DNA of 64,000 bases from a bacterium (GTDB lineage Bacteria > Bdellovibrionota > Bdellovibrionia > Bdellovibrionales > Bdellovibrionaceae): positions 310,001 to 374,000 of the forward strand of contig JAIELP010000006.1 in assembly GCA_019752925.1 (NCBI GenBank), given 5' to 3'. The notes beneath the pieces are model-generated. The model saw only the letters and a list, made by a program, of their open reading frames with translations, had not been told where the DNA came from and searched no databases. Position 1 is the stretch's first letter, and each line of letters opens with the position of its first letter. Shown here in pieces: positions 1 through 64,000 of this stretch. The position numbers and the translations under genes were made by a program.

Positions 1-903
1 TTTAGCTGACAAGTATGAGGCTAAAATCATACAAAACAGTTCAATAGGATCTGAAAAATTAACGCCCAGATATTTAAATTGACCAATTAAATTTAAAAAA
101 TCTTCGCGCTGACTATCATCTGAAAACAATTTATGAAATTGCGGAATCAGCATTTCAAAAACATTTAGGTCATAAAGTTCCATCAGCGCAACTTCAACAT
201 TTTTAAGTCTGAAAAATTTGAGCCATTCTTCGCGGCGGCGCGGAAGTACTGTTCTTAACAATTCTTGTTTTAAATTTACAATTTCTGCTCTTAAATTTTG
301 CTCAATAGTGAAATTAAGTTTTTGTGATAAACGTATGGCGCGCAAAATCCTTACCGGATCTTCAATTAAGCGTTCTTTGGGTTCGCCTATCATGCGCAGC
401 GTACGGGAATGAATGTCATCAAGACCTTTACAGTGATCAACAATTTTATGATCAATCGGATCATAAAAAAGAGAATTGATTGTAAAATCACGGCGGAACG
501 AATCTTCTTCAATGTTTCCGAAAAAATTTTCTTCAACATGTTTGCGATCGTCTTGTTCTGTTGTTTCCAGCTCCTCATTAGTTGCGGCCCGGCGAAAAGT
601 TGCAATCTCGTAAATGTGTTCGCCGCGCTTGGCATGAACCAGCTTAAATCTTCGGCCAATAATAAAACTGTGCGAAACTTTACGTTTAACTTCGTTCGGT
701 AGTGCATTAGTGGCGATGTCGAAATCTTTAGGTTTTAAATTAACCAATAAATCACGCACTCCGCCCCCAACCAAGTAAGCCTGAAAGCCCGATTCTTTCA
801 GGCGCTTCAGAATCTGAATAGCATGTGAATCGATATCGTTTACCGAGTTCTGAAGCTTATGGTTGTAGAGCTTCACTAAAGAAGCCTGATCTAATGAAGA
901 CAT
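1..903 (-). CDS. pcnB: Polynucleotide adenylyltransferase / CCA-adding enzyme family, 3' end cut by the window edge
   Basis: Class II nucleotidyltransferase that adds poly(A) or CCA to RNA 3' ends in the cytoplasm. An open frame of 301 codons runs from an ATG at 903 to the left edge without a stop. The head domain is clear: the LVGGGVRD nucleotide-binding loop at residues 44-51, the metal-binding pair DFD at 60-62, and the RRDFTINSLFYD motif further on, followed by the EDPVRILRAIR region typical of the neck. It is divergent from the hydrolase at 954 with a 50-base gap. PcnB and CCA transferase are hard to separate without the missing C-terminal half; the RRDFTIN-type motif and basic loops lean to PcnB, but this is uncertain. 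Confidence 0.85.
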   Translation of the reverse strand, partial: MSSLDQASLVKLYNHKLQNSVNDIDSHAIQILKRLKESGFQAYLVGGGVRDLLVNLKPKDFDIATNALPNEVKRKVSHSFIIGRRFKLVHAKRGEHIYEIATFRRAATNEELETTEQDDRKHVEENFFGNIEEDSFRRDFTINSLFYDPIDHKIVDHCKGLDDIHSRTLRMIGEPKERLIEDPVRILRAIRLSQKLNFTIEQNLRAEIVNLKQELLRTVLPRRREEWLKFFRLKNVEVALMELYDLNVFEMLIPQFHKLFSDDSQREDFLNLIGQFKYLGVNFSDPIELFCMILASYLSAK

Positions 904-953
904 TACCTATTTTTTAATTGAGCTTCTAATTCAAGTCGAGTACTTAAAATGCT

Positions 954-1766
954 GTGCATATAGATAATTTCAATTATTCGATTTTAGGCAATAATACTGA
1001 TCAGAGAATTGTGTTTTTACATGGCTTAATGGCTTTTTCTGCTAACTGGAGAAAAATTGCCAATAAGCTGGAAAATGAATATCAATGCCTGATCTACGAT
1101 CAACGTGGCCATGGTCGATCGTTTAAGCCAGAAGCTGGCTATAGCCCTGATATTCTTGCTGAAGACTTAGACAAAATAACCTCTGAATTAGGCTGGGAAG
1201 ATTTTCACTTAGTCGGACATTCTATGGGTGCCAGGGTCGCCATGGTTTTTGCCCATAAGTATCCGCAAAAAGTTAAAACTTTAACCATTGAAGATATGGG
1301 GCCTAATGTGTTGGCAGACTCATACAAATATTACGAAAAAATGCTCAATATAGTGCCAACACCATTTGTGTCTAAAGATGCTGTTAAGAATTTCTTTGAT
1401 CGAGAATTTTTAAATCTGTTTACTCCCAGTGAAAAGCCACAGGTGTTGTTGACTTTCTTAATGGCTAATATCGAAGAAAAACCTAATGGCCAATACGACT
1501 GGCGCTTTTCTAAACAGGCCATGATTGATATAGTCCGCGAAGGTCACAGGAAAGACCGCTGGCTCGAGCTCAGTTCATTTAAGCTGCCGGTTTTATTAGT
1601 CCGTGGTGAAACGTCTCATATTTTAAGCTCCGAAGAGTTTGGTAAAATGCTCGATATTAATCCAAACATTACGGGTATAGAAATCCAAGGTGCAGGTCAT
1701 TGGGTTCACTACGAAAAGTACGAAGAGTTCACTCAGATTTTGCGTACTTTTTTACAAAATCATTAG
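954..1766 (+). CDS. Alpha/beta hydrolase (YbfF-like esterase)
   Basis: Cytoplasmic alpha/beta-hydrolase of 270 residues, the full length of the family. The oxyanion region FLHG is at 21-24, the nucleophile elbow GHSMG at 88-92 with Ser90, and the catalytic His at 249 (GAGHWVHYE). The acid is probably Asp114 (EDMGP) or Glu219, which I cannot decide. The pattern DQRGHGRS at 49-56 is typical of YbfF and related acyl-ester or thioester hydrolases; the substrate is unknown. The start is a GTG; an ATG five bases upstream is out of frame and stops at once, and an in-frame stop lies just upstream. No strong Shine-Dalgarno is seen. Confidence 0.85.
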   Translation: MHIDNFNYSILGNNTDQRIVFLHGLMAFSANWRKIANKLENEYQCLIYDQRGHGRSFKPEAGYSPDILAEDLDKITSELGWEDFHLVGHSMGARVAMVFAHKYPQKVKTLTIEDMGPNVLADSYKYYEKMLNIVPTPFVSKDAVKNFFDREFLNLFTPSEKPQVLLTFLMANIEEKPNGQYDWRFSKQAMIDIVREGHRKDRWLELSSFKLPVLLVRGETSHILSSEEFGKMLDINPNITGIEIQGAGHWVHYEKYEEFTQILRTFLQNH

Positions 1767-1836
1767 TCTTTGCACATCGCACCAAAGGCTTCGGGCGTGA
1801 CTCTCAGCGCTCAATCTAATATCACAGGAAGCTGAC

Positions 1837-3480
1837 ATGAAATATACTGAACTTAATCTAGATCCGCGTCTTAATTCTGCCATTGAAAAACTCAATTATG
1901 CTGAAGCTACGGCAATCCAAGAACAAACTATTCCTCATATTTTGGAAGGCCGCGATGTTGCGGGACTTGCACAAACAGGTACCGGCAAAACAGCTGCATT
2001 TTTAATTCCGTTAATCGAACGAATTTTAAAAACACAAACTGAACCTGAAAGTCCGCGCGCCATGAAAGACTGGAATGTGCGAAGTTTTGTTTTAATTTTA
2101 GTTCCTACTCGTGAATTGGCCGACCAAATTAACGACAACGTTGTTAAATTATCTCAGGGTTGTGGTTTAAAGAGTTATCCTTTCTACGGCGGAACTGGTT
2201 ACGACAAACAAAAAGAAGCCTTACAATCAGGTTTGCAGTTCGTTGTTTCAACTCCGGGCCGTTTGATTGATTTGTACAAAGAAAATCACGTCGACTTTAA
2301 ACAAGTGCGCGCTATTATTTTTGACGAAGCGGACCGCATGTTTGATATGGGATTCAAAGACGACATGACTTACATTTTGGGTCGCATTCCTAAGGACCGC
2401 CAGTTTTTAGTGTTCAGTGCCACATTAAATTTTGATGTTTTAAATACAGCTTACCAATTCGGTGCAGAACCGGTTGAAATTAATATTAGCCGTGACCAAG
2501 CCAAAGCTGAAAATGTAAAAGATTATATCATGCACATCGGTCATGAAGAAAAGCCTCAGTACTTGCTTTCAATTCTTAAAAAAGAAAATCCTAAACAAGC
2601 CATGATCTTTACAAACTTCAAACATAACGTAGACCGTATTGCTCTGTTCCTGATGGACAATCAAATTCCAGCAATGGGAATTTCAAGCCTGATGAGCCAA
2701 GGCCAGCGTAATCATGTAATTGAAAAATTTAAAGCCGATAACGATCAAAATATTCTGGTGGCTACTGATGTGGCGGCCCGTGGTCTTGATATTAACGGTG
2801 TAGACTTAGTCATTAATTTTGAAATGCCTCAGGATGCTGAATCCTATGTTCACCGTATTGGCCGTACTGGTCGCGCGGGCAACGAAGGCAAAGCCTTTTC
2901 TTTAATCTGTGATCGAGATATCGATTCTTTAGCACGTGTTGAAGATTACACTAAAAAGAAAATTGAGAGCGTGTTTATGGAAGATGCTGAACTTGTGAAA
3001 GAATTTAAATCTTTCAAAAATGAAGATGCCTCTTTCAAGGGTCGTTTTGAAAATAATAAACCACGAGGTGGTGGTAAGTTTGACCGTGACAATCGTCGCG
3101 GTGGTGGCGATCGTAAGCCGCATGGGCGCCGCAATGAAGGCGACTTTATAAAAAAACCGGCGGGCACTGTGGCAGTAGATAAAATTCAAAATGATCAAAA
3201 ACACAGACCAGAGCCTAAGTTTAAACATCCAAATCGCGATGCTAAAAATTTTGATAAAACACAAAAACCTCAGCACGCCAATAAAGCTCATCATAAGCAT
3301 GGTCAGCCTAATACAAATGTAAATGCACCAAAACCCAATGGTAAAGCTCCTCATTTGCATAACAAGCCGTCGCAGGGTGCAAGAAAATTCAGAAGCAATG
3401 CATCTTCTTCACCAATTAAAAATACTCAGGCGAGTTTATCACAAAAAGTTAAATCATTTTTTCAAAAAATTTTCGGGTAA
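1837..3480 (+). CDS. DEAD-box ATP-dependent RNA helicase with basic C-terminal tail
   Basis: RNA helicase of 547 residues with all core motifs: Walker A AQTGTGKT at 45-52, PTRELA at 90-95, DEAD at 163-166, SAT at 194-196, ARGLDI at about 313-318 and HRIGRTGR at 338-345. After about residue 400 the protein becomes a Gly/Arg/Lys/His/Asn-rich disordered tail of about 150 residues, as in RhlB/RhlE/CsdA-type helicases that bind RNA non-specifically or join ribosome assembly or the degradosome. A Shine-Dalgarno AGGAAG lies at 1826-1831, six bases before the ATG. The stop TAA directly abuts the stop of the convergent peptidase gene. Assignment to RhlB or RhlE is not secure. Confidence 0.95.
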   Translation: MKYTELNLDPRLNSAIEKLNYAEATAIQEQTIPHILEGRDVAGLAQTGTGKTAAFLIPLIERILKTQTEPESPRAMKDWNVRSFVLILVPTRELADQINDNVVKLSQGCGLKSYPFYGGTGYDKQKEALQSGLQFVVSTPGRLIDLYKENHVDFKQVRAIIFDEADRMFDMGFKDDMTYILGRIPKDRQFLVFSATLNFDVLNTAYQFGAEPVEINISRDQAKAENVKDYIMHIGHEEKPQYLLSILKKENPKQAMIFTNFKHNVDRIALFLMDNQIPAMGISSLMSQGQRNHVIEKFKADNDQNILVATDVAARGLDINGVDLVINFEMPQDAESYVHRIGRTGRAGNEGKAFSLICDRDIDSLARVEDYTKKKIESVFMEDAELVKEFKSFKNEDASFKGRFENNKPRGGGKFDRDNRRGGGDRKPHGRRNEGDFIKKPAGTVAVDKIQNDQKHRPEPKFKHPNRDAKNFDKTQKPQHANKAHHKHGQPNTNVNAPKPNGKAPHLHNKPSQGARKFRSNASSSPIKNTQASLSQKVKSFFQKIFG

Positions 3481-4752
3481 TTAAGGCAGCGTCAAGGGTT
3501 CAATTTTTTTGAGCCCGCTTTCAGAATCAAAAGGAAAAAAAGCTCTGGGTACATAACTGCCTAGGTTGTTGTCTGTTCCGCCTTTTTTCAGAATAGAATT
3601 AATCCAACTGCGGATATTAAAATAAGCCTGATCTTTATCAGAGTCCGTTCCATTGTAGCGGTAGCTGGTGTGGAAAAATATGTTCTCTTCATTTGTGATT
3701 ATAAGTCCGGCTAAAGTAATTGTATCGGCTACTGTGCCGGTTTTTGCGATTAAAGCACCTGAAGTTAATTGGTTTCCGTAAATCTGGCTAACTGTGCTAG
3801 CACCGTCGCTTTCCGCATCTTTACCCGCAACGGCCATCACATCCTGAAAATTAAATTGCATCATCGTTAATGTTTTCCGTAAGTCGTGCATCATCTCAAC
3901 AACAGCTTGGCAGGAAGCTTTATTGTAGAACTTGCCTTCGGAATTTTCAATTGGGTAGCCCGAGCCGTTGAAAAAACTGATTTCTGCAGGCGTGACTTTA
4001 ATACGGGTCATTAAAAAATCACGGTAATTTTCGACTTCACTTAATTTTTCATAAATTTTATCAGCAGCAAAATTATGTGAATTGCGGTTCATTTCTTTAA
4101 GAGTGCGGAATAATTCAGAGGATTCGAATAAGTAGCTTGTTGTATTGCCAGCCGGTTGAAAATTCTTTTTTGCTAAAAAATGAATGTCGCCAACAGTGAG
4201 GCTAACAGATTTGGGAATGATCATCTTTTCGAGAGCAAGTGCGCGCGCCGAAAGAGTTACCATGTTGGCATTAATGGTAGTAACGTCTTTGCGCATTTCC
4301 TGCATGATTTCTTTTTCATCTTGATCATTATACTGATGTGCCAATTTTTTATTGGTTCTGACTATTGAGGCGTATTCGAAATTTTCATCGTAGGTTAAGA
4401 AGTTAATTTGTTTAACACCAAGTTTGTTGAGTTCGCCGGCTAAAAACTGAAACATTATACGGTCGAAATAAGGAAATTTATCACCTTCGATGTGCACATC
4501 ATAAATATTTTTACTGATAGGAGTAATATGGATTTTATTTTGGAAACGGTATTTTGGACTTAGTTTGGCAACAGCCCAGTGTGTAGTGAAAACTTTAGAA
4601 ACCGAAGCGATAGTAAAAAGCTCATTAGAATTAACACCTGAAACATTCCCATTAGATTCATTTTTCTGGCATTGGGTATTGAGCTGAGTTTTAGCCTGTG
4701 AGTAATTAAAGCTGATCAAGATCCATAAAATGATGAGAGCTGAAATTTTCAT
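3481..4752 (-). CDS. dacB: D-alanyl-D-alanine carboxypeptidase/endopeptidase, PBP4 (S13) family, short form
   Basis: Periplasmic penicillin-binding protein that trims peptidoglycan stem peptides and can cut DD crosslinks. A signal peptide covers about residues 1-20. Catalytic motifs are SVSK at 50-53, SHN at 225-227 and KTG at 337-339. The first two are about 175 residues apart, against roughly 240 in E. coli PBP4, so about 70 residues of the usual insertion are missing, about the size of domain III. The Bdellovibrio self/prey-wall peptidases of this family are known to lack domain III. The gene is monocistronic in appearance and convergent with the helicase gene. Confidence 0.85.
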   Translation of the reverse strand: MKISALIILWILISFNYSQAKTQLNTQCQKNESNGNVSGVNSNELFTIASVSKVFTTHWAVAKLSPKYRFQNKIHITPISKNIYDVHIEGDKFPYFDRIMFQFLAGELNKLGVKQINFLTYDENFEYASIVRTNKKLAHQYNDQDEKEIMQEMRKDVTTINANMVTLSARALALEKMIIPKSVSLTVGDIHFLAKKNFQPAGNTTSYLFESSELFRTLKEMNRNSHNFAADKIYEKLSEVENYRDFLMTRIKVTPAEISFFNGSGYPIENSEGKFYNKASCQAVVEMMHDLRKTLTMMQFNFQDVMAVAGKDAESDGASTVSQIYGNQLTSGALIAKTGTVADTITLAGLIITNEENIFFHTSYRYNGTDSDKDQAYFNIRSWINSILKKGGTDNNLGSYVPRAFFPFDSESGLKKIEPLTLP

Positions 4753-4831
4753 TTATACCCCTGAGGAAGTAAGTACATAGCAGTTTGCTAGGGGCTTGTT
4801 AATAGATATTGAAAATAAGAGGATTTAGAGC

Positions 4832-4870
4832 AAAAAAAGACCCCTATAATTAACTAAATTATAGGGGTCT
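4832..4870 (-). terminator. Intrinsic terminator of the UDG-like lipoprotein gene
   Basis: A perfect 14-bp inverted repeat (4838-4851 and 4857-4870) with a 5-base loop. Read on the minus strand it is followed by a run of seven T (4838 down to 4832). It lies 38 bases past the stop of the 4908-7421 gene and before the start region of dacB. Confidence 0.9.
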
Positions 4871-4907
4871 AAATTTATTTACTGGTAAATTTTATAAGCT
4901 TGTCAAA

Positions 4908-7421
4908 CTAGGCGGCAAAGCTCGCTTCTAGTACCGGCTTATAAGAGCTATCACGGCCACCACCACGATTCATGAATTCATTGAATTTCTCATTTTCGCG
5001 AGGAAGGCCTTCCTTTTCTATAGTCTCTTTTAATGATTCAACAGCTTTACGCTCTTCTTTGCTTTGCACTACATTCTTTTGCGCAAAAACCCATTTAGGT
5101 ACAACGATCGCAAAGGCAGTACCTTTTTCAGTTGCAGAGTTCGCATCTAATACACGAGATCCGCTTGTTCCTTCCCAAACTCTTGAGAAGAAGCCTAAGT
5201 GTGATCTAGGTATGTTAGCCATTTGTGCCTTTGCAGTAAAAGCATTGAATTTTTTTGTTTTACTGATTTCAGCAGCAGCTTCTTTGATGCCGGTACCGTT
5301 TTCAGTTCCTACTCTGTTGATAGCAACGCGAGGTACATTCAATTTTAATTTCTGGATTTCCTGTGATGCATATTTACCATCAGCGATAACTAACTCAACA
5401 CCGCCAGCTTCTAAGATAGCTGCTAAAACTTTTTGACGGTAAGTAGCAGTTTGGCCTAAAACCACATTCCATTCAGTATCAGTTGCTCCGTCCATTGCAA
5501 ACGGAACAGTTTTTATAACTAAGTATTTATCGTCAACGCCCATGTCTTGCATTAAGCCGTGTAAATACTGACCACGAGTTCCGGTTAACGCGCGTGAAGT
5601 TAAGATGTCATCAAAACCATCTGGGTCGGCTAAGATTAATACTTTTGGATTTTGGAAAGTACCACGGTAGTAACCATGATCACCTACACAAAGTGGATGG
5701 GCTTTAACATTAAAGCTGCTCGCAGGTTCAGGAGCTTTGCAATTCGGATTAGCGTTTTGTCCGTTTTTCATTTTACCGATTAAAGCTACATCGATATTTT
5801 CTTTCATCAAGCGGGCCATTTTTTCGCCAGGTCCCATATCAAACACTGCGCGAACATTTTCGTTACGCGGGCGAGCATTGAACATTTCAGTATCAGAAAC
5901 GCCTGCTGCAGGTTTTGCATCGGTCATAGCCGCTAATTTTGTTTTATCAAAATCAGCTTTTTCGCGTGTACCGATAACTACTACGTGCGCCATTCCCGAC
6001 ATGCGGTAAGCAGAAGAAACTGAAACCATGCGGTTTTTAGGAGTACCAAAATCGTAGAACGCAGGGCCGATATCCGCACGTCCGTAAACATAATCTTCGT
6101 TTTGTCTGTACTTACTTGGTTTATGGCCTGGATCTTCTTCAATCATCCAACCAACTTCTTTAGTCATTTTTTTAAGTGGAACTAAGGCGGCTTCAACTTT
6201 TTGAGGAGCTGTTGCGCTATTAGAACTTAATGACGTCGGGTGAGGAAACTCCGCAACTAACACATCATTTTCAATTTCAGAACCATCAGAAAGCTTTAAG
6301 CCTTTAAGTGAAATTGTTTTTTTTCCGTTGATTTCGATTTTAGCTAAATCGTAACCATTGATCTGAGCAGGGTGAACTAAACCGCTTTTTCCAACGCCGG
6401 CATTTGAAATGGCTAACATCGGATACCATTTTTCGATATTATCGTCTAAATCTTTTTGAGCCACTCTCAGTTTTGCACGAGCCGCATCTAACTTAGCTTG
6501 CATCGAAGCTTTGCGAGTTGGATCTTTTTCGCGGCTAGGATCAATTGTTAAGTCATTGTAAGGAATTTTGTATCCCATAGTGATGTAAATATCGTTGCCG
6601 TTTTTATCTAGAGGAATCGGCATTTCAGTATTACCACCTGTATTTTGGGCCATGAATACCGGAACTTTTACTTTTTTAGCTGCTAAATCTTCAGCTGAAT
6701 ATTTAGAACCAACTTTGCCACCGTGTTTTACGATGAAAGCGCCGATAGCATCCTGCGCAGGGCCACCGAACAATACGATCATTCTTAATGAATCTTTATT
6801 ATTACGGATAATCCAGTCGATTAATCTATTTCTCCATTCAACCATAGGACTGTTCAGGTCTTGAGCCATAAGCCAGATGCCGTTATCAGCAATCGTATTG
6901 CTGAAATCAACATTCTTGAGACCATTTTCATCTTCAGTCACTAAAGGAGCTTTGTAACCCGCGTATTGGCCTTTAATTGTGAAAGCAAAAGCATTCATAA
7001 AAGCGGCGCTGTTTTCAACACCGAAATGTGCAGCCATATCTTGTGCGCGACCACCGAAACCTGCAGTAGCAGTTCTACCGGCAGCTTCCGCGATATGCGT
7101 ACCATCTTGTCCTAAGAATAACATTTTAATGCTGTTAGGTTTTTGAATCATTCTCCAAAGAGTCGGGCCGAATGCAGGTCTGAATTTTTGTTGTCCTGTC
7201 ATTTCAATTGAAATACCCGGCATGTTAGGTTGAGAAGCAACGATATCAATCAATTCGCGTCCCATTTCTGTATTTGGATCTGGTCCCGGGTCATAGGCCC
7301 ACGGAGCTGTTAAATCTTCAACGCTGGAAACCGTTCTTGCTCCAGATGATTTGTTAAAGTGGCTGCAGCCTAACCACAGAGAGCTGGCAATGACGATACT
7401 GACGAGTAACATTTGTTTCAT
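4908..7421 (-). CDS. Secreted lipoprotein with two uracil-DNA-glycosylase-like domains
   Basis: 837-residue exported protein. The N-terminal signal ends LWLGC, so Cys19 is a likely lipid anchor, although the lipobox is not canonical. The first half has the order of motifs of UDG-superfamily enzymes: LFLGQDGTH at 101-109 (compare GQDPYH), FMNAFAFT at 141-148, a strand IVLFGGPAQDA at 215-225 (compare the LWGSHAQ strand), and PHPTSLS at 393-399 (compare HPSPLS). The second half repeats the start of the pattern: VLILADPDGFDD at 594-605, YLVIKTVPFAMDG at 633-645 and VELVIADGKYA at 675-685. A tandem duplication of the fold is therefore likely. Asp106 is kept in the first copy; the second copy looks degenerate. 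An export signal is unexpected for a base-excision fold. Shine-Dalgarno AAGGGA precedes the ATG. A glycosylase activity is not proven. Confidence 0.7.
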   Translation of the reverse strand: MKQMLLVSIVIASSLWLGCSHFNKSSGARTVSSVEDLTAPWAYDPGPDPNTEMGRELIDIVASQPNMPGISIEMTGQQKFRPAFGPTLWRMIQKPNSIKMLFLGQDGTHIAEAAGRTATAGFGGRAQDMAAHFGVENSAAFMNAFAFTIKGQYAGYKAPLVTEDENGLKNVDFSNTIADNGIWLMAQDLNSPMVEWRNRLIDWIIRNNKDSLRMIVLFGGPAQDAIGAFIVKHGGKVGSKYSAEDLAAKKVKVPVFMAQNTGGNTEMPIPLDKNGNDIYITMGYKIPYNDLTIDPSREKDPTRKASMQAKLDAARAKLRVAQKDLDDNIEKWYPMLAISNAGVGKSGLVHPAQINGYDLAKIEINGKKTISLKGLKLSDGSEIENDVLVAEFPHPTSLSSNSATAPQKVEAALVPLKKMTKEVGWMIEEDPGHKPSKYRQNEDYVYGRADIGPAFYDFGTPKNRMVSVSSAYRMSGMAHVVVIGTREKADFDKTKLAAMTDAKPAAGVSDTEMFNARPRNENVRAVFDMGPGEKMARLMKENIDVALIGKMKNGQNANPNCKAPEPASSFNVKAHPLCVGDHGYYRGTFQNPKVLILADPDGFDDILTSRALTGTRGQYLHGLMQDMGVDDKYLVIKTVPFAMDGATDTEWNVVLGQTATYRQKVLAAILEAGGVELVIADGKYASQEIQKLKLNVPRVAINRVGTENGTGIKEAAAEISKTKKFNAFTAKAQMANIPRSHLGFFSRVWEGTSGSRVLDANSATEKGTAFAIVVPKWVFAQKNVVQSKEERKAVESLKETIEKEGLPRENEKFNEFMNRGGGRDSSYKPVLEASFAA

Positions 7422-7750
7422 TTATTATCCCTTTCAATTTAGATAATATTAAATTTTTGAAAAAATAAAAAATCTATAAGCTACAGCGCCAGAGCGCTTA
7501 ACACGCCTAACTTCCTCCGCAACTTTTTGATATACAGTTAGGGTATGTATAAACAAATTTGTTTACAAGACTAGGTTCAAAAAGTCTGGTCTGCAAAACG
7601 AGCTTCTTAACAGAATCTTAAAGTTCAAAATATCACTGGACTTAGGTCGGTCTATTTATAGGGCTAGATTTTTAATTAGTTCGAATAGTTTACACCAAAT
7701 TTCGATTAGTATTAAGGACATACGTAAACGTTAAAAATACGAGGAAAAAA
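7422..7750. promoter_or_regulatory. Divergent intergenic region with a 16-bp palindrome
   Basis: 329 bases between two divergent genes for exported proteins. It holds a perfect 16-bp palindrome at 7550-7565 (TAAACAAATTTGTTTA), a small hairpin AGCGC/GCGCT at 7485-7498, and a weak promoter-like TTGATA at 7527-7532 whose possible -10 (TATAAA) is only 15 bases away. The GAGGA Shine-Dalgarno of the plus-strand gene is at its end. I see no RNA gene and no convincing small ORF. Confidence 0.4.
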
Positions 7751-8662
7751 ATGAAATTAAGATTTCAACTTTTGTTGGGTGCCCTGTTTTTGTCGGGCTG
7801 TACGACTTTCAATAACGCCGCAAATATTTCTGGATTACCTGTACCGCCTGAACAAACGCTTAATGTTCATTCGCGTTTTATAGCTTCAACTTATGTTGAG
7901 GAGGCTTATGCAAAGTACTTTGCAGACGGGAATTTTTATCAACGCGTAGCTAAAATTGAAGCTGTTGCTAAACAATTGCTTTCAGTAATGCCGGACAAAG
8001 GGCACCCTAAAAGAAAACTTGTAGAGCAGTTTGTTTCTGACGCGCGCAAAGAAATTATTTATCTTGGCTCAATTCAATCTAGCGTTTCGGATAAGAGCAA
8101 TTCTTTTTTACCATCTGCTCAGTTAGATCAGTATAATGCAAAAATTCAGTCCTTAGGCCGTCTGACTCAATCTTATAAAATTATGAATCGCGCTGGGATT
8201 TACTTAACAGCTTCAGGTGTTTTTGAAGAGGATTCAAGTAATCAAGATTTTTATCTTTCAATTTTAGATCGCTCAACTTATGAAATCGAAAATGGTCTGC
8301 GTGAATTAGTCCTAGTTTACAAACCTGAAGATAAAGATGCTCAGGAAAATAACGCTAAAATGAACTATTCACGATCATTGGCACAGGATACGCGCAATAG
8401 CATTCGTAGAGTTTTAGAAGTTAAAAGTGCTGAATATAAAAAAGTAGATGCAGTTCTGGCCTCAGTTGCCAGACTTAGCAGCTCGAACTTAGCCAAAAAA
8501 CTGGTTAGAACAGTAGAATTCACAAATGCCAGAAACATTCTGAAAGCAGCAAATAATATCAATTCGGGCGATATCGAAGGTTTCCAAGACGATATGGATA
8601 CAACTATTTCTACAAAGTTTAACCTTGAATTAATTAACGAACTTATTTTGAGTACACGATAG
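7751..8662 (+). CDS. Lipoprotein of unknown function
   Basis: 303 residues with a canonical signal peptide and lipobox LSGC, so Cys17 is the lipidation site. The mature part is mostly helical by composition, with no transmembrane segment and no motif that I recognise. A GAGGA Shine-Dalgarno lies seven bases before the ATG. It is followed after 8 bases by the secreted amidohydrolase gene, whose Shine-Dalgarno (TAGGAG) overlaps this stop codon, so the two are almost certainly co-transcribed. A role as a partner or anchor of the amidohydrolase is inference from position only. Confidence 0.8.
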   Translation: MKLRFQLLLGALFLSGCTTFNNAANISGLPVPPEQTLNVHSRFIASTYVEEAYAKYFADGNFYQRVAKIEAVAKQLLSVMPDKGHPKRKLVEQFVSDARKEIIYLGSIQSSVSDKSNSFLPSAQLDQYNAKIQSLGRLTQSYKIMNRAGIYLTASGVFEEDSSNQDFYLSILDRSTYEIENGLRELVLVYKPEDKDAQENNAKMNYSRSLAQDTRNSIRRVLEVKSAEYKKVDAVLASVARLSSSNLAKKLVRTVEFTNARNILKAANNINSGDIEGFQDDMDTTISTKFNLELINELILSTR

Positions 8663-8670
8663 GAGCGGCC

Positions 8671-10839
8671 ATGAAAAACATTATTTTATTATTTGCAGCA
8701 AGTTTTATAATTATGGCACAATCCGTATCTGCGGCACCAGCAGCAGCACCTGGGGCAACAGTCGTTCCGGTAGACACAGGCTTAATTTTAATCGGTAAAA
8801 TTCCTGGGCGTTATTTTAAAGATGTTGATGCTCATTCTTATGTAATGGGCTACATCGATATTAAAAATCGTGTCATTCAAAAGTTAGCGCAGGTTAAAGA
8901 GGCTGATATTGCAGCATTTGAAAAAGCAAATGTCGGACGTAAAATTTTGAAACTAAAACGTGAAGGCCAAGCTTCTTATGATGTTATTTATCCGGGTTTA
9001 ATTAATTTACACAATCACACTAAGCAAAATAATATTCCTGTATGGGGTGACGCTAAGGGGCAGTTTGCTAACCGCTTTGAATGGCGCGACTGGCCTAACT
9101 ACAAATACTCTGTAAGTGGTAATATGAATCCATGGGTTGATTATGCCCGAGCGGTTGAATGCGCCACCTTCAGATGGTCTGAGTTAAGTGCATTGGTTCT
9201 CGGTACAACTTACTTACAAGGTCCGAGTTCATGTGTTGAAAATTTCGGTATTCAGAGAGTTGAAGATGCAGGGGCATTTGTCTCAGCTAAAGCTGCAGTA
9301 CAAGCACCTACGGATTTAGTTATGCCTATGGAGATGGAATTTGTGTGGAATACACTTGGTCCAATTATTCGTACGGGTAAAACTTATGAGTTTGCATTGG
9401 CTGAAACTATTAAAAAACACTGCCCGACAATTGCAGTAACAGAGCAGAACGTTAACAGTGCCGAAATGCTGAAAATTTTAAAAGATCAGGCTAAGTTAAC
9501 TGAACTTTGCGCGAAAGAAAACTTACCACCTAAATTTATTCGCTACGTTTACTGGATTCATCCGACAATTTCGGGACGTAAAAATTATTACGCTAATAAA
9601 AAAGTTCCACCCTCTGCCGTTATTGCTCACTTAGCTGAAGGTCGTCGTGATGACGATTACAATAAAAAAGAATATGAAGTTGTAAAAATGCTAGGACTTG
9701 ATTTACCAAAAATGAACTTCGTTCACGGAGTTGGTATTCCAAGCACAGATTTCCCAGAGTTGGCTAAAAAAGATATAGGCTTAATTTGGTCGCCGTTCTC
9801 GAATTTGATTTTATATAGTCAGACGTTAGATATCGCGAATGCGCTTAAAAGCGGCGTTACAGTAGCGATCGGTTCCGACTGGGTTCCGACCGGCACAAAA
9901 AGTGTATTAGAAGAAGTTAAGATTGCACGTAAGTACATCTTAAGAGACATGGACAAAGAAGGATTAATGGATGTGTTTACCGGCAAAACCGGTAAAGTTG
10001 AAAAGATGGACGAAGAGCTTTTCAAAATGATGACTGAAAATCCTGCTAAAATGATCAATCACTTTGAAATTAAAAAAGCAGCAGCGGTGACGAAGGCCAA
10101 TCCATCTGGTTATACTGAAAGTGCAGTGGGAACTATCGCTGAAGGTGCAATGGGAAGTGTGATTATTGCTTCAATGCAAGATGCAAATCCATATACAAAC
10201 TTAGTTGAAAAAACCGATGAAAAAAATATCAACTTAGTTGTTGTGGACGGTAAAGCAGTTTATGGAAATAAATCTTATTTGGATGCTCTAGGATATAATG
10301 ACCAAACTTACGAAGTCTTGCCAGTAGATTCTGCTGAGCACTCAAGTTTACAGGTTAATACTGAAATTAAAGCCCCTGAAGATAAAACTCCAGAGATCAA
10401 ATTACAGTTCTTAGCACAGTTGATTAAAAGCTTTACGCAGAAGTTTGATCCGGTGGTTAAGTGTGAAGGTTTCAGTGATGCAAAAGCTTTAGTAACAACT
10501 AATTCAGTAGCTGCAGATGCAGATTTAACTAATTTTAGTAACGTAACAGGTATCAATCTAGATAAAGTTAAAGATATTACTAAGTTGATTGCGATCAATT
10601 TAATGACTCAAAACCGAAACAAAATTGACCCAGTTGAGGGTAAGCCTGCGTTTGCGCTTAAGTATTTTCCATCTTTATATTCATGTAATGATGAAAATCA
10701 TGTTAATCGCACACAAAACTTCATTAAATTAGATGGTAGCAAAGATGAGCTGCAAACAAACCGTGAAATCCGCGAGTCGCTGATTACAAAATACAAATTA
10801 GGGCGTGCACCTAAGCAATTAGCAGAAAAATATAAGTAG
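8671..10839 (+). CDS. Secreted amidohydrolase-superfamily protein
   Basis: 722 residues with a signal peptide (about 1-22, ending SAA). The metal-dependent amidohydrolase TIM barrel is shown by HNH at 114-116, a ligand His320 (AHLAEG), His352 (FVHGVG) and Asp403 (IGSDW). The order and spacing resemble the deaminase/imidazolonepropionase branch that hydrolyses C-N bonds in heterocycles. About 120 residues between the first and second ligands are unusually rich in Trp and charged residues, and about 190 residues extend past the barrel. The substrate is unknown. Its periplasmic location and its neighbour, a UDG-like lipoprotein, would fit nucleobase processing, but that is speculation. Confidence 0.8.
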   Translation: MKNIILLFAASFIIMAQSVSAAPAAAPGATVVPVDTGLILIGKIPGRYFKDVDAHSYVMGYIDIKNRVIQKLAQVKEADIAAFEKANVGRKILKLKREGQASYDVIYPGLINLHNHTKQNNIPVWGDAKGQFANRFEWRDWPNYKYSVSGNMNPWVDYARAVECATFRWSELSALVLGTTYLQGPSSCVENFGIQRVEDAGAFVSAKAAVQAPTDLVMPMEMEFVWNTLGPIIRTGKTYEFALAETIKKHCPTIAVTEQNVNSAEMLKILKDQAKLTELCAKENLPPKFIRYVYWIHPTISGRKNYYANKKVPPSAVIAHLAEGRRDDDYNKKEYEVVKMLGLDLPKMNFVHGVGIPSTDFPELAKKDIGLIWSPFSNLILYSQTLDIANALKSGVTVAIGSDWVPTGTKSVLEEVKIARKYILRDMDKEGLMDVFTGKTGKVEKMDEELFKMMTENPAKMINHFEIKKAAAVTKANPSGYTESAVGTIAEGAMGSVIIASMQDANPYTNLVEKTDEKNINLVVVDGKAVYGNKSYLDALGYNDQTYEVLPVDSAEHSSLQVNTEIKAPEDKTPEIKLQFLAQLIKSFTQKFDPVVKCEGFSDAKALVTTNSVAADADLTNFSNVTGINLDKVKDITKLIAINLMTQNRNKIDPVEGKPAFALKYFPSLYSCNDENHVNRTQNFIKLDGSKDELQTNREIRESLITKYKLGRAPKQLAEKYK

Positions 10840-10880
10840 TTATTTTTTTTAAATAAAATTGAAGCTAGCATATTATGCGA

Positions 10881-10910
10881 AAAAAACGGAGCCGATGGGT
10901 TCCGTTTTTT
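10881..10910. terminator. Bidirectional intrinsic terminator
   Basis: Inverted repeat of 13 bp with one G-T pair (10881-10893 and 10898-10910) and loop GATG, flanked by A6 and T6. It sits between the convergent amidohydrolase and the 10915-11424 gene and can end transcription from both sides. Confidence 0.85.
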
Positions 10911-10914
10911 ATTA

Positions 10915-11424
10915 TTAACGCCACTTAAATGAACCGAGAATTTGGTTGCAGGTAATAATTGTTTTATTGAAGTCCGCATTTTCATCTGCACAGGTTGCAA
11001 TAATCATTTTTGTGTCTTTATAAAAGAAAACCTGACGCGATTTGCTGCTTTTGTTTTTACGGTTTAAATCTACAATCACCGATGGAACTAAGCTTTTACT
11101 GTGAGATTGTATCGACGTTACTTCAAAGCCGTACTGATTGTAGTCCCGCAAATACTGGCGCACATAGGTTTCAAGCTGGGTTTTTACAGATACGTTTTCC
11201 AGAATGAAAGTTAGAAGAGTTTTATTATCGGTTCCAAGCTCCAGCATATTGCTTGTGCTCAGGCTTTTTCTGTAAACCCAATTACTTGGAATAGAATCTA
11301 ATGTGAAACCCATTTGAGTAAAGGCCATACTGTTAGAGGGCTGATTAATTATAGACGAGCCCGTTAAAGGATGTGTGCTGGCCAGTAAATAAGCTGATAA
11401 AAATATTGCAGATAAAACGGACAT
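10915..11424 (-). CDS. Small exported protein of unknown function
   Basis: 169 residues with a hydrophobic N-terminus (about 1-16) that may be a signal peptide. The rest has the alternating strand and helix pattern of small periplasmic beta-sheet proteins, with two Cys (in ATCAD and ITCNQ) that could form a disulphide. I do not recognise the family; a PsbP/DcrB-like fold is possible. Its ATG starts 2 bases after the mutY stop, so it is the second gene of a mutY operon. Confidence 0.7.
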   Translation of the reverse strand: MSVLSAIFLSAYLLASTHPLTGSSIINQPSNSMAFTQMGFTLDSIPSNWVYRKSLSTSNMLELGTDNKTLLTFILENVSVKTQLETYVRQYLRDYNQYGFEVTSIQSHSKSLVPSVIVDLNRKNKSSKSRQVFFYKDTKMIIATCADENADFNKTIITCNQILGSFKWR

Positions 11425-11426
11425 AA

Positions 11427-12398
11427 TCAGATCTTATCCAATTGTTCGAGCTTTTTCAAAATTTTAGTCATCAGGCTAGAATGATTTATTTTTTTAATAT
11501 CATTCACATCAAACCAATTGGTTTTCGCCAATTTGGGAGCTTTATTAGAAGTTTTCAAATTAATATAGATGTCATATTTAGTGACGGAATGTTTAATATC
11601 AAATTTTGAAGGCTTCTTTTTTGCTTTTTCGGCCTTACCAATTGGAAACATCATATGGGGTAAAAATGGTGTCGCCTCATTTTTTTCCAGATAGATTTTA
11701 TTTTTATGAGTATAAATCTGCATTTGCCAATGCCAGATTTCACCGTCTTGTTTTGGCTTTGATAAGGGTAGCTGGTCCACAATATTTTTTTTCAACGCCA
11801 CACATTGGGTTTTCCACGGGCAAAGAAGGCATAGTGGTTTTTTAGGAGTGCAAACAGTTGCTCCAAGCTCCATCATTCCCTGATTAATTTCAGAATTATA
11901 TTCGGTCTGTGCCAGTTGATCCGAAAGACTCTGCAGTTGAATGCGCTCTTTAGGTAGCCACCAGTTCAATTTTAGCCCGTGCACGCGCGAAAGCACTCGT
12001 ATAACGTTACCATCTAGAACGCCAACTTTTTCATTGTATGACAAACTGGCCACAGCACGGGAAGTGTAAGGACCAAAACCCGGAAGCTCTAATAGTTCTT
12101 CCGCTGTTTGTGGAAAACCCTGTGTAGAAATCTGTTTGGCAGCCTTATGAATATTGCGTGCGCGGGAATAGTAGCCGAGTCCGGCCCACATTTCTAAAAC
12201 CTCAGGTTCTGTGGCTTTAGCCAAATCCTGAACCTTTGGAAAGCGCTTCATAAATTTTTCGTAATAGGGAACAACGGCCGCAACAGTTGTTTGTTGGAGC
12301 ATCACTTCTGAGATCCAAATACGGTAAGCATCGCGGTTTTTGCGCCACGGCAGATCACGTTTGTTTGCTCTATACCAATTTAAAAGCTCTTTTTGCAT
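11427..12398 (-). CDS. mutY: A/G-specific adenine DNA glycosylase
   Basis: Removes adenine mispaired with 8-oxoguanine in the cytoplasm. Full-length at 323 residues. The catalytic Glu31 (ISEVMLQQT) and Asp129 (LDGNV) are present, with the helix-hairpin-helix LPGFGPYTSRAV at 105-116. The iron-sulphur cluster cysteines are at 183, 190, 193 and 199 (C-X6-C-X2-C-X5-C). The C-terminal region (about 215-320) is the NUDIX-like 8-oxoG reader, with KHSVTKYDI in the place of its recognition loop. It is divergent from the agmatinase gene. Confidence 0.96.
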   Translation of the reverse strand: MQKELLNWYRANKRDLPWRKNRDAYRIWISEVMLQQTTVAAVVPYYEKFMKRFPKVQDLAKATEPEVLEMWAGLGYYSRARNIHKAAKQISTQGFPQTAEELLELPGFGPYTSRAVASLSYNEKVGVLDGNVIRVLSRVHGLKLNWWLPKERIQLQSLSDQLAQTEYNSEINQGMMELGATVCTPKKPLCLLCPWKTQCVALKKNIVDQLPLSKPKQDGEIWHWQMQIYTHKNKIYLEKNEATPFLPHMMFPIGKAEKAKKKPSKFDIKHSVTKYDIYINLKTSNKAPKLAKTNWFDVNDIKKINHSSLMTKILKKLEQLDKI

Positions 12399-12463
12399 GA
12401 TGTTGCACTATAAAATATAAACAGTTTGAAACCAAGTTGAATATTAGCTGAATATTGTCAATA

Positions 12464-13411
12464 ATGCCTCTTATGAATGAAGAATATAAGCCGCTTAGCG
12501 GGCGCGAATTTCCGAGATTTTCAGGAATTAAAACTTTTTTTAGATTACCAATTGCAGACGTTACCGACAAATTTGACGTTGCATTGTTTGGTATTCCTTA
12601 CGACGGCGGTGTTTCTTACAGACCGGGAGCAAGGTTTGCCCCGAGTTTAGTACGTGAGGTTTCAAGTCTTGGGCGAGGTTTTCACATGACTCGCGCTTTA
12701 TCTGTATTTGATAAATTAAAAGCGGCTGACGTTGGTGATTGTTCAGTTGTCCCTATTGATCAGACACAGACCTATGAAAAAATTGAAAAATTTGTTACAA
12801 AAATTTTAAGCACCGATAAAAAATTTATTTCAGTGGGTGGGGATCACTCCACAACATTGCCGGTTTTACGTGCCCTGAAAAAAAAGTACGGCGTACCTTT
12901 AAACTTTATTCATTTTGATGCTCACTTAGATACTTATCCGGCAGCTTGGGGTTGTGAATACCATCATGGTGCCTTTGCACGTCATGCAGTTGAGGAGGGC
13001 CTAGTTAACCCTGCGCAGATGCTTCAAATCGGAATTCGCGGACCATTAGCGGCAGGAAGCGACTTAGACTTTGTAAATAAACATAAAATCACAGTTAAAA
13101 CGGTTGATGATATTCGTAATACTACAATTTCTGATTTTGTAAAAACTTTACCAAGCTTTAAAGGCCCTACGTACATCAGTTACGATATTGATTGCTTGGA
13201 CCCGGCATTTGCGCCAGGTACTGGAACTCCGGTTCCAGGTGGCTTAACCACTTACGAAGTGCAAAGAATTATGCGCGCCTTTAAGATTGAAAATTTAGTT
13301 GGTGCCGATATCGTTGAGTTGTCGCCACCATATGACAGTTCGCAAATTACCGGCCTAGCGGCTGTAGACGCGATGTTTGAGTTACTTTGTTTAATGGGAG
13401 AGTCGAAATGA
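12464..13411 (+). CDS. speB: Agmatinase / ureohydrolase family
   Basis: Manganese enzyme that splits agmatine to putrescine and urea, or a related guanidino substrate. Metal ligands are visible: His128 (GGDHS), Asp152, His154 and Asp156 (FDAHLD), Asp241 and Asp243 (YDIDCLDP). Length 315 fits the family. I chose the ATG at 12464; an in-frame TTG lies at 12455 and a further ATG at 12473, and none has a clear Shine-Dalgarno. The stop overlaps the next start as ATGA. Arginase, guanidinopropionase or formimidoglutamase activity cannot be ruled out from sequence alone, so the symbol is tentative. Confidence 0.85.
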   Translation: MPLMNEEYKPLSGREFPRFSGIKTFFRLPIADVTDKFDVALFGIPYDGGVSYRPGARFAPSLVREVSSLGRGFHMTRALSVFDKLKAADVGDCSVVPIDQTQTYEKIEKFVTKILSTDKKFISVGGDHSTTLPVLRALKKKYGVPLNFIHFDAHLDTYPAAWGCEYHHGAFARHAVEEGLVNPAQMLQIGIRGPLAAGSDLDFVNKHKITVKTVDDIRNTTISDFVKTLPSFKGPTYISYDIDCLDPAFAPGTGTPVPGGLTTYEVQRIMRAFKIENLVGADIVELSPPYDSSQITGLAAVDAMFELLCLMGESK

Positions 13412-13716
13412 TTCATTATGTATTGTTTTGTATTATGTGGTCGAAACCCGATGTTCAATTAATTGAAGTGCCAGTAAATGAGTACGCCATGGCAACGATT
13501 AATGAAAATCACCAAGATTTTAATTTTTATGCTGATGTATTTGAAGAAAAAATGAATTCAATGAAAATCACACATATTAAAACCAATATTTCATCGCAGG
13601 TTCATGCGCCCAATGATTACCAGCAAAGATCTTTATCATTAAAATTGGATGCCGGTGTAAATGAAGCGAGCCTTGATTGTGAAATGCGCCAAAAAACTCA
13701 AGGTGACGGAAAGTAA
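13408..13716 (+). CDS. Small protein of unknown function, translationally coupled to the agmatinase
   Basis: 102 residues, no recognised motif. The start ATG at 13408 overlaps the agmatinase stop (ATGA), with a GGGAGAG Shine-Dalgarno about six bases upstream. An upstream in-frame TTG exists but would lie inside the agmatinase gene and is less likely. The N-terminus is hydrophobic only for about 10 residues, so export is doubtful. It ends six bases before msrA, which makes a three-gene operon. Confidence 0.6.
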   Translation: MIHYVLFCIMWSKPDVQLIEVPVNEYAMATINENHQDFNFYADVFEEKMNSMKITHIKTNISSQVHAPNDYQQRSLSLKLDAGVNEASLDCEMRQKTQGDGK

Positions 13717-13722
13717 ATTTTT

Positions 13723-14217
13723 ATGAAAACCGAAAAAGCAATTTTAGCCGCTGGATGTTTTTGGGGTGTAGAAGAATTATTAAGAACTTATAAAGGTGTT
13801 GTAAGCACCGAAGTAGGCTACTGTGGCGGCGATGAAGATGAAGCCAATTATAAAATTGTTAAAACCGGTACAACTGAACACGCCGAAGCCATTTTAGTGG
13901 AATTCGATAGCGAAAAATTAAGTTACCGCGATTTAATCCGAGCTTTTTTCAAGCTGCACGATCCAACAACTAAAAATCAGCAAGGTAATGATGTTGGAAG
14001 GCAGTATCGTTCCGCAATTTTTTATTATAATGATGAACAAAAATTAGCGGCTGAAGAAATTAAAGCTGAGGTTCAGAAATCAGGTAAATGGATGCGTCCG
14101 ATAGTAACAGAAATCGTAGCGGCAGCGGGCACCCCATTTTACGCTGCTGAAGATTATCATCAGGATTATTTACAGAAAAATCCTGAAGGCTATATGTGCC
14201 ACTTCTGGCGTGAATAA
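13723..14217 (+). CDS. msrA: Peptide methionine sulfoxide reductase A
   Basis: Repairs oxidised methionine (S-sulfoxide). 164 residues, with the GCFWG active site at 11-15 and nucleophile Cys12. The family signatures GYCGG and HDPTT(K)NQQGNDVGRQYRSAIFY follow in order, given here by their key residues. No signal peptide, so cytoplasmic. The enzyme ends MCHFWRE, and the resolving Cys is not obvious. Last gene of the agmatinase operon and convergent with the lysR gene after 2 bases. Confidence 0.95.
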   Translation: MKTEKAILAAGCFWGVEELLRTYKGVVSTEVGYCGGDEDEANYKIVKTGTTEHAEAILVEFDSEKLSYRDLIRAFFKLHDPTTKNQQGNDVGRQYRSAIFYYNDEQKLAAEEIKAEVQKSGKWMRPIVTEIVAAAGTPFYAAEDYHQDYLQKNPEGYMCHFWRE

Positions 14218-14219
14218 AA

Positions 14220-14996
14220 CTATTTTTCTTTATCAATGGCTGCAGTGACCTGCTGCCATAAAGTCGGATTTAAAATTTCAGATCCCACAAGCAATACGGG
14301 CTCATGTTCTTTAGATTTTCCGCGCTTAGCTTCCGTCGGCATTAAGCCCGTGCCGCCGTAGGTTTTAAACCATTCTTTACGGATAGTCAGCGAATTTGTA
14401 ACCAATACGTGTTTGAATTCGTCATAATCTTTTTTATTCGAACGACCGTACTCAAAACTCGATAATAACGCATAATTTTTATTGCTCGAAATTTTTTCAA
14501 GAACCTGAAAGCCCAGCTCATGTAAGTATTTAAACTTCTGACGACCCGGTGTTTTAGACGTAAAAATCAAATCCAGATTACCTGATAAAAAATGTGCTTC
14601 CAGTTCGTTTAAGTCGTAAATTTCGATATAAATTTTAGGAACACCAATTTGATCAAAACAGTGTTTGCAAGCGTTAATCGCAAAATTAGAAAGCCCTTCC
14701 AGTGTGCCGATGTGAATTTCGTTAACCAGTTGATTTTGACTGAGCCCTTGGAGTTCGCCTTCTAAGCGTTTGATCGATTTTTCAAACATATGTGCTAACT
14801 GGAAAGCCACTGGAGTCCAGCCTGATTTTCTTTTAGCAGAGCGATCTAACAGAACAATTTTAAGTTCATCTTCAATACGTGCGATAATGCGCGAAAGCTG
14901 CGGCTGACTTAAACCCACATGTAAAGCGGCGCCGGATAAATTTTTAAAATTAACGGCTTTAGCCAGTACACTGAGTTCGTAATAAATTTGTTGCAT
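14220..14996 (-). CDS. LysR-type transcriptional regulator, short
   Basis: 258 residues. The N-terminal winged helix-turn-helix is clear at about 13-60 (LSGAALHVGLSQPQLSRIIARIE), followed by the linker helix and a periplasmic-binding-protein-like effector domain. It is about 40 residues shorter than typical LysR proteins; the loss is in the second effector lobe. It is the last gene of an apparent rnr-ubiB-lysR operon (14-base gap), so it is not divergent from an obvious target, which is unusual for this family. Confidence 0.85.
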   Translation of the reverse strand: MQQIYYELSVLAKAVNFKNLSGAALHVGLSQPQLSRIIARIEDELKIVLLDRSAKRKSGWTPVAFQLAHMFEKSIKRLEGELQGLSQNQLVNEIHIGTLEGLSNFAINACKHCFDQIGVPKIYIEIYDLNELEAHFLSGNLDLIFTSKTPGRQKFKYLHELGFQVLEKISSNKNYALLSSFEYGRSNKKDYDEFKHVLVTNSLTIRKEWFKTYGGTGLMPTEAKRGKSKEHEPVLLVGSEILNPTLWQQVTAAIDKEK

Positions 14997-15010
14997 GATA
15001 AATTCCTAAG

Positions 15011-16705
15011 TTAAGTTTTCTTAATATAATTAATAAAAGCTGCTACACCTAAAGTTGCGGCCAACAAGTAACCGATTAAGCTGAATCCAGGCATGCCGCC
15101 TAATTGCCAAGCGGCCTCGTGAGTGTAAATCATTGAACTTGAAACAATCAGGGCCGCAATAATAATTCCCAAAAACAGCAAATTAAACGATACATGAATG
15201 GTTTTAGTTAAGTGGTCTACGCCATCTACGCTGATTTTAGTGCGGTAATCTGGAGAATTCATGCGACGTAAAATCATATTGAGTTGGCGAGGAAGCGTGT
15301 TTAAAAATCCACGTGATTCGCGCAGTAAAATATTAGCCTCATCAATAAATTTTGTTGGTTGGAACTGATGTTGAGCCACATCTGAAACCATTGTTAAAGT
15401 AAATTGCAGAAAATCAAAATCAGAAGTAATTTTCTGACCTAAACCTTCAATAGAAACGATCGATTTAAAAAACATCATCAACTCGGTAGGTACCGACAAC
15501 CCCTGCGAAGCTGCGATACTTGACGAAGACATCAGAATTTTACCGATGTTCATATGTTTGCTTGTTAAGCCGTAATAAGGCGAAATCAGCGACTGAAGCT
15601 CTTTTGCGAATAAATCAACGTTAACACTTTCTGAAAACGGCGCTAAATCCACATATTCGTAAGCTAAACGCGTGTAATCTTCTTTAGAAAGTGCAATCAG
15701 CATATTCACAATAGAGGTCTGTGTTTTGCTGTTGAGGCGGCCTACTACGCCGAAGTCAATTAAGCCGATTTTATTATTCGGAAAAACAAAAAAGTTACCG
15801 GCGTGTAAATCGCCGTGGAAGAATCCATCAATGAAAACCATTTTTAAATAAGCTCTCAAGCCGGCTTTAACTACTTCAGCAGCTACAACATTTTCCTGCC
15901 TTAAAGAATCTTCCTGCGAAAGTCTTTTCCCTAGCATTTCTTCCATGACTAAAACGCGTTCAGTAATCAGTTCAAAATAAACTGTTGGAATCTGTACATT
16001 TTTTTCGTTTTTAAAGTTTTCTTTAAATTTACGGATATTATTGGCTTCAACAACAAAGTTAGTTTCGAGCTCCAGAGTTTTAAAGTACTCATCCACCATT
16101 CCAACCGGATTAAACGGGCGGATTTCAGGAATATAACGCTCTAAAAGCTCGGCTATAAAGTAAAGAACATTTAAATCGTCGTTAATAGTCAGAACGATGC
16201 CCGGGCGCTGAACTTTAAGTACAACTTTGGCGCCATTAATTAATTGCGCACGGTGAACCTGAGCAATACTGGCAGAGCCCAATGGTTTTTCTTCGATAGA
16301 TTGAAAATGTTTTTTCCAATCAGCACCGAGGTCTTCTGATAAAACCTGCTCAATAACTTTGTAATCCAGTGGTTGCACCTGATCCTGCAGTAAAGACATT
16401 TCATCAATGTAATCCTGAGGAATTAAGTCGGGACGTGAGGCCATCAGTTGGCCGAATTTTACAAATGTTGGACCCAGCTCTTCAAAACTTAAACGTAGGC
16501 GTGTGGGCATTGAAAGATGCTCTTTATCGTCAATGCTCGAGCTTGCGCTGGATATGAAACTACCTAGATTTATTGTTTCGACGAGATTTCTGAGGCCGTG
16601 CTTTGCGAACACCCCCAGAATTGTTCTTAGGCGAGCTGCGTTTTTCAGAGTCCTTCCTATTTTCAGAGGACCTAAAAGCGGGCTTCGATTCTGATTTCTC
16701 TTCAT
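15011..16705 (-). CDS. ubiB: ABC1/AarF/UbiB-family atypical kinase
   Basis: 564-residue membrane-associated protein-kinase-like protein that supports isoprenoid quinone synthesis. The family KxGQ motif is KFGQ at 83-86, then the Ala-rich loop PLGSASIAQVH, the VVLKVQRPG lysine, the HGDLHAGN catalytic loop and IDFG. Two transmembrane helices close the protein (about 505-525 and 540-558). The ATG at 16705 makes the first 48 residues overlap the 3' end of rnr in another frame. The family-typical N-terminal helix (RLRTILGVFAKHGLRNLVE, from residue 26) is encoded inside this overlap, which supports the long form over the ATG at 16510. Confidence 0.9.
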   Translation of the reverse strand: MKRNQNRSPLLGPLKIGRTLKNAARLRTILGVFAKHGLRNLVETINLGSFISSASSSIDDKEHLSMPTRLRLSFEELGPTFVKFGQLMASRPDLIPQDYIDEMSLLQDQVQPLDYKVIEQVLSEDLGADWKKHFQSIEEKPLGSASIAQVHRAQLINGAKVVLKVQRPGIVLTINDDLNVLYFIAELLERYIPEIRPFNPVGMVDEYFKTLELETNFVVEANNIRKFKENFKNEKNVQIPTVYFELITERVLVMEEMLGKRLSQEDSLRQENVVAAEVVKAGLRAYLKMVFIDGFFHGDLHAGNFFVFPNNKIGLIDFGVVGRLNSKTQTSIVNMLIALSKEDYTRLAYEYVDLAPFSESVNVDLFAKELQSLISPYYGLTSKHMNIGKILMSSSSIAASQGLSVPTELMMFFKSIVSIEGLGQKITSDFDFLQFTLTMVSDVAQHQFQPTKFIDEANILLRESRGFLNTLPRQLNMILRRMNSPDYRTKISVDGVDHLTKTIHVSFNLLFLGIIIAALIVSSSMIYTHEAAWQLGGMPGFSLIGYLLAATLGVAAFINYIKKT

Positions 16706-19079
16706 GTGACGGGCCTTTCTTCCTTTGGTCTAAATAATCCGACAGCGATGCGTAGCGCGGCTTCGGCTGATACTCTCCTGAAGAGGCAGCCGGTTTAGAC
16801 GGAGGAACTTCATGCGTAAATTTTTCTTTTTGAGTATTTAAGAATGATTTTGCGCCAAATGACGGACGATCTGACTGAGGTTTTGCAAAGCTTTTGCTGC
16901 TCTTTCCAAAGCTGCTTTCAGATCCACGTTCAGGTTTTCGGTCTTTTTCAGAAGAGAAAGATTTTTTACCGAATTTACTTTTTTCGCCGCGTTTTTTTCC
17001 CGGGCCAAAATCAGAATCAGAGCGGGATTTTGTCGAAGACGAATATTTAGACTGAGTCGAAGATGAGTTTTTAGAATGTTTTTCTTTTGAGTACTGACCC
17101 TTATCACGTGCATAAGTGCGCTCTTGAGAATGTTTCGCTTTTCCCGGTTGAGATGAGGCATGAGATTCCAGAACAAAATTAATTTGCCCTTGTTCAATAT
17201 CAGCCAAACTTACAGTTACACGCACCACATCACCCATTTTATATGTGAAGCCGGATCTTTTAGCTGTGAGAGTCAGATTATCTTCATCAAATTCCCATTT
17301 ATCCTGACCTAAATCGTCTAAACGAATCAAACCATCAATGTTGAATTCACGAAGTAAAACGAAAACACCAAACTTAGTAACTGAACTGATAAGGCCGTCA
17401 AAAGATTCGCCCACCATATTCATCATAAAGCGCGCTTTTTTAATAGCTTGAATCTGGCGCTCAGCTTTAGCTGAGCGCTGTTCGCAGGCTGATAACCAAG
17501 TTCCTGCAGTGGCAAGATCTTCTTCAGGCATTAAACGGTAACGACTGTTAGCCATAATCTGACTTTTTACTAAACGATGTACGATTAAATCGGGATAACG
17601 TCTAATTGGCGAAGTAAAGTGAGTGTAAAAATCAAAACCTAAACCGAAATGTCCCATATTATTAGGAGTATATTTAGCTTGGCTCATAGATCTTAAAGTT
17701 AAAATATGAATAATCTGCGCTTCAGGTTTACCGTCAAAGTGCTGAAGCGCGCGAGTGAGCTTCTTTTGCAGTTTTTCGCCGCCAAATGAAGTTTTAAGCC
17801 CCATATTTTCCATATATTTCTGTAAATTACCGATTTTTTCAGAGTCGGGTGCTTCATGTATACGGTAAAATGATGGAATTTCTTTACTTGATAAGAACTT
17901 AGCAACTGCTACGTTGGCCGCTAACATTAATTCTTCAATTAATCTGTGGGCAAACAATCGCTCAGACTTAATAACGTCTACAGGGGTGCCGGTTCCATCA
18001 ATAACAAGCTCAGTTTCGGGAACTTCAAGGTCTAACGAACCTTCTTTAAAGCGTTTTCCCATTAGAACTTTGGCTAAATCAGCACATCTAAAGATGTTTT
18101 CTTTAACATGATTGAGTTTTTCAATGGCGGCACCATCAATTAACTCCTGTGCTTCACCGTAAGTTACTCGAGCTTTACTTTCAATTACGCCTTCATAAAA
18201 CGTAGAAGAAGTCATTTCGCCGGTGAAATCAAAAAACATTTCAGCTACTAAAGCTAAGCGCGGCACATGGGGGTTTAATGAACAAAGTCCGTTACTTAGG
18301 CCTTCTGGAAGCATTGGAATTACGAAATTAGGGAAATAAACCGATGTTCCACGTTCATAAGCTTCTTTATCCATAGCTGAACCAACAGTTACGTAGTGGC
18401 TGACATCAGCGATGGCCACATATAGGTGGAAGCCTTTCTCGGTCATTTCAACTAAAACCGCGTCGTCAAAGTCTTTAGCAGTAGCTCCGTCTATAGTAAT
18501 AATTGGTAAGTGGCGTAGATCTTTGCGGCCAGCAAAGTCTTTCTCATCAGGATTAGCCGAAAATTTCTTAGCTTCCTCTAAAGTCTCTTTAGAGAAGTGT
18601 TCCGGTATATTATTAGTGATAACAACACGTTTGATATCATTTAAAGGATCTTGCGCGTCTCCAATTACATTGAGAACGACTCCTTCAAAGTTGCCTTCAT
18701 CGGGGAATTGAGTGATTTGCGCTTCTACTAATTCGCCGTCTTTGGCGTCTTTTGACTTATCTAGTGGGATTCTAAGATCTTTTCCCCAGCCGCGGCCTTC
18801 ATCTTTAATTAAGCCCCAACCATTTGAACCTTTAGTAAATTTACCAGCTACGCGTTTTTGAGATCTCTCAGTGATTCTGATGATTTCTCCTCTGAAGCGG
18901 CCGTCTTTTTCTTTTTCTACTATGATAGTGGCGCGATCGTTTGTCATAGCAGATTTCATAGAGTGCTGAGGAACATAAACATCAGGGTGATCTTTATCGT
19001 CTGGAATAAAGAAACCAAATCCATCAGGGTGTCTTTTGATTATTCCATCGAGAGTTTTCTTATGCGTTTTTGAATTCAT
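16560..19079 (-). CDS. rnr: Ribonuclease R
   Basis: 3'-5' exoribonuclease for structured RNA, 839 residues. An N-terminal OB/cold-shock region (about 10-160) precedes the RNB catalytic domain with IDGATAKDFDDA (metal-binding Asp cluster) near residues 195-207, and FTSPIRRYPDL later. An S1 domain follows at about 575-655. The last 180 residues form a Lys/Ser/Arg-rich disordered tail. The 3' end overlaps ubiB by 146 bases on the same strand; in that stretch RNase R encodes only its low-complexity tail. No Shine-Dalgarno is obvious at the ATG. Confidence 0.96.
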   Translation of the reverse strand: MNSKTHKKTLDGIIKRHPDGFGFFIPDDKDHPDVYVPQHSMKSAMTNDRATIIVEKEKDGRFRGEIIRITERSQKRVAGKFTKGSNGWGLIKDEGRGWGKDLRIPLDKSKDAKDGELVEAQITQFPDEGNFEGVVLNVIGDAQDPLNDIKRVVITNNIPEHFSKETLEEAKKFSANPDEKDFAGRKDLRHLPIITIDGATAKDFDDAVLVEMTEKGFHLYVAIADVSHYVTVGSAMDKEAYERGTSVYFPNFVIPMLPEGLSNGLCSLNPHVPRLALVAEMFFDFTGEMTSSTFYEGVIESKARVTYGEAQELIDGAAIEKLNHVKENIFRCADLAKVLMGKRFKEGSLDLEVPETELVIDGTGTPVDVIKSERLFAHRLIEELMLAANVAVAKFLSSKEIPSFYRIHEAPDSEKIGNLQKYMENMGLKTSFGGEKLQKKLTRALQHFDGKPEAQIIHILTLRSMSQAKYTPNNMGHFGLGFDFYTHFTSPIRRYPDLIVHRLVKSQIMANSRYRLMPEEDLATAGTWLSACEQRSAKAERQIQAIKKARFMMNMVGESFDGLISSVTKFGVFVLLREFNIDGLIRLDDLGQDKWEFDEDNLTLTAKRSGFTYKMGDVVRVTVSLADIEQGQINFVLESHASSQPGKAKHSQERTYARDKGQYSKEKHSKNSSSTQSKYSSSTKSRSDSDFGPGKKRGEKSKFGKKSFSSEKDRKPERGSESSFGKSSKSFAKPQSDRPSFGAKSFLNTQKEKFTHEVPPSKPAASSGEYQPKPRYASLSDYLDQRKKGPSHEEKSESKPAFRSSENRKDSEKRSSPKNNSGGVRKARPQKSRRNNKSR

Positions 19080-19616
19080 ATATGAATTATATTCAGATTA
19101 TGAATGATAAAAGTCATGTTGTATTCGACCAAAGTCAGTCAGACCACAAGCTGTAGTGCCCAAGGCAACGATCAGGTTCTTATAGAATGCGTAAAACTCG
19201 ACCAAAGTCCTTTAAATGACCTCATATGTCGAGAGCAATTGCGTCATTTATCAGACGCTGCATGAATAACCAAAAAGCTCAAATCTATGAAATCTTAAAT
19301 GAAATTATATAACATCGCGAAAACCTTGAAAGCTTTGCATTTTCTTCATGACGATCGCAATTTTTCACTCTGAAAAATTAATTTTTTTAAATTTTTATGA
19401 AATTATTTTTTTCTTAAGAATCGCAACTGTTGCTGAAAATCGAATCAACAAATGTGATGCGTATAGTACACACCACCTGATGGCGAGAGGCGAGCGGAAA
19501 ACATTAAGGTGATTATGCTTTATTTTTTTAAGTTGCGTTTAAACCAGACCATAATTACGATTTGTTTCATATAGGTTAAACAATAAAACAATTTGCACTT
19601 AACGAAAGGACGCAAA
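19080..19616. promoter_or_regulatory. 537-base divergent intergenic region with a direct repeat and an OMP promoter
   Basis: Upstream region of rnr (minus) and of the first outer-membrane protein (plus). It contains a 12-base direct repeat TCGACCAAAGTC at 19125-19136 and 19198-19209, and a promoter-like pair near the OMP gene listed separately. AT-rich tracts fill 19370-19420. I see no tRNA, no clear small-RNA terminator and no credible ORF. Confidence 0.4.
19533..19561 (+). promoter_or_regulatory. Candidate sigma70-type promoter of the first OMP gene
   Basis: TTGCGT (19533-19538), a 17-base spacer and TACGAT (19556-19561). A start near 19568 would give a leader of about 50 bases before the Shine-Dalgarno AAAGGA (19605-19610) and ATG 19617. 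Confidence 0.4.
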
Positions 19617-20732
19617 ATGAAACAACTATTAGTAATCGCAGTAGCTTTAACTGCAATTAACGCTCAAGCTTCACGTGCTCGTGTTGCCGCTTTACAGTCT
19701 CCAGCTCACCTCGTAGACACTCAAACTGTTTACACTAACCCATCGGACATTTTAAGAATTTCTGGTGATTATGTAACTTTTGAATCGGGAGCTACTCAGA
19801 GTACTTTGGTTCAAACTGCTGAAATGGCAAATGCTGAAGGCATGATCGTTCGCACTATGGGCGACGCAAAATTAGGTCTATCTTTAGGTCACCAATCTAA
19901 AAATGCTTCGTCTTGGGGTTTAAGAGGTGCTACGCCGGTAACTGCTGCTCTTAAAGTTAATCAGCAAAATCCAATTGAGTTCACTTACGGTATGAAATCT
20001 GGTGACATTAACTGGGCTGGTACTTTGGTATACTCTAACTACAACAACAAACAGGCGGCTGTGGGTGTTTTAGAAAAAGAATCTTCTATGGGCTTACGTT
20101 TTGGTGCTAACTCGGGCGCTTGGAATGCGTCTTTAGGTTTAGGTTTAACTAATACTGCACAATTAAATACAGGTAACAAATTCACAGGTGCTTTAGGATT
20201 GTCTTTAGCTGGTGGTTACCAGTGGGAAACAATGTACTTTAACGCAGGTTTAACTAGTGCAGGTGCTAAAGAAGAAACAACTACTGGTACAGAAGCATTA
20301 AAGTTGAACTCTCAATCAATCACTTTAGGCGTAACTAACGTACACAAAAAAGATGGTAACGAGCTATTCTATGGTGCTTCTTTAACTCAAACTGAAGACA
20401 AGGCTAACATCTTATCTGCTGGTGATAACAAAGTTACTTCTTTGAAATTGCCTCTTATTATTGGATTTGAAGCTGAAGCGGCTTCTTGGTTAACTTTCCG
20501 TTCTTCAGTAACTCAAACAGTTTTAATCAACCAATCTAAAACTGTAAATGCTGCTGGTACAACGACTGCTGAAACTGATCCAGGTGCAAATACTACAACT
20601 GTAGCATTTGGTGCTGGTTTGAAATTCAACAAATTAACCATCGACGGTACAATCTCTGGCTTAACAGCTGGTGGTCAAACTATCGGAACTAACACATTGT
20701 TATCACAAGTTGGTGTTGGTTACTGGTTCTAA
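19617..20732 (+). CDS. Outer-membrane beta-barrel protein, first of three tandem paralogues
   Basis: 371 residues with a signal peptide (about 1-18, ending NAQA). The mature part shows repeated amphipathic strands and ends in an aromatic residue (VGYWF), as BamA-targeted barrels do. It shares with the next two genes the motif pattern near the N-terminus (ARVAAL...YTNPSDIL), KDGNELFYGA, and a C-terminal TIDGT...LLSQVGVGY. The start is ATG 19617 with Shine-Dalgarno AAAGGA; an upstream in-frame start has none. It is codon-regular and has its own promoter and terminator, which suggests strong expression. Porin function is inferred. Confidence 0.85.
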   Translation: MKQLLVIAVALTAINAQASRARVAALQSPAHLVDTQTVYTNPSDILRISGDYVTFESGATQSTLVQTAEMANAEGMIVRTMGDAKLGLSLGHQSKNASSWGLRGATPVTAALKVNQQNPIEFTYGMKSGDINWAGTLVYSNYNNKQAAVGVLEKESSMGLRFGANSGAWNASLGLGLTNTAQLNTGNKFTGALGLSLAGGYQWETMYFNAGLTSAGAKEETTTGTEALKLNSQSITLGVTNVHKKDGNELFYGASLTQTEDKANILSAGDNKVTSLKLPLIIGFEAEAASWLTFRSSVTQTVLINQSKTVNAAGTTTAETDPGANTTTVAFGAGLKFNKLTIDGTISGLTAGGQTIGTNTLLSQVGVGYWF

Positions 20733-20757
20733 TTTTTCGTAAGAAAAATTGAAACAC

Positions 20758-20788
20758 AAAAAAGCCTTGGTTTCCCAAGGCTTTTTTT
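20758..20788 (+). terminator. Intrinsic terminator after the first OMP gene
   Basis: 13-bp stem (20758-20770 and 20775-20787) with loop TTTC and a T7 tract. A second small hairpin (AATTTTTC/GAAAAATT, 20731-20750) overlaps the stop codon just upstream. Confidence 0.9.
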
Positions 20789-20872
20789 ATTTGTAAATTT
20801 CGATTTTAAAATTTCTACGCAAAGTTCTTTTGCAAGATTCTGTTAAGCCTTGGCTTGTCATTTAAATAAAGT

Positions 20873-20901
20873 TTGTCAGTCCTATTTCAGATCGTTATCC
20901 T
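20873..20901 (+). promoter_or_regulatory. Candidate sigma70-type promoter of the second OMP gene
   Basis: TTGTCA (20873-20878), 17 bases, TATCCT (20896-20901), about 35 bases before ATG 20937. The spacing equals that of the candidate upstream of the first OMP gene. Confidence 0.45.
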
Positions 20902-20936
20902 TTGTAAAATTCAAACCTACTTAAGAGGAATATCAA

Positions 20937-22058
20937 ATGAATAAAATCATGTTAGTTATTATCACCTTGTTATCAGCGCAAGCTTTTGCAACTAAGGCTC
21001 GTATTGCTTCAATGGGAAATTCTTTTCATATCACTGATGCCCAAGGTATTTACTCAAATGCCATGCGAGTGGTTCAGTTCAGTAATATAGTTATGATCGA
21101 AAGTGGTTTAACAGCCGCAACCTCTACCACTAATAATGCTGAAGGCGGAGTTTTCTTTAACGTAGGCGAAAACGAGCGTATGGCGCTTACTTTGGGTAAC
21201 AACAATGACCTCGTACAAAATGGCCGTCGTTTTATTAATTCAATCGTAGGTGCCAATACATACGAAACACCACAAAATATGGTTCATGTTTTTTACGGCT
21301 CTAAGGGTGGCAGTGTTCCTTATGGCGTTGGTCTATTTTACTCTAATAAAGACGATAAACTTAACAGTTTAACTGAGTCTTCTTCGGGTCTTTTAGCTTC
21401 ATTTAAGTTTGGATCTTTCGGAATATTCGGTAGTTATTCATTGGTTAACTCTGTAGAGGCAGCGGCTAACCGCAAATTTGACGGTGGCGGAGCATTTAAG
21501 TTAGCTGGCCGCTATATGAAAGACGATATTTACTACGGAGTAGATTTCGGTTCTTGGATCAGTAAATCTTCAACTGGCGCAGTTGAAAATGAAGCTTATG
21601 GCAATAAATCTATGTCTTTCAGGGTTATTCATTCAATCAAAAAAGATGGTAATGAATTATTTTACGGTGCCGGTGTTATGTCGAATGCAATCGATTGTAA
21701 AACTAAAGGTTCGGCAACTTGCACAACTAAGTTTTCATCACTTACATTCCCTATCATTATCGGAACTGAAATCAATGCGGCAGATTGGATCACATTACGT
21801 GGTACAATTACACAATCCTTACCAATGGATACAGTTAAAGATGAAATCGGTCTTCCGGCAGCAGCTACTTCTGGTATTGCCGGTACAACTGGAGCGCTTA
21901 CGGAATTTGCCGGTCAAGCCAATACAACAACTTTGGCTATGGGCGCAGGTATCAAATTCAATAAAATCACAATCGATGGAACTATGACGACTGCAACAAC
22001 TCAAACTGTGAATACAACAGTGTTGCTTAGCCAAGTAGGTTTAACGTATAACTACTAA
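20937..22058 (+). CDS. Outer-membrane beta-barrel protein, second tandem paralogue
   Basis: 373 residues, signal peptide about 1-18 (ending AFA). Closest in this window to the third gene: shared N-terminal pattern TKAR(I/L)xSxGNSF, a FDGxG segment, Cys pair in the middle (IDCKTKGSATC) and the C-terminal TIDGTMTTATTQTVN motif. It ends in an aromatic residue (LTYNY). Shine-Dalgarno AAGAGGA is about eight bases before the ATG. A surface-exposed disulphide loop is likely from the Cys pair, which the first paralogue lacks. Confidence 0.85.
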   Translation: MNKIMLVIITLLSAQAFATKARIASMGNSFHITDAQGIYSNAMRVVQFSNIVMIESGLTAATSTTNNAEGGVFFNVGENERMALTLGNNNDLVQNGRRFINSIVGANTYETPQNMVHVFYGSKGGSVPYGVGLFYSNKDDKLNSLTESSSGLLASFKFGSFGIFGSYSLVNSVEAAANRKFDGGGAFKLAGRYMKDDIYYGVDFGSWISKSSTGAVENEAYGNKSMSFRVIHSIKKDGNELFYGAGVMSNAIDCKTKGSATCTTKFSSLTFPIIIGTEINAADWITLRGTITQSLPMDTVKDEIGLPAAATSGIAGTTGALTEFAGQANTTTLAMGAGIKFNKITIDGTMTTATTQTVNTTVLLSQVGLTYNY

Positions 22059-22082
22059 TAAGTTAGTTAATTAGTATTTTTC

Positions 22083-22112
22083 AGAAAAGCTGACTTAAAA
22101 GTCGGCTTTTCT
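22083..22112 (+). terminator. Intrinsic terminator between the second and third OMP genes
   Basis: 12-bp stem with one T-G pair (22083-22094 and 22101-22112), loop TTAAAA, T-rich 3' arm (TTTTCTTATTT). It ends five bases before the ATG of the third paralogue, so it also forms that gene's leader. Confidence 0.75.
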
Positions 22113-22117
22113 TATTT

Positions 22118-23245
22118 ATGGGTAGGGTGTTAGTGTTTCGTTTAGTTTTAAGTTTAGTTATATTATATTCGTTGCCGGTGATGGCAACCAAAGCAAGATT
22201 GCTGTCGCTAGGTAATTCATTTCAATTTACGGACCCTCAAAGTGTTTATCAGAAGCCTATCGATTTAATTTACATAGATAACTTAGTGAGTGTTGAATCC
22301 GGCCTAACGAATGCAACTACTTTAAACAATGGCGCGGAAGTATTTGTATCTCATCTTTTAAACGATAAAGCTCAAATTGGCTTATCATTGGGTCATCAGG
22401 ATCAAGCAGTCGTAACTACTCGAAGCTTTATGAACGCAGTACTAGGGGCTGCTACGTACGAATTAGCTCAAAATCCTGTGCATATGTTTTACGGAGTTCG
22501 CGATAGTTTAACTTCATACGTGTTTGGTGCTTTTTATTCATACAAAAACGACAGATTGAACGCATTGACTGAATCTTCAGCGGGTTTGTCAGTTGGTGTT
22601 GAGTGGGGTAATTGGCAGTTTAATACAGTGTATACAGCCGTTAATGCTGTTGAAGTTGCCGGCAATCAGAGATTCGACGGAAAAGGCTATTGGAACAGTT
22701 CTGTTTCATATCAGTTGGATGATACTTTATTTAGATTCAGCTACTTAAATACAGATGCTAAATCAACCACAGGCAATACCGAAAATGAGTTTCACCGCAT
22801 TGAAACTGTTACTTTAGGATTAGTTGATAGCAACGTTAAAGAAGATAATAACTTTTTTTGGGGAGTTGAGGTTGTATCTACAGCCGCCAAGTGCCGCATT
22901 CGTGCATCGGCTGATTGCAACAAGCTATATACCAACACAACATTGCCGTTTTTGCTGGGAATTGAAGCGCAGGCAAGTGACTGGCTTATTTTGCGTTCAA
23001 CAGTAAAACAAATACTGTTAGTCGGTATTACCAAAGATGAAGTCCCATATCCCGCAGGAACTTTCAATAATACAACGGGTGCTGTACAGAACGTTTCAGC
23101 CATCAGTAACACAACGGCTGTAACTTTAGGTGCGGGCATTAAGTTTAATAAGTTTACCGTAGATGGAACTATGACCACGGCAACAAATCAAACTGTTAAC
23201 TTCACGAGTTTGCTTTCGCAAGTTGGTATTAGTTATCAATACTAA
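22118..23245 (+). CDS. Outer-membrane beta-barrel protein, third tandem paralogue
   Basis: Up to 375 residues from ATG 22118, with a signal peptide ending PVMA and a C-terminal SYQY. It shares the TKARLLSLGNSF start, the FDGKG segment, the mid-protein Cys pair (AKCRIRASADC) and the TVDGTMTTATNQTVN end with the second paralogue. ATG 22118 has no Shine-Dalgarno, since a terminator stem lies directly before it. A GTG at 22133 has AGGG five bases upstream and would give a cleaner signal peptide, so it may be the true start. No promoter is visible, so expression may depend on read-through. Confidence 0.8.
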   Translation: MGRVLVFRLVLSLVILYSLPVMATKARLLSLGNSFQFTDPQSVYQKPIDLIYIDNLVSVESGLTNATTLNNGAEVFVSHLLNDKAQIGLSLGHQDQAVVTTRSFMNAVLGAATYELAQNPVHMFYGVRDSLTSYVFGAFYSYKNDRLNALTESSAGLSVGVEWGNWQFNTVYTAVNAVEVAGNQRFDGKGYWNSSVSYQLDDTLFRFSYLNTDAKSTTGNTENEFHRIETVTLGLVDSNVKEDNNFFWGVEVVSTAAKCRIRASADCNKLYTNTTLPFLLGIEAQASDWLILRSTVKQILLVGITKDEVPYPAGTFNNTTGAVQNVSAISNTTAVTLGAGIKFNKFTVDGTMTTATNQTVNFTSLLSQVGISYQY

Positions 23246-23324
23246 CTTAGTGAATTATGTGGGATCATCATGCAAGCCGAATACGATTTATGGGTTGCCA
23301 GATCAAAAGCAGCTTAGTTAAAAA

Positions 23325-24299
23325 CTATTTTTGTTTTACGAATTGGTAATGGGTCAAAGCTTTTTCTCCGGTGATCGATAATAGACCCTCTTGGCAGGCG
23401 CGTGCTAAATCGCGACTAGCAGTGGCTGTCGAAATCTGTTTATGCAGTTGCATATAATCTTTTCGGCTGAAGCTACGCCTTCCAAAATATTCCATAGCTA
23501 ACTCAATACGGTCATCAATTTTAGCTTTGGACGAAGTTAAGTTTCCTGTAAATTCTTTTAACGATTTTAAAATTAGTTCTAATGAAAATTCAATAAAATC
23601 TGTACACTCACCCTTAGCGTCGCTTATTTCAAGCGAGCGATAATAGTTATTCTGATTTTGGTGAACCAGCGTTTCAATGGCCATAAATTCAAAAACTGGT
23701 GAAACCTGCATTAAAAGAAGCTGCTGCCAAAGGCGCCCCATTCGCCCGTTGCCGTCTTCGAAAGGATGTATAAATTCTAATTCGTAATGAAACACGCAAG
23801 CTTTAATTAGACCTAAGCTAGAACGATCAGTTTTTAAATATGAAAAAAGCTGACCCATCAAGTTGGCTACCAGTTTTGCTGGCGGCGCCATGCGCGAGAC
23901 TTGTCCGTTTTTAAAAATACCAACAGCTTTTGAACGATAGCTGCCGGGTTTTTCGATAAGATCTTGCATTAAAATTTTATGGGCTTTTAATAAGTCAGTT
24001 TCTTTTAATGGATTTAAGTCGTTAATTTTTTCGTACAGCCTAATTGCATTTTTAACTTCAATAATTTGGTTTTTGGGTCCGATGACCTTCTTGCCTTCAA
24101 TCAAAAAACTAATTTGTTCTTCCGTTAAAGAGTTGCCTTCGATGGCCAAGCTATGGTGAATGGTTTTAATTTTATTTTCTTTGCGGAGCTTGATAGAGGG
24201 TTTTTTTACGGTTAAACCCCTTGCTTCGCCTAATAAAACTTGAATTTCGGCGACCAGCTTTAGAATTTTAGGGCTTATTTTAAAAATTGGGTTTTGCAT
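23325..24299 (-). CDS. Fic-domain AMP-transferase, class II, with C-terminal winged helix
   Basis: 324 residues from ATG 24299. The Fic core HPFEDGNGRMGR is complete at 178-189. An inhibitory-helix motif SLAIEGN at 50-56 places it in class II, where the helix blocks ATP until released. The last 60 residues (about 265-322) look like a winged helix-turn-helix. Fic enzymes transfer AMP to Tyr, Ser or Thr of a target protein. An upstream in-frame TTG at 24347 lies inside the operator palindrome and upstream of the promoter, so it is rejected as a start. The gene stands alone, convergent with the OMP genes. The HTH and the palindrome together suggest autoregulation. Confidence 0.9.
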   Translation of the reverse strand: MQNPIFKISPKILKLVAEIQVLLGEARGLTVKKPSIKLRKENKIKTIHHSLAIEGNSLTEEQISFLIEGKKVIGPKNQIIEVKNAIRLYEKINDLNPLKETDLLKAHKILMQDLIEKPGSYRSKAVGIFKNGQVSRMAPPAKLVANLMGQLFSYLKTDRSSLGLIKACVFHYELEFIHPFEDGNGRMGRLWQQLLLMQVSPVFEFMAIETLVHQNQNNYYRSLEISDAKGECTDFIEFSLELILKSLKEFTGNLTSSKAKIDDRIELAMEYFGRRSFSRKDYMQLHKQISTATASRDLARACQEGLLSITGEKALTHYQFVKQK

Positions 24300-24305
24300 A
24301 ATATG

Positions 24306-24334
24306 ATTATATCCTAAAAAATTGATAGTATCAA
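24306..24334 (-). promoter_or_regulatory. Sigma70-type promoter of the fic gene
   Basis: On the minus strand TTGATA (24334-24329), a 17-base spacer, and a perfect TATAAT (24311-24306). Only six bases separate the -10 from ATG 24299, so transcription should begin at or next to the start codon and give a leaderless mRNA. Confidence 0.7.
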
Positions 24335-24348
24335 ATGATACTATCAAT
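24321..24348. promoter_or_regulatory. 28-bp perfect palindrome, probable operator of fic
   Basis: Arms ATTGATAGTATCA (24321-24333) and its exact complement (24336-24348) around two bases. It covers the -35 element of the fic promoter, so binding there would block transcription. The likely ligand is the winged helix of the Fic protein itself. Confidence 0.75.
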
Positions 24349-24423
24349 TTTAATATTCAATTCAAACAAATTATTTTTGCTAAAATAACCTGGATGTCTG
24401 GTGTACAATAAGCACTTAATCTG

Positions 24424-25341
24424 TTAAAAACTAACACCAAAGCCGAAACTTCCTGAGTAGCTAGTGCTGCTGGAATCAGACTTCGAACTGTAAATGCTGC
24501 CAAAAATACTATAAGTAGAATCTTGCAAGAGTGTATCCTCAAAATTTAACGTGATTTGGCCTGTATTTGTTTTTTCTTGTGGGTTGAGCAAGTCTTGGCT
24601 TTGTGAGGCCGAGGCATCAATAAGCCAATAGTCATTTATACTGTAAGTGAGGCCTATTAAATTCGAACTTTTAATTTGTCCTTGAATTTCATTTGCAATG
24701 GCGGCACTACCTCTTTGTAAAAATGCTTGCGCTGTTAATAAGGTATTAAAATTTTCTAGGTTTTCTGTAAAAGAGTATTGGGTCGTACTCAGTTTAACAA
24801 TCAGATCTTGGTTAACTTGGTAGTCTAAATAAAGTGTATTAGAGTTGGTATTGTACTGGGCTTGGTTTTTGTAGTTTTGGTTAATGATAATTATATCAGA
24901 TAGTTGCTTAGTGGTGCTTTTACTAAACGAAGCGCCAAACTGCCAGCTTTCAAATTGATAATATAAGCTAATGTAGTTTTGTTCTACTTGAGCCTGTGAG
25001 TTGTTTAGATTTGTATACCCATACCCAAAAGATACGGATAATTTTTCAAAAAACAACAAATTGTAATTAAGATTGTGAGATGGATCATTAAATTCAAAAT
25101 CAGCCAAGTTTGAGTTTAGGTTTACAACAGTTTTTGTATTTGAATAGCCATATTGTAGATAGTGATTAAGCCCAACGACTTCAGAATTTTCATCAACATA
25201 CGAATCCAGTGAGTAACCAATGGAAAATTCGTTAGTGTTACTGGTGTTCGCGGAACCACTACGGCTCATTTCAATGTCGATGCGCGCATGGGCTTTAGCA
25301 AAAATAAAAATTGAAAAAATGGCCAGCAAAATTTTTTTCAT
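24424..25341 (-). CDS. Predicted outer-membrane beta-barrel protein of the ECF sigma operon
   Basis: 305 residues with a signal peptide (about 1-19, ending AHA). The mature sequence alternates short polar turns with amphipathic strands, is rich in Ser, Asn, Tyr and Gln, and ends GSFGFGVSF with a terminal Phe, as expected for a barrel inserted by BamA. No family is recognised. It is the last gene of the operon that begins with the ECF sigma factor; its ATG is one base after the stop of the DUF3106-like gene. Its position suggests it is an output of that regulator. Confidence 0.7.
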   Translation of the reverse strand: MKKILLAIFSIFIFAKAHARIDIEMSRSGSANTSNTNEFSIGYSLDSYVDENSEVVGLNHYLQYGYSNTKTVVNLNSNLADFEFNDPSHNLNYNLLFFEKLSVSFGYGYTNLNNSQAQVEQNYISLYYQFESWQFGASFSKSTTKQLSDIIIINQNYKNQAQYNTNSNTLYLDYQVNQDLIVKLSTTQYSFTENLENFNTLLTAQAFLQRGSAAIANEIQGQIKSSNLIGLTYSINDYWLIDASASQSQDLLNPQEKTNTGQITLNFEDTLLQDSTYSIFGSIYSSKSDSSSTSYSGSFGFGVSF

Positions 25342-25342
25342 A

Positions 25343-25786
25343 CTATTTTTTGCGTTTTCTCAGGCGCTGCTTAAATTTATTTTGTTGTTCGGGATTCATA
25401 TTTTTGAATTTTTTAAAGCGTTCACGAAGTTTACTTTTTTGCTCAGGGCTCATATTTTTGAATTTTTTCCAATTTTCACGTAAACTATTTTTCTGATCAG
25501 GAGTTAAATTTTTCCATCTTTTTAGGTTGTTTTTAATTTTTTCTTTATCGGTTTGAGGCAGTTTTTTGTATTTATCTAAAGCCGATTTAATTTTTTCTTT
25601 ATCGGCTTTAGGTAAGTTTTTAAATTTAATCCAGCGTTCGCGAATTACATTTTTTTGTTCTTCGGTTAGCGAGTTCCAAGTCTGTAAATTTTTTGAGGAA
25701 TCTTCGTTGCCTTCATTGTTTTGTGAAAATGCAGTTTGAGCAACAGTTAGCAACGCAAATGAAATTAAAAATTGACGTCTATTCAT
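25343..25786 (-). CDS. DUF3106-like repeat protein, exported
   Basis: 147 residues from ATG 25786. The N-terminus MNRRQFLISFALL has a twin-arginine-like signal (RRQFLI). The rest is five or six repeats of about 21 residues of the type W/F-x-x-L/M-x-x-(E/D)Q-(K)-x-x-(L/I)-x-x-x-W/F, highly charged and helical, ending in a run of Arg/Lys. This matches the DUF3106 pattern. A GTG at 25798 is an alternative start but the ATG overlaps the previous stop (ATGAATAG, 8 bases), typical of coupling. The function of DUF3106 proteins is unknown; the repeats suggest a periplasmic sensor or chaperone-like helical bundle. Confidence 0.75.
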   Translation of the reverse strand: MNRRQFLISFALLTVAQTAFSQNNEGNEDSSKNLQTWNSLTEEQKNVIRERWIKFKNLPKADKEKIKSALDKYKKLPQTDKEKIKNNLKRWKNLTPDQKNSLRENWKKFKNMSPEQKSKLRERFKKFKNMNPEQQNKFKQRLRKRKK

Positions 25787-25994
25787 TGTTATTTTCACTT
25801 TCTGCTTTGTTTTTTTCGGCGTCGTCTAGGTCTGATAGGTTAATTAGTTCTGGCCATGAGTCCGCTTCTTCTAAAGTGTCCAAGTTCATCAGAATTTCGA
25901 GGTTATTGATGAGCTCTTTATCGACATTTTTAGTTTGATCCTGGCTATTTATTTGCAAGGCATTAGCTTTTGTACTGTTTAAAAATTTTAACAT
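25779..25994 (-). CDS. Small acidic protein of the ECF sigma operon
   Basis: 71 residues, strongly acidic in the second half, no signal peptide and no membrane segment. No family is recognised. It starts one base after the stop of the 115-residue membrane protein and overlaps the next gene by eight bases, so translation is coupled on both sides. Its acidic Leu/Glu/Asp composition resembles the tail of the upstream membrane protein. Confidence 0.6.
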   Translation of the reverse strand: MLKFLNSTKANALQINSQDQTKNVDKELINNLEILMNLDTLEEADSWPELINLSDLDDAEKNKAESENNNE

Positions 25995-25995
25995 T

Positions 25996-26343
25996 TTATC
26001 CTTCCCAATCCTGCTCTTCAGCTAGTTCGAGCTCTTCTAGGTTTTCAATTAGTGCGAGGTCTTCGGTTATTTCAAATGCTTCAGTGTTTTCAATCAGATC
26101 CGATAAAACTTCTTCCGCCTCTGAGCCACTAATAAAATTTTTATCGGTAGAGTTGCTTGTAAAAATTTTAAAAGCAAAAAAAGAAGCAGTTAGCGCAGTC
26201 AATGCTGGAATAAAATAGGTAATAAAATTTTGACGTATCTGTTGCTGTCTGTTTTTTCGAAGTTCAGATTCAATATTATTAAGTATGCTTTTATTCAGTT
26301 GGGCAGGCGAGGACGATTTAAAAAAGTCATCAAACTTATTCAT
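25996..26343 (-). CDS. Membrane protein next to ECF sigma, probable anti-sigma factor
   Basis: 115 residues. A basic N-terminal helical part (about 1-38) faces the cytoplasm, one transmembrane helix follows (about 40-60), and then an acidic periplasmic tail. This layout and the ATGA overlap with the sigma gene are those of a short anti-sigma factor. There is no zinc-binding H-x3-C-x2-C motif, so it is not a ZAS-type anti-sigma. DUF3619-type proteins occupy this place in comparable sigma-DUF3106 operons of other bacteria, as I recall; identity is not established. Confidence 0.65.
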   Translation of the reverse strand: MNKFDDFFKSSSPAQLNKSILNNIESELRKNRQQQIRQNFITYFIPALTALTASFFAFKIFTSNSTDKNFISGSEAEEVLSDLIENTEAFEITEDLALIENLEELELAEEQDWEG

Positions 26344-26882
26344 GCGTCCTCCATGGTTTTTTTCAAGTTTTCGCGAGCTCTAAACAAAGAAGCTTTAACT
26401 GCTCCTACGGAAGTATTTAGTTTTTCGGCCACTTCAGATTGCGTTAACTCCTCAATTAAAATCATACTCAGTATAATTTTTTGATTTTCCGGCAATTCCG
26501 TAAAAGCAGCCTGTAGGCGTTCATTTTGCTGACGGGTTGAAAATAAATTTTCAAGATCAGCTTGAGAGTCTTCAATTAAATTCCAGTTTTCATCACTGAG
26601 ATCTATCCATTTTTTGTTGGCTCTAAAGTCGTCGATAACTAAATTACGAGTAATGCTCATGAGCCAAGATTTTACCGAAGCTGTGGGCTTATAGTTGTTT
26701 GCATTTTTTACTACACGTAGCCACGTTTCTTGGGTGATATCTTCAGATTTTTGTTTATTTTTGAGCATTTTCATACAGTATCCATAAACTAAGTTTTGGT
26801 ACTTGTTAAAAAGCAATGCAAAACTTTTTGTATTGCCTTTTGAAATCTGAATTAAGATTTGCCAATCTTCATCACTTTGCAT
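26340..26882 (-). CDS. ECF-type RNA polymerase sigma factor
   Basis: 180 residues with region 2 at about 15-85 (LVYGYCMKML, then SEDITQETWLRV and KSWLMSITRNLVIDDFR) and region 4 at about 115-175 (LPENQKIILSMILIEELTQSEVAE in outline, VGAVKASLFRARENL). No extra C-terminal domain. It heads a five-gene minus-strand operon with overlapping genes down to 24424. The next gene is the probable anti-sigma factor. I cannot point to an autoregulated promoter in the 32 bases upstream. Confidence 0.93.
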   Translation of the reverse strand: MQSDEDWQILIQISKGNTKSFALLFNKYQNLVYGYCMKMLKNKQKSEDITQETWLRVVKNANNYKPTASVKSWLMSITRNLVIDDFRANKKWIDLSDENWNLIEDSQADLENLFSTRQQNERLQAAFTELPENQKIILSMILIEELTQSEVAEKLNTSVGAVKASLFRARENLKKTMEDA

Positions 26883-26914
26883 AGATACAGCAAATCTTAA
26901 TTCTTTATATTTGT

Positions 26915-27286
26915 CTATTCTTTAGGTGCTTCGCTTGACCCACCAGTTACTGGTGCAGGAGCTGGTGCTGGTTGAGTGTTGTTGTTACGGTCTTGAGAAT
27001 CGTGCTTTTGTTTGTAAATTAATTTATTTTGATTATCTTGCGCTTTTTCAATTTTAGCACGTTCTTCGGCAGTGACTTGGCCATCGGCATTAGCCTTGTG
27101 TTGCATTTTATCTATTCTTTTTTGGCCTTTGCGTAATTTTTTTGCTTCACGTTTAGTGAGTTCGCCTGATTTAACACCTTGGCCTATGCGTGCTTGTTGA
27201 CGGCCTTCTCGCTTTTGGTCTCGTCTTGCTTCGGCGTTAATAGTTAATAAGCTCAGTGCTAAAATAGGTAAAAATAATGCTTTCAT
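26915..27286 (-). CDS. Small periplasmic charged helical protein
   Basis: 123 residues with a signal peptide (about 1-20, ending AEA). The mature part is rich in Arg, Lys, Gln and Glu. Two related helical segments follow, the second containing NADGQVTAEERAKIEKAQ, which resembles half of an EF-hand loop (acidic or Asn/Asp ligands, then Gly, then Glu). It ends RIDK...KLIYKQKHD and a Pro/Ala linker. Proteins with this Q-G-x-x-S-G-E-L-T-x-x-E pattern occur widely in proteobacteria, with unknown function. It lies just upstream of the sigma gene on the same strand. Confidence 0.65.
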   Translation of the reverse strand: MKALFLPILALSLLTINAEARRDQKREGRQQARIGQGVKSGELTKREAKKLRKGQKRIDKMQHKANADGQVTAEERAKIEKAQDNQNKLIYKQKHDSQDRNNNTQPAPAPAPVTGGSSEAPKE

Positions 27287-27402
27287 GTTTTCTCCTTGTT
27301 TAATGTTTCTGAAGATGAAACGGGTTAAGCGGCAAAAGGTTACGCATTATTTTTTTGTTTTAGACTGAGGCATTTTTGGGTCTCAGCTGGTTTATATTGC
27401 TT

Positions 27403-28644
27403 TTAACGCCCTATTTTTGACAGCACATGAGCCTTAGCAATATGGAAATCCTTAATAATCTCAATTCGTTTGTGTCTGATTTCATATAACTTTTCAGATG
27501 CTGATAAAAAATCTGGCGATCCTATTACACCACGTGAGTATTCCGACTGCGCCAACTTATGATATTTTTCTGCGCGTATAATATTTTCTTCTGCTGCGTG
27601 CACCTGATTGTGCAGTAATTCTAGTTCGGCCATTTCCGTTGAAACATGGATGTCCACTTGTTTTTTCTGTAAGTCGGCTAGCTTTTGTGCGCTGAGTGCT
27701 TCTTTTTTTAATGAAGCCGCTTCTGAATAGGAGTTAAACACCGAACCTAAGCTGAGCGATACTCTTAAACCCACTACGGATTCTCTGCGGTCAATAGCTG
27801 CGGGTTTATCTTCGCCGCGCTCGTTAAATTGATTGTAGCTGGCGTAGGCGTCAAGCTTAGGTACCCAGTTGCGATTTTGCTGGCTAGCTAATTTGCGGCT
27901 CACTTCGCTTTGTAATTCGGCTTCTTTGTAGAGGTAGGCGTGGTCTTGTTTGCTGTGAGCTAATGTGACTTCGTAGTCGTGCTCATGCTCGAGTTTTTCA
28001 GTAAAAGTCATTTCTTTGTGGTTATCAATTCCTAGTAAAACAGCCAGATTTCGTTTTTGCGATTCGAGATGAAGTTTGGTTTCTGATAATTCTTGATCCA
28101 ATTCGACAGCTTTCATTTCAAACTCGATACGATCAGATTGGGTGGCAACACCGCTCTGTATGCGGCGTTCTGCCGACTTTAAGCTTTCTTTATTTGATTT
28201 TATCGCCGCTTCCAGTAGTTGTACTTTTTCTTGCGAATAAATAATTTGCCAGTAAGTGCTACGTACTGTTTCCAGTACTTCGGATTGCACGCGAGTATGT
28301 TGAAAGTTTTTTTTCTGCCATTCTAAATCTCGAATGTCTGAATCGAGCCAATCGCGTCCGCCATTAAAGATATTTATATTTGCTTCCACGCCATATAGCG
28401 GCTGGCTCTTTTCACTCTGTTGGCCTTTTTTAAATGTTTCCTGGGCGCCATAAAGTTCAATGCTGGGTAAAAAAGATCTCATTAAAGATCGCTTTCTTTC
28501 CTCAGCGGCTTCAACCTCTAGTTTGGAGGCTTCAACTTGAATATTTTTAGATTCCACTAAGCTCTTAAGAGAGGCTGAATTAATTTCTAGAGCCCAGCTT
28601 GGCTGGATTAAAAAAATTACTAAAATGGCGAATACGGATTTCAT
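27403..28644 (-). CDS. TolC-family outer-membrane efflux protein
   Basis: 413 residues with a signal peptide (about 1-18). Long coiled-coil helices and repeated TolC-type motifs are present (RSxLPSIELYGAQ near 55, EARRIQSGVATQSD-like EIxxKxG segments near 155, NWVPKLDAYASY near 265, SRGVIGSPDFL near 375), given by key residues. It forms the outer-membrane channel of a tripartite exporter. It is the last gene of the metal-efflux locus, 20 bases downstream of the 136-residue His-rich protein, which makes CusC/CzcC-like use likely. Confidence 0.85.
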   Translation of the reverse strand: MKSVFAILVIFLIQPSWALEINSASLKSLVESKNIQVEASKLEVEAAEERKRSLMRSFLPSIELYGAQETFKKGQQSEKSQPLYGVEANINIFNGGRDWLDSDIRDLEWQKKNFQHTRVQSEVLETVRSTYWQIIYSQEKVQLLEAAIKSNKESLKSAERRIQSGVATQSDRIEFEMKAVELDQELSETKLHLESQKRNLAVLLGIDNHKEMTFTEKLEHEHDYEVTLAHSKQDHAYLYKEAELQSEVSRKLASQQNRNWVPKLDAYASYNQFNERGEDKPAAIDRRESVVGLRVSLSLGSVFNSYSEAASLKKEALSAQKLADLQKKQVDIHVSTEMAELELLHNQVHAAEENIIRAEKYHKLAQSEYSRGVIGSPDFLSASEKLYEIRHKRIEIIKDFHIAKAHVLSKIGR

Positions 28645-28664
28645 AAATATCCTTTAACTAAAAT

Positions 28665-29075
28665 CTATTTTTTGGGTTCAATAACAAACTTCATTGTATC
28701 GGCGTGCTTTTCTTGAGGATCTTTTACTTTTAAAACTAAAGTGTAACGGTGTGTGCCGCCGGCATCATAAGTGGCTTCTAGCATATTTCCTGTAGCTTTT
28801 AGCGTGACCTCGTCTAGCTTTTTTACTCTTGGTTTTTGTGCTACCGCAGTTACATTGTATTGAGCGGCATCTTGAGGTTTGAGCTCTTTGTCGTAAATGT
28901 AAATTTTGATATCGTTTCCTTTACTTACAACTTCAACGAGTATTCGCTCGATGGCTTTTATAGTTCCACCTTTAGGTGCGCTAAGACCTTTTGGCATATC
29001 GTGATCATGTCCATCGTGGGCTAATGCAGTTATCGATAGTAAACCTGTCATCAGCGCTATTAATAAATGTTTCAT
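28665..29075 (-). CDS. Periplasmic His-rich protein resembling the N-terminal domain of metal-efflux adaptors
   Basis: 136 residues with a signal peptide (about 1-19, ending ALA), then HDGHDHDMP, a likely metal site. The following small beta domain (APKGGTIKAIE, VEVVSKGNDIKIYIYDKELKP, YTLVLKVKDP) resembles the extra N-terminal domain found in some CzcB/CusB-type membrane fusion proteins. The hairpin, lipoyl and barrel domains of a true adaptor are missing. It sits exactly where an adaptor gene would be expected, between the RND pump and TolC. It may be a metal chaperone or a remnant. Confidence 0.65.
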   Translation of the reverse strand: MKHLLIALMTGLLSITALAHDGHDHDMPKGLSAPKGGTIKAIERILVEVVSKGNDIKIYIYDKELKPQDAAQYNVTAVAQKPRVKKLDEVTLKATGNMLEATYDAGGTHRYTLVLKVKDPQEKHADTMKFVIEPKK

Positions 29076-29085
29076 AAAATCTCCT

Positions 29086-31722
29086 TTATAATTGTTCTTC
29101 TTGTTTTGGGTTTAAATGATTTTCGGCAGATTTACGGCCAAATTTATAAAATAAGGTCGGTGTGATAATAATATCTAAAAGGGTAGAGCTGAATAGGCCA
29201 CCGACTATCACCACAGCCACTGGATGTAAAATTTCACTGCCCGGTTGGCCTTTCGCAAACACGAGTGGTAGTAATGCGAGCGAAGCCACACAGGCGGTCA
29301 TCATAACAGGAACCAGTCTTTCCTGAGAGCCTCGAATGATCATTTCTTTGGAGAAAGATTCTTTTTCATATTTCATCAGATGCAGGTAGTGGGAAATCAT
29401 CATAATAGCATTGCGTGAAGCCACTCCGCAGAGAGTAATAAAACCCACAAGGCTGGCTACGGTAATACTGCGATCGGTAATAAACAGTAAAATAATGCCA
29501 CCGATAAAAGCCAGCGGAATAGTGGCCATGATCTGTGCGGTGATGGCTTTTGATTTAAAATGAGCAAATAAAACTAGCGCAATGCCAAAAAGTGAAATCA
29601 AACCAAATATCAATATTTTTTTAGTAGCCGCCTGTTGGCTTTCAAACTGGCCTCCGTAAACGACGTAGTAACCTTCAGGTAATTGAACTTTTTGTTTTAC
29701 CTTTTCTTGAACTTCTTGAATAAGGCTACCGAGGTCGCGTCCGCTGACATTGGCGCTGATCACAATACGTCTTTGGTTGTTTTCGCGGTTAATTTCATTG
29801 GGGCCAGAGCTCTCATAAACATCTGCCACATCTTCTAATAAAACTTTACGCCCGTTCGGCAAAACAGTTAAAACTGTTTTTTGCATTTTTTCTATGGAAG
29901 CTCGGGAGTTTTCATCAAACTGGAAAAAGACATCATAGATTTTTTCATCCTGTAAAATCTGTGAAACCACTTCGCCGTTAAACGCCACTTCAAGTAAATG
30001 GGTTATTTCTCCGGCGCTCAGTCCGAATGCGGCAGCTTCTTCGCGTAAAACCTGAATTTTGAGTTGTGGTATAAGGCCTTGTTGTTCAATACGAAGATCC
30101 ACCAGTCCTTGGGTATCTTTAATGGCTTCATTTAATTCAATAGATTTTTCCCGCAGAGTAGTTAGGTCGGGCCCGAAAATTTTAATAGCTACTGCAGCAC
30201 TAACGCCTGAAAGCATATGGTCAATTAAATGTGAAATCGGTTGGCCCACGCTGATGCCTGAGCCCTTGAGTTCTGCTTTAAGATTGTCGCGCATTTCGTT
30301 AATGACCACTTCGCGTTTACGACCATCAGGTTTAAAATCAATATCGATTTCACTGACATTTACGCCCATAGCATGTTCGTCTAATTCAGCGCGGCCGGTG
30401 CGTCGAGATACAGATTTAATTTCAGGAGTTTTTAATATAATTTCTTCGGCCTTTGTGCCGATTGCATTGGATTCCGTTAAGCTTATGCCAGGTGGGTTAA
30501 TTACCGTAACCATGGCGGTGCCTTCGTTAAACTGGGGTAAAAAGTCGCGCCCCATAAATGGAATTAGTGATAATGCAAACACGAGTAAAGAAGCGCTTGA
30601 TAATAAAACCACGTTGGCTTTTGGTAAAGCCCAGTTCAGAATTTTTTGATCTAAATTTTTTAAATAACTCACAAACTTAGTTTCACCATGTTCTTTGAGA
30701 TTATTTTTTAAGAAGTAAGAGCATAGAACCGGTGTTAAGGTGAGTGATACGATTAACGAAGCAATTAAAGCTGTTAAGTAGGCAATTCCCAATGGGGCAA
30801 ATAAACGCCCTTCTAATCCCGTTAGGTTAAACAGAGGTAAAAACACCAACGCGATAATGACTGTGGCTAATACGATTGAGTTGCGAACTTCGCTGGAAGC
30901 TTCAAAAACAATTTTTAAAACAGATTTGGGATTGAGGCTTTCAGCATTTTCGCGCAAACGGCGATAAATATTTTCCACATCTACGATGGAGTCATCAACT
31001 AATTCTCCTATGGCAATAGCGAGTCCGCCTAAAGTCATGGTGTTTACGCTTAATCCGAAAATTTTAAATACAATGGCTGTAAATAAAAACGAAACAGGAA
31101 TGGCCGTTAAAGTTATAACCGACATTCTGAGGTTGGCTAAAAATATAAATAAAATAATAAATACTAAAATAGTACCGAATTTTAATTTACCTTTAATTCC
31201 ATCAATTGAGTTTTGAATAAAGTTAGCTTGTTTAAATACGTCAGGGTTAACTATCACACCTTTAGGTAAGCTAGGCTTGAGCTCGTCGATAGCTTTTTGA
31301 ATGGCATTCGTTATGGTAACGGTGTCGGCACCTGGTTGTTTTTGAATGGTCATCACAACAGAGGGATGGGTATTAAAGCTGCCATCGCCGCGTTTAAGGC
31401 GGGGAGCTTCTTTTACCTCGGCAATATCTTTTACAAGTACGGGCTGCCCAAAGTGCAATCCGATCAATGTTTTTTTAATATCATCAATTCCATGCACCAC
31501 ACCGATATTACGTACAAGCAATTCCTGTCCATCTTTTTCTAAAAAACCACCTGTAGTGTTTTGGCTGATCTGCGAAAGCTTTGTGTTGATGTCTTCAATG
31601 GAAAGTTGATAGCGGTTAACTTTTTCTGAAGAAACTAAAATTTGATACTGTTTAAGGCCCCCGCCAATAGAAATACTTGCGCCACTCCGTTGATCGTCAT
31701 TAAACGTGGGCGCAAAACCCAC
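29086..31722 (-). pseudogene. Heavy-metal RND efflux pump, C-terminal part (frameshifted)
   Basis: Reading frame for about 860 residues of a CusA/CzcA-family inner-membrane pump. True homology starts near 31676 with IGGGLKQYQILV, which continues the upstream fragment; the first 15 or so codons, from the ATG at 31722, are out of frame with it and are spurious. TM4 has the family signature AIAIGELVDDSIVDVEN, with acidic residues for proton relay. The periplasmic porter loops, TM7-TM12 and the C-terminal FGRKSAEN end are complete. Apart from the frameshift I see no other damage, which suggests either a recent mutation or an error in the sequence. Confidence 0.85.
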
Positions 31723-32204
31723 TCAGCTAAATTGCGAAGTTCTAAAGGACTTACTTCATTGTTTTCTGAAGTGATGGCAATTTGTTGGATTTGTCCCATT
31801 AAAGATCCAACGGGCCCCATAGTAGGTTTAATATCTTTAGGAAGTTTTTCCTGAGAAAGATTGAGTTTTTCTTGTACTAACTGACGGTTACGATAAATAT
31901 CTGTTCCCCATTCAAACTCAACATAAATAACCGACAATCCAATCCCAGATTGCGAGCGCATGCGCTCTACGCCAGCGATACCATTCAGATAACTTTCGAT
32001 GGGGTATGTTACGCGGCTTTCAACCTCTTCGGGCGCCATGCCGTGGGATTCTGTAATAATTGTAACAGTTGGTTTAGTGATATCAGGAAATACATCTATC
32101 GGCAGATTTAAAGCCGAGATGCTGCCATAAACTATAATAAATGCAGCCACAGCCAGAACAAAAAGGCGTTTGTTAAGAGCTAAGCGAATAATCGAATTTA
32201 ACAT
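31635..32204 (-). pseudogene. Heavy-metal RND efflux pump, N-terminal part (frameshifted)
   Basis: The first 178 or so residues of the same pump: TM1 at about 13-33, then DVFPDITKPTV, GMAPEEVESRVTYPIE and LRPRLMTINGVAQV, all standard for HME-RND proteins. After GVAQV the frame is lost and 11 unrelated residues precede a stop at 31635. Shine-Dalgarno GGAG lies before the ATG at 32204. One base removed or missing near 31671-31676 explains the break: a -1 shift restores GVAQVISIGGGLKQYQ. Confidence 0.85.
31671..31676 (-). other. Frameshift site in the RND pump gene
   Basis: On the minus strand the sequence GTATTT replaces the expected GTAATTT or similar. Reading GTA ATT TCT ATT GGC would join both fragments. 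No slippery heptamer (X-XXY-YYZ) or downstream pseudoknot is evident, so programmed frameshifting is unlikely. Confidence 0.75.
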
Positions 32205-32258
32205 AAAGTGATCTCCAGCTTGGGAAATTGAAATAATTTAAAATCTGAAATTTGAAAA

Positions 32259-32582
32259 TTAAGCAAGCCGTGGCGGCTGAAACGGAGCCTCAAGAAAGGG
32301 CTCAGCAAGAACAATACGAGTAAAATTTAATTTATGAGGAGTTTTGTATTGAGGTTGTGACTCAACACCTAAAGAAGGAATTATGTACTGAAATGCTGTC
32401 ATGCAATTTTGATGGTTGGAGCAAGGTGTTTCGGAACTGGCATCGTCGTGATGTTGGTGGCTGGACTCTGCATGATGGGGGCATTCCACCAACATTTCAA
32501 ATACACTGAAATTGCTTGTGATAACAAGCGAAGCTAAGAGGGATAGAAAAACAAAAAGTCTCAGATTCTTAATGATGGCCAC
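32259..32582 (-). CDS. Small Cys/His-rich exported protein, CzcI-like
   Basis: 107 residues from a GTG at 32582, giving a signal peptide (AIIKNLRLFVFLSLLASL). An ATG at 32633 is also in frame but would lie deep in the upstream gene. The middle region has CPHHAESSHQHHDD followed by two more Cys, a likely metal site. Small proteins of this sort (CzcI type) are found beside CzcCBA-like efflux genes. It lies 54 bases upstream of the RND pump and overlaps the preceding gene by 14 bases. Confidence 0.6.
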   Translation of the reverse strand: MAIIKNLRLFVFLSLLASLVITSNFSVFEMLVECPHHAESSHQHHDDASSETPCSNHQNCMTAFQYIIPSLGVESQPQYKTPHKLNFTRIVLAEPFLEAPFQPPRLA

Positions 32583-33000
32583 CGTGTCCTGTGGATTCAG
32601 TATTACTTTTTTGCAGTTTAAATGGAAGTGCATATACGGCAGCAGCGCCTTTTTGACCTTCGCGTTGGGAGTTAATTGTAAGTTCTCCGGGCTGAGTAAG
32701 GTCTATGGCTTTGCTGAAGGAGCAAATATAGTGATCGCTACCAACTAAGCACATGGCTTTTGAGCTAGTGGCGGCTGTTTTATGAACAGCTTCAAGTTTA
32801 GATTTTTTAACGGAAGGGTTTTTCCAGTTTATATCTAGCAAATAAACCTTGATGCGGTTTTTGCCATCAGGAACCACTTCTGTGTGATAATTGCTGGGCA
32901 TTTTAATGTAACCCTTGTTGGGGCCAAGCTTATCTTCACCGTGGGCCAAAACTGATGAGCTCACAAAAGATAAAATTAAAGTTAAGATTAAATGTTTCAT
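32569..33000 (-). CDS. Periplasmic protein with terminal His cluster, metal-associated
   Basis: 143 residues with a signal peptide (about 1-19, ending LAHG). One Cys pair (CLVGSDHYIC) and a C-terminal GHGGHH suggest metal binding. A small beta domain is predicted. It starts the metal-efflux operon, with a GAGG Shine-Dalgarno. I do not recognise a named family; position next to the CzcI-like protein and the pump suggests periplasmic metal sensing or delivery. Confidence 0.6.
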   Translation of the reverse strand: MKHLILTLILSFVSSSVLAHGEDKLGPNKGYIKMPSNYHTEVVPDGKNRIKVYLLDINWKNPSVKKSKLEAVHKTAATSSKAMCLVGSDHYICSFSKAIDLTQPGELTINSQREGQKGAAAVYALPFKLQKSNTESTGHGGHH

Positions 33001-33020
33001 AAGGTCCTCTTTATTAAAAA

Positions 33021-34070
33021 TTATAAGTAATCCGGTTTAACAAATTCCGGCGTGAATGGGTACAGATAGCTTTTGTAAGCTTTAATAGATGGTGATCCAG
33101 AAGCTTTATAAATTTCATCCCATAAGTAAGCTAATAAATAGCTAGAGCGTGCCATTTCTTTTACAATCAAGCTGTCCATTTTTTTGATAGCTTCTGAAGG
33201 TGGTCTACGTTTTGCCGGAGTTTTAAGACTCATACCTTTTTCAATTTTAATTAAAGAAGGAGTAATGATTGGATCCTGCTTTAGAACGTCTTTAATTTCT
33301 GATGCTGAGACATCACTTAGGGCACGCATATTTTCAATAACTGAATTTTTTTGTGTAAAAGACTGAGAAGTCCAAGATTTTGCTTTTTTAACAATTTGGT
33401 TTACTAGATCAGGCCCGAATTGCCCCACCACGCTGTCTTCATAGTAAGAGTGAATTCCTCCTTGGTTAGCAGCATAGCCGTCATGATCAGATGTATTATG
33501 GAAAGGTTGGCTATTATCGCCAACAAAGTGACCCATTAAACCCATATTAACCATCATTTGGAAAAAGGCCTTATTGTAAGGTAGTTGATCGTCTTGTTCT
33601 TCTTTGTAGTCTTTTGGTGCCGCATTTTCTTTAATTTTTTTTCCGGCTTCAATAGCTAAGCGATAAAACTGATCCGTACGCCACCAGTTAGAGCCTACTT
33701 CGTCGGGTACTGAAAAAAGTGTTTGTGCTTGATTGGTTTGATTAGGTTTTCCGGTATAAGTTTCAACGATTTTTTTGTAATCTAATGGAATTTCAGAAAT
33801 TTTTAAACCTAGTTTTTCCGCATTGATGTAGTGTCCCGGATCTCCTAGTTTACGGGCGTCGCCCGATAAAGATTTCCAATAAATATCAGGAATATTACAA
33901 AGATGACCCATGACATGGGGTTTGTTCATTAAATACTCTTTAAGTTCAGGAGATTTCACAAGGTATACAGCCGCCTCACAAATGGCAGCGTGGCCGCGCC
34001 CGCCCCAAGCTAAAGCTTCAGCTGAGTATTGTAAGCCTATTAATAGAATAAGCAGCGTGATTTTTTTCAT
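33021..34070 (-). CDS. Secreted S1/P1-type nuclease (zinc-dependent)
   Basis: 349 residues. A signal peptide ends ALA, leaving Trp22 as the mature N-terminus, as this family needs: W22 and H27 (AWGGRGH) bind zinc. Further ligands appear in DPGHYINAE and MGHFVGDNSQPFH, then SDHDGY. S1/P1 enzymes cut single-stranded DNA and RNA to 5'-nucleotides and also remove 3'-phosphates; the phospholipase C branch shares the fold, so a lipase role is a weaker option. A strong AAGGAGA Shine-Dalgarno precedes the ATG. The gene lies 14 bases downstream of the nucleoside ABC permease gene on the same strand. Confidence 0.8.
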   Translation of the reverse strand: MKKITLLILLIGLQYSAEALAWGGRGHAAICEAAVYLVKSPELKEYLMNKPHVMGHLCNIPDIYWKSLSGDARKLGDPGHYINAEKLGLKISEIPLDYKKIVETYTGKPNQTNQAQTLFSVPDEVGSNWWRTDQFYRLAIEAGKKIKENAAPKDYKEEQDDQLPYNKAFFQMMVNMGLMGHFVGDNSQPFHNTSDHDGYAANQGGIHSYYEDSVVGQFGPDLVNQIVKKAKSWTSQSFTQKNSVIENMRALSDVSASEIKDVLKQDPIITPSLIKIEKGMSLKTPAKRRPPSEAIKKMDSLIVKEMARSSYLLAYLWDEIYKASGSPSIKAYKSYLYPFTPEFVKPDYL

Positions 34071-34084
34071 TTTATCTCCTTGGC

Positions 34085-34948
34085 TTACTTCAGTTCAGCC
34101 GGTGGGTTAAATTTTATTTTTAATAATAATAAAGCAATCAAAGTAGCTAAGTAAGGAATCATTTGGATAAATTCTGCAGCTATGTATTCCGAAACAGCAG
34201 CATTCGACTGCAATTGAATTTGCATAGCTTCACAGAATCCGAAAAATAAACAAACGATAAGTGCGCGTGGATAATTCCATCCGGCAAAAATGAGGGCGGC
34301 CAGCGCAATGAATCCGCGACCGGCACTCATTAACGGTGAATAGGCCGATGCCAAGGCAGTTGAAAGTACAGCGCCACCTAGGCCAGTTACAAAAGCCGAT
34401 ATAGTTAATGACTGCCATTGGCGCTTAGTAGCGCTAATACCTACAGATTGCAGCGCTAATTTTTTTTCGCCGGCAAACTTCATTTGAAGTCCCCAGATTG
34501 TTTTTTCAGAAAGCCAATAGCTCATGCCCACTGTAAGTACCAGTACAATATAGGGTAGGTAAGCATTGTAAGCGGGTAATTCTACAGAGGGTGTTGAACC
34601 TGTAGAGTTAAAAATTGTTTTACTGATAATGGGAATAATTCCCATAGCCAGCAAATTCATTCCAGTGCCGATAACAATAGAGTTCGCTTTAAACTTTAAA
34701 ATCAGCACACAGAATATTTGTGCAAATAGAGCGGTTACTACGGCGGCAATAAAATAAGCCAGAGTTACAGATTTAGTCATATAAGCAGCGCTGGCCGCAG
34801 TAAAAGCACCTACTAACAAATAAGATTCCAGGGCAATTTGAGCCACGCCAGATTTTTCAGAGAAGTAAGCGCCGGTAGCTGCAAAAAATAAAGGTAAACT
34901 TAAGCGAAGTGTTGCTAAGATTAAAAGAATATAAGCGGATTCCATCAT
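34085..34948 (-). CDS. ABC transporter permease, nucleoside type (YufQ/NupQ-like)
   Basis: 287 residues, about eight hydrophobic helices, of the BPD_transp_2 family used with BmpA-type binding proteins. The family pattern GxGFxALAALIFAGWNYPRAL is recognisable (key residues, about 215-235). It is the second permease of the importer. Its ATG shares one base with the stop of the first permease gene (TAATG), so translation is coupled. No Walker motifs and no signal peptide. Confidence 0.85.
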   Translation of the reverse strand: MMESAYILLILATLRLSLPLFFAATGAYFSEKSGVAQIALESYLLVGAFTAASAAYMTKSVTLAYFIAAVVTALFAQIFCVLILKFKANSIVIGTGMNLLAMGIIPIISKTIFNSTGSTPSVELPAYNAYLPYIVLVLTVGMSYWLSEKTIWGLQMKFAGEKKLALQSVGISATKRQWQSLTISAFVTGLGGAVLSTALASAYSPLMSAGRGFIALAALIFAGWNYPRALIVCLFFGFCEAMQIQLQSNAAVSEYIAAEFIQMIPYLATLIALLLLKIKFNPPAELK

Positions 34949-36006
34949 TATTTGTCCGCTTTCTTTTCAGCTTTTAGGCTAGGAGTGAAAATAAAATAAG
35001 AAGCAGCTACTGAAAAAATAATTATAGCCTGAAGAACTCTTGAAAAGTCCCGGGTTAAAAAATTAGTTTCTAAATCTAAATCAGAGGCCCCTTTGTGTAA
35101 ACAGGACATTAAGAATGCTGAGCCAATGATGCCGATGAAATTTTGCTGTGCTAATAAGGCTACTGCAATACCTAAAAAGCCGTATTGGGGCGAGAAGCCT
35201 ATTTTATACTGGAAGGTATTACCAATAACTTCTGTTAAGCCGACAAAAGCTGAAAACATACCGGCTAAGCCTAAGCTTAAGCCTAAAATTTTAGTACTGC
35301 TGATGCCCAGACGTGCGGACGCATGGGGATTGTTTCCGTAGGCTCTTATTTGGTAACCGATCAGTGTTTTCTTTTCCAAAACGTAAAGAATTATGCAAGA
35401 AGCTACTGCGACGAGTAAGAAGGAGCTAACAGCTGAATTTTCAAAATAGGTTTTAAGAAAATCATTTTGCATAAACTGAAAAGCCGCATGGACAGGAATT
35501 GTTTCCGGGTTCTGAGAATTAGGATTTTGCAAATGATTAACTGTTATCCATGTTGTAATAGCTGCAAATATAAAATTCAGCATAATAGCAACAACGACTT
35601 CATGCGCTTGTTTAAATAATTTAAAGAAGGCAATGACTAGAGCTGAGAGCGCCCCGCAGATTAAAGTTGTTGATAATATAAATATAATTGAAAAAGCCAC
35701 TGAAAAAGAATTATCAAAAGGTACCAGTGTAGAGCCGAGATAGGCGGCGACTAAAGCCGACAACAATATTTGCCCTTCGCTGCCGATGTGAAACAAACCG
35801 GATTTCATAGGAATAGCAAATGACAGTCCTGAAAAAATTAAACAGGTCGTGTAAAATAATGTAAGTCCGAAATCAAATTTAGAATTAAAAAAACTGGTCG
35901 CCAGCACTTTGAATACGTGAAAAGGACTTTCCTGAAAAAATAGAGCCAGCAAACACGATAAGGTAATTCCGATAATTAAACCCAACCAAGGTGCAAATTT
36001 TTTCAT
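34948..36006 (-). CDS. ABC transporter permease, nucleoside type (YufP/NupP-like)
   Basis: 352 residues with about nine or ten hydrophobic helices. GLFHIGSEGQILLSALVAAY is the typical early motif of this permease class (position about 70-90), and YGFLGIAVALLA follows near 275. It pairs with the 34085-34948 permease. The stop codon of the ATPase gene overlaps its start (ATGA, 4 bases). Substrate by family: purine and pyrimidine nucleosides, or related small solutes. Confidence 0.85.
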   Translation of the reverse strand: MKKFAPWLGLIIGITLSCLLALFFQESPFHVFKVLATSFFNSKFDFGLTLFYTTCLIFSGLSFAIPMKSGLFHIGSEGQILLSALVAAYLGSTLVPFDNSFSVAFSIIFILSTTLICGALSALVIAFFKLFKQAHEVVVAIMLNFIFAAITTWITVNHLQNPNSQNPETIPVHAAFQFMQNDFLKTYFENSAVSSFLLVAVASCIILYVLEKKTLIGYQIRAYGNNPHASARLGISSTKILGLSLGLAGMFSAFVGLTEVIGNTFQYKIGFSPQYGFLGIAVALLAQQNFIGIIGSAFLMSCLHKGASDLDLETNFLTRDFSRVLQAIIIFSVAASYFIFTPSLKAEKKADK

Positions 36007-37403
36007 ATTTCACCAGCCATATATAGACCAATTTCTTGTTCGTTCAGCTCATCTTTTTTGAAAGGACCGAATATTTTATTTTTATTTAAAATAATAAAAC
36101 GGTCTGAGAGAAATAAGGCTTCATCGAGATCTGATGATACCAGTACAATGGACTTATTATTTTTTGCGTAGCTTAAAAGTGAGTTGTGTATTTTTTCTTG
36201 GGCACCTAAGTCTACGCCGCGAGTAGGGTGGGCAGCTAAAAGTATTTCAGGTTCACCTAAGAGCTCTCGTCCCACCACAAACTTCTGTTGGTTACCACCA
36301 GAAAATTCAGAAAGCGGCTTATTAATATCCTGCGGGCGAACATCCCACTCTATTACAAGTTTTTTTGCAGCATCAGTCAGTGCTTTAGAGTTAATAACAC
36401 CATTACTGATGAATTTATTTTTATGTTTTAGCAATAAATGTTCACGTAAATCGAGATTTTCAAAAACACTCAATTTAATCCGGTCTTCAGTGATGTCGCC
36501 GTAGCTCATACAATTTTCATTGAATTTTTTTAAAAGCTTTTCAATCAGTTGGTTTTGTCCGTTACCTTCAATACCGATAACGCCGAAAATCTCACATTTT
36601 TTTAGTTCAATATCAGTATTCGGAATTTTAATATTAATCTTTTCGTCTATATTATTGGCTTGAGGTTTGTTTTTGTTTACGCGGCGACCAATCATGAGTT
36701 CAGCCATTTGCTCCACAGTAATATCAGTTTTAAGATGACTGGAAACAAGCTGTCCCTGACGAAGTACGCTGACATAATCAGCCACAAACTTAATTTCGTT
36801 CAATTTGTGCGAAATAATAATTATAGTTTTTCCTTCAGACTTAAGCTGCAAAATAAATTTCAGCAGCTCATCAGACTCTTGAGGCGTTAGCACCGCAGTT
36901 GGCTCATCAAAAATAATAATGTCGGGTTCTTGCATCAGGGCTTTTAAAATTTCTAGCCTTTGTTGCTCGCCAACACTTAAATGTTTAACTAGCTTGTGTA
37001 AATCAATCTGCCAGCCGAAGCGTTTTAATAAAAATTGTGCGCGTGAATAAACATCGTCGGTATTTTTTAAATACAAGCTAAAAAAATTAGAGCTGGCGCT
37101 TAAAATTAAATTGTCTAAGGCGGTAAGTTCTTCCGCCAATACGAAATGTTGATGTATAAAGGCAATTTTATTTTTAAAGGCATCCTGAGCTGATTGTGGC
37201 GAGTACCAATTGCCATTTAAAAATATTTCACCTGAAGTTACAGGAGTTACTCCACCTAAAAGTTTTACTAATGTGGATTTTCCAGCTCCGTTTTCGCCAA
37301 TGATAGCGTGAATAGTGGATTTTTTAATGGATAGAGAAACATCACGGCATGAAACGCTGTCGCCATAGATCTTAGTGATGTTTCTAAATTCAATATAAGA
37401 CAT
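36003..37403 (-). CDS. ABC transporter ATP-binding protein, nucleoside type (YufO/NupO-like)
   Basis: 466 residues with two fused nucleotide-binding domains. The first has Walker A GENGAGKS near 36-43, signature LSVGEQQR and Walker B IIIFDEPTAVL. The second has a degenerate Walker A (GIEGNGQNQL, no GKS) but an intact SGGNQQK signature, usual for this family. It is about 40 residues shorter than typical members; the loss is at the start of the second domain. Its ATG shares one base with the bmpA stop. Confidence 0.88.
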   Translation of the reverse strand: MSYIEFRNITKIYGDSVSCRDVSLSIKKSTIHAIIGENGAGKSTLVKLLGGVTPVTSGEIFLNGNWYSPQSAQDAFKNKIAFIHQHFVLAEELTALDNLILSASSNFFSLYLKNTDDVYSRAQFLLKRFGWQIDLHKLVKHLSVGEQQRLEILKALMQEPDIIIFDEPTAVLTPQESDELLKFILQLKSEGKTIIIISHKLNEIKFVADYVSVLRQGQLVSSHLKTDITVEQMAELMIGRRVNKNKPQANNIDEKINIKIPNTDIELKKCEIFGVIGIEGNGQNQLIEKLLKKFNENCMSYGDITEDRIKLSVFENLDLREHLLLKHKNKFISNGVINSKALTDAAKKLVIEWDVRPQDINKPLSEFSGGNQQKFVVGRELLGEPEILLAAHPTRGVDLGAQEKIHNSLLSYAKNNKSIVLVSSDLDEALFLSDRFIILNKNKIFGPFKKDELNEQEIGLYMAGEI

Positions 37404-38377
37404 TATTTAGAAAGGTAGTAATCAGGAACCGTAATTTTTTTGGCTACGATTTGTTTTTTTATGTCAGCAATTTTAGTTTTATCTGCAGCTGTCCATAATT
37501 TATCGTTGTTGCTGTCTAAGGCCCAGTCTACACCTTGATTTTTTAAACCGAAGCGCACTGTGCCTGCAGTAAATTTTTTATTTAGGCTGTCTTTAATTGT
37601 ATCGTACACGGCTACGTCTACTCGCTTTAGCATGCTTGTTAAAACGACACCTGGCTTCATCCAGTTTTGGTTAGAGTCCACACCTATAGCGTAAACTTTC
37701 TTTTCGGCTGCCGCATCAAACAAGCCTGAGCCTGATGCGCCGGCTGCGTGAAAGATAACATCAGCTTTTTTGCCGATTTGTGAAAGAGCCATTTCTTTTG
37801 CTTTAGCCGGATTATTCCAAGCTTCAGCAGTAACACCTATATAGTTATTTATAACTGTGGCTTTAGGATTTACATATTTAACACCAGCCTCAAAACCTTT
37901 TTGGAATCTTCTGATCATCGGAATGTCCATACCACCGATGAAACCTACAACACCTGTTTTAGATTTCATTGCAGCAGCAGCGCCCACTAGGAAAGAACCT
38001 TCGTGTTCTTCAAATAATAAGGAACGAACATTTTCTGCTTTAATTTCGCCATCAACTATTGCGAATTGGGTTTGCGGAAAAAGTGCAGCAACCTTTTTAA
38101 TAGCATCAGTTTGCGCAAAACCGATACCGATTACTAAGTCATATTTTTTTTGTGCAAAATTTCTGTGTAAAACTTCAAGCGAGTTGTTGTCAGTGGCTTC
38201 AACATATTTCAGTTCGATGCCTAATTCTTTTTGAGCTTTAGTTGCGCCTTCATAAGCAGAAGAGTTAAATGATTTATCGTCTTTTCCGCCTTTATCTAAA
38301 ACTAAGCCCACTTTTATGGTGGCGAAGGCGTTTAAAGTAATAAAAGTTAATGCGCTGATTAGACTCAGTTTAAGCAT
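37403..38377 (-). CDS. BMP-family periplasmic nucleoside-binding protein
   Basis: 324 residues with a normal signal peptide (1-19, ending AFA); there is no lipobox, so it should be a free periplasmic protein. The BmpA/PnrA pattern is clear: VGLVLDKGGKDDKSFN at the start of the mature chain, then GxGFAQTDA, GFIGGMDIPMIRRFQKGFEAG in outline, and IFHAAGASGSGLFDAA. PnrA-like proteins bind purine nucleosides. It heads the importer operon, with AGGAG before the ATG, and the nuclease gene is last. This suggests use of nucleosides released outside the cell membrane. Confidence 0.9.
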   Translation of the reverse strand: MLKLSLISALTFITLNAFATIKVGLVLDKGGKDDKSFNSSAYEGATKAQKELGIELKYVEATDNNSLEVLHRNFAQKKYDLVIGIGFAQTDAIKKVAALFPQTQFAIVDGEIKAENVRSLLFEEHEGSFLVGAAAAMKSKTGVVGFIGGMDIPMIRRFQKGFEAGVKYVNPKATVINNYIGVTAEAWNNPAKAKEMALSQIGKKADVIFHAAGASGSGLFDAAAEKKVYAIGVDSNQNWMKPGVVLTSMLKRVDVAVYDTIKDSLNKKFTAGTVRFGLKNQGVDWALDSNNDKLWTAADKTKIADIKKQIVAKKITVPDYYLSK

Positions 38378-38492
38378 AGCTAACTCCTTAAATTAATTAC
38401 GAAAAATTGTTTCCTCAGTTCTAAAATTAGGGGGAGTTGGAGTCAACAAAGAAGTGGCTTATTTACTGTGCTATTTAGTCATGCTCAGAAAG

Positions 38493-39542
38493 CTATTTTT
38501 TGAGTCCAATTGTGCGTATTTTTGAATTGAGCGCTAACAGAGTATTTGGTTCGTCGTCTTCGTCGTGTAAGTCGCCCACAACTTCCTCAAATATATCCTC
38601 AATAGTAACAATTCCGATGGGCTTGTTGTCTTGAATAATAATAGCTAAATGGCTCTTGTTATTCTGCAGCTTTTTAAGAGCATTCAAAATATGTTCTTTG
38701 GGATTTAAAAAAATGGCGGAACGTATAAGCTGAGTCCAATCGATTTTAGTGATTTCAGACTCAGATACGAATTCTTTAGTGTGAAGTATACCGATAACTT
38801 CATCGTTCATATTAATAACCGGTAAGCGGGTGTAGCGGTCTTCTTTAATTTTTTCGAGTACTTCATGCTGGTGGCTGCCGCTGTATATGGTAGTTACTTT
38901 TTCCCAAGGCAACATCACATCTTTAACAATTCTTTTATCGATGTTGATCAAATTAAAAACGTATTGTCGGTTGGCTTCGCTTATGTTGTCGAGATCAACA
39001 CCGTCGGAGCTAGCTACATTGCTCTCTGAGCGAAAACGTGAAAAAACAAACTTAGTAAAAAACTTAGTGGAACTTTCCAGTAAAATGACAAACGGGTAAA
39101 AAATGCGATCCAGCCAAATCAGAATATAGCCTCCAGCAAGAGCTATTCTCAGAGGAAAGCGCAGAGCGATTGATTTAGGTACCAGTTCTCCGATAACGAC
39201 ACTAATATAGGTAAGTGGCAGCACGACAATAGCAATGGCAATGAATTCTGCGGTTTCTTCAGCTACGTTCAATGAGGTCATAATCTGAGGGCTCAAATAT
39301 TCTTCGGCTCCGGCTCCGGTGACGGCGGCCGATATAGCACCAACTAAAGTAATACCAATTTGTAAAACTGAAAGGGTGCGTTCGGGATTAGTTTTAAGCG
39401 TTAAAACTCTCTGTGCGGAAACCTGACCTGAGGCGGCTAATTTTTTTATATGGGCTTTTGAAACAGTCACAAAGGCCATTTCAATACAAGATAGAATCGC
39501 ATTCAGTAACAAGCATAGTGCGATTACAAGAAACTCAGTCAT
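38493..39542 (-). CDS. CNNM/CBS-domain membrane protein (CorC/TlyC-related)
   Basis: 350 residues from ATG 39542. An N-terminal CNNM region has four hydrophobic segments (TEFLVIALCLLLNAILSC, QIGITLVGAISAAVTG, IAIAIVVLPLTYISVVIGE, AGGYILIWLDRIFYP). A CBS pair follows (about 200-330), with VMLPWEKV, YTRLPVI and GIVTIEDIFEEVVGDL. The C-terminal CorC_HlyC domain of many relatives is absent. Family members are linked to magnesium and cobalt efflux; the old name hemolysin is misleading. Upstream in-frame starts (39578, 39641) would add residues unlike the family. Confidence 0.85.
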   Translation of the reverse strand: MTEFLVIALCLLLNAILSCIEMAFVTVSKAHIKKLAASGQVSAQRVLTLKTNPERTLSVLQIGITLVGAISAAVTGAGAEEYLSPQIMTSLNVAEETAEFIAIAIVVLPLTYISVVIGELVPKSIALRFPLRIALAGGYILIWLDRIFYPFVILLESSTKFFTKFVFSRFRSESNVASSDGVDLDNISEANRQYVFNLINIDKRIVKDVMLPWEKVTTIYSGSHQHEVLEKIKEDRYTRLPVINMNDEVIGILHTKEFVSESEITKIDWTQLIRSAIFLNPKEHILNALKKLQNNKSHLAIIIQDNKPIGIVTIEDIFEEVVGDLHDEDDEPNTLLALNSKIRTIGLKK

Positions 39543-39691
39543 AAGACGTATTAAAGCATTTTTTGGTTGGTTAGTCATATGCCTATGACACAACTCAATA
39601 CAAAGAGCACTGGACCAATGCCGAGTATATCTGGTGAGCAAATTCGCATATAGTTTTAAGGGGAAAAATCATCAAACCTCAGAGGTAAATA

Positions 39692-42600
39692 ATGAATCAG
39701 GGATATTATTCGCAACCCACTATTTCTAGCAGCAAAATTGCATTCATTTCAGACGACGACCTATGGGTTGTTGGGCGAAAAGGCGGCACTGCTCAAAGAT
39801 TAACGGCTAATAAAGGTATGATTACATCGCCATGCTTTTCACCTGATGGAAAATACATCGCCTATATTAGTACCGATACAGCGGTTGAAGGTGATTTGTA
39901 TATTATTTCATCAGAAGGTGGAGAGGCTCGAAGACTGACTTGGCTGGGAGTTAACCGTGTTGTTGCGTGGAAAGATAACAAAACAATTTATTTTACAAGC
40001 GGTATTGAAGCTTACCCAAGACGTGAGGCTCACGTTTATGAACTTGATGTTGCAACTCAGGATTTTAAAAAAATTAATTTAGGACCAAGCTCTTTTTATC
40101 ATAAAGGAAATGGCTATCAAGTTTTAGCCAGAAACTCAGGAGACTCTGCTCGTTGGAAGCGCTATCAAGGCGGCACAGCGGGGGTTTTGTGGACACAGCA
40201 AGGAGCTGGAAAATTTCAGCGAATTCTGAAAAATATTAAAACTAATATCACTCGCCCCGAGATTATTAATAAACAAATTTATTTTATTTCGGATCATGAA
40301 GGTGTTGCGAATATTTATACATGTGATTTGAACGGGCAAAAAATTAAACGTTTAACTGATCATATAGAATACTACTGTCGAAATCTAAGAAGCTGTGAAG
40401 ATACGTTGGTATATCAATGCGGAGCTGAAATTCATACTCTTGATTTAAATTCAGGAAAGAGTGAGCCGGTTGAAATTTCATGTGCAACTACAGCCATGCA
40501 ATCGATTGCGCGCTACGAGCCGTGGGCCAAGTATTTTCATGGCGCCGATGTTCATCCAAATGCTTCTGAGTTGGCAATTATTTCCCGTGGACATTTATTT
40601 CAGGCACCTCCTTTTAGCGGAGCAGTGAAAGAATTGGATACAGATAAAAATATCCGTTACAGCCATCCGAGTTATAATTTTGATGGATCTAAATTATTAG
40701 TAGCCGGTGCTCACGGTGAGTCCAGCGAGGCTCTATTTGTTTTTGACACTAAAGCAGGAACTAAAAAACAGATATTTGCGCAGGTTAACTGGGGTAAAAT
40801 CTGGGGAATCAAGTTTTCGCCTAAAGTTGATTTGGCTGCTGTTATTACCAATAAAAAAGAAGTTTATTTATTAGATTTAAAGAAGAATACAAGTAAAAAA
40901 ATTGAAGTTAATGAGTTTAACCGACCGGCTGATTTAGATTGGTCTCCGGATGGACGCTACTTGGTTTATACATCGAGCGTAGATTCCCGAAGAGCTGGAA
41001 TTCGTATTTACGATACCGAAAAGTCACAGTTGAGATTTTTGTTAAACCCGGTTTCTTCGGATTATTCTCCTTCATTTGATCCAGAAGGAAAGTATTTATA
41101 TTTTTTGAGTATTCGTGATTTTGCTCCTAACTACAATGAAACACACTTTGATCTCGGCTTTCCATTTGCAACTCGTCCCTATGTAGTGGCTTTGGAATCA
41201 AAAACTCAAAGCCCTTTTGAAGCTCCTTTTGAAAACCCTAAGGCTGAAGAAAAGTCGAAAGAAAAAGATTCAAAAAAGAAGAATGGTAAAAAAAGTGAAT
41301 TAAAAGTAGAAATCGAATTTGAGGGAATTGAAAACCGCATTCAGGCCTTTAATTTACCTCTTGGTGGCTATGCTAAATTAGCCGGCGTTAAAGGGGGAAT
41401 TTTATACTGGAAGGCTGATGTAGAACCTATCGAAAATCATGATCGATTTTTCGCAACACCGGGGATTACATTGCACCAATATAAATTTGAAGAAGCCTGC
41501 GATGACGTTTTCCAAAAAGGTGTTGAAAACTTTTACCTCAACTCTGCAAAAAACCATGTGCTGATGTTTGCAAATTCAAAATTAAGACTGGTTGAAACTA
41601 AAGCCAAACCTTCTGATGAAGCTAAAGTCGGCAAAAAAGACGGCTATGTTGATGGCTCACGTTTAAAGCTTAAAATTGAACCTAAACTTGAGTGGCAGCA
41701 GATGTACCACGAAGCTTGGATACTACAGAAAGAACACTTCTGGCGTCAGGATCTTTCTAAAATTGACTGGAATTTGATTTATAAACGTTATCAGAAGTTA
41801 CTTCTTAAAGTGAAAACTCGTTTAGAGTTTTCAGATTTAATGTGGGAAATGCAAGGCGAGTTGGGAACTTCACATTGTTACGAAATGATGGGCAATTACA
41901 ACCGCTTCGGTGCGGGCATTCAATTTGCTAGACTTGGTGCATATTTTACTTATGATGCAAAAACTAAGAGTTACAGAATTGATCGCATTCTTAAAGGCGA
42001 TGCCTGGTCTGCAGTGGCTGATTCGCCACTAACAGCAATGGGAGTTAGCTTAAAAGAACAAGATCAAATTTTTGCAATAGATGGGGTTTCTTTTAATAGA
42101 GCTTCTGATTTGTACGAGCTTTTAGAAAATAAAGCGGCTCAGAAAATTGAACTCACGATTCTAAGAAAAGGCAGTAAAACTAAAGAAAAAGTGACTGTTA
42201 AATCAAATCGTACATTAAGTGCGGCTTGGTATCGTGAATGGGTTGAAAAAAACAAAAAGTATGTGCATGAAATGTCAGGCGGCAAGCTGGGCTATGTACA
42301 TATTCCGGATATGGGCTCTAATGGTTACGCCGAGTTTTACCGTCACTTTGTGAGTGAGTCTCGCTTTGAAGGTATTGTTGTTGATGTGAGATACAATGGA
42401 GGCGGTCATGTGTCGCAACATTTATTAAAGGTGCTGGCTCAAAAGGCTATTGGTTTTGATGAGACCCGACATCAAGGTGTTGAACGATACCCGACTTATG
42501 CTCCCGGAGTTTTAGTTGCATTGGCCAACGAGCATTCAGGAAGCGATGGTGATATTTTCCCACACTCATTTAAATTAATGAAGTTAGGTAAACTTATCGG

Positions 42601-42910
42601 CAAAAGAACATGGGGTGGTGTTATCGGTATTAACGGACAGTACTCTTTGCGCGATGGAACTTATGTTACTCAGCCTGAGTACAGTTTCTGGTTTAAAGAT
42701 AACGAATGGTTTGTAGAAAATCACGGAGTAGACCCAGATATCGAAGTGGAAATCACTCCGGAAGACTACCGCGATAAAAAAGATCCTCAATTAGAAAGAG
42801 GAGTAAAAGAGGCTCTGGCAGAGCTTAAGAAAAATCCTAATACTAAGTTTAAACCGACTTATTATCCGGACCTAAGTATTCCTAAAAAGCTGGCTAAGTT
42901 AAACAGATAA
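39692..42910 (+). CDS. Tricorn protease homologue
   Basis: 1072 residues, no signal peptide, so cytoplasmic. The first half is beta-propeller (SPDGKYIAYIS, SPDGRYLVYTSS, DPEGKYLYFLS repeats). A short Lys-rich linker lies at about 510-540. A PDZ domain (about 740-835) and an S41-type core follow. Catalytic His728 (TSHCYE) and Ser951 followed by Asp952 (EHSGSDGD) match the Tricorn arrangement of His746 and Ser965. Tricorn degrades peptides released by the proteasome or other proteases. Shine-Dalgarno AGAGG lies before the ATG. Divergent from the CNNM gene. Confidence 0.93.
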   Translation: MNQGYYSQPTISSSKIAFISDDDLWVVGRKGGTAQRLTANKGMITSPCFSPDGKYIAYISTDTAVEGDLYIISSEGGEARRLTWLGVNRVVAWKDNKTIYFTSGIEAYPRREAHVYELDVATQDFKKINLGPSSFYHKGNGYQVLARNSGDSARWKRYQGGTAGVLWTQQGAGKFQRILKNIKTNITRPEIINKQIYFISDHEGVANIYTCDLNGQKIKRLTDHIEYYCRNLRSCEDTLVYQCGAEIHTLDLNSGKSEPVEISCATTAMQSIARYEPWAKYFHGADVHPNASELAIISRGHLFQAPPFSGAVKELDTDKNIRYSHPSYNFDGSKLLVAGAHGESSEALFVFDTKAGTKKQIFAQVNWGKIWGIKFSPKVDLAAVITNKKEVYLLDLKKNTSKKIEVNEFNRPADLDWSPDGRYLVYTSSVDSRRAGIRIYDTEKSQLRFLLNPVSSDYSPSFDPEGKYLYFLSIRDFAPNYNETHFDLGFPFATRPYVVALESKTQSPFEAPFENPKAEEKSKEKDSKKKNGKKSELKVEIEFEGIENRIQAFNLPLGGYAKLAGVKGGILYWKADVEPIENHDRFFATPGITLHQYKFEEACDDVFQKGVENFYLNSAKNHVLMFANSKLRLVETKAKPSDEAKVGKKDGYVDGSRLKLKIEPKLEWQQMYHEAWILQKEHFWRQDLSKIDWNLIYKRYQKLLLKVKTRLEFSDLMWEMQGELGTSHCYEMMGNYNRFGAGIQFARLGAYFTYDAKTKSYRIDRILKGDAWSAVADSPLTAMGVSLKEQDQIFAIDGVSFNRASDLYELLENKAAQKIELTILRKGSKTKEKVTVKSNRTLSAAWYREWVEKNKKYVHEMSGGKLGYVHIPDMGSNGYAEFYRHFVSESRFEGIVVDVRYNGGGHVSQHLLKVLAQKAIGFDETRHQGVERYPTYAPGVLVALANEHSGSDGDIFPHSFKLMKLGKLIGKRTWGGVIGINGQYSLRDGTYVTQPEYSFWFKDNEWFVENHGVDPDIEVEITPEDYRDKKDPQLERGVKEALAELKKNPNTKFKPTYYPDLSIPKKLAKLNR

Positions 42911-42921
42911 AAATTCAGAGA

Positions 42922-42952
42922 CAAAGGTCTGTTTGGAATATACAGACCTTTG
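42922..42952. terminator. Hairpin after the Tricorn gene
   Basis: 11-bp perfect stem (42922-42932 and 42942-42952) with a 9-base loop, 12 bases past the stop. There is no T-tract after it on the plus strand, so it may be a weak or factor-assisted terminator, or an mRNA-stabilising hairpin. Confidence 0.5.
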
Positions 42953-43005
42953 CTCGATCTACGTCCCATTCAAATTTTCTCAAAATAAGCCGATAATTTA
43001 AGTAT

Positions 43006-43869
43006 ATGATTTCAACCTGGATTACAGTTGCATTAGTAATATCGGCGATTTTAGTTTCTTCACTGGGAGCTTACTTCTCAATTATCGGAATCGGGGCTCT
43101 ATTTTCAGGAGCGGTTTTAGCAGTTTGTTTGATGGCCGGTTCTCTTGAGTTTGCTAAGTTTACATTAGCTGCCTACCTTCATCAAACCTGGAAAGATCTC
43201 AATAAAGTTTATAGAACTTATTTGGTTTTTGCCGTTGTGGTTTTAAGTATTGTTACAAGTATGGGTGTGTTCGGATTTTTATCTGACGCCTATCAATCGG
43301 CAACAACTGTTTTAGAGGCTGAAAATATCAAACTTGATAATATTAAAAAACAGCAAGTACTTGTAACTAACGAAATTGCTCGTTTGAATAGATCTATTGA
43401 AGAGATTCCCGCTACACGTATTAGCCGTCGTTTAAAAGCTCGTGCGGAAATCGAACCTACAATTCTTGAATTGAATAAAAAAATAGCTGAAGGCGAAAAA
43501 GTAATTTCTGAATCTAATTTAAAAATATTAGAAGTTAAGAAAAAAGTAGGGCCACTGATTTACATTTCGCGTTCATTTAATATGGACATCGATTCTGTGG
43601 TTAAATACTTGATTTTGATTTTCGTATTAGTATTTGACCCGCTAGCGATTTGTTTGGTTGTTGCATCCACGCATGCAATTGAATCGCGTCGTCAACATAA
43701 ATTCACTTTAAAAGAAACCTATGTTGAACCTGTTGTGGAAAAAGCAGCGCCGGCAGAAATGCCACAAGCTCCGTCAACGCCTGTTAATGAAAACTTTGAA
43801 GAAGAATCAGACGATGTTATCGTTCAGATGAATTTCAAAGACGAAAACGAAGATAAAAAAGCGGTTTGA
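43006..43869 (+). CDS. Membrane protein with central coiled coil, unknown function
   Basis: 287 residues. Three hydrophobic helices near the N-terminus (about 4-24, 25-46, 69-92), a long charged coiled coil (about 95-180), a fourth helix (about 200-222) and an acidic, Pro-rich cytoplasmic end. No family is recognised. The stop is one base before the next gene's ATG, so it forms a unit with the 43871 membrane protein. No Shine-Dalgarno is obvious. Confidence 0.7.
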   Translation: MISTWITVALVISAILVSSLGAYFSIIGIGALFSGAVLAVCLMAGSLEFAKFTLAAYLHQTWKDLNKVYRTYLVFAVVVLSIVTSMGVFGFLSDAYQSATTVLEAENIKLDNIKKQQVLVTNEIARLNRSIEEIPATRISRRLKARAEIEPTILELNKKIAEGEKVISESNLKILEVKKKVGPLIYISRSFNMDIDSVVKYLILIFVLVFDPLAICLVVASTHAIESRRQHKFTLKETYVEPVVEKAAPAEMPQAPSTPVNENFEEESDDVIVQMNFKDENEDKKAV

Positions 43870-43870
43870 T

Positions 43871-44623
43871 ATGAAAGTCGTTCGCTTTCTTGAACGCGAA
43901 AATGTAATCAGATTTTTTGGATTAGGATTAATGCTGGCTCCATTTATAAACATGGGTCTGCATCTTTTTGTTTTAAAAACCCAGAATAAAATGGCATGGT
44001 CGCAGGTAAATTTTGCGGCCTATCTTAAAAGTGGCAACCCGATCAGCTATTTTTTGGCAGCGTGTAGTGTGATAATCGGAATCAAGATGCTAGGTGGAAC
44101 AGCTAAAGCCTGGCGCTACGTTTTATTTTTGATAGGTGCCCATCTTCTAATTCAAATCGTAAATGTTAACAACAAAGCTTGGCAAGGTCCGCTTGCTTGG
44201 CCTTCATTCTTACTTAATGCCGGATTATTTTTTTTCATCGTGGATCAGTTGGTGTGGAAGGTTAAGGCTCCGGAAGCTTCAGTTATTCCGCCAGTTGTGG
44301 ATCCGCCTACACCACTAAAGCCGATGAGTGAAAAGCAGGTAGTCAATCTTAGATCCTACCGTAAAATTTTATTCAGCTTTGGCAGCGACAAACCTTGGGG
44401 AGAGCTTAAAACTTTATCCAGTGAAGAGCTTTGCGTAAAAAGTTTTGCAGCAGTTCCTTCGCTGGTAGAGCACAAAATTGTACAAATCAATTTTTCTAAA
44501 GACGTGGTTATCGAGATCGAATTCGCCCGTAAAGAAAATGAAATGTATTATTTCCGTCCTCTGAATATGCAAAAAGAGAACGTGACACGATTGAATAAAT
44601 GGCTTAGAAAAATCGCTGTATGA
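43871..44623 (+). CDS. Membrane protein with C-terminal soluble domain, possibly PilZ-like
   Basis: 250 residues. Four hydrophobic helices (about 15-33, 52-70, 78-97, 105-123), a Pro-rich linker (VIPPVVDPPTPLKP) and a soluble domain of about 95 residues (LRSYRKILFSFG ... VIEIEFARKENEMYYFRPL). The strand pattern of this domain resembles small beta-barrel domains such as PilZ, but the RxxxR and DxSxxG c-di-GMP motifs are not clear. Its stop overlaps trmO (ATGA). Confidence 0.65.
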   Translation: MKVVRFLERENVIRFFGLGLMLAPFINMGLHLFVLKTQNKMAWSQVNFAAYLKSGNPISYFLAACSVIIGIKMLGGTAKAWRYVLFLIGAHLLIQIVNVNNKAWQGPLAWPSFLLNAGLFFFIVDQLVWKVKAPEASVIPPVVDPPTPLKPMSEKQVVNLRSYRKILFSFGSDKPWGELKTLSSEELCVKSFAAVPSLVEHKIVQINFSKDVVIEIEFARKENEMYYFRPLNMQKENVTRLNKWLRKIAV

Positions 44624-45339
44624 GCGATTTACAATTCAGTTTTAAACCCATAGGCATTTTAAAGTCGTGCTATCCCGATAAATTCGGCGTGCCACGTCAG
44701 TCAGGCTTAGTTAAAAAAGCTTATTCTGAACTTCAAATCAGTTCTGAATTCCAACCTGAGTTTTCTCTTGAAGGTTTGAGCGGCTACTCGCATGTATGGC
44801 TGCAATTTGTTTTTCATCTTAATTCTTCAACGCGTTTTCATGCAAAAGTTCATCCGCCTCGTTTAGATGGTGAGTCGATAGGTTTGTTTGCAACGCGTTC
44901 ACCGCATCGCCCAAATCCGATTGGTCTTTCATTGGTCGAATTGGTCGAAGTTAAAAAAGACACTCTGATTTTTGCAGGAGCTGATCTTGTGGATGGCACT
45001 CCGATTTTGGATGTGAAGCCTTATTTGCCTCACATAGAATCCAAACCTGATGCACGTGGCGGGTGGGCTCTTGAGGTGCAAAAAGATGAAATTCAGGTGG
45101 AGTTTTCAGATTCTGCTATGGAAATTTTGCAAAACTGGATAAAAAAAACGGGAAAATCAGAACTAAAAGAAGTTATCACAGACGTGTTAAAACAGGATCC
45201 TAGGCCCGTTATATACAAGGGGTATGAGTCTCAGGAGTCTCCATATCGAAATAAACACGCTTTTAGGCTCTATGAAGGCGACATCCATTTTCAGTTCACC
45301 TCTAAAAATCACGTAATTGTCTTTGATATTTTATTGTAA
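44620..45339 (+). CDS. trmO: tRNA (N6-threonylcarbamoyladenosine37-N6)-methyltransferase
   Basis: 239 residues of the TsaA/YaeB/TrmO SAM-dependent family. The signature FATRSPHRPNPIGLSLVEL at about 92-110 and the LDVKPYLPHIES motif near 130 identify it. The C-terminal half carries the tail found in longer TrmO enzymes. It methylates t6A at position 37 of ANN-decoding tRNAs. Start by ATGA overlap with the membrane protein gene upstream. Confidence 0.92.
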   Translation: MSDLQFSFKPIGILKSCYPDKFGVPRQSGLVKKAYSELQISSEFQPEFSLEGLSGYSHVWLQFVFHLNSSTRFHAKVHPPRLDGESIGLFATRSPHRPNPIGLSLVELVEVKKDTLIFAGADLVDGTPILDVKPYLPHIESKPDARGGWALEVQKDEIQVEFSDSAMEILQNWIKKTGKSELKEVITDVLKQDPRPVIYKGYESQESPYRNKHAFRLYEGDIHFQFTSKNHVIVFDILL

Positions 45340-45381
45340 TTTCGATACAAGAAATTAAATAAATTATTGAGAGGGGATCGT

Positions 45382-46356
45382 ATGCAAACAACTGTTCAGC
45401 CATCTTCAACTTTAAGAAAAGTTCCTACATTAAGTTTAGGTGCTTACTTACACGGGTCACAAGATGATAAAGTTAAATTCATTGAACAATTATTTCACGG
45501 TATCAAAGACTACGGTTTTATTATTTTAAAAGACCACGATGTACCAAAAGAATTATTAGCTGAAGCTTATCAAATCTTAGAAAAGTTCTACAAACTTCCA
45601 GAAGCTACAAAAAGATCTTACATTTCTGAATTAGGCGGCGGTCAGCGTGGCTACACTCCGTTTGGTACCGAGCATGCTAAAGGCGCTGAAGTAAAAGATT
45701 TAAAAGAGTTCTGGCATGTGGGCCGCGAAGTTGAAGCCGGTCATGCTTTTTCTAAGTACTACCCAAAAAACATTTGGCCAGATGATACAATTCCTGAATT
45801 CAGACCGGTTTTCGATAAACTTTATACTCAATTAGAATTAGCCGGCATCCAAATGATGGAAGCTCTTTCTTACCCATTACAAGTTGAAAAAGATTTTTTC
45901 ACAAATATGGTTAAAGAAGGAAATTCAATTTTACGTTTGTTGCATTATCCACCAATTCCTGAAGGCGTTGATCCACGTTGTATTCGCGCTGCTGCCCATG
46001 AAGATATTAACTTCATTACAATCTTACCTGCAGCTACTACTTCAGGTTTGCAATTGCAAGATCGTGACGGTGCTTGGCTCGATATCGAAAGTGATTACGG
46101 TTCATTAATTGTAGATGCTGGCGATATGTTGGCTCGTATCACGAACGATGTGATACCTTCGACTACTCACAGAGTGATTAACCCTCAAGATGGAACAAAC
46201 GGGTCTCGTTACTCTATGCCATTCTTCATGCATCCACATCCTGAGTCAGTATTAAGTTGTTTACCTTCATGTCGCGGGACTGGCGCTAAATACGCTGATA
46301 TAACTGCCCACGAATTCTTAATGCAAAGATTAAGAGAAATCGGCTTAATTAAGTAA
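45382..46356 (+). CDS. 2-oxoglutarate/Fe(II)-dependent oxygenase, isopenicillin N synthase-like
   Basis: 324 residues from ATG 45382, five bases after a strong GAGGGG Shine-Dalgarno. The DIOX_N domain is followed by the 2OG-Fe(II) barrel with AHEDINFIT (His-x-Asp), a distal His (TTHRVIN) and the co-substrate pair GSRYSMPFF (Arg-x-Ser). Length and motifs match IPNS-like dioxygenases. These oxidise many small molecules, so the substrate is unknown, and no biosynthetic cluster is nearby. The following anchored protein starts 8 bases on. Confidence 0.9.
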   Translation: MQTTVQPSSTLRKVPTLSLGAYLHGSQDDKVKFIEQLFHGIKDYGFIILKDHDVPKELLAEAYQILEKFYKLPEATKRSYISELGGGQRGYTPFGTEHAKGAEVKDLKEFWHVGREVEAGHAFSKYYPKNIWPDDTIPEFRPVFDKLYTQLELAGIQMMEALSYPLQVEKDFFTNMVKEGNSILRLLHYPPIPEGVDPRCIRAAAHEDINFITILPAATTSGLQLQDRDGAWLDIESDYGSLIVDAGDMLARITNDVIPSTTHRVINPQDGTNGSRYSMPFFMHPHPESVLSCLPSCRGTGAKYADITAHEFLMQRLREIGLIK

Positions 46357-46364
46357 TCCAAATA

Positions 46365-47132
46365 ATGAATACTAAATACTTAGTAGCAATAGGAGCCACG
46401 ATTATCATCATGGCTCTTTTATTTTCTAAAGATAAAAAAGAAATGCTCGCTGAAAACTCTGAAGAGTCTGTTGAAGAAAATTCGGCCACAGCTGGTAAGC
46501 CTGTGCTGGCCGCTAGTTCTGACGTTACTTTATCTGCAGCTTCTGTCGATAAAACTCCGGCTTTAAATCTTCCAGTAGCAGAAGCTCAGCCGGTAAACCC
46601 CAAGGTTGCTGAGCTTTTTGCAAAACACTTGCAATATATGAATAACTGTCTGGCTATAGCGACTACTTCGCCTGTCGGCGACAAGGTGGCTCCAACAGCT
46701 GACAATTTGTTTAACCAACTGCGTTCTTCTTTAGGTGATGTGGTAGTGCAAATGGACGATTGGTCACAGACTGAAATAAGCGATCAAGGCTCGGTACGTA
46801 AGCGCGTACGCGTGGATTATGACTACATTGACGGTGCAAACCCAACTAGACGACTATCGATGTACCAGATCAATTCTTACGGAATGCCTGAAATCATGAG
46901 TCTTTCAAATGAAGAAATTAATAACCCCAATCAGGCGTATATCGATTCATTAATTGAGGGAAATAAAGTTGTTAACGATGAAAAAGGTGCCAGAGCATAT
47001 TTTGCCGAAGGCGAAGAGCTGATTTATACAATCCGCAACGGTCAGATACAGAGCATTAGTATTAATCGTGCAGACAAGTCATTAAATTGTTTTAACTTAG
47101 ACGACGAAAAATCGACCTGTACCTGTCCGTAA
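46365..47132 (+). CDS. Membrane-anchored exported protein of unknown function
   Basis: 255 residues. An N-terminal anchor (about 4-20), an Ala/Glu/Ser-rich linker to about residue 75, then a soluble domain with one Cys (NNCLAIA) and three more at the end (NCFN, CTCP), which could form disulphides in the periplasm. No family is recognised. It follows the oxygenase with an 8-base gap. Its stop directly abuts the stop of the convergent 47133 gene. Confidence 0.7.
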   Translation: MNTKYLVAIGATIIIMALLFSKDKKEMLAENSEESVEENSATAGKPVLAASSDVTLSAASVDKTPALNLPVAEAQPVNPKVAELFAKHLQYMNNCLAIATTSPVGDKVAPTADNLFNQLRSSLGDVVVQMDDWSQTEISDQGSVRKRVRVDYDYIDGANPTRRLSMYQINSYGMPEIMSLSNEEINNPNQAYIDSLIEGNKVVNDEKGARAYFAEGEELIYTIRNGQIQSISINRADKSLNCFNLDDEKSTCTCP

Positions 47133-47930
47133 TTATTTTTTCTTAAGTACGATTTTAATTGGTGCATGATCTGAGCTCTTGTAATTATCTAATAGTGTAG
47201 AGCTTACTGCCTCAAGACCTCTTACAAAAACATGATCCAACTTAAGTAAGGTGCGGCTGTCGTTAGAAGGTTTTAAGTGTGTCATTCCAAGTATTCTAGC
47301 CGTTTCGTATAAATGATCTTTGCGGTCAGGACTCCAAGTGTTGAAGTCGCCAGCCCAAATTATCGGCCCTTCCAGTTTATGCATAAATTGAGCTAAATGG
47401 TTTATCTGACGAGCAAATTTGTTTCCGAGATTAAAATTTAAACCATGCGTATTAATCACATGTACTGTTCCGATTTCAGGAATGTGTATCATAGAGTAAC
47501 CTGAAACTTTCGGAGTAAATGTAAATGGCTCAGTATCCGGAGAAACAATAGTAAGGTTGTTGCTGAGTTCGTAACGTGATCCTGTCATCACTCCTGTTGC
47601 GTGTTTTTTGCCGTTACAAAAGCTTTTATGAAAACTGAAGCTCATATTAAACTGTGCTGCAAATGAGTTTTGTAAATTGTCTGAGTGCATGGCTTCTTGT
47701 ATTAAAATTAAATCTGAATCCTGACTGAGTTGTACTAAATCAGGCATATACTTCTTATCAGCTAGTTTGTGGGCATTCCAGGTAACCAAAGTTAGCTCTG
47801 TAGAATCGCGTTTTACCAGGCTTGGGGCCGAAAACGAGATCTGATTATGACTGATCTGATCACATAAAACAGATGGGCCGGCATAGGCGTTTAAGCTAAA
47901 AAGCGTTAAAAGAAGTACTGATTTTTTCAT
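47133..47930 (-). CDS. Secreted endonuclease/exonuclease/phosphatase-fold enzyme
   Basis: 265 residues with a signal peptide (about 1-17, ending AYA). EEP-superfamily motifs are in order: TWNAH near 50, LIQEAM (catalytic metal Glu) near 77, INTHG near 155, WAGDFNTW (Asp, Asn) near 190, and SSDHAPI (Asp-His) near 253. Members cut DNA, RNA or inositol and sphingo-lipid phosphates, so substrate is open. Together with the S1/P1 nuclease it adds to the exported nucleic-acid enzymes of this window. A small hairpin (47937-47952) sits in its leader. Confidence 0.85.
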   Translation of the reverse strand: MKKSVLLLTLFSLNAYAGPSVLCDQISHNQISFSAPSLVKRDSTELTLVTWNAHKLADKKYMPDLVQLSQDSDLILIQEAMHSDNLQNSFAAQFNMSFSFHKSFCNGKKHATGVMTGSRYELSNNLTIVSPDTEPFTFTPKVSGYSMIHIPEIGTVHVINTHGLNFNLGNKFARQINHLAQFMHKLEGPIIWAGDFNTWSPDRKDHLYETARILGMTHLKPSNDSRTLLKLDHVFVRGLEAVSSTLLDNYKSSDHAPIKIVLKKK

Positions 47931-48107
47931 TTGTTAAGCCCTCGTAAGGGCTCTAAATATGCTATAATTGAACCAATCCTAAACGCATAAAGAGTATTTA
48001 AGACAGTTAAACCCTGTAAAATGTATAAAGACGACCAAAATGTTTGCGCGTGTTAAGGAGGCCTTTTTGTAAATTTTGAAATGGGTCAAATAGTACTACA
48101 TTTTAAG

Positions 48108-48122
48108 CTAACACAGTGTTAG
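48108..48122. promoter_or_regulatory. Palindrome upstream of the 48152 gene
   Basis: CTAACAC-A-GTGTTAG, 7-bp arms, 29 bases before the ATG. It could be an operator or part of the mRNA leader; no promoter elements are certain. A TATAAT at 47963-47968 has no matching -35. Confidence 0.3.
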
Positions 48123-48151
48123 TTAAGACTCATTAAAACAAAGAGGTTTTC

Positions 48152-48700
48152 ATGTTTAAATCATTAGTGCTTTCATTGACTTTAATTACATCTGTTTCTT
48201 TTGCCCAGTTGGCAGATAAAACTGAGGCTTGTTACGGAGCTGCAGTAAGTGTTGCTGCTAATAAAATCGCTAAAGACTCTAAAACTAAAAATTCCGTATT
48301 AAACGATATCGGTTTTGTAGCTGATTACTGTGAATACAATAGCAAACATCAAATGATCGAATGTTATGATAAAGGAACTGTACAATTTGATGTAGCTTTC
48401 GACAGCTCTCAGTACAGACAAAAAACTGATAGCTTGAGCGAAATGACTTACTTGTTTCAAACAGGTACTCAGGGTGTGGATGTTTATTACGAATTAAAAT
48501 TTGTTAAGCCAGTATCTTCTCGCACCTGCACTTACATGAAAACTTCAGTTTGGACAGAGGGTTATGAAGAGATGTCTCATTCGATGCAAAAAGGCGATAA
48601 AACACGTGAAGAAATTCAGCTGTGTGTATCAACCTGCGTAGCTACATACGATCAGCCTGGCGCAGAACTCAAGGCCTGCATCGCTCGTTGCAATAAATAA
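48152..48700 (+). CDS. Secreted Cys-containing protein of unknown function
   Basis: 182 residues, signal peptide about 1-18 (ending SFA). Eight Cys are spread through the mature chain, with a C-terminal CVSTCVATYD...CIARC cluster, so several disulphides are likely. Strand-rich middle part. No family is recognised. AGAGG lies eight bases before the ATG. It is monocistronic, with its own terminator. Confidence 0.75.
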   Translation: MFKSLVLSLTLITSVSFAQLADKTEACYGAAVSVAANKIAKDSKTKNSVLNDIGFVADYCEYNSKHQMIECYDKGTVQFDVAFDSSQYRQKTDSLSEMTYLFQTGTQGVDVYYELKFVKPVSSRTCTYMKTSVWTEGYEEMSHSMQKGDKTREEIQLCVSTCVATYDQPGAELKACIARCNK

Positions 48701-48714
48701 TAAGATTTTAAATT

Positions 48715-48759
48715 AAAAAACAAAAAGGAGTCGTGATTCACGACTCCTTTTTGTTTTTT
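48715..48759. terminator. Strong bidirectional terminator
   Basis: 22-bp perfect inverted repeat (48715-48736 and 48738-48759) with A6 and T6 at its ends, between the secreted protein gene and the convergent valS. Confidence 0.95.
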
Positions 48760-48770
48760 GTACTTAAAAA

Positions 48771-51458
48771 TTACTGAAAACGTGTGAGTGCATCTTTCAA
48801 TGATAAAACTTGTTCTTTTGACTGACGCAATAATACTCGGTCGGCTGCAATTACATCTTCATCAGCATTTTGAACGAATTTTTCATTTGAAAGCTTATTG
48901 GTTAAAAGATTAACATCTTTTTCAAGCTTTTCGATGGTTTTTTGAATGCGTTTAATTTCTTCGTTGAAATCTACTAAGCCTTCTAGTGGGATGATAACTT
49001 TAACGCGCGCATCGCCAATAGCTACCGGAGCCACCGCACATTTAGTCAGATCGCCGTCGGTACCGATTTCCATATTTTCAATTCGGGCTAAGGTCATAAT
49101 AGCTGATCGGTTATGGCTTAATACTTTTTGAACTTCATCTTGAGTCACGCCTAGACGGATATTGAGCTTAACCGCCGGGCTGATTCTGTTTTCACCACGG
49201 ATATTACGGATAGCGGTGATCACTTCTTTAGTGATGTCGATTTCCAGTTCGGCCTCTTTACTAGCGAAAGCTAAAAAATCTTTATCAGTATCAATTGTTG
49301 GATATTGATCTGTAATACAAGCAGCGGATTTAATTGGAAGATTTGAATAAATTTCTTCAGTTAAAAACGGGCAGAATGGATGCAACAAACGTACAATTCT
49401 GTTAAGAACGTGAGCCATTACCAACTGAGTATTATGTTTTTCATCTGCAGAAGCTGAATTCATAATTGGTTTTGTGAATTCAATATACCAGTCACAGAAC
49501 TGATTCCAGATAAACTGATATAGCTCAGTGGCTGCATCCGAAAATTTTTCATTTTCAAGAGCGTGGTGAACATTTTTTTCAACTTCAGCGAGTTTGGCAA
49601 TAATCCACTGATCAAAAACCGATAAGTGGGCTTTTGAAGGTAAAGCTTTAATTCCCTCTGCCGGAACTTTAAAGTCATTTAAGTTACTTAAGACAAAGCG
49701 TGAAGCATTCCAAACTTTATTCATGAAGTTTCGGTATCCTTCAACACGCTGTTCGCTGAATTTAAAATCTTTACCTGAGAATAAATGCGCCAAGAAGCTG
49801 AATCTAAGCGCATCAGCACCATACTTGTCGATCATGTCGATAGGGTCAATCGAGTTACCTAAAGATTTGGACATCTTACGGCCTTGGCTGTCACGTACTA
49901 AACCGTGAATGTAAACGGTTCTGAATGGAACATCTTTTTTAAACTCAAGACCCATCATAATCATTCTGGAAACCCAGAAGAAAATAATATCGTGTCCGGT
50001 TACTAAATAATTAGTCGGATAAAAAGTTTTTTGAGTTTCGATTGATTTCTGGTTTTCAGATGGCCATCCCATTGTAGAGAAAGCCCAAAGAGCTGAACTG
50101 AACCAAGTATCGAGAACGTCTTCTTCTTGTTTAATTTTAGTACTGTTGCAATGTTCGCACTGAGTTGGATGAGTTTCTGTTACAGTGTATTTTTCGCAGG
50201 ACTCGCAGTGCCAAGCCGGAATTCTATGGCCCCACCATAATTGACGAGAGATGCACCAATCTTCAATAATGTTCATCCAATGTAAGTAAACCTTTGTCCA
50301 TGACTCAGGTTCAAAGCGGATAGTGCCCGACTCAACAACTCTTTTGGCAGGAGTTGCTAGGTTTTCCATTTTCATAAACCATTGTTCAGAAAGGAATGGT
50401 TCAACTACTGCGCCTGTGCGTGAGCAGTGACCAACCGAGTGAATATGCGGCTCTTCTTTAACCAGTAAGCCCAGTGCTTTCAAATCTTCCACAACTTTTT
50501 TGCGGCCTTCAGCTACTTTAAGTCCTTTGTAAGGACCAGCGTTTTCGTTGAGCTCAGCTTTTTTAGTTAGGATATTAATAAATTCAAGCTTGTGTGCTTT
50601 ACCGATTTTATAATCGTTAAAGTCATGTGCTGGAGTAATTTTAACTACGCCTGAACCGAATTCTTTATCCACATAATTGTCCGAAATAATTTTAATCTGA
50701 CGATTAATCAGCGGAATAGTAACAGTTTTTCCTACTAAAGATTTATAACGATCATCATCAGGATGAACGCAAACTGCCGTATCCCCTAACATAGTTTCTG
50801 GGCGGGTGGTTGCGATAGTTAAAAAATCGGATGTTCCATCAATCGGGTAATTGATGTGATACATAGTTCCCTTAACTTGTTGATGTTCAACTTCTAAGTC
50901 AGAAATAGCTGTTTCTAATGGACCGCTCCAGTTAACTAGGCGCTGGCCTTTATAGATGGCTTCTTTTTTATAAAGAGTTACGAATACTTTTTTAACTGCT
51001 TCAGAAACGCCTTCATCTAAAGTAAATGTGGCACGCTCCCAATCGCACGAATCTCCTAAGCGGCGCATTTGGTTATAAATGCGATTGCCGTATTCACTTT
51101 TCCATTTCCAGATTTCATCAACAAATTTTTCGCGGCCTAATTGATGACGGTTAACGCCAGTTTTTTTGAGTTCTTTTTCAACAACCGTTTGCGTAGCAAT
51201 ACCGGCATGGTCCGTTCCTGGCAACCACATGGTATTAAATCCACTCATGCGCTTCCAACGAATTAATAAATCTTGAATTGTGTGATCAAGTGCATGGCCT
51301 AAGTGTAAAAAACCTGTGACATTCGGAGGAGGTAAAATAATTGAAAAAGGAGGCTTGGTTGATTGATCCTGAGATTTAAAATGACCAGACTCTTCCCACC
51401 ATTGGTAAATTTTGGTTTCAACTTCTTGTGGATTATAACGATCAGCTAGTGTTTTCAT
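48771..51458 (-). CDS. valS: Valyl-tRNA synthetase
   Basis: 895 residues, class I synthetase. HIGH-type motif PPNVTGFLHLGHAL near 47-60, the editing (CP1) domain with ATTRPETMLGDTAV near 215, zinc-type Cys pairs (CESCEKY, CEHCNST) near 420-440, KMSKS (GRKMSKSLGN) near 535, and a C-terminal coiled coil (last 65 residues) that binds tRNA. Full length. Third gene of an MFS-rhodanese-valS unit (13-base gap). Confidence 0.97.
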   Translation of the reverse strand: MKTLADRYNPQEVETKIYQWWEESGHFKSQDQSTKPPFSIILPPPNVTGFLHLGHALDHTIQDLLIRWKRMSGFNTMWLPGTDHAGIATQTVVEKELKKTGVNRHQLGREKFVDEIWKWKSEYGNRIYNQMRRLGDSCDWERATFTLDEGVSEAVKKVFVTLYKKEAIYKGQRLVNWSGPLETAISDLEVEHQQVKGTMYHINYPIDGTSDFLTIATTRPETMLGDTAVCVHPDDDRYKSLVGKTVTIPLINRQIKIISDNYVDKEFGSGVVKITPAHDFNDYKIGKAHKLEFINILTKKAELNENAGPYKGLKVAEGRKKVVEDLKALGLLVKEEPHIHSVGHCSRTGAVVEPFLSEQWFMKMENLATPAKRVVESGTIRFEPESWTKVYLHWMNIIEDWCISRQLWWGHRIPAWHCESCEKYTVTETHPTQCEHCNSTKIKQEEDVLDTWFSSALWAFSTMGWPSENQKSIETQKTFYPTNYLVTGHDIIFFWVSRMIMMGLEFKKDVPFRTVYIHGLVRDSQGRKMSKSLGNSIDPIDMIDKYGADALRFSFLAHLFSGKDFKFSEQRVEGYRNFMNKVWNASRFVLSNLNDFKVPAEGIKALPSKAHLSVFDQWIIAKLAEVEKNVHHALENEKFSDAATELYQFIWNQFCDWYIEFTKPIMNSASADEKHNTQLVMAHVLNRIVRLLHPFCPFLTEEIYSNLPIKSAACITDQYPTIDTDKDFLAFASKEAELEIDITKEVITAIRNIRGENRISPAVKLNIRLGVTQDEVQKVLSHNRSAIMTLARIENMEIGTDGDLTKCAVAPVAIGDARVKVIIPLEGLVDFNEEIKRIQKTIEKLEKDVNLLTNKLSNEKFVQNADEDVIAADRVLLRQSKEQVLSLKDALTRFQ

Positions 51459-51471
51459 GGTGAAAAGGTTA

Positions 51472-51804
51472 TCAGATTTGATTGCGCTCCGTCACTATTT
51501 GCTGATAGCCGCCATCAATAACGTATACGTTGGTATAGCCTTGTTTTTCCAGCTCAGAGTAGAGTTTTAAGGAATCTGAGCCGTCAGTGCACAATAAAAC
51601 GATAGCGTAGTCTTTGGGAGCTTTTCTTTCTGCTAAAACAGGCAAAACTTGCTCAGGGCCTGTTAAAATCTCATAAGTGTTTAAATGCATCTTGCTGACG
51701 CTTGTATACCAGCCGGCAATGCTTTCACTCATATTTAAAAACAAAAAAGGCACACGATTGTTAATCAGATTATCAAGCTGGTAAAAATTAATTTTATTGA
51801 GCAT
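51472..51804 (-). CDS. Single-domain rhodanese-like protein
   Basis: 110 residues, one rhodanese fold. Cys72 lies in VLLCTDGSDS at the active-site loop position. The usual basic residue after the loop is missing (Asp/Ser instead of Arg), so classical thiosulfate transfer is doubtful. The C-terminal YTNVYVIDGGYQQIV is typical. Cytoplasmic. Placed between the MFS carrier gene (19 bases) and valS. Confidence 0.75.
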   Translation of the reverse strand: MLNKINFYQLDNLINNRVPFLFLNMSESIAGWYTSVSKMHLNTYEILTGPEQVLPVLAERKAPKDYAIVLLCTDGSDSLKLYSELEKQGYTNVYVIDGGYQQIVTERNQI

Positions 51805-51823
51805 AGGTTATGAACTTTTCTGT

Positions 51824-53068
51824 TTAAGCTTCGGTTTCAGTTGCTTTTACTTTTTGGCCCGCATTCGGGATTTGGTTGAATATAGTGATTACTACAAAAA
51901 GTGCAATCATTGTCATAGCGCCCGATAAAATAAACGGGGATTCCATAGTTAATGATCCGTATAGAGCGCCGCCGACCGCAGGTCCGATAATGCGACCAAG
52001 AGATGCCATGCCCTGAGTTGTGCCTAAGGCTGCACCCTGCTCATTAGGGTCAGTTAAAAGTGAAATAGAGCCTAATATTGAAGGATTCGTAAAACCTACT
52101 CCTAAAGCAAAAAGAGTTTGGGCTATGGCAAGAACTGTTATTGATTTGGCTATTGCAATGCCGGCAAAAGCAATACACATCAGAACTAATCCAGTGCGAA
52201 GAACTTGTTTTTCACCCACTTTAGGAATGAGTTTGCGTACAAATATCCCTTGTGTGAGCACCATCATAATGCCAATGTACGCAAAGCCAAAACTAACTTC
52301 TTTAATGCCCCATCCGAATTTATCTTTTACTAATAAAACCAGTGTGGCTTCCATTGTGGACATTGCTAACGAAGAAAGAAAGAAAACAAAAATCAAAGGA
52401 CCAACGGTTTCAATTTTAAAATATTTAATAATCTGTGCAAAGCGATTGGTTTTTCCCTGCGTGACTTTTGATAGGTCGCGGGTTTCTTTTAAAAATTTCC
52501 ATGCAAAAATAAATGTGAGTAGGCAAAGCCCTGACACCCAATAAGAACTAAAGCTGGTTTTAAAAAATACGTCAGTTGGTGAAATATGTTCGGCCCAAAC
52601 TGTTAAACCGCCACCTATGGCAGGCCCAAATAAAAAGCCTAGACCGAAGGCAGCTCCTATCAGAGCCATTCCTTTTGATCTTTCATTTGGTGGAGTTATA
52701 TCGGAAATATAAGCTGAGGCGGTTGAAATAGAAGCGCCAAAAAATCCTGAGAATGTGCGTGCAACAAAAAGGAGTTCTAGAGTTCGAGCTTGAGCAAAAA
52801 GAAGATATGAAAAAACTTCCCCAGCTAGGCAAATGAGTAAAATAGGTCTACGCCCATACTTATCGCTTAACTTTCCCCAAAAGGGTGAAAATAAAAACTG
52901 CATTAAAGAATAAACGGATAGTAATAAACCGGTTTGGAGCGAAGTAGCACCCATTTCGGTACTCAAAATAGGAATAATAGGTATAACAATACCAAAACCT
53001 AAAAGATAAATGAAAACGGTGAAGAATATAATAATTAAAGGTTTTTTTTCGGCGGGCATTTTAAGCAT
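51824..53068 (-). CDS. MFS multidrug-type transporter
   Basis: 414 residues, 12 transmembrane helices. The DHA1/TetA-like pattern is clear: GFGIVIPIIPILSTEMG in TM1, motif A GKLSDKYGRRPI at about 61-72, and motif C GPAIGGGL near 150. It exports a drug or metabolite by proton antiport; the substrate is unknown. It starts at 53068, or at an ATG nine bases on. First gene of the unit with the rhodanese and valS. Confidence 0.88.
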   Translation of the reverse strand: MLKMPAEKKPLIIIFFTVFIYLLGFGIVIPIIPILSTEMGATSLQTGLLLSVYSLMQFLFSPFWGKLSDKYGRRPILLICLAGEVFSYLLFAQARTLELLFVARTFSGFFGASISTASAYISDITPPNERSKGMALIGAAFGLGFLFGPAIGGGLTVWAEHISPTDVFFKTSFSSYWVSGLCLLTFIFAWKFLKETRDLSKVTQGKTNRFAQIIKYFKIETVGPLIFVFFLSSLAMSTMEATLVLLVKDKFGWGIKEVSFGFAYIGIMMVLTQGIFVRKLIPKVGEKQVLRTGLVLMCIAFAGIAIAKSITVLAIAQTLFALGVGFTNPSILGSISLLTDPNEQGAALGTTQGMASLGRIIGPAVGGALYGSLTMESPFILSGAMTMIALFVVITIFNQIPNAGQKVKATETEA

Positions 53069-53133
53069 AAATTATTTAGTCCAAGATTTATTACTAATTT
53101 GACAACATGTGATGATAAATAGCTACAAATAAT

Positions 53134-54402
53134 TTAATTTATCCCATTTTTTAAAAAATCAGATAAGCCACCTTTTTGCATAATACTCATGTGAGTATTT
53201 TCTGTTGAACCAATAATTTTTCCTTGTTTTATTTGGTTCAAATGAGTGCTCATACTATTAATAAAATTCTGCGTATTGAGTTGTGTACTTGAGCCGGCTC
53301 CATGTATCCAGGCTAAACTCAATTTTCGATTAGCATCTTCTCGTAACCAAGATTGTAGATTGGAACTATCTCCGTAGAGTGCATCAAATAGTGCGACTTT
53401 ATTAACTTGTGTCCGGATCGAATTATTTGCAAGTAAGCTGTTGATAATACTACCGGCTGCGCTATGGCCCGATAAAGTAAGTTCTCCGAGTTTAATCCCA
53501 GCATTACTTTCAATATTCGTCTTGAGTTGAAAAATTAAATCAGGATTTTTTGTAAACTGGTAATAGCTGCCTGGACAATAAAGTGACTCTCCTTTAGCAG
53601 AAGTACCGCACTTTACATTTATGCTTTCGGGTACTACCAGTATTGAGTTGCTATCGTTAGCATTTTTTAACATGGCCCCGTAATCGCCCACTCCGCTACC
53701 GTTAGAATTTTCTTTAAATGTATCATCGTTTCTAAGGCCGTGAAAAAACAGATTAAACTTGGCTGGTTTGGTGGTATCAAATTTTTCAGGAATATAAATT
53801 CTTACATTTTGATTGTAAAATTGAAATTTTCCTTTGCAAACATATCCGCGAACTTTAATATTCTCTTCACTTTTGTTGCACGAAAAACCTGACTTAATTA
53901 AATTATTTACTTTTTCTAAGGCTGTCTGACTTGATCCGTTACTTTGACTTATATTGGTGGACGTAGGTGTGGCGCTATCAACTTCTAGATGTTCTAAAAT
54001 AGGTCTAAATGGGGCTGTTACTTGTGTTTGAGCGCTGGAACAAGACAGGCATTTATCTTTAATTACGCCGGCTTCAGTCTCGCGGCTTGCGGTTACTGAA
54101 GTTGACTCAACAAATTTAGAACTTCCATATACCCACAATTCAGATAACTGGGATCTATTCGTGACACTTGAAGCAGGTTTTGTTGCCGCAACAGAAATTT
54201 TATAAGCTTTATTTCCAGAAGGTAATATTTTTTCATCTATAACAGTAACTGTAGCCCCTTTAGCAATTCGGCCAACAACATTTTGCTGAGAGAAAAAATT
54301 TTTTTCATTAGATCTTAAATTGGCGGTATTTTTTATGACGAGCTGCTTTGCAAAAATGGGAAGGACAAAAAATAAAATACCGAATAATACTGAGTTTCTC
54401 AT
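53134..54402 (-). CDS. Secreted SH3-like and esterase-fold fusion protein
   Basis: 422 residues, signal peptide about 1-18. An SH3b-like wall- or ligand-binding domain (about 19-100, NTANLRSN...VGRIAKGATVTVI) is joined by a Ser/Thr-rich linker to an alpha/beta hydrolase: FFHGLRND at 219-226, nucleophile GHSAAG at 312-317 with Ser314, and THMSIMQ as the likely His. A Cys pair lies in each half. Esterase, amidase or lipase on an extracytoplasmic substrate is likely. A 12-bp palindrome TATAGCGCTATA (54411-54422) lies just upstream of the start. Confidence 0.75.
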   Translation of the reverse strand: MRNSVLFGILFFVLPIFAKQLVIKNTANLRSNEKNFFSQQNVVGRIAKGATVTVIDEKILPSGNKAYKISVAATKPASSVTNRSQLSELWVYGSSKFVESTSVTASRETEAGVIKDKCLSCSSAQTQVTAPFRPILEHLEVDSATPTSTNISQSNGSSQTALEKVNNLIKSGFSCNKSEENIKVRGYVCKGKFQFYNQNVRIYIPEKFDTTKPAKFNLFFHGLRNDDTFKENSNGSGVGDYGAMLKNANDSNSILVVPESINVKCGTSAKGESLYCPGSYYQFTKNPDLIFQLKTNIESNAGIKLGELTLSGHSAAGSIINSLLANNSIRTQVNKVALFDALYGDSSNLQSWLREDANRKLSLAWIHGAGSSTQLNTQNFINSMSTHLNQIKQGKIIGSTENTHMSIMQKGGLSDFLKNGIN

Positions 54403-54616
54403 TAGTAAATTATAGCGCTATATGTAGAAATTATAAATTAATTTTAAGTGAGTTTCTATTAACCAGAGATATTAGTCCTGCTTGAGGAGTAGGGCCAAAA
54501 GTTGCGCCTCTGTCATTTCAGAGTTTATCTGGATTAATTTATTACGGCTAGCATGGCCATGAGCTAGGTCTATATTTTTTGGCGTTAGGCTGTATGTAAA
54601 TCTTAAGTTTCAATAG

Positions 54617-55105
54617 TTATTTCATATCCAGTTCAGGCGGCATCGACATTTTTGGCATGAACTGTTGTCCTTGATCCAGTAATGATAAATGCGCCTGAAC
54701 CATGGCTTTTAAATTAGCCTCAAATTGCATTCGTGTTCTTTTTAGTTCAGCGATTTCGGTAAACACTTTTTTAAGAGAATCTTTAGCATCACGAGTGATT
54801 AACTCTGCTTTTTGTTGTGCATCGTTAATAATTAATTTGGCTTCGCGTTCAGCATCGCCTCGCATTTTTTCAGTCATTTGTGAGGCTGAAGTAATGGTTG
54901 CTTTTAAAACCTGATCACGGTCTTTATATTCAAGTAATGATAATTCTTTTTCTTTTAAAGCTTCGCGTAGAGCGTTGCGTTCCTGAAGTAAGGCGTCCAT
55001 TTGTGCGGCAACAACGTTTAAGAAGTCGGAAACTTCATCTGGATCATAGCCCATCATTTTTCTTTCAAACGTTTTAATCGCAATTTCAGATGGGTAATGC
55101 TTCAT
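54617..55105 (-). CDS. divIVA: DivIVA-domain protein
   Basis: 162 residues from ATG 55105, chosen for a perfect GGAGGA Shine-Dalgarno; a longer in-frame start at 55177 has none. The N-terminal DivIVA pocket is seen (YPSEIAIKTFERKMMGYDPDEVSDFLNVV, key residues at 3-31), then a long coiled coil to about 145. It is recruited to curved membrane at poles and septa. It lies downstream of proC and yggS. A DivIVA next to ProC and a YggS-type protein is known from Bdellovibrio and mirrors the Firmicute cell-division cluster. Confidence 0.9.
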   Translation of the reverse strand: MKHYPSEIAIKTFERKMMGYDPDEVSDFLNVVAAQMDALLQERNALREALKEKELSLLEYKDRDQVLKATITSASQMTEKMRGDAEREAKLIINDAQQKAELITRDAKDSLKKVFTEIAELKRTRMQFEANLKAMVQAHLSLLDQGQQFMPKMSMPPELDMK

Positions 55106-55219
55106 AATTGTTCCTCCGTGAACAAAGATAATACTATCCTTAGTATAGGACAAAATTGCCGGGTCTTCTACTGCCACCTAGTATTTGTAATGAATACACT
55201 GGACCTTAGGCTGGTTAGA

Positions 55220-56056
55220 CTATTTCATACTGCGGGAAATCTCTTGAGATCTCATGGCCGCTTTTTCAAAGCTGATTCTTAATGTGCGTTCGATTTCAAG
55301 CTCACGCATTGAAGTTAATCCGGCAGCCGTTACACCTTTTTTAGAGGTCACACGCGATTGCAACTCTTCAATGTCAATTCCAGCCGATTGAGCAGCTAGT
55401 AAAGAGGCACCTAAGAAAGTTTCAATTGTCATTTTTTTAGAAACTTCCTCTGAAAAACCTCTTTCTTCGATCCAATCCTGCCAGTACATCATCATTTCAA
55501 AAACAAAACCTGTGCCACTTGAGCAAGAAATCATCAGAGCTTCAAATTGCTCTTCAGTGTCGGTTTTTAAAACATAACCAAGGCTTCCGAACAAATCTTC
55601 CATTAAGCTTGAAACAAATTCATCGTCTTCATTCAAACTCATGTAGCCGATCACTCCGCGTCCGATTAATGACGGGGTATTAGGCATTAAGCGAACTAAT
55701 CTTCCTTCAGGAATTTGTTTTTGTAAGGATTCAAACGGAATTCCGGCCGCCAGTGAAATGACGATCTGATTTTCATTAAATTGTCCTGTTAAGCCCTCAA
55801 GAGCTGTAGAAAAATCTTGAGGTTTCATCGCTAAAATTACGACGTCGCATTCAGAAATAATTTCTTGATTGTGAGTGCGGGTTTGCACTTGGAACTGCTC
55901 AGATAATTTGATTAATTTGCCCGGAGTGCGATTTGAAATTAAAATGTGATCCGCTTTGATTTCTTTAGACTCCACCATGCCTTTAACTAAAGCCTGTGTC
56001 ATATTTCCAGCTCCTATGAAACCGATTTTCATAGATTTTAAAAGTGGATTTTTCAT
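55220..56056 (-). CDS. proC: Pyrroline-5-carboxylate reductase
   Basis: 278 residues. The NADPH-binding GFIGAGNMTQAL is at 12-23, and the C-terminal proline-reductase region (VTSKKGVTAAGLTSMRELE) is complete. It makes proline from pyrroline-5-carboxylate. The ATG at 56056 has GAGG six bases upstream; an ATG at 56068 overlaps the yggS stop (ATGA) and is an alternative, and 56032 a shorter one. Translationally linked to yggS. Confidence 0.93.
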   Translation of the reverse strand: MKNPLLKSMKIGFIGAGNMTQALVKGMVESKEIKADHILISNRTPGKLIKLSEQFQVQTRTHNQEIISECDVVILAMKPQDFSTALEGLTGQFNENQIVISLAAGIPFESLQKQIPEGRLVRLMPNTPSLIGRGVIGYMSLNEDDEFVSSLMEDLFGSLGYVLKTDTEEQFEALMISCSSGTGFVFEMMMYWQDWIEERGFSEEVSKKMTIETFLGASLLAAQSAGIDIEELQSRVTSKKGVTAAGLTSMRELEIERTLRISFEKAAMRSQEISRSMK

Positions 56057-56064
56057 TGCGGGCC

Positions 56065-56724
56065 TCATTTCTGCTTTGTTTTCTGCGTTCTTTCTCCAAA
56101 TAGCATTGTACCTAATCTGATCCATGTTGCCCCCTCTTCAAGCGCAATTTTGTAGTCGTGACTGGTGCCCATTGAGTACTCGTTTAAACCTAAATTAATT
56201 CCAATATATTTCAATTCTCTGAAAAAAGCCCTATTTTTTTCAGGCTCATTTTCCAAAGGTGGCATTGTCATAAGTCCCACAATTTCCAAACCCTGTAGCT
56301 TTTGCAGTTTGGGCCAGTTCTCGGCAAGCGATTGCTTGGAAAAACCGGATTTAGAGGCTTCGCCCGCCAAGTTAATCTGTATAAAAATTTTCTGTGTATG
56401 TTTAATTTGCAAAGCATGCTCGGAAATCTTGGTTGCCAGCTCAAGGCTGTCTACCGAGTGAATATAGCGGAAATTATTTTTTAAAAATTTAACTTTATTT
56501 TTTTGTACTGGTCCAATGAGATGCCAGTCAATTTTTAAGTCGCTGAGGTGTTCAATTTTTTCTAAGGCTTCTTGTATATAGTTTTCGCCGAAATCGATTT
56601 GCCCCTGTTCATAAAGCATACGGATTTTTTCGATAGGTTGTAATTTACTGACGGCGAGTAATCTTTGTTTTGAAGAAAGATTTTTTAAAATCAAAGATCT
56701 TACAGAACCTTCAGAAAATCCCAT
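56065..56724 (-). CDS. YggS/PLPBP-family pyridoxal-phosphate homeostasis protein
   Basis: 219 residues, a single PLP-binding barrel. Lys27 (AVSKLQP) forms the Schiff base; FGENYIQEA, WHLIGPVQKNK, GLMTMPP and MGTSHDY follow in the family order. It buffers PLP and affects amino-acid pools. It overlaps the maf 3' end by 25 bases and runs into proC, so maf-yggS-proC-divIVA is one transcription unit. Confidence 0.93.
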   Translation of the reverse strand: MGFSEGSVRSLILKNLSSKQRLLAVSKLQPIEKIRMLYEQGQIDFGENYIQEALEKIEHLSDLKIDWHLIGPVQKNKVKFLKNNFRYIHSVDSLELATKISEHALQIKHTQKIFIQINLAGEASKSGFSKQSLAENWPKLQKLQGLEIVGLMTMPPLENEPEKNRAFFRELKYIGINLGLNEYSMGTSHDYKIALEEGATWIRLGTMLFGERTQKTKQK

Positions 56725-57311
56725 CCTTTAAGTTTGAATAGTTTTTCCAGCGCGTGCAAGGGAAGTCCGACCACATTATTAAAATCTCCTTCAAATTTTT
56801 CGACAAATTTGGAGCCGATTCCTTGAATTGCGTAGGCTCCTGCTTTATCCAAAGGCTCTTTTGTTGAAATGTATTCCCAGATCTCCTCATCACTAACTTG
56901 TTTGAAAAACACAGCTGTTGTTTCAATATGAGACATATTTTCATTGGTACTTAGGTCCAATAAATCAACAGCAGTTTTAACCTGATGAGCTTGTCCAGAG
57001 AGCATTTTCAGAAAATCAAAAGCCATTTGTTCGTTTTCAGGTTTTCCTAAAGCGTTGCCATTAAAGCAAACCATTGTATCTGCTGTTAAAATCACGGAGT
57101 TCTCAAAGACTGGACCTTTGTCGCGGATCATTTCTAAAACTCCCTTAGTCTTACGTCTGGCTATGTCTAAAATCTGCTCGTCAAGACTTAGGTTTTTGTT
57201 AGGAATTTCCGATACATATACAGGGAATGGAACAAATTGATAACCAGCTTTTTTTAATATTTCTGAACGGCGTGGAGACTGCGAAGCCAGGATTAATTTT
57301 TTCTGTTTCAT
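56700..57311 (-). CDS. maf: Maf-family nucleoside triphosphate pyrophosphatase
   Basis: 203 residues. The SQSPRRSEILKKAG motif (9-22) and TADTM near 78 with GKPEN are characteristic. It hydrolyses dTTP/UTP or modified nucleotides to the monophosphate and often has a link to cell division arrest. It is the first gene of the division cluster, divergent from tadC with only 30 bases between the start codons. Confidence 0.92.
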   Translation of the reverse strand: MKQKKLILASQSPRRSEILKKAGYQFVPFPVYVSEIPNKNLSLDEQILDIARRKTKGVLEMIRDKGPVFENSVILTADTMVCFNGNALGKPENEQMAFDFLKMLSGQAHQVKTAVDLLDLSTNENMSHIETTAVFFKQVSDEEIWEYISTKEPLDKAGAYAIQGIGSKFVEKFEGDFNNVVGLPLHALEKLFKLKGWDFLKVL

Positions 57312-57341
57312 TAGAAAATAATTTACTTGAAAAGAGGAATT

Positions 57342-58256
57342 ATGGGTAGTGCAGAAATGATGCTATTTGCTGGGCTCGTGTTGGCAGGCTCTTCCGTATA
57401 TCTTTTTGTTTCAGCATTGATGGCCGGGAAACCCGGAGAGTCGCAACTCTCTTGGGCGAGTGGCAATGAACCGGTAAAATCGAAAAATGCAGTTATTAAT
57501 ATTTGTCGTCCAATGGTGCATCAATTCACTTTGCAGCATGCAGCCAAAGTAAAATCACAAAAATACAGAAAAAAAATTCGTAATTTAATTAAAACTGGTG
57601 GTCTTGAATCTGAAATCAATGAAGATGAATTTATCGGTTTACAATTATTCTTAGGTGTGGCTTTCCCGATATTTCTAGCAATAATGAATTTCTCACTCGA
57701 TCTGGGATTATCTTTACCTATGGTTATTGGATTAGGCTTTGTCGGATTCTTTATGCCACAGATGCACTGTAAAGGAACAAAGAAAAACCGAGAGCTAAGT
57801 GTTCGTGCTGATATGCCATTCTTCATCGACTTACTAGCGCTATCCGTAGAAGCAGGCCTTGATTTCTTCGGTGCCATTCAGAAAATTGTGGATAAGGTTG
57901 CGGATAAAGACTCAGTGTTAGCAGAAGAGTTCAAAGTGGTTCTGAAAGATATTAAAATTGGTTCATCAAAAACTGAAGCCTTAAAAGAAATGGCTGCACG
58001 TCTAGATATGCCGGAAATTACGAGTTTCGTTGCAGTTCTAATTGATGCAGAGGCATCAGGTACAAGTATTTCACAGGTTTTAAAAGATCAATCGGTGCAA
58101 ATGCGTTTAGAAAGATTCCTCAGAGCAGAAAAAGCCGGAGCACAAGCATCACAGTTAATTATGATTCCGTTAATGTTATTCATTCTGCCTGCGGTATTCA
58201 TTATGGTATTCGGTCCGATCGCAGTTAAAATGATGTATGGTGGAGGAGCTGGCTAG
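57342..58256 (+). CDS. tadC: TadC-like type II secretion system F-domain protein
   Basis: 304 residues from ATG 57342 with AGAGG five bases upstream; an upstream in-frame TTG has no ribosome site. Hydrophobic helices at about 5-25, 100-120, 125-145 and 275-300 enclose the T2SSF domain (ADMPFFIDLLALSVEAGLDFFGAI in outline, EASGTSISQVLKDQS). TadC is an inner-membrane platform protein for Flp/Tad pili. It is the first gene of its operon; the ATPase and TadB partners are not in this window, being blocked by the divergent maf gene. Confidence 0.85.
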   Translation: MGSAEMMLFAGLVLAGSSVYLFVSALMAGKPGESQLSWASGNEPVKSKNAVINICRPMVHQFTLQHAAKVKSQKYRKKIRNLIKTGGLESEINEDEFIGLQLFLGVAFPIFLAIMNFSLDLGLSLPMVIGLGFVGFFMPQMHCKGTKKNRELSVRADMPFFIDLLALSVEAGLDFFGAIQKIVDKVADKDSVLAEEFKVVLKDIKIGSSKTEALKEMAARLDMPEITSFVAVLIDAEASGTSISQVLKDQSVQMRLERFLRAEKAGAQASQLIMIPLMLFILPAVFIMVFGPIAVKMMYGGGAG

Positions 58257-58610
58257 ATGGCAAAGCTATATAAGACTTCATCTTCAGGTGCCGTGCTTTT
58301 AGTTGATCAGCTAGAAATAGCCGAAAGTTTTTGGGCTCGCGGCAAAGGTTTGCTGGGACGTAAGAACCTAGAGCCACATCAGGCTCTCTGGATCAGACCA
58401 TGTAACAACATTCATACTTTTTTTATGAAATTTGCAATTGATTGTATTTTTGTGGATAAAAAAATGGAAATCAAGAACTTGGCTAAGAATATAGGACCAT
58501 TTAAATTTGTCGGGCCGTTCTGGAAATCTCATTCAGTTATTGAAACAAGTGCAGGACTTATCGAGGCTAAAAAATTAGAAATTGGAGATCATCTATATGT
58601 GGTCAGTTAG
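58257..58610 (+). CDS. DUF192 family protein
   Basis: 117 residues. The DUF192 pattern is clear: RGKGLLGRKNL near 23, ALWIRPCNNIHTFFMKFAID in outline (about 41-60), and SAGLIEAKKLEIGDHL near 100. Function of the family is unknown; many members are exported, but this one has no signal peptide. It starts directly after the tadC stop and its end overlaps the FHA gene by 14 bases. Confidence 0.85.
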   Translation: MAKLYKTSSSGAVLLVDQLEIAESFWARGKGLLGRKNLEPHQALWIRPCNNIHTFFMKFAIDCIFVDKKMEIKNLAKNIGPFKFVGPFWKSHSVIETSAGLIEAKKLEIGDHLYVVS

Positions 58611-60276
58611 AATTTTATCCGGTCAGCAATCAGGCCAGATATATGATTTGAAATTAGGTAAAAATGTTTTCGGCCGCGGTGGCATCAGTGATCTGAAAGT
58701 CCAATCTTTAGGAATTTCTAAAGAGCATTGCGAAATCCATGTCTATAAAGACAAAATGATGATTGTGGATCTTAAATCCAGCAACGGAACTTTTGTTAAC
58801 GGTGTTAAAATTCAGAACTCAAGTGTTCGTGTAGGTGATAAAATCAGTTTATTTGACGTGATTATGGATGTTATTCCAACTCCTGATATCAGACCTAAAA
58901 GCACGCCTCGGTCAGCTCCGATGCACAACCCGCCAGTGCCGACACAAAGATCGGCTCCGCCTCCAGTTCCATTGGGTGCTCCGTCGATTCCGAATTATCC
59001 TCAGCAAGGCGGAGCGGCTATGCAGATGGGATATCAGCAAAATCCTCAGATGTATCAAAACCCGAATCAGTTCGGTGGTCCTAATCAGCAACAGCAGCAG
59101 CAACCTGCGGCTCCGCAACTTACATTCCAGCAAAAAGTGGAAAACTATATTGAAAATGTAGTTATGCCCGCGATTTACCGCTTGGGAATTATTTTTTCAT
59201 TTAAACAGATTCTTCAGGCATTTGTGATAATTTTTATTTTTGCCGTTACATTGCTTTCGACAATTCCGTTAACAAGTATTGTTAAGGAGTCTAATCTAAA
59301 AGAAGCAACTAAGCGTGCTAAATCAGTTGCGCGTGCAATGGCTAAGTTTAATGAACAAGCTTTGCTTTCAGGTCAGTTAGGAAATTTATCAGTACAAGAG
59401 GCATTGAAAGAAGAAGGTATTAAAGATGCTTTCATTATACAACAATCAGATGGTTTAATTGTAGCGCCACCGGAAAAAACCGGACGTGATGAGTCGAATC
59501 CATTGGTACTGGTTGCGCGTAAAGAATCTCGTGCTGCATTTGCAAAAATCGACTCGAATACAATAGGTGCATCGTTCCCAATTGCGGTGTATGACCCATC
59601 TTCAGGCGAAGCTACTCCTAAGTATCATGCCATTGTAACTTATGATATCAGCAGTCTAAATTTAGATGAGGGTCGTGTGATCAGTTTATTCATGCAGACG
59701 CTGATTATTTCTTCGGTGTTGGGCTTAATTTTATACTTCTTGTTCGCAAGACTCATTGAATACCCGATCCGCAGCTTGAATCAGCAGATCGATAAAGCTT
59801 TGATAGATAAATCAGATCGTACTGAAGTGGCATTTGATTATCCGGTTTTCCAGCAATTAGTTTCTAACGTTAATACAATTTTGAACCGCGCTTGGAGCGG
59901 CGATTCAGGTGGAGCTGTTCAGAAACCACAGCAAAATAAAGATTTGGAGTTTTCAAACTTAGTGGACATGGTTTCGCATCCGGTTGTTGTTATCGAAACC
60001 ACTAACCGTGTTGTGGCTATGAACGGTAACTTTGAACAATTGGCTCAGACGTCTAAGGATGCAATTCTAAATCAATCTTATCAGAGCATTACAGACAATG
60101 CGTTAGTGCAGAATATAGATTCATTGATTGCGAGATCTAAACAGTCTCCATATGAAAGGCAAACAGATAAGATACCGTTTTCACAGTTTGAATGTGAAAT
60201 TTTCTGTCAGGCATTTTTAAATTCTGACGGAGAGCCACAGTATTTTGTATTAACTTTGGTACAAATAGCAGGATAA
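58597..60276 (+). CDS. FHA-domain membrane protein with PAS-like C-terminus
   Basis: 559 residues. An N-terminal FHA domain (about 1-95; VFGRGG, SKEHCEI, SSNGTFVNG) binds phospho-threonine peptides in the cytoplasm. A Pro/Gln-rich linker (about 105-185) leads to a transmembrane helix (about 210-230), an extracytoplasmic sensor-like region and a second helix (about 365-385). The end (about 450-559) resembles a PAS domain (VDMVSHPVVVIETTNRVVAMN in outline). No kinase or transmitter is present. Start by overlap with DUF192; a longer start (58582) is possible. Confidence 0.8.
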   Translation: MWSVRILSGQQSGQIYDLKLGKNVFGRGGISDLKVQSLGISKEHCEIHVYKDKMMIVDLKSSNGTFVNGVKIQNSSVRVGDKISLFDVIMDVIPTPDIRPKSTPRSAPMHNPPVPTQRSAPPPVPLGAPSIPNYPQQGGAAMQMGYQQNPQMYQNPNQFGGPNQQQQQQPAAPQLTFQQKVENYIENVVMPAIYRLGIIFSFKQILQAFVIIFIFAVTLLSTIPLTSIVKESNLKEATKRAKSVARAMAKFNEQALLSGQLGNLSVQEALKEEGIKDAFIIQQSDGLIVAPPEKTGRDESNPLVLVARKESRAAFAKIDSNTIGASFPIAVYDPSSGEATPKYHAIVTYDISSLNLDEGRVISLFMQTLIISSVLGLILYFLFARLIEYPIRSLNQQIDKALIDKSDRTEVAFDYPVFQQLVSNVNTILNRAWSGDSGGAVQKPQQNKDLEFSNLVDMVSHPVVVIETTNRVVAMNGNFEQLAQTSKDAILNQSYQSITDNALVQNIDSLIARSKQSPYERQTDKIPFSQFECEIFCQAFLNSDGEPQYFVLTLVQIAG

Positions 60277-60291
60277 GGAGCAATTTAAATA

Positions 60292-61476
60292 ATGTCGGCA
60301 GCTTTGCAGCAAAAACCTGATATTAAAATTAAAATGACTGTGGTCAAAGGACCGCATTCAGGTCAGGTATTTCAGCTAAGCAAAAGCAGCTTTACGATTG
60401 GGCGTGGGCCCGAAAATGACGTTGTTTTAATGAACGATCCACAGATCAGTCGCACACATGCTAAGGTGTCGATAGTTGATCGTGACCTCGAAGTGGCTAA
60501 TATGAGCCAGAAGAATTCTATCGTAGTAGAAGGGCAATCTGTTCAAAAGTGGAAGATTGTTAATAATTCTAATTTTACCGTTGGTGATAGTGAATTTAAT
60601 GTTGAGTATGATTTAGGTGCTGCTGTTATTTCAGTTCCAACTAAAAAGCCTGCGGCAGTTGCTCCGATTAAACCTAAATTAACAGCCGTTCCTCCTAAGG
60701 GTGCAATAGTTGCAAAACCTCTGCAGGCCAAAGCGGGAGTTCCTGTAAATCGTGGCGGAGCTCCAGCTCTTCGGCCTCAAACAGGCGTCGGACCTCAACA
60801 GCGCGTAAATAATCAAGTGGGTATTCCACGTCAAGGTCAACCTATTCAGAACTTTAATCCGAATTTGGCTCCAAACGGAAATTACCAGGCTACGGCGGCA
60901 GCACAAACACAAAATGGTTCTTTAATGGCTAATCCCAAATTCAAATTTTATTTGATCGCGGCGATAGCTATCGGCGGTGCTTATTTCTACCTCTTTGGAA
61001 ATGAAAAAACTGGTCAGGCTAAAAAAGTAGCTTCTACTTTGATTTACGGTGATGAAATGACAAAAATGAATACCGTTAAAGAGCAAGAACGTATTCAGGC
61101 GCTCGAGGAAGCCAAAAAGTTAAAGTTGTCACCTCAAAAGCTGCGTATTGAGGAAAATTTTGTGCGTGGAATGCGTGATTTTCAGCTGGGCAACTACTCA
61201 AGAGCGCAAGAGTTCTTCCAGTTGGTTCTGAACCTTGATTCAGACCATCAGCTTTCAAAACGCTATCTTTACTTGTCCAAGGTCAGGTTCGACGAAGTCG
61301 TACAGGAAAAATTAATGCTTGGAGAATCATACTTTAAGAAGCATAATTTTAAGATGTGTGCGTCGCTATACAGACAAGTAATGGATATGTTAAACGGTAA
61401 GAGCAATGATCAAAAATATATACTTGCAGAAAAAAAAGCGACTGAATGTGAGCTGGCAAGTGAGGGTATTCGATAA
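60292..61476 (+). CDS. FHA-domain membrane protein with TPR-like C-terminus
   Basis: 394 residues. FHA domain at about 12-105 (FTIGRGPEND, ISRTHAKV), Pro/Gln/Ala-rich linker, one transmembrane helix (about 217-237) and a TPR-like helical end (FQLGNYSRAQEFFQLVLNLD, YFKKHNFKMCASLYRQVM). The FHA domain faces the cytoplasm by this layout and the TPR part the periplasm. Shine-Dalgarno AGGAG is eleven bases before the ATG. The TAA stop overlaps the next ATG. Confidence 0.8.
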   Translation: MSAALQQKPDIKIKMTVVKGPHSGQVFQLSKSSFTIGRGPENDVVLMNDPQISRTHAKVSIVDRDLEVANMSQKNSIVVEGQSVQKWKIVNNSNFTVGDSEFNVEYDLGAAVISVPTKKPAAVAPIKPKLTAVPPKGAIVAKPLQAKAGVPVNRGGAPALRPQTGVGPQQRVNNQVGIPRQGQPIQNFNPNLAPNGNYQATAAAQTQNGSLMANPKFKFYLIAAIAIGGAYFYLFGNEKTGQAKKVASTLIYGDEMTKMNTVKEQERIQALEEAKKLKLSPQKLRIEENFVRGMRDFQLGNYSRAQEFFQLVLNLDSDHQLSKRYLYLSKVRFDEVVQEKLMLGESYFKKHNFKMCASLYRQVMDMLNGKSNDQKYILAEKKATECELASEGIR

Positions 61477-63527
61477 TGTCTCGTCTTAAGGTAATGCTTC
61501 GTGGAGCATTAATCAGTGAGATTGAGCTCAATCAGGAAAAAGAATACATCGGTGGTCGTAAAGACGGCTGTGATATCCGCTTACAGGCCGAAAAAGGTAT
61601 TTCTCGAGAACATTTCAAACTCAGATTTACAGAAGGTCATTGGCAGCTGAGTGCCGTATCGCGTTTTGGCGACGTTTTTTCTCTCGGGCAAAAAGTAGAT
61701 AGTGCTGAATTACAGCACGGCCAGAGTTTTCAGATCCCTCCTTATGAATTTACTTTACTCGATGTTCCGGATGCAGGCTTACCCAATAATGATAACCAGA
61801 ATGCTTCCGTTGATTTCGGTGAAAATGAAAAAACAGTTATCGGTGCAGCTCCTCAGGTTCCCTATATAAAAATGGTGAACTCTACCGGAGAGATCAGCGA
61901 GATGCTGCGTCTAGAGGTGGGCGAAGTCTGGGTAGCCGGACGTGATCCTTCTTGTCAGATTATTATTCCTGATCAGCGAGTGAGTCGACGTCAGTTTGAA
62001 ATTTATAAAGTTAATGGTGCTTATACAATTCTCGACTTAGCCAGTGTTAACGGTACATTTTTAAATGGTAGCCCTGTTTCTTCGACAGACCCTCAAACAC
62101 TCAAAAGTGGTGATGCGATCAGTGTTTTAGATAACACCATGTACTTTGAGTTACATGATCCTAATTTTAAATATAAAATAGAAAAAATTGAAGTTCCGCC
62201 GTTGCAGATGGATCAGCCAGAAGAAGAAATTTACGAAGAAATTCCTGCTGAAACGGAAATCATGCAATCTGGCGAGGGTGATGAAATTCCGCAGATTGAT
62301 GAGTATGATGTTAATCAGCAACTCATTACCAGCGACAGCCCTTTTACTGGTATGCCGGGGCCGGATCAGCAGGATCCCAATCAGTTTTATGATTTTCAGC
62401 CACCACCACCACAAGAACCTCCACCAGCTACGGGCATTAAAAAAATTATGCAAAACAAACCATTGCTTATTGGCTTGGTTTTGTTGGTACTCGGAGGAGC
62501 CTATTACTTAAGTGAAATGTTGAATCCCCCTGTTGAAGTGAAACCTGTTGCAACGGTAGATCAATCAGATCCTTTTTCAAAATTAACACCGGCTCAGCAG
62601 AAAGAAGTTGAGGAGTACTATGCCCTTGCTGAACAGATGTTTAATCAGCAAAAGTACGACTTAGCTCTCGAAAAAATCAGAAAAATTAAAGAATTGCTAC
62701 CGACTGGTTATAAAGACAGTAACAAAATTGAGTTAGATGCAGAACAGGCCAACTTAACTATAGTTCAGCGTATTAAGGATGAAGAAGCGCAAAAAGAAAA
62801 AGAAGAGCTTATTGCGCGCAATAAAAAAATAATAGAAGAATGCAGTAAAAAACTAACGCCGGAAGTAACTGCTAACGATATGAGTGCTTGTTTGGCCCCA
62901 GTTTTAGCTAATCCAGGCGACCAAGAACTGGGTAATCAAGTTACTCAAATCATGGCCGATGCTGAAAAAATTGAAAAAGAAAGAAATCAGAAAAAGGCTG
63001 AAGCGCAAACGCGTGAAGAGCAAATAGCTGAGTTGGGAAAACTATTTACCGAGGCTGAAAAAACTCAACAAGAAGGCTATGCCTTTAAAGCGATAAAAAA
63101 ATATTTAATAGTTACGCGTTCAACATTGCCGGACCCTAAAAACCTGAAAGACAAAGCTAAAGAGCGCATTGATTTTATTTCACAAAAAATTAGAGAAAAG
63201 TCTGAAGGCAGTATTACTCAGGCCGATACGTACTTTAAAGAAGGAAAAATTAAGGATGCAGTTCTGACTTTGCGTGAGGCAAGCGTTTACGATCCTAATA
63301 ATCCGAGCATTGCTGAAAAAATTGAAGTTTATTCATATGAGCTAAAAAGACAGGTTCGTCAAATTTATCAAGAATCTATTATCGATGAAAATTACGGTGT
63401 TATAGACAACACTGAAACTAAGCAGGGTGCCAAAGAAAAATGGAAAAAAATTACTGAAATGGATCTGACTGATGGTGAGTACTATCGAAAAGCCATCATA
63501 AAACTACGACGTTACGGGGTGATGTAG
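61476..63527 (+). CDS. Membrane protein with two FHA domains and TPR repeats
   Basis: 683 residues. FHA domain 1 (about 3-95; GGRKDGCD, SREHFKL) and FHA domain 2 (about 145-230; VAGRDPSC, VSRRQFEI, SVNGTFLNG), with domain 1 lacking the final NG pair. An acidic, Pro-rich linker, one transmembrane helix (about 325-345) and a coiled-coil/TPR C-terminus follow (MFNQQKYDLALEKIRKI, then EGKIKDAVLTLREASVYDP). Same architecture as the previous gene with a second FHA, so the two probably arose by duplication. Confidence 0.8.
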   Translation: MSRLKVMLRGALISEIELNQEKEYIGGRKDGCDIRLQAEKGISREHFKLRFTEGHWQLSAVSRFGDVFSLGQKVDSAELQHGQSFQIPPYEFTLLDVPDAGLPNNDNQNASVDFGENEKTVIGAAPQVPYIKMVNSTGEISEMLRLEVGEVWVAGRDPSCQIIIPDQRVSRRQFEIYKVNGAYTILDLASVNGTFLNGSPVSSTDPQTLKSGDAISVLDNTMYFELHDPNFKYKIEKIEVPPLQMDQPEEEIYEEIPAETEIMQSGEGDEIPQIDEYDVNQQLITSDSPFTGMPGPDQQDPNQFYDFQPPPPQEPPPATGIKKIMQNKPLLIGLVLLVLGGAYYLSEMLNPPVEVKPVATVDQSDPFSKLTPAQQKEVEEYYALAEQMFNQQKYDLALEKIRKIKELLPTGYKDSNKIELDAEQANLTIVQRIKDEEAQKEKEELIARNKKIIEECSKKLTPEVTANDMSACLAPVLANPGDQELGNQVTQIMADAEKIEKERNQKKAEAQTREEQIAELGKLFTEAEKTQQEGYAFKAIKKYLIVTRSTLPDPKNLKDKAKERIDFISQKIREKSEGSITQADTYFKEGKIKDAVLTLREASVYDPNNPSIAEKIEVYSYELKRQVRQIYQESIIDENYGVIDNTETKQGAKEKWKKITEMDLTDGEYYRKAIIKLRRYGVM

Positions 63528-64000
63528 TGAAGTTTGTTACACGCTCTGTGCAGTCTGAAAACCGCTTGGCTCAAACCAATGTATTTAAGTTACTCGATGA
63601 TCAGCTTATATTAATATTACGGGCCTGGGGCTCGACAGATTACAATCAGAAATTTATTGATGAAGTTTCTCATTATCTGTCATCAACTCAAGCCGATCTT
63701 GAAGTGACAACTCCATTTGATTATCAGGAAAACTTATCAAGTTTGGCGAACAGAACGCGTGTTTCATTGCTGCTGGTTCATGATTTATTTTACAAAAGTG
63801 AAAATAAGAATGAATATGCAGTAGGTTTTGAAGCAACTATTTTATTTAAATCAAAAAATGAATTAGCCTGGTCGAGCGTGGGCCGCTTTGCAATTGATAA
63901 AGTCGGCAAGCATTCACTTAATACATATCTGAAAAACGGCTCTGATCTTGATATAGAAACTCTTTTGCCTGTACAATTAATTGGGGTTGAGCGCGAAATT
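63527..64000 (+). CDS. Unknown gene of the FHA/tad operon, 3' end cut by the window edge
   Basis: Open frame of 158 codons from a GTG at 63527 that shares its G with the TAG stop of the previous gene. No stop is met before the right edge. No signal peptide and no family I recognise; the region with WSSVGRFAIDKVGKHSL and PVQLIGVERE is the most distinctive. A hydrophilic cytoplasmic protein is likely. Confidence 0.6.
   Translation, partial: MKFVTRSVQSENRLAQTNVFKLLDDQLILILRAWGSTDYNQKFIDEVSHYLSSTQADLEVTTPFDYQENLSSLANRTRVSLLLVHDLFYKSENKNEYAVGFEATILFKSKNELAWSSVGRFAIDKVGKHSLNTYLKNGSDLDIETLLPVQLIGVEREI

Follow-up and report, generated by a model that had tools for sequence, protein, structure and literature searches.

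Enzymes of the uracil-DNA glycosylase (UDG) superfamily are known as intracellular genome guardians. A member of the superfamily, BdiUNG (Blr0248 of Bradyrhizobium diazoefficiens), is represented by PDB entry 5gn2 and three further entries, and its chain in 5gn2 is a single domain of 272 residues. According to PMC8307549, BdiUng-like enzymes belong with the UDGs of wider specificity, whose substrates may extend from uracil derivatives to hypoxanthine and xanthine. Family 4 UDG and UdgX carry an Fe-S cluster, according to PMC8307549 and PMC10359453. The roles of motif A, of the base-binding Asn and of motif B in UDGs are described in PMC10359453 and PMC10776899; the latter also states that an aromatic residue at the end of motif A stacks on the base, and that UDGs share no universally conserved site.

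Bdellovibrio bacteriovorus cuts the DNA of its prey early and, by an estimate given in PMC7925074, rebuilds about 70% of it into its own, which would leave room for enzymes that attack foreign DNA at the level of its bases. This work on prey-DNA reuse may concern bacteria that lack the UDG-like protein described below. Judged by titles and the beginnings of abstracts, the open-licence PMC literature yielded neither an exported UDG nor a UDG of Bdellovibrio, and an exported two-domain form with a rebuilt second domain, as well as its linkage to an exported amidohydrolase, were not found in the open-licence PMC literature searched. The UDG superfamily and the BdiUNG class are already known; the exported tandem form and its amidohydrolase linkage, which did not turn up, are apparently new.

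Two UDG-like domains in one chain

The window, i.e., the whole stretch of 64,000 nucleotides of Bdellovibrionaceae DNA that was analysed, carries a gene for a UDG-like protein with the following features, listed from the N-terminus onwards.

4908–7421, minus strand: two-domain UDG-like protein of 837 aa, predicted to be exported (ORF, fold and homology)
7368–7421, minus strand: signal sequence, residues 1–18, followed by Cys19 as the probable lipid-attachment residue (hydrophobic 12-mer 2.51; lipobox WLGC, non-canonical at −3)
6102–7304, minus strand: domain 1, residues 40–440, BdiUNG-type UDG fold, catalytic residues kept
7095–7112, minus strand: motif A of domain 1, GQDGTH, residues 104–109, with the catalytic acid D106 (D or E in 66/67 homologues)
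6993–6995, minus strand: Asn143, the base-binding position (N in 66/67 homologues)
6234–6245, minus strand: motif B of domain 1, PHPT, residues 393–396, with the catalytic His394 (H in 65/67, P395 in 67/67)
5082–5864, minus strand: domain 2, residues 520–780, UDG fold with a rebuilt pocket
5607–5630, minus strand: motif A counterpart of domain 2, ADPDGFDD, residues 598–605 (P, Q or S at the acid position; D599 in 67/67)
5511–5513, minus strand: Lys637, which replaces the base-binding Asn (K or R in 63/67)
5205–5213, minus strand: IPR, residues 737–739, at the place of motif B as aligned by eye (R739 in 61/67)

The gene is present as a single copy in the source genome, a 2.74 Mb assembly of 14 contigs. 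Its coding strand is the minus strand, and a plus-strand reading of 4908–7421 holds 51 stops; the initial annotation had placed the gene correctly and left its strand unstated. The UDG motifs that it had named are all present (LGQDGTH at 103–109, FMNAFAFT at 141–148, VLFGGPAQ at 216–223 and PHPTSLS at 393–399), and the recurrence that it had seen about 490 residues further on is confirmed, with GQD at 104–106 matching ADP at 598–600 at an offset of 494 residues. Its proposal of two UDG-like domains likewise agrees with the predicted structure of the full-length protein, which gives a high-confidence UDG fold, of the alpha/beta/alpha kind, for both halves. Both halves match solved UDG structures among the Foldseek matches listed, and no better match to a non-UDG family was found among the 50 matches listed, re-examined from Foldseek's best 1000 chains. 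Entry 5gn2 is the closest by sequence for both domains and the closest by fold for domain 2 (among the matches listed, one row per entry), while a profile search with domain 1 and another with domain 2 each retrieved BdiUNG independently.

The two domains are also recognisably related to each other, as their profiles align with an hhalign E-value of 1.6e-7 and a score of 57.3, against 15.5 with the columns of domain 2 reversed and a maximum of 20.6 over 60 column shuffles. A leader of the form [YF]DxGP stands ahead of each domain, at residues 43–47 and 527–531, and is clear in L104, a compact family member. In the profile libraries, the Pfam UDG model stays under its cut-off on the window protein (E 0.0012, 19.4 bits versus 24.3, residues 591–720), PF03167 is matched at E ≤ 0.1 by 25 of 32 aligned members, NCBIfam and PHROGs give the window protein weak unrelated matches only, and PADLOC gives it no match.

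For comparison across the family, 103 homologous ORFs were reduced to 76 distinct ones, of which 67 spanned the profile and nine partial ones were left out; L023 was retained among the 67 though it is cut at its start. A tree of the 134 domain sequences from these 67 proteins separates the 67 first from the 67 second domains by a branch with 100/100 support. Since the two domains lie on opposite sides of this branch, the duplication predates the sampled family. The inner forks of the tree are weak because it rests on 130 columns. Branches of domain 1 are mostly shorter by eye, and mean column identity is 36% for domain 1 (insertion included) and 39% for domain 2.

Domain 1 shares the GQD motif, the Asn and the HP motif with family 1 Ung, of which the source genome has its own, separate copy (L105:859–1527). 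This Ung is 222 aa long, reads GQDPYH and HPSPLS and, unlike the window protein, shows no export signal by eye. In contrast to family 4 UDG and UdgX, domain 1 is free of cysteine, and the UdgX loop KRRIH is absent from the window protein. The stacking aromatic at the end of motif A is missing, its place being taken by Ala118; the 67 homologues have F (30), A (20) or G (17) at this position, and BdiUNG aligns a Leu there. Two members depart from the catalytic set: L104 (genome G014; 525 aa) has both domains and has lost the Asn and His of domain 1, so that it may be inactive by nature and of use for comparison, whereas in L019 the acid is gone and, in the alignment, the His as well.

Domain 2 is a different case. 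It lacks the set of acid, Asn and His and has another conserved set instead, therefore it is not a second ordinary UDG. Arg586, Gly587, Asp599, Gln618 and Pro640 are invariant in the 67 homologues, and from this pattern of conservation domain 2 reads as a rebuilt copy under strong constraint. The idea of tandem UDG-like copies is refined to this extent: the fold is duplicated, the catalytic residues are not. The window protein differs from BdiUNG accordingly: it has two domains in one putatively exported chain where BdiUNG has one, its domain 2 is without the catalytic residues, and its domain 1, being of the long form, has a long insertion. It may serve as a naturally occurring case of UDG duplication with rebuilding of the second copy.

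Export signal and distribution

Export of the UDG-like protein is well supported by its N-terminal sequence and those of its homologues: a hydrophobicity test picks out a signal-like stretch in 62 of the 67, compared with 25 of the window's 48 ORFs. Of the five homologues below the threshold, four look like signal sequences by eye and the fifth, L023, is truncated at a contig end. A looser version of the test on the fetched neighbourhoods is passed by 62 of 71 UDG-like ORFs and by 235 of 504 others. The test is weak because the control ORFs include many exported and membrane proteins, and inspection of the N-termini therefore weighs more. As a rough measure of export, cysteines in the mature part are even in number in 44 of 67 members and odd in 23; without the 15 cysteine-free members the count becomes 29 versus 23.

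The initial annotation had called the protein an exported lipoprotein, and the second half of this description is likely for the window protein's own genus only. A bacterial lipobox reads [LVI][ASTVI][GAS]C. With Trp at −3 the WLGC of the window protein is degenerate and falls outside a relaxed pattern, which is matched by 14 of 67 homologues. A Cys does stand at the equivalent place in four long-form relatives from the same genus (L002, L031, L032 and L033). Besides C19 the window protein has two cysteines, both ahead of domain 2; L002 and L031 share this pair with the window protein, whereas L032 and L033 lack both residues, which hints at a disulfide.

Among 368 genomes of the phylum Bdellovibrionota 80 carry the family, and among 99 near relatives 28 do, the source genome being counted both times. 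The best sampled genus of the window's family (g6) has the gene in none of its 19 genomes in the near-relative set. Two forms can be told apart. The window protein is of the long form, which is mostly about 780–905 aa and has a large extra segment at about residues 255–385; the short form is mostly about 640–760 aa and is without this insertion ahead of motif B. No relatives were found in plasmids and phages by tblastn, or in viral contigs. A scan of genome contigs with patterns from the window protein only gave 13 loci, 12 of them titled as Bdellovibrionota groups and one as a Proteobacteria bacterium; the titles were metagenome assemblies of Pseudobdellovibrio, Bdellovibrio, Bdellovibrionaceae, Halobacteriovorax, Halobacteriovoraceae, Bacteriovoracaceae and Oligoflexia.

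A recurrent amidohydrolase neighbour

Two further genes of the window concern the surroundings of the UDG-like gene, the amidohydrolase gene being two genes away from it.

7751–8662, plus strand: predicted exported lipoprotein of 303 aa (LSGC), with relatives between the UDG-like and amidohydrolase genes in 6/73 neighbourhoods
8671–10839, plus strand: predicted exported amidohydrolase of the nucleobase/nucleoside-deaminase clade, the recurrent neighbour

Short flanks, many of about 1.5 kb, had suggested that the UDG-like gene has no conserved neighbour, and wider neighbourhoods overturned this by revealing the amidohydrolase. These wider neighbourhoods comprise 73 loci, of which 71 hold a recognised UDG-like ORF, and represent 71 of the 80 genomes that carry the family. 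All-against-all clustering put the amidohydrolase in 18 of the 73 loci, making it the most frequent neighbour, ahead of the next clusters at nine; a separate search of 59 relatives had matched it in 14 genomes, several times adjoining the UDG-like gene. The arrangement varies. The two frames abut and are codirectional in L166 and L176, lie 10 bases apart and codirectional in L167, are divergent with 197–296 bases between them in L111, L131 and L168, and are 6.6 kb apart in L164, while in L114 a UDG-like fragment at the edge of a contig adjoins the amidohydrolase of G005. A relative of the 303-aa lipoprotein separates the two genes in L109, L138, L144, L145, L148 and L178. A small protein of about 180 aa recurs in L144, L145, L148, L150 and L152, five loci that come from a single family of genomes (f12), and in four of them it separates the UDG-like gene from its partners.

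At the phylum scale, a profile search at E ≤ 1e-60, a threshold set to avoid the wider superfamily (G156 is borderline at 2.3e-61), found the amidohydrolase in 39 of 368 genomes. Of these 39, 35 also carry the UDG-like gene, while among the 329 genomes without the amidohydrolase 45 do (Fisher p 2e-22, with related genomes not being independent). The two genes lie less than 8 kb apart in 20 of the 35 genomes with both, and less than 2.5 kb apart in 19; pairing within 8 kb spans eight of the 12 families with both genes. In the remaining 15 genomes they are on different contigs (14) or about 199 kb apart (G347). Four genomes (G003, G032, G140 and G209) have the amidohydrolase without the UDG-like gene. 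Five genomes with the UDG-like gene were left unclassified as to form; the amidohydrolase occurs in 26 of 28 short-form genomes, the two exceptions being 56% and 67% complete, but in only 9 of 47 long-form genomes, the source genome included.

The amidohydrolase has HxH (114, 116), HLxEG (320–324), H352, SxxSN (374–378) and GSDW (401–404), and each of these places is conserved in 17 or all 18 of the copies, of which one is truncated. We take HxH, HxxE, H, SN and D to be the metal-binding and catalytic set of the nucleobase-deaminase amidohydrolases. With guanine deaminase and the TRZ-ATZ amidohydrolases it has HxH, HLxEG, H, SxxSN and GSD in common, and its nearest named relatives of solved structure by profile are MTA/SAH deaminase, atrazine chlorohydrolase, guanine deaminase and 8-oxoguanine deaminase, while the window copy alone matched a single solved chain, 2imr (E 0.0091). 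It differs from that group in being apparently exported, mostly about 520–840 aa long (one ORF 1115) and, in the five of 18 copies tested, short of all NCBIfam equivalog cut-offs; the best equivalog scores were 37.7 bits versus 540 for the window copy and 86.2 versus 540 for the copy in L110. Fifteen of the 18 copies pass the hydrophobicity test, the others being one at 1.76, one truncated and one with an uncertain start.

Candidate functions and alternatives

Chances are about even, in our judgement from sequence comparison and predicted structure, that the UDG-like protein works outside the cytoplasm as an N-glycosylase of its superfamily, in an old tandem form found across Bdellovibrionota, with foreign DNA or nucleotides as its target. 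Domain 1 would act in the periplasm or at the cell surface, where it would release a base from foreign or prey DNA or from fragments of such DNA; candidates for this base are uracil, hypoxanthine, xanthine and related deaminated or modified bases. Domain 2 would not excise uracil, and its Arg and Lys residues at the former catalytic positions may hold the nucleic-acid backbone or position the substrate. The amidohydrolase, where present, would act on the same bases, either by deaminating the freed base or by making the base that domain 1 removes; hypoxanthine and xanthine are the deamination products of adenine and guanine, which would fit a deaminase partner. Bases of prey or environmental DNA would thereby be salvaged, or that DNA weakened, and the cell's own uracil repair would be left to the separate Ung without an export signal. 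The initial annotation had wavered between action on foreign or prey DNA and a binding scaffold derived from the fold; the exported deaminase-like neighbour speaks more for a base-acting enzyme than for a scaffold only, though it is no proof.

Several observations speak against this N-glycosylase reading. Ala118 stands where a stacking aromatic is expected, although BdiUNG too aligns a residue other than an aromatic, and L104 and L019 have lost catalytic residues of domain 1. As to the pairing with the amidohydrolase, the long form, which is that of the window protein, seldom has the partner, the genes are not near each other in 15 of the 35 genomes with both, and four genomes have the amidohydrolase alone. 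Furthermore, prey DNA normally contains little uracil. It is only tentatively, and with doubt outweighing belief, that we put forward a wider proposal from the same sequences and models: Bdellovibrionota may run a dedicated extracytoplasmic base-excision pathway, in which an exported tandem glycosylase, an exported base deaminase and sometimes a lipoprotein would take prey or environmental DNA apart base by base, so that UDG chemistry would serve feeding or attack instead of repair, domain 2 having acquired a new pocket with a conserved Asp/Arg/Lys set. If true, base-excision chemistry would be turned outward, phylum-wide, and the UDG-like protein would be a candidate for foreign-DNA processing beyond nucleases in this phylum.

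The protein could instead bind nucleotides, DNA or glycans, or have a structural role, without catalysis, the domain 1 residues being kept for ligand binding. Such a role would suit the clear rebuilding of domain 2, the Ala118 of domain 1, an exported location that is unusual for a repair enzyme and the probable membrane anchor in the window protein's genus. We nevertheless consider it unlikely, though worth serious attention, as hardly any of the 67 diverged homologues departs from the combined acid, Asn and His of domain 1, and the hydrolase to which the gene is linked has its metal-binding set intact.

The identity of that hydrolase lends itself to another account. The clade of guanine deaminase, 5'-deoxyadenosine deaminase and chlorohydrolase, in which it falls, acts on free bases, nucleosides and triazines, and the two proteins could form a catabolic or detoxifying pair, the UDG-like one being an exported N-glycosidase for a small molecule such as a nucleoside, a nucleotide sugar or a nucleoside antibiotic, with a pocket that the extra segment of the long form could reshape. 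The close structural matches are DNA glycosylases, however, with no small-molecule enzyme of the UDG fold among the matches listed, and we rate this account as decidedly improbable.

A guard of incoming DNA, which would screen or mark deaminated bases in the periplasm or attack modified phage DNA, would agree with UDG chemistry at a location outside the cytoplasm. Against it stand the lack of a PADLOC match for the window protein, the lack of phage or viral-contig relatives and a neighbourhood in which no other cluster exceeds 9/73 loci, and we think such a guard very improbable indeed. The fold and profile results have disposed of a chance motif match or a mis-called ORF, to which the Pfam score of the window protein alone might point, and we give such an artefact practically no credence.

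Elsewhere in the window, 33021–38377 (minus strand) holds four genes for a PnrA/BMP-type ABC transporter and, after them, one for an exported protein that resembles S1/P1 nuclease (Pfam E 7.2e-5, under the cut-off), and is a possible nucleic-acid salvage operon. The gene at 47133–47930 (minus strand) encodes an endonuclease/exonuclease/phosphatase family protein whose N-terminus looks like an export signal. A CzcA/CusA-type RND transporter-like gene, recognised by eye, lies at 29086–32204 (minus strand) in two overlapping frames of 878 and 189 aa, and its split reflects either an assembly error or a broken gene. Finally, three similar-looking exported proteins of about 370 aa each stand in tandem at 19593–23245 (plus strand) and are possibly outer-membrane barrels.
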